Virus record (IMG/VR): IMGVR_UViG_3300001533_000045
Location: 1 to 21,503 of that record
From: a virus
Strand: one strand, 5' to 3'
DNA length: 21,503 nucleotides
Shown here: positions 1 to 21,503 of the stretch, piece by piece
Layout of the letters: every line of letters starts with the position of its first letter
How positions within the stretch are numbered: the first letter of the stretch is position 1
Made by a program: the position numbers and the translations under genes
Notes under the pieces: generated by a model
The model's database searches: none
Told to the model about the DNA's origin: nothing
The model's input: only the letters and a program-made list of their open reading frames with translations

Positions 1-711
1 ACCGTTTGCCAGGTTCGACGTGGTGAAGGTCAGCGGGCCGGTCAGAGTGATCGTGTCCACCCGTCCGTGCTGCACCGCCAGATCCAGGTCAACCGTCGCG
101 GCATAGGTGATCGTGCCGAATCCAGTCGGCGCCTGTAGACCCGCCGTAGACGTGGAGACTAGGGGGAGTGTTACGCCGCTGCCCGTGGAACTACCTAAAA
201 AGCGCGTGTCGCCGCTGTAGGTGAGATTGGTGGGCTCGTTGGCTTGCGCTCCTGATGCAACCGTGGCAAGCTTGTCCGCCTCTGCAGTGGTGAAGGCTTG
301 AAAGCCACTGGCATGGACCACGGCCAGCTCCCCAGAAGCCGTGATAGGGCTTCCCGAAACTTCCAACCCGCTAGGCATGGTTAGCGCAACTTGCGTGACG
401 GTCCCAACGTTGGCCGTTGCGCCAGAAGCAACACCATCTAGCTTTGCTTGGTTCGCTGCACTCAACAAGCCGTCCCCGCTTGTCGTAGCCAGTGGCAATA
501 TCACCCCACTGCCAGTAGAGCTATTTAGCTCTCGCGTTGCAATGACATAGGAAAGGTTGGTATTGCCGTCAACAGTTTCGCTTTCCCATTCTGAACCATT
601 CCACACTGGTGTTTGACCGCTCGCCACTCCGCTAACGGCAACAATGTCATCAATTCTGACATTCCTTGCCGCGCCTTGCAGCGCATCAACTTTGACGGTT
701 CCAAAGGCCAT
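1..711 (-). CDS. Tail fibre protein with internal repeat, 3' end beyond window
   Basis: An open frame from the ATG at 711 to the left window edge (237 codons visible, no stop), starting MAFGTVKVDALQGAARN. Residues 33-45 hold a short GQTPVWNGSEWES motif common in phage fibres. Two copies of a module follow about 110 residues apart: TNLSYVIATRELNSSTGSGV (51-70, then ILPL) and TNLTYSGDTRFLGSSTGSGV (161-180, then TLPL). Related AxxxKLxxVASGAxAN segments are at 86-101 and 144-158. From about 200 the sequence turns to a TITYAATVDLDLA beta segment leading off the window. Base composition changes along the gene: about 42-53% GC near the start and about 60-65% over most of the left 420 bases. A fibre or adhesion role is inferred. 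Confidence 0.8.
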   Translation of the reverse strand, partial: MAFGTVKVDALQGAARNVRIDDIVAVSGVASGQTPVWNGSEWESETVDGNTNLSYVIATRELNSSTGSGVILPLATTSGDGLLSAANQAKLDGVASGATANVGTVTQVALTMPSGLEVSGSPITASGELAVVHASGFQAFTTAEADKLATVASGAQANEPTNLTYSGDTRFLGSSTGSGVTLPLVSTSTAGLQAPTGFGTITYAATVDLDLAVQHGRVDTITLTGPLTFTTSNLANG

Positions 712-714
712 GGC

Positions 715-1002
715 TTAAACGATTGCCCAAACGGCACCAGAAGGAACAGTAATAGTTACACCAGAGACTATGGTGACAGGCCCTACGGATAAACCATTTC
801 TATTCTCCTCTAGCGTAACATCCTCGCTAAGTGTTTGAGCAGGTTGCAGTATGTCACCATTAACAATGCCACTACCAGGAGGCCCTTGAGGACCAACGGC
901 CTTAACAGTTACAATTGCAGTGGTGGGCGCTGTGACTACAGTGCGGCAGCCACGCTCAGTAACCGTTATTGATACTGAACGATGGACGAGGGAAACATTC
1001 AT
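715..1002 (-). CDS. Small fibre-associated protein with short collagen-like segment
   Basis: A 95-residue protein. An N-terminal strand-rich part (about 1-35) is followed by a short collagen-like run GPQGPPGSG (37-45). The C-terminal module, NRNGLSVGPVTIVSGVTITV (68-87) then PSGAVWAIV, is typical of the ends of many phage fibre proteins. It is probably a virion component joined with, or trimerising alongside, the following fibre protein. The start overlaps the preceding gene (ATGA) and the stop is 3 bases before the next ATG. No catalytic or membrane features are seen. Confidence 0.65.
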   Translation of the reverse strand: MNVSLVHRSVSITVTERGCRTVVTAPTTAIVTVKAVGPQGPPGSGIVNGDILQPAQTLSEDVTLEENRNGLSVGPVTIVSGVTITVPSGAVWAIV

Positions 1003-1340
1003 GGCCTATAACTAAGCCCCGTGTTCCATTTTGCAGTGCCTTCCAGCAGATAGTATTTTTTACCACTAGGCTCTGTCACCAACACGTCATAACGTCCCTG
1101 TTCAGTAATGCCGCTCGTCACCGTATCAGACAGCTTCAGCTTAAACATTCCACTTTCTTGCACTTGCCATTCAAGGTCAAAAGTGGCCAAGCGTTCCGTG
1201 CCTGTCCTGTTCCAAAGCTGTGCATCCACGTCAAATCCCGTCATATCAACCAACACGCCATCGCCATCGGCATATTCCACCTCCAGTTCAAACGAAGCCC
1301 CTTGATAGATTGTTGGATCGTAAGAAGCAGGCTTCTGCAT
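999..1340 (-). CDS. Small Ig-like-fold phage structural protein
   Basis: A 113-residue protein with a single predicted immunoglobulin-like domain of a kind widespread beside phage tail fibres: IYQGASFELEVEYADGDG, then VDMTGFDVDAQLWNR, the strand pair ATFDLEW and FKLKLSD, and GRYDVLVTEPSG...LLEGTAKWN. Its layout resembles the N-terminal domain of the 227-residue protein at 11333-12016. It probably serves as a linker or decoration on the tip or fibres. The ATG at 1340 lacks a well-spaced ribosome binding site: GAGG is about 17 bases upstream, inside the spacer of an inverted repeat. Its stop overlaps the next start by 4 bases. Confidence 0.65.
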   Translation of the reverse strand: MQKPASYDPTIYQGASFELEVEYADGDGVLVDMTGFDVDAQLWNRTGTERLATFDLEWQVQESGMFKLKLSDTVTSGITEQGRYDVLVTEPSGKKYYLLEGTAKWNTGLSYRP

Positions 1341-1401
1341 GACTGTTCAAAGTATCGCCTCTATTCTAAACAGTCAAGCGCTTGCGCTACTTTGCGCTAC
1401 T
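1340..1401. repeat. Clustered small repeats in a rare intergenic gap
   Basis: The 56-base gap between two small genes and its edges hold three overlapping elements. An 8-base inverted repeat, TGACTGTT at 1340-1347 and AACAGTCA at 1369-1376, encloses a 21-base spacer and reaches the A of the downstream start codon. A perfect 10-base palindrome, CAAGCGCTTG, lies at 1375-1384. A tandem 10-base direct repeat, TTGCGCTACT, covers 1382-1391 and 1392-1401 and includes the stop of the upstream gene. On the minus strand a TTGACT box 17 bases before TACTTT could be a weak promoter. None of this proves regulation, but the crowding is unusual for an operon this tightly packed. Confidence 0.4.
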
Positions 1402-1651
1402 CCTCATTCGTTCTTTTCATTGTTCCATCTCCTTGGCGAAGAAAGCCATACTCATCTTCCATTTGCGCAAATGCGTCAAGAATGGTAGTAGGCATGTAGC
1501 CTGTTGCTATGGCAAAGCGAAAAAAGCCGTCGCACAATGCACGCGCATTGTCATTGGAAATGGTCATATTGATTTCCTCGTAGGCAGGACCAAAGTCTGC
1601 CTCTTCAGTGGAGAAGCGATGGGAAAAGGAAATGGTGTTGACGAAGGCCAC
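1397..1651 (-). CDS. Small hypothetical protein, helical
   Basis: An 84-residue frame with a GTG start at 1651 that lacks a clear ribosome binding site. An internal ATG at 1567 has GAGG eight bases upstream and would give a 56-residue protein beginning MTISNDNAR. The longer form is tentatively kept because no better start exists upstream and its first 28 residues look protein-like (FSHRFSTEEADFGPAYEEIN). The core, SNDNARALCDGFFRFAIATG then TTILDAFAQMEDEYG, is helical and similar to small hypothetical proteins I associate with phages, without known function. The C-terminus is charged. A 52-base gap precedes it (1652-1703) in which I see nothing else. Confidence 0.55.
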   Translation of the reverse strand: MAFVNTISFSHRFSTEEADFGPAYEEINMTISNDNARALCDGFFRFAIATGYMPTTILDAFAQMEDEYGFLRQGDGTMKRTNEE

Positions 1652-1703
1652 TGCGCAAAAGAAAAGGCCACCAAACGGTAGCCTCTTGCTTGCTGCTTGT
1701 CAA

Positions 1704-1847
1704 CTAATGTTTGCCTTGGCCAATACGCAGCTTGCGCCTGTGTGATGGCTTGCTGTTGTGGCCATCGCCTTGTCTAGTCGTTTTAGGTGGGCCTGGTTGA
1801 TGCTGCCGTTTAACAGCGCCACTACCGCCCTTGGTCTTAACCGTCAA
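1704..1847 (-). CDS. Small strongly basic protein, TTG start, unknown function
   Basis: A 47-codon frame filling most of an otherwise empty 196-base gap. The TTG at 1847 follows directly after the TAA of the preceding gene, and GGAGG at 1860-1856 lies eight bases before it, good spacing for a ribosome binding site. The predicted product has seven Lys, five Arg, four His and a single acidic residue (Asp28), with eight Gly, and includes VKRQHQPGPPKTTRQGDG and PSHRRKLRIGQG. It looks disordered and could bind nucleic acid or a polyanion. No domain is recognised. It stays in frame with the upstream gene, so rare stop read-through would give a basic C-terminal extension, though re-initiation is more likely. 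I judge it real mainly from the ribosome site and gene packing. Confidence 0.55.
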   Translation of the reverse strand: MTVKTKGGSGAVKRQHQPGPPKTTRQGDGHNSKPSHRRKLRIGQGKH

Positions 1848-2372
1848 TTAACCAGCCTCCAAAAAAAACGGAACAGCGCCAATGTTAATTGGCACCAAGC
1901 GATCAGTAACGACGCCACTAGCAAAAACCACTCCTCCTTTGTCCACTAGGTGCTCTGTTGTCAAGCCACTAGGCGCCTCCATTGCGCTAGTCGTTAGCTC
2001 AAATTGCCCTGCTTGATAGTCATGCTCAAACAATGGGTCGGAAGATTCTTGCGGCACCACCCCACTAACTTTCACTTCTACGGCAGACATGGCGCCTTTA
2101 TTTGTCCAGGTGCCAGTAATTGAATCGCCAGCTTTGTCAACATATAAGGCAAGGTTGACGCCGCTAGTAGTTGTATTGATAGTGTCAATTTGCTGCTGGT
2201 AATTCCCAGTGGAGCCTGCAATGCGTTGTATGTCTACATTGGTGAGGCCAGCACTTTGAAACAAGCCACGAATGCGCTCATAGTCAGCCGTTGCAAGACC
2301 AAGATTGATCCTCGCCTGCGTTGGCGAAGTGAGGTCTGAAAGGTTGTTACTGCGAACAAGTCCTCTAGTCAT
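1848..2372 (-). CDS. Short tail fibre protein with shared N-terminal anchor motif
   Basis: A 174-residue protein starting with the widespread phage fibre motif NLSDLTSPTQARINLGLA (10-27), followed by ADYERIRGLFQSAG and QRIAGSTGNYQQQIDTI, probably a helical trimeric stalk. YVDKAGDSITGTWTNKG (about 79-95) is a common phage fibre segment. The remainder is Ser/Gly/Val-rich beta sequence ending in PFFLEAG. Its anchor and linker match those of the LamG-domain protein at 4747-6081, but no large binding domain follows, so this is a minimal member of the set. The start overlaps the previous gene (ATGA), and its stop is immediately followed by the TTG of the next small gene. Confidence 0.72.
   Translation of the reverse strand: MTRGLVRSNNLSDLTSPTQARINLGLATADYERIRGLFQSAGLTNVDIQRIAGSTGNYQQQIDTINTTTSGVNLALYVDKAGDSITGTWTNKGAMSAVEVKVSGVVPQESSDPLFEHDYQAGQFELTTSAMEAPSGLTTEHLVDKGGVVFASGVVTDRLVPINIGAVPFFLEAG
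1856..1860 (-). promoter_or_regulatory. Ribosome binding site for the TTG-initiated small gene
   Basis: GGAGG on the minus strand, eight bases before the TTG at 1847. It sits within the last codons of the preceding fibre gene. Confidence 0.55.
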
Positions 2373-2893
2373 TCTTCTTCTGCATTAAGCTCATAGTTTG
2401 GCACCACCAAAATACCAGACAGTCCGTTGTTGCTGATGATGGCATTAAGCTCTGCCTGGTCCTCTGCCGTCAGCTCAATTTCATTGTCAATGGAAGCAAA
2501 AACGGTGTTGATGCCTGCAATAAAAGGACGACCAGCACGAGCATCTGCCAAAAAAGCAATTAGCTCGGTGGCATCCACGTTCGCTTGAAGGCTTGTCACA
2601 GCAGCAGCGCGAGCCTTGCCATAGGCTTGGCTTGTCATCAAGCTTTCGCTAAGCCCTTGCCAGTTGGCGCGTTTCAATGCTCGCTGCAAACTGGCGGCCT
2701 CAATCTCTTCTGACGACAAAGCAGTGATTTGCCATTGGCTGCCGTCCCATTGAGCTTTTTCTAGACGAGGATCAAGCAATGGTGCGTCAAATGGGCCAGA
2801 ATAGCCAAGACTTTCTAGGCGTTCCGCAGAAGCCCCTTCAAGCCCTTCTGGCAACAAAGAAGGCGCGCCGCCGTGATAAGAAAAAAGTGCCAT
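2369..2893 (-). CDS. Small fibre-associated protein, possible tail fibre assembly factor
   Basis: A 174-residue protein, mostly predicted helical after an N-terminal segment. It begins with short hydrophobic sequence and a GYSGPFDAPLLDPRLEKAQW stretch followed by WQITALSSEEIEAA, a layout like small proteins next to fibre genes in other phages, some of which act as assembly chaperones. The middle and end (LIAFLADARAGRPFIAGIN, then LTAEDQAELNAIISNN) are helical. No catalytic motif, signal peptide or membrane segment is visible. The ATG at 2893 lies 36 bases after the CLec-type gene without a strong ribosome binding site. Its stop overlaps the next start by 4 bases. The assembly-factor role is a guess from neighbourhood. 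Confidence 0.55.
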   Translation of the reverse strand: MALFSYHGGAPSLLPEGLEGASAERLESLGYSGPFDAPLLDPRLEKAQWDGSQWQITALSSEEIEAASLQRALKRANWQGLSESLMTSQAYGKARAAAVTSLQANVDATELIAFLADARAGRPFIAGINTVFASIDNEIELTAEDQAELNAIISNNGLSGILVVPNYELNAEEE

Positions 2894-2929
2894 GGGATTA
2901 AGCCTGTATTGTCATTGTAATGCTGCTTG

Positions 2930-4744
2930 TCACCTGCTCAGCAGGGAACTCCAGGAAGCAGCGGTGCTTGCAGCCGCCTGATTGATGGCCGTACACCATG
3001 GCCCCGCTGCCGCCCCTGTGGCTCCCCCAACAAGAAGCACGCGCCACCCAGAAGCCGTAGTCGAGTTGTCAGTGATAAATGTCGTTGCAGTGCCGTTTAG
3101 TTGTGGAATGTAGAACAGCCCCGCTTGATCGTTAAAGCCTCCCAAGAACTGTCCAGTAAATGTGTCCGCATTGGCAATAGTTTGATAATTGCCAGCAGTG
3201 TCGTCCGCGAAAACGTTTTGGTTTAGAGCTACTCTGCAAGTGTTGTTTGCTGTGCCCATATTAAAGCCATGGCACCATCGCCAAGTGCCAGCGTAGTAAT
3301 GCTCCACCCCTCGCCATTGCATTGCCGCGAGCTGATCCGCGCCAGCCGTAGAATGGCGACCATCAGTGGTGTTATTAAAAGTGCGATTGCCTTTGTCGTT
3401 GAGAATGCCAAGTTGATAATCTCGTGAACCGGCATTGGCGTCAGGCGTAAAACCTGTGCCGTCACGCCCTCTGCCAATTCCAACGTCGGGGTCTTGAATG
3501 AAAAAGTTGCGATATTCCATCGCAGTGAGTAACTGGCAGGCGTTCCATAGCGCATAGTCGCCATTGGCCCAGCCAGAAGCAATGGCGCGAGCCCTTGTTA
3601 AGCCGGTGGCGCGAGTGTGGCTTGTAAACACGCCAGAAGCCGTGATGCTCTGCAGAACAGTGCCGTCAGTCGTAGCAGGATAAGCTGCAATGTAGCGGTA
3701 GCGGATGGCAGTGCCTGCATTGAAATCGCCGCTTGTTGTTGCAGTGCCGCTAATTGTGTAGTAACCAAAGGCACTACCATCCCATACTCTTGTAACACCA
3801 CTGGCGTCTCGCAGCGTGGTGTAAGGCGATGGTTCAAAGACAGTAGTATTGGTGCCGTCAATGTAAACAGTGCACTCCTCTGTTGTGTCACCACTGGCCC
3901 AAAATGCAGGATGCCTAATCCACTTGTCTTTCTCGCCAGCGCCAAGCAAGTCGTATTGCTGCTTAGGAAGCACGTAATACACGCGCAACGGATCGAGCGG
4001 GTCAGTGCCTGATGGTGACAGCAGTTTGTAATTGCCGCTCACGTCTGCACCAGCAGCATTTTTCCAGCTCAAACCGTCTGTCCAGTCAACGCGCACAAAG
4101 AACTCTGGTACTTCCACCATTACATTGCCGCTGGCTGCGTTGGTGATAATGCCCGTGGCCGTGACAGTGCCACTGGCAGGAGCAGTGCCGCTAACCGTTG
4201 GAACAATACACTCCCACACGGCTCCAGCGTGCGTCACGCGATTGCGGAAGGCGTAGACAGTGCCACTAGCCCAAGCGCCAACGCCTTTGCGGATGTAGCT
4301 ATTGGTGGTGCCATTGCCTGCCTTGTTTTCGCCTTCAAAAATCTTTAGCCATGGACCGGCCAAGAAGTTGCTATCGTCTCCATCTAGAAAGTAGTTAACA
4401 AAGCCTGATGGGTGAAGGCCAACGCGCCTCATGCCGCTTTGCACGCGCAAGTCAGGCTGCGTTGTATAGCCCGATCCTGCAGCCGATGGTCCCGTAAACG
4501 TGGAAACGTTCAGCGTGTTTCTATATTCGTAATACGTGTCGTTGGTTTGATTCCAGATGAATGGCGTGGTGTCCACCATGATGTCTGTAAAGAACGGACT
4601 AGCGCTCACGCCTAAATAGGCCGTAAGGCCACTCACTGTTACTTTCTTGTTGGGCTCGCTAATGTCTCCTGGCGTTTGGATGGGGAACGCATCTGCATCG
4701 CTCAATGAAGATCCAACGTCAGTAAGCTGAGAGATTTTTGACAT
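2930..4744 (-). CDS. C-type-lectin-fold tail protein resembling DGR variable proteins
   Basis: A 604-residue putative receptor-binding protein. The middle has VEVPEFFVRVDW, then IRHPAFWASG and YIAAYPAT, and then GLTRARAIASGW...ALWNACQLLTAMEYRNFF. Near 475-495 lies QWRGVEHYYAGTWRWCHGFN, a variant of the RGIENxxGxxWxWxxGxN motif of phage and bacterial CLec/FGE-like proteins. The C-terminus, SGWRVLLVGGATGAAAGPW (565-583) with a short Ala/Ser-rich end, sits where variable proteins of diversity-generating retroelements carry their variable region. No reverse transcriptase or template repeat is visible in this window, so active diversification is not shown. The N-terminus has its own short helix plus strand anchor. 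Ser-Gly pairs are strikingly frequent (17). The gene follows its neighbour by 2 bases, and a 36-base gap follows. Confidence 0.78.
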   Translation of the reverse strand: MSKISQLTDVGSSLSDADAFPIQTPGDISEPNKKVTVSGLTAYLGVSASPFFTDIMVDTTPFIWNQTNDTYYEYRNTLNVSTFTGPSAAGSGYTTQPDLRVQSGMRRVGLHPSGFVNYFLDGDDSNFLAGPWLKIFEGENKAGNGTTNSYIRKGVGAWASGTVYAFRNRVTHAGAVWECIVPTVSGTAPASGTVTATGIITNAASGNVMVEVPEFFVRVDWTDGLSWKNAAGADVSGNYKLLSPSGTDPLDPLRVYYVLPKQQYDLLGAGEKDKWIRHPAFWASGDTTEECTVYIDGTNTTVFEPSPYTTLRDASGVTRVWDGSAFGYYTISGTATTSGDFNAGTAIRYRYIAAYPATTDGTVLQSITASGVFTSHTRATGLTRARAIASGWANGDYALWNACQLLTAMEYRNFFIQDPDVGIGRGRDGTGFTPDANAGSRDYQLGILNDKGNRTFNNTTDGRHSTAGADQLAAMQWRGVEHYYAGTWRWCHGFNMGTANNTCRVALNQNVFADDTAGNYQTIANADTFTGQFLGGFNDQAGLFYIPQLNGTATTFITDNSTTASGWRVLLVGGATGAAAGPWCTAINQAAASTAASWSSLLSR

Positions 4745-4746
4745 TG

Positions 4747-6081
4747 CTAACCAAGAACAAAGGGAGAGCCGTCTTCCAACAGAAGGCTTTGTCCGTTTTC
4801 TAATTCTATGGGCTGGGAGCGGTCAGGGTCGAAAGAGAAGTCATATCGCCACTTGAAATACTCTTCCATGGTATTCAGCTCGCGCAAGTCAAGCGTTCTA
4901 TTGAAGAAAGCAACGGCAAACATGGACCCGCCTAAGAATCCTGCGGTGCCCCCAGCATTTGCACCAAGCGTGTAGACGCTACCAGGGTCGTAAGTGATGG
5001 TTGGAGCAAAAGCGTTATTAAGCAGCCCTTGCCTCCTGCCATTGATCCTTAGCTCTAAGCCAAAGGCTTGACTGGCCCGAACGCTAAACACAAAAGTGCC
5101 GTTAGTAGGCATCCTTTCAGGAAAGCCTGAACGCAGTGTGCTTGTGAACAAACCAAAGTTGCCATTGCCGGTGCCAGTGCGCCACCTGTTGCTGGCATTG
5201 TTAAGCGTGCCTAGCAAGTTGTAAATAGAATTGCCTCTTGCACTAGGCTCTCCCAATGCTGCAACAATAATGACTGTTGCACCTGTCGGGAATAAGCTTG
5301 AAATGTTGCCAAAGCTTAGGAAGTCATTGTTGCCATCAAACACCACCGCAGGCTTGCCATTCAAGCTGTTCTCCACGAACAATGGTCTATTGGCGCTGCT
5401 TTCTTGGCTGGCACGTCCTCGCCCTAATACATCCTCCCATCGCCTCACTGCACCACCTTCCTGCACCACTGGGCTGTACTCGCTGTCCAGCCACAGCACG
5501 TTGCCTTCGATTTGCACAGGAGAAGGCAAGTATAACGGGCTAAGTCGCTCGTCCCAAGATGGCTCTTCCTTGACAATCAGGAAGCGTTTGTAGCGAACGA
5601 AAAAGTTGTTCCACGCAGGAGTGATGCCTTGGTAGTTGAAGCCGCTAACAGTAGTGGTGTCAGCCGTGACAGTGCCAAGCTTGTACTCGCCGCCTTGGCT
5701 AAAACCAGAAGCCGATGGAGGGGAGAAAAATGATTCAACAGAAGGCGCAAAAATGCTATTGGCAGCATTTGCATAGGGCCTGTCATTGTTGACGGTTTGA
5801 GCAAGAATTGTACCTACGCCCGTGTCACCATTCTTTTTGACTTTGCCCAAAAGCCCCGCAAGAAACACAGTGGCGCCTGATGCGCTTGCATTGATTTGAT
5901 CCTCCAGAGGAGCCCTTAAGCCTGCAATGGCAAAGTAGTCCGCCGAGGTGATGCCTGCTGCTGCCGTATCAACAAGCAGCGGTAAGTCATTGCGGCTAAT
6001 CCCGAGATTGTCCCATGCACGATTTCTGTCAAGAATCTCAGACAGGCTATTGGCAGCACGAAAGCCAAACTGTTGCGCCAT
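4747..6081 (-). CDS. Tail adhesion protein with LamG/concanavalin-like domain
   Basis: A 444-residue protein. The N-terminus has a diverged form of the shared anchor (NSLSEILDRNRAWDNLG, 11-27). A linker with TSADYFAIAGL and KKNGDTGVG follows and resembles the smaller fibre protein at 1848-2372. Residues about 195-412 form a LamG-type beta sandwich: NVLWLDSEYSPVVQ, VRRWEDVLGRG, ANRPLF, the hallmark LNGKPAVVFDGNNDFLSFG (240-258), LELRINGRRQG and the closing GSMFAVAFFNRTLDLRELN. The C-terminus (PIELENGQSLLLEDGSPFV) is a short acidic tail of a type seen in other phage proteins. Such domains bind glycans or proteins, so a receptor-binding role at the tip is inferred. It overlaps the previous gene by one base and ends 2 bases before the next. 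Confidence 0.8.
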   Translation of the reverse strand: MAQQFGFRAANSLSEILDRNRAWDNLGISRNDLPLLVDTAAAGITSADYFAIAGLRAPLEDQINASASGATVFLAGLLGKVKKNGDTGVGTILAQTVNNDRPYANAANSIFAPSVESFFSPPSASGFSQGGEYKLGTVTADTTTVSGFNYQGITPAWNNFFVRYKRFLIVKEEPSWDERLSPLYLPSPVQIEGNVLWLDSEYSPVVQEGGAVRRWEDVLGRGRASQESSANRPLFVENSLNGKPAVVFDGNNDFLSFGNISSLFPTGATVIIVAALGEPSARGNSIYNLLGTLNNASNRWRTGTGNGNFGLFTSTLRSGFPERMPTNGTFVFSVRASQAFGLELRINGRRQGLLNNAFAPTITYDPGSVYTLGANAGGTAGFLGGSMFAVAFFNRTLDLRELNTMEEYFKWRYDFSFDPDRSQPIELENGQSLLLEDGSPFVLG

Positions 6082-7190
6082 TAGCTACGCCCCGCCTTTG
6101 CATACAAAACAAGGCTATCACTTTCAACGGGGATAGCTCGTTCAGGAGCAGCGATTGTTCCTGATGGCATGGCATCTTGAAGCCTAAGCTCTTGCGGTAT
6201 CCCCAAAGAGGAAATCAGTAAAGGAGCCGTGGCTGTAGAGCCAGAAAACGGGCTTCCTGATATTGATGCCACGCCAACGCCATTCACTTGCAAACTACTT
6301 CCGTCCAATGCGCCGCGAGAGAGTGCGTAGTTCCCTTCAGAGACCGGCGATGCCTTGAGCAGGGCATTGTCCTGCAGGACAGTGCCGGAGCTTGCTGCAG
6401 CCGCTGCAGCGCTAATGCGAGGCTGTGCAGCGCTTGTCAGTCCTCTTGTGCGAATGAAATCGACAGCAGAAGCGCGGCTGGCTCCATTCAGCGCAAGAAT
6501 GTCGCCTGCAGTGAGACGAAAGGAAATAGGACTGGAGGCAGTTACAGGCTCCCCTGACGTGGGCTTGTAGTCTGTCAAAAAATAGCTAAACTCTACACTT
6601 GCTCCCCATAGAAAAATACCAGACAAGCCATCGGGGGTTTGCGGAGCAAAGCCAGTTATGATCCTAAATCTGATTGCTGTTTGAGTGGAAAGAGTTGCGC
6701 CAAGACTTAGCCGAGACCAGCCATTGTCTAAATTGATAATTTGAGCGAGAAAAGGCTCGCCACTCTCCTCCCCGGTAATAGTATTTACGTCCAAATTGTA
6801 ACCACGACTGGTTAATACGCCCCCTCCCACTGGCTCCAGTCTGAGGCTCAATCTTGTAAACTCGCTAGGTTTGGCAAATACTGAAAAGATTGCCGCCGAG
6901 GCATTGGGCGGGCGCTGAATTAAAACATTCACGCTTCTCCCTACTCCCGTAGCCTCTAAGTCAGGAATCAGCTTGTCGGCAGTATTGGTGCCATTTGGGG
7001 CAGTCGTAACATTGCTTGCAACTGTTGATTGATTTTTTACCCACTCCGATGCCGCAAAATCCTCGCTTCTAGTGGCAAAGTTAGTCGTAGTAATTGTTGC
7101 GTTAACGCTTGCCCCTAGATTATTCCACGCTGCAGCAGGGTCCGCAACATCGCTCAAGTTTTGCGCTGCAATCAGTCCAGGCAGTGTCAT
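6081..7190 (-). CDS. Tail adhesion protein with carbohydrate-binding-like sandwich domain
   Basis: A 369-residue protein. The N-terminus carries a short fibre-anchor motif, NLSDVADPAAAWNNLG (11-26), also found in variant form in two other proteins of this window. Residues about 35-215 form a domain common in phage fibres that resembles carbohydrate-binding jelly rolls: FATRSEDFAASEW, then TAPNGTNTADKL, FSVFAKPSE, the Gly-Trp-x-Arg strand NGWSRLSLGA, and the closing GIFLWGASVEFSYFLTDYKP. The rest (about 220-369) is Ala/Ser/Gly-rich with no recognisable domain. GGAGG seven bases before the start supports the ATG at 7190, and the stop overlaps the next start. Binding to surface glycans is an inference from the domain type; no enzyme motif is seen. 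Confidence 0.72.
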   Translation of the reverse strand: MTLPGLIAAQNLSDVADPAAAWNNLGASVNATITTTNFATRSEDFAASEWVKNQSTVASNVTTAPNGTNTADKLIPDLEATGVGRSVNVLIQRPPNASAAIFSVFAKPSEFTRLSLRLEPVGGGVLTSRGYNLDVNTITGEESGEPFLAQIINLDNGWSRLSLGATLSTQTAIRFRIITGFAPQTPDGLSGIFLWGASVEFSYFLTDYKPTSGEPVTASSPISFRLTAGDILALNGASRASAVDFIRTRGLTSAAQPRISAAAAAASSGTVLQDNALLKASPVSEGNYALSRGALDGSSLQVNGVGVASISGSPFSGSTATAPLLISSLGIPQELRLQDAMPSGTIAAPERAIPVESDSLVLYAKAGRS

Positions 7191-9577
7191 TACTGTTCCT
7201 CCCAGTTCAACGTAGCACTTGCAACACCGCTTCCAGTTCTAGCAGTTGCCACCACAAACACAGCGCCGCTGTTAAAAGCAGTGCCTGGCTTGCCGGTGAT
7301 GAACATCTTGTCAGGCCCAAAAAGCCCAGAAAGGTCAAACTGCTTGGTTTCTCCGCTGCCTACAAAGTACGTTGATATGCGCTGAGGACTGCGCAATGTC
7401 CGGTAGCCTTGCGTGTCTACAAGCACTGCAGACAATGGATCGGAAGATGATGCCTCAAACTTGTTGGCAACGTAAGTAGTGCCGCCTGCAGCAGCGCTAT
7501 CTTGCGTAAGGCCGCTAACCGCCGACCAAGCGCTCACTGCCTGCGCAATGCCGCTGCCGGGGGTCTGACGCTCTTCTTCGTCGCCCAACACCACCACCAC
7601 GTCATTAAGCTGCGAACTGTCCATGACTTCCGCGACAAGCGAAATAGGCCACAGTGAAGTGGTGCCTGAAATTGTCAGTGACACGCCATTTGTGGGAAGC
7701 GATGGGCCAGTAAAAGTGATGACACTGTTCGACGAGCCGCTAGGCACCACAATTTCAAAAGAAGCCTGCCGATAAGGACCAGTTGGAAACGCTTGTTCGC
7801 CAATCACATTTCCTTGAAGGTTGTAATTCAGTCCCGTGTAGCTGCTTGCAAACCACAGCGCATCGTCATAGCTTGCAGCGCCGCTCCACAATGCGCCTAT
7901 GCGCCATTGCCCTCCACCACCATTGAAAAACACGGTGCCACGTTCCACTCCGCTAGGAATGACGCCACTAGCTAAAGCGCTTGCATTAAGCCGCGAAAGC
8001 CTGACGGAAGTTGTGCCAGCAGGAATGGGCCGATCAGTGACAATTTGCGAAGCACTGGCAGTAACAACGTGCGTGCTAAAAATGCCAGCACCAGTCACCC
8101 TTACGCGCCTGCCTTGGCGATAGTCAGTGGTGCCGCTTAGCTCTGCTGAAATGTCAGGAAAACTTCCATTCAGCACATTGTTCCCCACCCTAGTCACGGG
8201 AATTGCAGCGCTTGCTCCCCTCACCAGATTGGTGCCATTCCCATAGAAATAGCTTTCCCCTGCGCCAACGGCATTATCCTGTAACACCACGTCAAAACGC
8301 GCTGGCACCGAAGCAAAAGCAGCCAAGCTGACGGGATACACTGCCTTTTGATTGTCCACGCTATTGATGGTACCTTTCACTTGCAGCCCTAAAATTGTTC
8401 GCCCAGTGTCATCAATGGCTTTGGCTGCTTCCAGAGGAGCGCTGCCAATGGTCACCGTGCCTTTGTCGCCGCCATCAATGTAAACGCTGCTGCCATACAA
8501 GTTGATAAACGCTGGAGATTGTGCGCCTGCAGTGTTACGCGCTTGTATAAACATCTTCATAAAAGCGCTTCTCAAGCTAGGGAACTCAAGCTGGTTTTCA
8601 ATGATTACATAGTGCAACGACACCCATCGAGCTTCATCATGGCCAACAGGCACAAAAGCAAAAAACTTTGCTCCAACTGCTCCGTACCAACTAAACTCAA
8701 TTTTGAACATCGTCACCTTAGACAAGTCCAGCACCCATCCCGTACTGGTCTGGCCAATGCTCACTTGATCGCCATTCCACTCGCTGCGCGGAATCTTGAT
8801 TTCTTCAGTGGCAGTGGTAATAGCATTGAACCGCCTGTAGATGATTGACAGGTCAACGCCACGATCTAACTGAAAATAGTAGCCGTCGCCATAGTCATTG
8901 CGGCAGCCCCATTGCACAACTTCCCCTTCATAATTACTACCTGTTGACATGCGAGTGCCAAACGTAAAGCCTGTCACTCTGCCAGGTTGATAACGGAATG
9001 CACGCTTGCTTTCCCAAAAGGCATTCATCACTCCATCAGTGAAGCCGCCAGGAAAACGCCCAGTGCCATCATCGGTGGGGAAAGCAAAGCTACTTGGGGG
9101 AGGGTAGCAGTATGCTTGGATGGCACTTTCGCTGGGCAAGTGGCGCCTAAACAGGCCAAACCTATCCCGCTCTGTCCATGCAATAGGGTCTTGGTTGTAA
9201 GTGTAAGCAAGGCGATTTTGCACGGGCGGACTAGGCGCCCATTCCTTGGTGTTGATGCCATAAACGTTGATAGCATCAAGCAAGCCAAGCGCAGTCTCTG
9301 CGCGTTCAACACCTAGCAACGTAACGGCCACTTCACTCTGCTGCCTGTTGGTAATGCCAATGGCGACAGACGACTCGTTGCTAATGACAAGCGGCACGTT
9401 GCGGCCATCAGCAGTCAACACCCTTGTCTGAACAGCATCCCCTATCAACGCCTCCTGCGTAGATGGATCAACAAGAAGCTGACCCGTAGAAAAATCAATC
9501 AGCTCACTTTCAACTGACACGCTGCCAGCGGGCTTGGCATCATCCGCAATTTGATACCGTTGCCGTAGATCGTCCAT
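7190..9577 (-). CDS. Large tail fibre / receptor-binding candidate with C-terminal insertion
   Basis: A 795-residue protein paralogous to the preceding gene. Shared landmarks are VPLVISNESSVAIGITNRQQ (61-80), SEVAVTLLGV, HLPSES, FRYQPGRV, DGYYFQL, SKVTMFKIEFSWYGAVG (286-302), ARWVSLHYVIIENQL and VYIDGGDKGT, plus the C-terminal YFVGSG...DLSGLFG and LNWEEQ. It differs in about 50 extra N-terminal residues (including an IDFSTGQLLVDPSTQEALIG stretch) and an insertion at about 425-735 that is Ser/Gly/Thr-rich, beta-strand-like and contains GGGGQWRIGALWSG. The insertion probably adds one or two binding domains. AAGGAG five bases before the ATG is the strongest ribosome binding site in this part of the operon. 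It ends in a TAATG overlap with the next gene. Exact function is unproven. Confidence 0.75.
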   Translation of the reverse strand: MDDLRQRYQIADDAKPAGSVSVESELIDFSTGQLLVDPSTQEALIGDAVQTRVLTADGRNVPLVISNESSVAIGITNRQQSEVAVTLLGVERAETALGLLDAINVYGINTKEWAPSPPVQNRLAYTYNQDPIAWTERDRFGLFRRHLPSESAIQAYCYPPPSSFAFPTDDGTGRFPGGFTDGVMNAFWESKRAFRYQPGRVTGFTFGTRMSTGSNYEGEVVQWGCRNDYGDGYYFQLDRGVDLSIIYRRFNAITTATEEIKIPRSEWNGDQVSIGQTSTGWVLDLSKVTMFKIEFSWYGAVGAKFFAFVPVGHDEARWVSLHYVIIENQLEFPSLRSAFMKMFIQARNTAGAQSPAFINLYGSSVYIDGGDKGTVTIGSAPLEAAKAIDDTGRTILGLQVKGTINSVDNQKAVYPVSLAAFASVPARFDVVLQDNAVGAGESYFYGNGTNLVRGASAAIPVTRVGNNVLNGSFPDISAELSGTTDYRQGRRVRVTGAGIFSTHVVTASASQIVTDRPIPAGTTSVRLSRLNASALASGVIPSGVERGTVFFNGGGGQWRIGALWSGAASYDDALWFASSYTGLNYNLQGNVIGEQAFPTGPYRQASFEIVVPSGSSNSVITFTGPSLPTNGVSLTISGTTSLWPISLVAEVMDSSQLNDVVVVLGDEEERQTPGSGIAQAVSAWSAVSGLTQDSAAAGGTTYVANKFEASSSDPLSAVLVDTQGYRTLRSPQRISTYFVGSGETKQFDLSGLFGPDKMFITGKPGTAFNSGAVFVVATARTGSGVASATLNWEEQ

Positions 9578-9582
9578 TCGCT

Positions 9583-9588
9583 CTCCTT
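9583..9588 (-). promoter_or_regulatory. Strong ribosome binding site of the 795-residue fibre gene
   Basis: AAGGAG on the minus strand, five bases before the ATG at 9577, overlapping the TAA stop of the 580-residue paralogue. The two paralogues therefore differ in translation signal: this one is strong, while the upstream paralogue's is very weak. Confidence 0.65.
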
Positions 9589-11329
9589 ACACTTGCTCTT
9601 CCCAGGTCAGGGATGCGCTTGCATTGATAGTGCCAGAAGATGATTCAGCAAACACATAAAGAGTGTCGCCAGTGATTGCAGTGAGAGGGTAGGAAAGATA
9701 ATCCTTGTTGTAGCCAAAATAAGGAGACAAGTCAATGTCAATTCCGCCAGTCCCTACAAAGAACGTAGCAACAGTAGTGCCGCCGCTAATCGTTGTTACA
9801 CCACTGGATACGGTTGATTCAATGGGGCTAAGCGTGTCAGTGCTGGAAAATGTCGGCGTACCTGATACCAGCGTCGGGTTTTTAATGAGCTTCACCACTC
9901 CACGCCCGCTAGTGCCCACGCCAAGGCGCGTAGGATACACTTGCATCCTGTTGCGAATGGAGTTGATGTTTTCCTTGGTGCGCAAACCAAGCAGCATCAC
10001 GCCGCTAGTCGTAACGCTCCTGTCAGTGCTATTGCTAACACTTCGGGCAGTAATCGTACCCTTGTCGCCACCATCAATGTAGTAAGACGCACCATATTTA
10101 TACACTGCATTTTCATTGCCGCTAGTAGCTTTTTGCACTAGGTAGGACATTGGCAGCGTAGGGTTGCCAAGGCTAGGGCTGGTAAGTTGGTTGGATGCCC
10201 TAATGTGGTGCATCCTCACCCATCGAGCTTCTCCCGCAGTAGTTGCATCAGGCACATAGACCAAGAAGTGGCCACCAACAGCACCGTACCAGCTATATTC
10301 AATCTTAAACATTGTGACTTTAGAAAAGTCAATGTCCCACACTGAACGGCGCGTGGCAATGTTCCCTTCGTCGTCCAGCACAAATGACGAGTTGCCATAG
10401 GACACCGATGGGGAAGAGGCCGTGCCACCAACGGTTACAGTGAAACTATTGCGGCCAGGCGTGCGGTCTGCGTAGTATTGCGTGCGTGTTTCTGCATCAA
10501 GCCGGTCATGGCTGAAAAACTTACGCGGCACCCTGTATTCGTAGGTGTAGCGGTAGTCGTCAGGGACCGTCAAGAAAGCCGCAGCCACGCTTGCCGTACC
10601 ATTGGAAGCAGCATTGCCGCCGATGTTGTTGCCGACGCCTCGGAGGCTTAAATCAAACAATGCAGCATGGATGTAGGTGAGGCCAGCGCGGACAATTACT
10701 AGATCAGTGCCAGCCGTGCCAATATCACCATCGCCAAAGTTCGGCGTACGAATGCCTATTTCATTGCTCTCAAAAGCACTGGACCGCCTCACGCAGTAAA
10801 AGTTCAGCTCCTTGTCAGCAATGCTCGTTTGCCCGCCGCCTTGCACTTCGACGTAGTAACCATCACGCTTATCAAACGCACCAAACTTCTTAACGTCTGT
10901 GCGATCAGTGGTGGTGTTCGCCCTCACGCCAAAGGTTGCAGCACTAACGCGCCCTGGCTGGTAACGGAAGAATCGTTTGCTGCCTAGGATTTGATAGGCA
11001 TTGGTATCACCAACGGCAAGCACAACCTTTGCTGCGCTTTCAGACGGTAGGTGCGTAGTGGCGCCCGTGCCTTCGCTCTGCCATTCGTTTGGGTTGATGT
11101 CGTAAGTGGTAACGTCAGCAAAGATGCCCAGCGCCACTTCAGACCGTGGAATGCCAAGCAAGCTCAGGCTGACTTCGCTGATCTGCTGATTCTGCACCTC
11201 GACAGGCACAGGCTCCTGATCGCTGGCAATGACTACTGGTAGGCTATCTTTTGCGCGTTGCGGACCTGGCGGGATTGGTGCCGTCCTGCCAACGGTTACA
11301 ACTGCTACGCCTTCTTTTAAGTCTGCCAT
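9587..11329 (-). CDS. Large tail fibre / receptor-binding candidate, paralogue of the next gene
   Basis: A 580-residue virion protein. Its N-terminus includes KDSLPVVIASDQEPVPVEVQ, a stretch often seen near the N-termini of phage fibre proteins. A large domain (about 90-470) contains HLPSES, FFRYQPGRV, DGYYVEV, SKVTMFKIEYSWYGAVG (336-352), ARWVRMHHIRASNQL and YYIDGGDKGT. The same landmarks occur in the same order in the gene at 7190-9577, so the two are paralogues. Both also end alike, with FFVGTG...DLSPYFG and LTWEEQ. Relative to its partner it has extra sequence at about 170-330 and lacks the 250-residue insertion near the end. The start has no good ribosome binding site, unlike its partner. 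A binding role is inferred from position and architecture. Confidence 0.75.
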   Translation of the reverse strand: MADLKEGVAVVTVGRTAPIPPGPQRAKDSLPVVIASDQEPVPVEVQNQQISEVSLSLLGIPRSEVALGIFADVTTYDINPNEWQSEGTGATTHLPSESAAKVVLAVGDTNAYQILGSKRFFRYQPGRVSAATFGVRANTTTDRTDVKKFGAFDKRDGYYVEVQGGGQTSIADKELNFYCVRRSSAFESNEIGIRTPNFGDGDIGTAGTDLVIVRAGLTYIHAALFDLSLRGVGNNIGGNAASNGTASVAAAFLTVPDDYRYTYEYRVPRKFFSHDRLDAETRTQYYADRTPGRNSFTVTVGGTASSPSVSYGNSSFVLDDEGNIATRRSVWDIDFSKVTMFKIEYSWYGAVGGHFLVYVPDATTAGEARWVRMHHIRASNQLTSPSLGNPTLPMSYLVQKATSGNENAVYKYGASYYIDGGDKGTITARSVSNSTDRSVTTSGVMLLGLRTKENINSIRNRMQVYPTRLGVGTSGRGVVKLIKNPTLVSGTPTFSSTDTLSPIESTVSSGVTTISGGTTVATFFVGTGGIDIDLSPYFGYNKDYLSYPLTAITGDTLYVFAESSSGTINASASLTWEEQV

Positions 11330-11332
11330 GGA

Positions 11333-12016
11333 TCAGGGGAAACAATTGGCAATCGTGGCGCCAACATTGATGTTGCCTATGGCCACTGTGTCTTGCTTGA
11401 GTCTAAAGACACTGCCCCCAATTGCGGCATTGGTCACGCCAGACAGGGCAGCAATGGTAAAAGAATAAGGGGCCAAGTAGGAAAGATTGGTCAATCCGCT
11501 GTAAATGCGAGCACTTGTGCCGTTGTAGTTAATGCTTGATTCTGCAGTGTCGCGGAAAACCACTCGCTCAGAACTGCCCAAAGTATGGTTTGCCTGCGAA
11601 ACAAACGTGCCTGCATTCACTTCTACCAAGTCTGCAAGCTTCTCTTCTCGCTCAATACGTACTTCCCAGAACAGAACTGGCCTAACTTGCTCAGTGTAGA
11701 CCGATGGGAAAAAGACGCCTTGTGGCTGAATGGTCTGCAGCTCTTCCCACAGTTGATTAGTTTGAGAGGAAGTCAGCCAAAACCTAATCCGCCCTGCATT
11801 CAGCGGTTCTTGCTCTTCAATGTTGAAATCAAGAATCTGGGAAGTGACACCATTTGTGTCAGTCTTCCATACGCTTGCGCACACTTGCACCACTGACAAA
11901 TCAAACGGCTCGCCATCAAAATCTTGCAACAGCAGGCTGAAGCCGTCGAAAAAGTCTCTGCGCAACAGCGTCAGATCAATGCGAGGGGCAATGGATGTGG
12001 CAAGGAATTGCGACAT
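11333..12016 (-). CDS. Putative tail tip/baseplate protein with N-terminal Ig-like domain
   Basis: A 227-residue protein. The first half has a phage Ig-like domain layout: IDLTLLRRDFF, then LLLQDFDGEPFDLS and the paired strands ILDFNIEEQEPLNAGRIRFW. This recalls the N-terminal domains of baseplate-upper-type proteins and of the small protein at 999-1340. A strand pair FWEVRIEREEKLADLVEVN closes that domain near residue 140. The second half (about 155-227) is unrelated low-complexity beta sequence (SARIYSGLTNLSYLAP and a Gly/Asn-rich end). It starts in a TAATG overlap with the preceding gene and ends 3 bases before the large fibre gene. A linker between tip and fibres is inferred; the family match is tentative. 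Confidence 0.6.
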   Translation of the reverse strand: MSQFLATSIAPRIDLTLLRRDFFDGFSLLLQDFDGEPFDLSVVQVCASVWKTDTNGVTSQILDFNIEEQEPLNAGRIRFWLTSSQTNQLWEELQTIQPQGVFFPSVYTEQVRPVLFWEVRIEREEKLADLVEVNAGTFVSQANHTLGSSERVVFRDTAESSINYNGTSARIYSGLTNLSYLAPYSFTIAALSGVTNAAIGGSVFRLKQDTVAIGNINVGATIANCFP

Positions 12017-12426
12017 TAGACAACCACTTCCCTGTAAGAGAGCATCACACCGTAGTTAGTGGTGCCGCTTACCAGAACTGCGTTAATCTTTTCGCCAGCA
12101 ACGCTTTCAAAAAGACCAAGATCGCTGGACAATGTGATATTACCGTTGGCTCCAAGACGAAAAGTGGGCGTAACGTCAGCGGAGGCCCCGCTTTGCAGTT
12201 TGACGGCGCAAGCCGTTCTAGCAGTAATTGCCATTGCCGTCACCCTTAGCTTGGTACCAGCAACAGCAGCGATTACGTCTGCATTGCCGCTCGCATTGAC
12301 AACAGCACTCCGCAAGTCCCGCGTAAAGCTGTCATTGAAAACCAAATAGGGATCACTGACGGAGCCGGTGCCTGCCGCTTCCACATAGGCAGAGTTGCCA
12401 GCAGCGTCTAGTCCGAAAATGCTCAT
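12016..12426 (-). CDS. Phage structural protein of jelly-roll-like appearance, function unknown
   Basis: A 136-residue acidic-to-neutral protein with no cysteine-rich, membrane or catalytic features. The pattern GNADVIAAVAGTKLRVTAMA, then a variable-strand segment with QSGA, FRLGANGNITLS, and FESVAGEKINAVL before a final hydrophobic strand resembles a family of short beta-rich phage virion proteins seen in many phages, for which I know no proven role. It lies between the FN3-like protein and a putative baseplate-like protein (2-base gap upstream, TAATG overlap downstream), so a tip decoration or adaptor is plausible. No strong ribosome binding site is seen; expression probably depends on coupling. 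Confidence 0.6.
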   Translation of the reverse strand: MSIFGLDAAGNSAYVEAAGTGSVSDPYLVFNDSFTRDLRSAVVNASGNADVIAAVAGTKLRVTAMAITARTACAVKLQSGASADVTPTFRLGANGNITLSSDLGLFESVAGEKINAVLVSGTTNYGVMLSYREVVV

Positions 12427-12428
12427 GG

Positions 12429-12827
12429 TCAGATTACCAAGAAAAGGTAGCGTTGGTTCGGCACTTGCCTGCCATCTGCCAATCTTACAGTCTGGCCTGT
12501 TGAAAAATCAAAAGCAAGAGGACTGGAAGGTGTAACAATGCTGTAGGCCCACGGGGAACGTGCACCATCAGTGCCAATTGTAGCCACTCTTATTTGATAC
12601 ACGCCGCTTTCTGCGTCAACATCAGCAGGAAAACGAACAAAATTGGTTGTCGTAATGCCAATAGGTATCCACACGCCATCCTCCAAGTCCAGATATTCCA
12701 CTTCAAACGCAGCAATCAGTGGATTGTTCTGCAGGCCATTCCAGCAAACGCCAGGATTGATGGCAAAGTCAAAGAGCGATGGGGAGGAGTATTTAGGGAA
12801 CTCCCAGGCCACCTCGTTGTAAGACAT
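12429..12827 (-). CDS. Small tail tip protein with FN3/Ig-like domain
   Basis: A 132-residue protein encoded immediately after the J-like hub (TAATG overlap, GGAG ten bases before the start). Residues about 35-100 read as a single fibronectin-III-like beta sandwich: an EVEYLDLEDGVWIPIG strand pair, then GVYQIRVATIGTDGARSPW, the usual FN3 F-G strand pattern. The end (FDFSTGQTVRLADGR and following) is a separate short extension. In lambda-type phages such domains lie inside J, downstream of the hub, so this may be a detached J domain that binds the hub. No frameshift signal joins the two: the J stop is clean and the downstream start is well placed. Function is inferred from position and fold. 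Confidence 0.75.
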   Translation of the reverse strand: MSYNEVAWEFPKYSSPSLFDFAINPGVCWNGLQNNPLIAAFEVEYLDLEDGVWIPIGITTTNFVRFPADVDAESGVYQIRVATIGTDGARSPWAYSIVTPSSPLAFDFSTGQTVRLADGRQVPNQRYLFLVI

Positions 12828-14914
12828 TAGCTTGGCGCTCCAAGGATGATGCTTCTGTTGTCAATCACTGGCAGCGCTCTCTGCTGAGCGTTGCCAATCC
12901 TAGCCGTGCCAAGAATCGTGTCATTATCAGCCAAGGCAAACTTGTCTTCTGCATAGGTGACGGCATTGACAGTTACCACTCCGTTGTCCTCTGCAGCCGA
13001 CAGCACTCTGAACTTCCTGGCGCCTTGACTGTTCTCTTGCAGCACCCACACGGCTCCCGCCTGCGGAGCAGTAGAGAATCCAGGGGATACGGTGATGGCA
13101 GCCTTGGTGCCGCTTCCAGATGTGACTGTGCGCGTTTGAGCAGTGCCGTCAGGCAGCATCACGCTTAGGCTGTAAGCAGCGCCAGTAAAAGCAAAGTCGG
13201 CATCCAAAACCAAGCTAGTGGTTGTGGCGCTAACAAGCCTGCCGCCATAACGCTTTTGCCCTTTAGCGGGATCTGCAATGCCAATGATTTCCCCTGGCAT
13301 CAAGAAGAAGCCTTCTGCAGCCACCTTAAACGTGACCGCCTCTGTTTCTAGCTGGTCCGTTAGCAACGCCCATCGGCCAATTCTTTGTGCTTGCCCTTGC
13401 GTGGTGGTGCCGAAAGCGCGAATGCTTAGCTCGTTGTAGCCATATCGTTCCAGTCCTGCCCTGTCTTCAACGTATTCAACCTTTTCTTTGTAGAAGTCAT
13501 CAGGATCATTCCAGCTAACAAGCGCAATAGTTTTCCTTGCTTTTCTAGCAGTGCCTTCATAGGCAAATGGCGGTTCGGTTACATTGCCCTCTTCATCAAC
13601 CTGCTTGATGACATTAGACGGGTTGAAGATTTTTGTGACGGCTTTTGGCACGTCTTGAATGGGGACAATCTCGCCGCCTTGGTAGTAAAGCATTCCTCTG
13701 AACGTGGCGGCAATGCTGTTCAACACGTCATACGCTTCTCCGCGAGTGGTAATGTACGCATTGAAAGTAAACCGTGGCTCCCTTCTGCCTTTGCCATCAG
13801 GAACTAGCTCGTCGCAGTATTGGCCAATGGCATATAAAGCAAACTTGTCCACTTGCTCTTCTTTGATAAACTCCCCCGCCCCATACCTTTCATTAGTCAG
13901 CAAGTCATAAAACACCCACGCCGGGTTGTTGGAATAGACAGTTTGGAAGGTGCCGTTCCAAATGCCAGTGTACGTACGAGAGTTTGGCCTGTAGTTAGAT
14001 GGCACTTTGATCTTGATGCCAAGCAAGTCAGCGGAAATACGCGGCACGCTTGTAAAGTTTTCGGCGCCTAGTTTTAGGCCAATCAGCGCAGTATTGGGGT
14101 AGCGAAATGATTGATCAACAATGCCAACAATGCTCTTAAAGAAAAAGTCATCACTGATGCGTCCACTGGTGGGGTCGGCAGTAATTCGCCTAACGCCTAC
14201 AGTCCAAGGACCAGCACCAGACAGCCTATATTCATACTCAAAATCAACAGCTCCTCTTGACTTGCCAGTAATAGCCCTGCGTTGATTGACAATAACAGTG
14301 CCAGTAGACGTGGTAATCCTCACCCTGAACTCAACCTTGCTGCCCTTTACGTCGCCATTGTTTTTAACGAAAAACAGGCTGCCAACTCCCACGCGAATAC
14401 GCAAGCGATTGAACAATGAGGAGGTGGTTGTTTTTACAATTTCACCTAATTCGTTCGTCACTTTTGTGTCAACTGATTGCTCTACGCGCACATCATCAAA
14501 GCCAACCATTGGCGCTTGGTTTTGCGTGCCAACACGGTAATCGGCAACTGCTCCATTGACTTCCCCTACAGAATCGTTCCTGACAAGACCAGGCGTTTTT
14601 GCATTGATTGTTGGCACAAGACTTCCTTTGCCAGCTTCCGCGCCGGAGCTGCCAGTGAAGATATTGGTTAGGGCAAAGTTGTAGCGTCCTTTGTCTGTCT
14701 TGATTGGTGTATCATCTAGGTAAATGCGAGTGAGAGGATCTGCTCTAGGTCCAAATCCTTGGATTTCCCCTTCTGAAATGACAGCCACAATCTGCGCGTC
14801 AGAGCGGCTTCGTAGGGTGTCAGGATCTTCCTTTGCACGCTTAGAGCCGCTTTTGCCGCCCCCGCCAGCACCGGAGATTAGCTCGTCTTCAAGCAGTTCT
14901 TCTGTCAGCATCAC
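12827..14914 (-). CDS. Tail tip central hub / host specificity protein J-like (short form)
   Basis: A lambda gpJ-type hub that closes the tail tube and carries the receptor-binding parts. The N-terminus has the classical J signature: a Gly/Lys-rich linker followed by DTLRSRSDAQIVAVISEGEI and YLDDTPI. The middle (about 320-445) resembles the phage tail-tip hub domain, with GIWNGTF, NPAWVFYDLLTNERYG and YQGGEIVPIQD. The protein ends at residue 695 in NRSIILGAPS, against 1132 in lambda J, so the FN3 and C-terminal fibre parts are missing; an FN3-like domain is encoded by the next gene. GTG at 14914 and ATG at 14911 are both possible starts behind GGAG; the ATG would give a TGATG overlap with the I-like gene. 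The stop overlaps the next start as TAATG. Confidence 0.92.
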   Translation of the reverse strand: MMLTEELLEDELISGAGGGGKSGSKRAKEDPDTLRSRSDAQIVAVISEGEIQGFGPRADPLTRIYLDDTPIKTDKGRYNFALTNIFTGSSGAEAGKGSLVPTINAKTPGLVRNDSVGEVNGAVADYRVGTQNQAPMVGFDDVRVEQSVDTKVTNELGEIVKTTTSSLFNRLRIRVGVGSLFFVKNNGDVKGSKVEFRVRITTSTGTVIVNQRRAITGKSRGAVDFEYEYRLSGAGPWTVGVRRITADPTSGRISDDFFFKSIVGIVDQSFRYPNTALIGLKLGAENFTSVPRISADLLGIKIKVPSNYRPNSRTYTGIWNGTFQTVYSNNPAWVFYDLLTNERYGAGEFIKEEQVDKFALYAIGQYCDELVPDGKGRREPRFTFNAYITTRGEAYDVLNSIAATFRGMLYYQGGEIVPIQDVPKAVTKIFNPSNVIKQVDEEGNVTEPPFAYEGTARKARKTIALVSWNDPDDFYKEKVEYVEDRAGLERYGYNELSIRAFGTTTQGQAQRIGRWALLTDQLETEAVTFKVAAEGFFLMPGEIIGIADPAKGQKRYGGRLVSATTTSLVLDADFAFTGAAYSLSVMLPDGTAQTRTVTSGSGTKAAITVSPGFSTAPQAGAVWVLQENSQGARKFRVLSAAEDNGVVTVNAVTYAEDKFALADNDTILGTARIGNAQQRALPVIDNRSIILGAPS

Positions 14915-15534
14915 GCTGCCACTCCAACAGTAGAGATGGAGGAGCTGATAATGAGAGGGCTTGCAGCTAGGAACCTCCCATAGAGCAATGGCACGGGCAA
15001 GCCTTGGTTGGACGTTTCCGTGGCATTGTCAAACAGAAAACTGTCCAGTTTTTCGGAGTCGCCAGGAGTTTTAGGCGATGGGGTGAGGAGTTGTGCAACG
15101 CCTGACAAGGCAAGGCCAATGCCAATGTTGCCAGCCAATGCAGCAAGGCTTCCTGCAACGGCAGCCGCGCCTCCCGTAGTCACTTGACTGGCAAATGCAA
15201 GGCCAGCAAAACCTGCACCAGACGACAAAATTGCCACTGAAATTAAAGCAGCACCCAACAAAATGCGCCCTGTTGCGCCAGCACCGGACACCACTGGAGC
15301 AACAATCAGCCTCTTACACCCCATCGCAATTTCTTCATACGTCATACCTTCGGGGTCTTCATCCACTAGACGAAAGCCCATGCCGTTTTCATGCGCAGTG
15401 GCCAAATATTCCCGAAACCCTTTTAACTGGTGGGACAATGCACTAATCACTTGCTTTGGACTAGCCGCATCAAACTCGTAATAACGTCCAAACTTGCGCC
15501 CCAGCTCTCCAAGCAACTTCACTTGAACAAACAT
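14911..15534 (-). CDS. Tail tip assembly protein I-like
   Basis: A homologue of lambda gpI, needed for early tail-tip assembly around J. I place the start at the ATG at 15534: it overlaps the K stop as TGATG and has AAGGAG eight bases upstream. In-frame TTG and GTG codons at 15540 and 15537 would add two residues but lie too close to that site. The 207-residue product begins with a ubiquitin-like beta-grasp domain (about 1-80). A long Gly/Ala-rich hydrophobic stretch (about 82-150) could form one or two membrane-spanning hairpins. The C-terminal tail carries the family hallmark LLTPSP, then NQGLPVPLLYGR. The order K-I-J is the lambda order. The family is recognisable; its biochemical role is poorly understood even in lambda. 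Confidence 0.88.
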   Translation of the reverse strand: MFVQVKLLGELGRKFGRYYEFDAASPKQVISALSHQLKGFREYLATAHENGMGFRLVDEDPEGMTYEEIAMGCKRLIVAPVVSGAGATGRILLGAALISVAILSSGAGFAGLAFASQVTTGGAAAVAGSLAALAGNIGIGLALSGVAQLLTPSPKTPGDSEKLDSFLFDNATETSNQGLPVPLLYGRFLAASPLIISSSISTVGVAA

Positions 15535-16256
15535 CACCAAAGCTCCTTGTGACGCAAGATTTTACAAGTGGCTTTTTTCCAATAGCCACCATAAACATTG
15601 GCTTCGGACAGTCTATCAAGAAGGTGGTGATAGAAAACACCAGCTTGCTCATCCGCCATGACGCCCACGTGATTTGGTCTTGCTGCTTGCAATTGCATGA
15701 GGATCATGTCGCCTCGTTGTGGGGAGCTTGTGCATTGCCTAAACCCTTGGCTTGCAAAGTTTTGCTCAAACATGTCCCATGCTGGACTTGACCACTCCTG
15801 CTCTTCGCCTCGCGGAAAGTCATCTAGCTCAATGTCAAACTCTCTAAACAGAAAGTCTTTCAGCAGCGAGTAGCAATCGTGGATGCCGTAGTGCCATTGC
15901 CTGCCAATGTAAGGTGCATTGCCAGTTGGGTCTGCATAATGCCAGTCGTCAGTGTCGGTGCAATACATCACCCATGGCGTGTTTGTTGCCTTACAAGTTG
16001 CAACGTCGCTGGGGCTGAACTTGTTAAATCCGCTGGTGTGGGAATGAAAAAATGCTTCAATGTCCCCTTTGTTAGATGCCTTGATGTAGTCCTTTGGGCA
16101 AATCGTGAAGTATTTTTCAGGCTCAGGATGGATGTTTTTGCATGGCCAGTATTGACCTTGCACAACCAGCCCGCAAGCTTCTTTGGGCGCCTCTTCAAAG
16201 ACGTGCTTCAACATGTCGCCCTGAATGGAAACGATGGAAAAAGGCAGGACGTTCAT
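15534..16256 (-). CDS. Tail tip peptidase K-like: JAMM metalloprotease + NlpC/P60
   Basis: A lambda gpK-type enzyme carried at the tail tip, expected to cut peptidoglycan peptides at entry or to act in tip maturation. Two domains are visible. The N-terminal JAMM/MPN domain (about 8-100) has a complete zinc-site set: E26 in EACGL, H71-S-H73, and S81-P-S-D84. The C-terminal NlpC/P60 domain (about 118-235) has its nucleophile at C128 in YGIHDCYSLLKDF, the partner histidine H196 in PNHVGV, and H210 or H211 in VFYHHLLD as the third polar residue. Both active sites look intact, and the length of 240 residues is normal. The gene starts with ATG overlapping the L stop. The Shine-Dalgarno signal is weak, so coupling to L translation is likely. 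Confidence 0.92.
   Translation of the reverse strand: MNVLPFSIVSIQGDMLKHVFEEAPKEACGLVVQGQYWPCKNIHPEPEKYFTICPKDYIKASNKGDIEAFFHSHTSGFNKFSPSDVATCKATNTPWVMYCTDTDDWHYADPTGNAPYIGRQWHYGIHDCYSLLKDFLFREFDIELDDFPRGEEQEWSSPAWDMFEQNFASQGFRQCTSSPQRGDMILMQLQAARPNHVGVMADEQAGVFYHHLLDRLSEANVYGGYWKKATCKILRHKELW
15543..15548 (-). promoter_or_regulatory. Ribosome binding site deciding the I-like start
   Basis: AAGGAG on the minus strand, eight bases before the ATG at 15534. It lies inside the end of the K-like gene and favours the ATG over the upstream in-frame TTG and GTG codons. Confidence 0.7.
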
Positions 16257-16933
16257 CGTGAAGTGTTGGCACCAGGGAACCCGCCAAAGGGTAGCGACTG
16301 GTTAGGGAAACGCAACTGACAACTGCGCAAGCGCTTGCCGCATACGTCCGCCGCAGAGTTGCTTGTGGGCCTGTCGCGCTCGTCCGCTACTGGTCCGCCC
16401 GTGTAGCCACATTCGCTGCCCCTATATTTCCACTTACAGAAGTTTTGCGTGATCACGCGCCTAGGTAGTTGCAAGCCTTCTAGGTCAAGGACGCTGGCGA
16501 GCTGCCAAGTGATTGTTAGCTCTGTTTCGCCAGTCTTTTGCTCAATGTAGTAAATGTCGTCAGGAAACTCCTGGTTAGGGTTGGCGGAAGGCTCTCCGTC
16601 AAGATACTTTGCCAAGGTGCGGCGCCTCGTAATTTTTGCTCCAACAAGATCATCTAGCGGCTCGATAACATTGGAAAACGTGCCCAAGATGTTGGCAACA
16701 GTTAGCGTGGGTTGAGGGATTTGCCCTGAACTGTTACGTTCGTAGCCAGTGGAGACAAGAGGCAACGGCTCGTACGCTTTGCCTTTCCATTGAATCTTTT
16801 GACCATCAGGCTTGATTTGATTGGCAAAATAGAACTTGTCCGCTGCGTTTTTCGTGATGGGCTCTAGGTCAATTTCAAACAGTTCTACAAGGCCATCGTG
16901 CCAACTTTTTTGAACGTCAGAAGTGAGCGTCAT
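16253..16933 (-). CDS. Minor tail protein L-like, putative iron-sulfur tail tip protein
   Basis: A homologue of lambda gpL, a tail-tip protein that bridges M and the tip and whose C-terminal domain binds an Fe-S cluster in lambda. The length (226 residues) is close to lambda's 232. The N-terminal two thirds carries the usual L features (LFEIDLEP near 18-25, the WKGKAYEPLPL region near 49-59, LQLPRRVITQNFCKWKYRG). The four C-terminal cysteines are C166, C175, C198 and C205, spaced C-x8-C-x22-C-x6-C. This is the spacing I recall for the lambda ligands, so cluster binding is likely. The start overlaps the M gene by 4 bases, and its stop overlaps the K-like gene in the same way. Fold and order support the call strongly; the cluster itself is an inference. 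Confidence 0.92.
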   Translation of the reverse strand: MTLTSDVQKSWHDGLVELFEIDLEPITKNAADKFYFANQIKPDGQKIQWKGKAYEPLPLVSTGYERNSSGQIPQPTLTVANILGTFSNVIEPLDDLVGAKITRRRTLAKYLDGEPSANPNQEFPDDIYYIEQKTGETELTITWQLASVLDLEGLQLPRRVITQNFCKWKYRGSECGYTGGPVADERDRPTSNSAADVCGKRLRSCQLRFPNQSLPFGGFPGANTSR

Positions 16934-17943
16934 AGGTCGTACACCTTCCGAAGCCTAAAGCGAAACACATTAGCATCTTTGCCTTGAATGCTCCACGACC
17001 AGCGGTTGTCATCTAGGCGATACTTGGCCACGGCAGGCTCGTCTTTCAACTTAGAAAAGAAGAAGTCGCCTTTCCTGTTGCGCAGCGTGGTGTTCAAGCT
17101 TGCCGCTTGCGCATCAGACAATGGCAAGGTTTCAATGGTATAAACCACAATGTCAGTGTTGATGCCATCAGGCGCCACTTGCTCATAACCATCGCCAAAC
17201 TGTGCTTTGCGGATGCGGGAAGTGCGATCAATGTTGATTGCTTCGCGGCATGGAATGTCTGCCGTGTCAGGCATCACCTCCAACACTGAAAACTCACACA
17301 CGTAGCCATTTTCATCACTTGGCGTCCATTGCCACTCATACGGGCTTAGGCGGTACAGTCGTGGTGCAGCGTCCAAGTAGAGCTGAGAGTAGAATGAGCC
17401 GCCTTGTAGGCCCTGCAGGATGGCTTCCAGCGCCAACGCAGACGTGCGCGACACTGGCCTTGTCCTCACTTCCACTTCCTTGATGGACCGCGACTGAGCA
17501 GAAGGTGTTGCCGTACCAGAAGCGGTTGCAATGCGAATGATATTGCTGCTTATAGATTGAGACTGCGTTAGTCCATAGTCAATGGCAAACTCAACGGTTG
17601 GCTCGTAAACCTGCTCAACGCTAAAAGTGAACAGATTGGCAGTGGGGCCAATAACTTGCCAGTCCCAAGTGTCGCCAATGATCCTATATTTGTACGTTTG
17701 ATCGTCAAAATAGAACTGGCTAAAGAAAAACGAGCCTTTTAGCTCTGTAAGTTGCCTATCTAAAGCAATAGCAATTTCGTTATCAATGGGGACGGTCTTG
17801 ATTTCATAGGCAGCCGTCAGTTGCCCATCGCCGCTTGGTACGGCATTGCCGCTAGTCGTTGCAAACTTTGCCACGTTGCCATACGTGGCCTTTGTGACCG
17901 TCAGGCCATATTCACAAGGCAGCGCAAAGATGGGTTGCGTCAT
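16930..17943 (-). CDS. Minor tail protein M-like, three tandem gpM domains
   Basis: A tail-tip assembly protein in the position of lambda gpM, directly after the tape measure and before the L homologue. Lambda gpM is about 109 residues; this protein is 337 and consists of three diverged copies of that domain. Matching landmarks recur every 110-111 residues: GSFFFSQFYFD (70-80), GGSFYSQLYLD (181-191) and KGDFFFSKLKD (291-301), each followed by a Trp-x-Trp motif (DTWDW at 91, YEWQW at 202, NRWSW at 313). Only the third copy keeps the canonical RKAQFGDGYEQ signature near 245-255, so it is probably the ancestral copy. The ATG at 17943 has AGGA eight bases upstream and overlaps the tape measure stop. 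The role is inferred from family and position: a ring or plug joining the tape measure end to the tip. Confidence 0.88.
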   Translation of the reverse strand: MTQPIFALPCEYGLTVTKATYGNVAKFATTSGNAVPSGDGQLTAAYEIKTVPIDNEIAIALDRQLTELKGSFFFSQFYFDDQTYKYRIIGDTWDWQVIGPTANLFTFSVEQVYEPTVEFAIDYGLTQSQSISSNIIRIATASGTATPSAQSRSIKEVEVRTRPVSRTSALALEAILQGLQGGSFYSQLYLDAAPRLYRLSPYEWQWTPSDENGYVCEFSVLEVMPDTADIPCREAINIDRTSRIRKAQFGDGYEQVAPDGINTDIVVYTIETLPLSDAQAASLNTTLRNRKGDFFFSKLKDEPAVAKYRLDDNRWSWSIQGKDANVFRFRLRKVYDL

Positions 17944-20900
17944 CGCCTAGATCCTGCCAGTACGCCGCCTGGACGCAGTTCATTCACGATCACTTGCTTC
18001 ACTGCTCCTTCTATCCTACGCCCAAAGTCAGAAGCGTTAGAGCTGTCGCTACTTTGCACGTTGCCATTGCCGTCAATGTTGATGACAATGCTGCTTTGAA
18101 CATTGCTCGCCCCGCCGCCTAGTTCAACGGGAATAGATCGACCATCAGGCAATGGGACAACGGCTTCGTTGTAACGGCCTTCGCCCATGAGACTGAGCGT
18201 AGGGCCTGTGATGATACCTCCCGTGGCAAAAGCACCAGTGCTAAGACGCTGCGAAAAAGGCAGCACTTGCAGCGCTTCTGGAAGAGGAGGCAAAGGCTGC
18301 AATGCGGGCCATTGAATAGTGGCGGGAGCAGGGGCAGCAACTTCGGCGGCGCCAGCGCCAGGAGCGGCAGCAGACAACGGCGACGTGGCTCCTCTTAATG
18401 CGCTAAACAAGTTGGGAGCATTTTGCGCAATTTGTATTTTGGCCCATTCAGCAATCATCCTTGCAACCATGTCACCAAAGGAGTCGGCAATGGAGCGGAA
18501 GAATCCAGCAAGCGTTTCCTTGGCGGAAGCCGTGCCAGAAATCATCCCTTTGAACACTTGCCCAAATGAATCGCCCATGGCATTAAGAATGTTATCTACG
18601 CCTTCTGCCTGCACGCGGAATAATTGCATTTGCCTAGTGGCGTCTGCAACCAAGCTAGATTCAAAGTCTGGATCACCTTGACGCAAAGCATCTTCAAAAG
18701 CCCTAGCGGCATCGCCAGAATAGCCAGCCCGCAAACCTCGCCCCAAGAAGTTGCGCTCTTGCAAGATTCTTTCTGCTTCAGTTCGAGCACTTAATTCTCT
18801 TGGTATTCCTGAACGCTTTTCAAGGCGAGGTTCTATTCTATCTAAAAGACCAATTTGATTTTCGTACGCCTTGCTAATGTCGCTTTCTGTTTGTTTTCTT
18901 TCTTCAGCGTTTTCTATCAACGCAGCCTGCCCCAATGCGCCTGTTTCCGTTGCTTTTGCTTGAGCCCTAGCGAGGTCAAACATTGCTTGACGCTCGGCTC
19001 TTTCCATTGCCAATTCAGGCACCATGCCATCACGCATCAAGGCTAACTGCCTAGTCAAAGTATTCTCTTGTTCTCTAAAGCTTCTGTTTTGAGCTGCGAT
19101 AGCGCTGCCTTGCTCAGTAAACTGCTTGAGAATTGCGTTGACAATGCCAGACTGCCTACTAAGAGCATTGTTAGTGTCATCTACTTGCCCTTGCGTGGTT
19201 GACAGGGCATCACTGCCAGCTTGCACGCGAGCGTCAAGGTCTTGCGTGTTTACACTGGGAACGTTGACGCTGCCAGTTACCGGCCTGAAAGGAACGCTGC
19301 CTTGTTGTCGCAACGCTGCAATTTGCCTATCAATTTGCAAAAATTCGGGCGGAATTGTGAAAGGTTCCCCTTTCTTGGGACGATACAACGGCCCTTGGAC
19401 AGGATCAAACCCTTCCATATCCAGCACTCTTCCGGCGCCTAATGGCATCCTTTGCATTTGCAGCGATTCTCGTTGCAGCATGAGGGCAACAATCTTCCCT
19501 GCGTTTTCTAATCTTCTTGCTGCATCGCCAGTACCTTCCGAAATGATCCGCGCCACGGCTTGCGCATAAGAGCGTTGGATCTCGCCGTTCCTTCTGGCAT
19601 AGCGTTCTCCTGCTTCGTTAATGGCATCAGCATTAGTCTTTTTGAACGCCTCAAGATCACGCGCTAGTTGTAGTTGCCTGTCTTGCGCTTCCTCTTCCCT
19701 AGTGATGCGTTCTTCCGTGTATTGACGAATGATCTCGCCAGCACGTTGTTCCGCCTCAATGACGCTTTCCCGCTCTCCTGTCAATGGGGCCTCTAGTGTT
19801 CTGACAAGGAAGCCTTCTTCTGTAGTGGCGGCCTGCAGCTCTCGGCGGGCGCGAGCAAGTTGACGCTCAGCTTGCAGTCGAGCATCTTGATACCTACGCT
19901 CCAGGCCTTCAGCCTGCTTAATGGCATTGATCCTTGCTTGAGCAATGTCATCTTCGTACTGCTCTCTGGACTTGGCAAGGCTTTCCTCTCTACGCTCTAC
20001 AGCATCTAAATAAGCCTGCGCTTGGCGCTCTAGGTCTCGCGTGTCTGTTTCTTCGCCCTGTGGCGCCATGCCGCCACCAGGGCCGCCAAACTCTAGCCCT
20101 TGAGCACCAAGAGCCGCTTGGCCTCCGCGAGCCTTGAAAGCTTCCTCTAGCTCAGCGCGTCTTTTCTTTAGTTCTGCAACGCGACGTGCGGCTCTTGCAT
20201 CACCATTGGCTTCAGCCCGCTCGATTTCTTGGTCAATCTTTTTGATCTGCAGCGCATAATCAGCAACATCCGCCATGTCAAGCGCCATGCGAATGTTCAA
20301 TACTAGATTCTGAAAAAACTCTGAAATGTTATACAAGAGCCCGCCAATAATGCCAGTAGTGGTTCTGACAATTTTGACCAACACGCCAAACACATAGGCA
20401 AAATCTTCTGCCATTTGCGTGATAGTTGCCCTGTTCTCTTTAATAAAGTCAGTAATATATCTAATCCATTCAGCAAGAGAGTCTTGTATATCAGCACCAC
20501 TTGTCCCAAAGGTGGAGCCAATGGCAACTTGCATTTGCTCAAACGCAACAGCAAGCCTCCTTCCTGCAAACTCAGGAGCAGTCGCAAGCTGCTCACTAAA
20601 CTTTGCATAGTCTTCGTAATTAGATTTTGCAAAATTGATAAACTCTTCAATGCCAATCGTGCCGCGTTGCAAACCAACTTGCAACTCTTCAAAGCTAAGT
20701 TTATTTGCCTGAGCAAACCTCAACACTGCGCCAGGGAATCTATCCCCCAACTGCCCGCGAAGTTCCTCTGCTTGCACTTGTCCCTTGCTAAGGATCTGCA
20801 CGACAGCACGCATGGCACCATCAAGGTCTTCAGCGCTGCCGCCAGCAGCAGACAGCGCTAAAGCCGTACCTTCTAGGATTTCTGCAGTGTCCTTAACGGA

Positions 20901-21503
20901 CAGTCCATATTCCTTGGTATTGATCCTCAGTTGAGTGTATAGGCGTGTCGTCCGCTCCAGTGGCATCAACACGCGCTGGCTGATATCTGCAATGGTCTCC
21001 TGCGCCATTGCAAAATCTTGCGCATCAATAGAGGCCATTGCCAAGCCTCTACGCAACTGTTCAACAGACGCTGCTTGCCTAGTAACTCCAGCAATGGCAG
21101 TGCCAATGTTGTCAGCCGCTTGGCCTATGGCGGCACCAGCAAATGCCCCAGGCAAGCCACCAGCCAAGCCGCCCGCAATGCCTCCAACAGCGCTACCAAC
21201 GCCGCCACCAAGGCCGCCGCCGTACAAGAATGCACCACCAGCAGCACCAGCGCGTTGCCCTGGCGTTAAAGGCTTTCTGCGGACGCGCTCAATGCCTTGC
21301 TCAAGCTTTTGAATTTCCTTGTTAAGGGTTTTCCATTCTCGCGTGTCAGGCTTAATATCTTCAGCCCTGATTTGTAGCAGCCTGAGCTGCCCTTCCATGC
21401 GATTAAGGCTGCCAGGCGCAAACGCTCCTAGTGAAGCTTTAATTTGTATGGCCTCGGCAGCATTACGTGTTTTCCTTAGGTCGGTGTTGACAATGCCAAT
21501 GTT
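17940..21503 (-). CDS. Tail tape measure protein (lambda gpH-like), 5' end beyond window
   Basis: This protein sets tail length, threads the tail tube and is ejected during DNA delivery. The frame stays open from the right window edge with no stop, so the visible part is 1187 residues and the true start lies outside. The ATG at 21398 is internal, not a start. A short charged helical stretch comes first. A Gly/Ala-rich glycine-zipper-like segment (visible residues about 85-130) then suggests membrane insertion. The tape-measure domain follows (about 145-330), with the family's typical AEELRGQLGDRFPGA stretch. A long Glu/Arg/Gln-rich, coiled-coil-like middle comes next, and the C-terminus carries GPTLSLMGEGRYNEAVVPLP, similar to other phage tape measures. 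The stop overlaps the next gene by 4 bases (ATGA). I see no frameshift or intein. Family assignment is secure; whether the C-terminus is cleaved, as in lambda gpH, cannot be seen. Confidence 0.95.
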   Translation of the reverse strand, partial: NIGIVNTDLRKTRNAAEAIQIKASLGAFAPGSLNRMEGQLRLLQIRAEDIKPDTREWKTLNKEIQKLEQGIERVRRKPLTPGQRAGAAGGAFLYGGGLGGGVGSAVGGIAGGLAGGLPGAFAGAAIGQAADNIGTAIAGVTRQAASVEQLRRGLAMASIDAQDFAMAQETIADISQRVLMPLERTTRLYTQLRINTKEYGLSVKDTAEILEGTALALSAAGGSAEDLDGAMRAVVQILSKGQVQAEELRGQLGDRFPGAVLRFAQANKLSFEELQVGLQRGTIGIEEFINFAKSNYEDYAKFSEQLATAPEFAGRRLAVAFEQMQVAIGSTFGTSGADIQDSLAEWIRYITDFIKENRATITQMAEDFAYVFGVLVKIVRTTTGIIGGLLYNISEFFQNLVLNIRMALDMADVADYALQIKKIDQEIERAEANGDARAARRVAELKKRRAELEEAFKARGGQAALGAQGLEFGGPGGGMAPQGEETDTRDLERQAQAYLDAVERREESLAKSREQYEDDIAQARINAIKQAEGLERRYQDARLQAERQLARARRELQAATTEEGFLVRTLEAPLTGERESVIEAEQRAGEIIRQYTEERITREEEAQDRQLQLARDLEAFKKTNADAINEAGERYARRNGEIQRSYAQAVARIISEGTGDAARRLENAGKIVALMLQRESLQMQRMPLGAGRVLDMEGFDPVQGPLYRPKKGEPFTIPPEFLQIDRQIAALRQQGSVPFRPVTGSVNVPSVNTQDLDARVQAGSDALSTTQGQVDDTNNALSRQSGIVNAILKQFTEQGSAIAAQNRSFREQENTLTRQLALMRDGMVPELAMERAERQAMFDLARAQAKATETGALGQAALIENAEERKQTESDISKAYENQIGLLDRIEPRLEKRSGIPRELSARTEAERILQERNFLGRGLRAGYSGDAARAFEDALRQGDPDFESSLVADATRQMQLFRVQAEGVDNILNAMGDSFGQVFKGMISGTASAKETLAGFFRSIADSFGDMVARMIAEWAKIQIAQNAPNLFSALRGATSPLSAAAPGAGAAEVAAPAPATIQWPALQPLPPLPEALQVLPFSQRLSTGAFATGGIITGPTLSLMGEGRYNEAVVPLPDGRSIPVELGGGASNVQSSIVINIDGNGNVQSSDSSNASDFGRRIEGAVKQVIVNELRPGGVLAGSRR

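Follow-up and report, generated by a model that had tools for sequence, protein, structure and literature searches.

Some phages continually rewrite tail proteins like the one described here with an error-prone reverse transcriptase (RT), altering which cells are bound. The window (the whole stretch of DNA analysed, 21,503 bp, which is the complete available IMG/VR record, linear and probably a fragment) encodes a tail protein that resembles a target of such a diversity-generating retroelement (DGR). The locus raises the question whether the end of this protein is a variable region (VR) still being rewritten from a template repeat (TR), or whether the fold is used without diversification. The evidence set out below indicates that the gene is likely an orphaned, frozen DGR target, from whose usual slot the TR-RT cassette has apparently been deleted.

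Genomic context and likely host

The open reading frame at 2930-4744 (minus strand) is real and intact, encodes 604 amino acids, and sits in a siphovirus tail module with the following components:

17940-21398, tape measure, matching annotated tape measures
15534-16256, NlpC/P60-JAB protein of the tail module
12827-14914, J-like tip protein, best match in Synechococcus phage S-CBS4 (49%)
4747..6081 (-), upstream flanking tail gene, a conserved neighbour of the cassette slot
2930..4744 (-), DGR-target-like tail protein, 604 aa (ORF; phrog_5302; relatives L001-L011)
2369..2893 (-), downstream flanking gene, which comes after the RT in DGR-bearing relatives

The initial annotation had assigned the motifs of this region to the end of a tip protein. 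The region does encode a tail protein, matching PHROG 5302 'tail protein' across aa 330-603 (3.7e-31), but as a separate gene several genes downstream of the J-like protein, with several virion proteins encoded in between. The virus is likely to infect cyanobacteria, because the relatives of one of these virion proteins (9587-11329) occur in nine phage records, every one a cyanobacterial phage by name, and because the J-like protein best matches that of S-CBS4. The adjacent virion proteins encoded at 7190-9577 and 9587-11329 are paralogues, both belonging to phrog_1645.

Eleven relatives of the target (L001-L011) were found in IMG/VR, and nine full-length or nearly full-length ones share 72-78% identity and the same ending. 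A megablast search of the phage collection and a scan of genome contigs with the target each yielded no relative, and a scan with the downstream gene brought in no contigs beyond those already known.

Parts of the target protein

The following parts of the protein can be distinguished:

4625..4744 (-), N-terminal adapter of ~40 aa, from tblastn matches confined to the first 40-92 aa
4181..4276 (-), CBM5/12-like carbohydrate-binding stretch, aa 157-188 (Pfam PF02839)
2933..3667 (-), predicted C-type-lectin (CLec) domain of the FGE subtype, aa 360-604 (AlphaFold2, Foldseek, hmmsearch)
3260..3313 (-), core motif RGVEHYYAGTWRWCHGFN, aa 478-495, counterpart in alignments of YRGIENxYGNxxxWxDGI in DGR targets
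2996-3052 (-), second motif SGWRVLLVGGATGAAAGPW, aa 565-583
2933..3049 (-), variable-region equivalent, 39 codons, from alignment to the VR of true DGR relatives

The two motifs on which the initial annotation had relied, RGVEHYYAGTWRWCHGFN and SGWRVLLVGGATGAAAGPW, are placed where it put them. The N-terminal adapter is 38-58% identical over the first 40-92 aa to proteins of loci among L039-L101 (tblastn), and in a score of related contigs these first 40-92 aa are kept at or near the slot and the remaining protein is different. Such reuse of an adapter is as would be expected of an interchangeable receptor-binding protein with a swap site at this point. The CBM5/12-like stretch, which scores marginally below the PF02839 cut-off of 26.2 bits in the window protein (26.1 bits, 8.6e-6) and above it in the relative L002 (26.8 bits), hints at carbohydrate binding.

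Predicted fold of the C-terminal domain

A profile scan with the C-terminal domain collected 80 loci, and 68 sequences were aligned for modelling. The resulting AlphaFold2 model of aa 360-604 (pLDDT 75.5, pTM 0.77) found significant Foldseek matches in the PDB solely among chains of 5VF4 (E 7e-6, probability 1.00), which is the Thermus aquaticus variable protein TaqVP, a CLec protein of the FGE subtype (PMC6328139). An hmmsearch of the PDB independently returned a single match, again 5VF4 (2.8e-7). The superposition has a high rmsd (9.2 over 326 columns), attributed to inserts, so that the match rests on the core together with the independent sequence-profile match. In a viral library the matches were mostly tail fibres, one of them named after a Treponema variable protein. 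A PDB search with the single sequence gave nothing useful, and a full-length AlphaFold model built on only ten similar sequences (pLDDT 27) was discarded. The claim of a C-type lectin fold is thus supported by both predicted structure and profile search, and the domain is of the FGE subtype found in CLec-fold DGR variable proteins. As for the fold comparison that had been proposed, the model is CLec-like with TaqVP as the best match, but Mtd of Bordetella phage BPP-1 was matched only weakly (E 0.4-1.6).

Diversity-generating retroelements behind the same gene in relatives

In five IMG/VR relatives (L002, L007, L008, L009 and L025) a TR lies directly behind the target gene, and in four of these an RT gene is also visible, the contig of L002 ending first. 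The L007 target is followed by 54 bp, the TR, the RT and then the next gene, with TR and RT filling a slot of about 1.36 kb. The differences between TR and VR fall on TR adenines in 22/22 cases in L002, 28/28 in L007, 23/23 in L008 and L009, and 21/22 in L025. The RTs of L007, L009 and L025 carry IGNYLSQ at residue 184 and YVDD at residue 216, the former conforming to the (I/V/L)GxxxSQ signature by which DGR RTs are defined (PMC3521204). Three relatives thus combine adenine-confined mismatches with a DGR-type RT. Among 61 loci of the wider family, 38 have both TR and RT, five a TR only, two an RT only, and 16 neither, some of these last being cut by contig ends.

Because of this majority and of the adenine-specific TR/VR differences in relatives, the family of the window domain is, by sequence comparison, a family of DGR targets. 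The DGR relationship suspected at the outset is borne out at the family level, decisively so by the close relatives with intact TR and RT behind the same gene, and this rules out a chance resemblance to DGR targets. At one locus of the family (L179, 2222-2546 and 2671-3642), the repeat in the TR position adjoins an intact RT and is adenine-poor at the variable sites, with 20 differences of which 2 are at its adenines; this template has possibly been overwritten by itself.

An empty slot in the window

The window lacks both components. No RVT_1 match, and hence no RT, was found in its 21,503 bp, and an adenine-tolerant scan of both strands found no TR-like repeat of the tail of the gene; the initial observation that neither is present in the window was therefore correct, and an active local DGR can be rejected. 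The gene order is the same as in DGR-bearing relatives minus the cassette, as it is in L001 and L003-L006. What remains in the window is the following:

2894..2929 (-), empty cassette slot of 36 bp, the next gene starting 36 bp past the target stop
2898..2921 (-), probable remnant scar left by the end of the RT gene, ATTACAATGACAATACAGGCTTAA (ITMTIQA*), from similarity to the L009 RT end

The scar is identical to the end of the L009 RT gene at 16 of 24 positions (67%), in register; it is the unique best among the 156 TAA-ended 24-mers of its strand, of which the next best has 13 identities, and its distance to the next ATG is 4 nt, as in intact relatives. It is good but short evidence, and is probably a remnant of the RT 3' end. 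The RT remnants in the empty slots are largest in L001, which retains the spacer, ~9 nt from the start of the TR and the final 25 codons of the RT gene; L003, L004, L005 and L006 retain a short RT-like 3' end, and the window has the shortest. An empty syntenic slot with a remnant of the cassette, the mark of an orphaned target, is therefore found in the window, where the probable remnant is short, as well as in L001, where it is strong. The initial annotation had not foreseen that a cassette might have been lost rather than never present, and these remnants point to loss. L006, with an empty slot, and L025, with an intact cassette, share 95% identity in the 180 nt that follow the slot and 91% across 2.6 kb, so that presence or absence of the cassette changes between close kin.

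In L005 (2962-3219) and L006 (3012-3211) the empty slot is occupied by an unrelated stretch of 200-258 bp. The two stretches begin alike (TTGGCTC..CGC..) and may represent a different small element, or what is left of a gene, in the place of the cassette.

The probable former variable region

It had been proposed that the final 40 codons could be a variable region, and the last 39 (2933-3049) do align with the VR of DGR-bearing relatives, which has 41 codons; the C-terminal region is homologous to a DGR VR from which two codons and the near-invariant cysteine of CGPW have been lost. VRs that are accompanied by a cassette show no deviation from their own TR at non-A sites, except for one site in L025. 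In the cassette-less L001 and L003-L006, 8-32% of non-A sites deviate from the nearest TR, which is close to or below the divergence of the gene body where the two can be compared. The window tail differs from its three nearest TRs at 35-37 of 89-90 non-A sites (39-42%) and from a fourth at 46%, exceeding the 27-31% divergence of its gene body, and the window is the longest branch of its clade even when the VR is left out. These figures fit a tail that is no longer reset by a template. Of the two possibilities originally offered, a fold used without diversification is now the better description; active diversification is unsupported, since the usual slot holds no cassette and the VR skeleton has been lost. 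NNY codons at former AAY sites of the window tail (about 8/11, by eye) were too weak an indication to use.

The target genes of L004 (9939-11825) and L006 (1203-3211), both with empty slots, are 94% alike, and here the VR differs at 50/32/9% of codon positions 1/2/3 as against 3/2/13% in the gene body. This pattern suggests recent DGR action with no visible RT: either the cassette was lost recently in both lineages, or a remote RT acts on them. The two target genes belong to a highly identical patch with diverged sequence on either side, and recombination together with recent loss can therefore explain their VR differences.

An independent series of losses

Elsewhere in the family a second series runs from L123, which is intact, through Synechococcus phage S-EIV1, which has a TR and an internally deleted RT, to L132, which is empty. 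S-EIV1 is a cultured freshwater phage with a complete genome (L012, KJ410740.1), in which 21081-21608 is an unannotated DGR relic with 27/30 VR/TR differences at adenines; an intact RT was found nowhere in this genome. AHV82156, a 29-aa ORF, agrees with the start of the L123 RT in 26 of the 27 residues aligned, the lone difference being the start residue (M versus a TTG-coded L), and the bases past it resume at the RT end, from which it follows that the S-EIV1 RT has suffered a large internal deletion. By blastn, the target region of L132 shares 97% identity with that of S-EIV1, but the stretch with the TR and the RT stub is absent from L132. The literature searched contained no mention of the DGR relic or the RT deletion of S-EIV1.

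Origin of the empty slot

The record is a 21.5-kb fragment, and the target could be diversified in trans by a TR and RT elsewhere in the genome, beyond the contig, as DGRs with remote targets are known (PMC4891356). L004 and L006, which have VR differences of the DGR type and no local cassette, likewise speak for such an arrangement and against an orphaned target, but their genes lie in the recombination patch and recent cassette loss explains both of them too. A degenerate pattern scan of IMG/VR located TRs of the family in five contigs only, each directly behind the target, although a divergent TR may be missed by a pattern built from known TRs; the RT of the target's family is known at the slot only, and a TR still in use would keep restoring the VR backbone, which the window tail no longer has. 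A trans-acting DGR is accordingly considered unlikely. None of the five placed members of the small clade to which the window belongs has the cassette, which might mean that this lineage never had a DGR and that its relatives acquired the cassette later. This is very improbable, given the pieces of RT 3' end left in the empty slots, which in L001 are unmistakable, the intact L025, whose TR backbone is closest to those of L004 and L006 and whose flank is closest to that of L006, the order target-TR-RT in relatives as remote as Psychrobacillus phage Perkons (where 32/32 mismatches are at A), and the predominance of TR plus RT in the family.

An assembler that joined across the cassette or merged variants might also produce an empty slot, and it may be reasoned that imperfect repeats ~200 bp apart can mislead assemblers of metagenome contigs such as these. 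Had VR and TR collapsed, however, spacer or TR sequence should persist along with an intact RT, and both are gone here; the flanking genes are both intact and in register, five other contigs have different junctions, and deletion of the RT occurred independently in the cultured, complete S-EIV1. An artefact of this sort is scarcely credible. Loss of a once resident cassette remains the likely history of the window gene. Ancestrally, a template repeat of ~125 bp and a DGR reverse transcriptase would have lain behind the target gene, the enzyme copying the TR with errors at adenines and the cDNA replacing the last ~40 codons of the gene for a distal tail, presumably receptor-binding, protein of a cyanophage-like siphovirus. 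After deletion of the TR-RT cassette in the window lineage, the final few RT codons would remain ahead of the next gene, the C-terminal FGE-type C-lectin domain would be a former DGR target, and its binding surface would now be fixed, with ordinary mutation and recombination as the only sources of change.

Comparison with known systems and implications

TaqVP (PDB 5VF4) resembles the window protein in having an FGE-subtype CLec domain and a C-terminal VR, but is part of a complete prophage DGR, whereas the window protein is longer, with an N-terminal adapter and a CBM-like stretch, and its TR and RT are gone. Perkons (ORF176/ORF175) has a homologous CLec target with TR and RT, and differs in its complete DGR, its distant host, and an identity of ~32% over the domain. 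In S-EIV1 (AHV82155/AHV82156) a homologous target, 33% identical, accompanies a destroyed RT, an orphaned or decaying DGR that, unlike the window, still keeps its TR. Mtd of BPP-1 is a CLec-fold, receptor-binding DGR target of an active DGR, in which a sequence relationship to the window protein was undetected and the similarity is confined to the weak match in fold. Target genes with neither RT nor TR in Treponema denticola isolates were read as remnants of loss (PMC4891356), as were RT-less VR fragments and orphan targets in Nanoarchaeota (PMC4372165). Those orphans are in cellular genomes, whereas the present case is a phage tail gene at which deletion junctions and RT remnants are visible. 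Orphan DGR targets being already known, it is the stepwise loss seen at a tail locus of phages that is of interest. DGR catalogues are usually built on the RT, and RT-less targets are thus overlooked.

A more speculative extension, which we regard as doubtful, is that the cassette is a disposable engine: cassette-carrying cyanophages would make tail variants, and loss of the cassette, or recombination of the target into cassette-less phages, would fix successful binding surfaces, so that orphan alleles like that of the window would represent the stable outcome of a cycle of diversification and freezing. The presence of a DGR-type fold does not by itself imply active diversification. Loss of the cassette is visible stepwise at one phage locus, including the cultured S-EIV1 and the close present/absent pair L025 and L006, which allows one to ask whether phages keep or discard hypervariation after a receptor match has been found.
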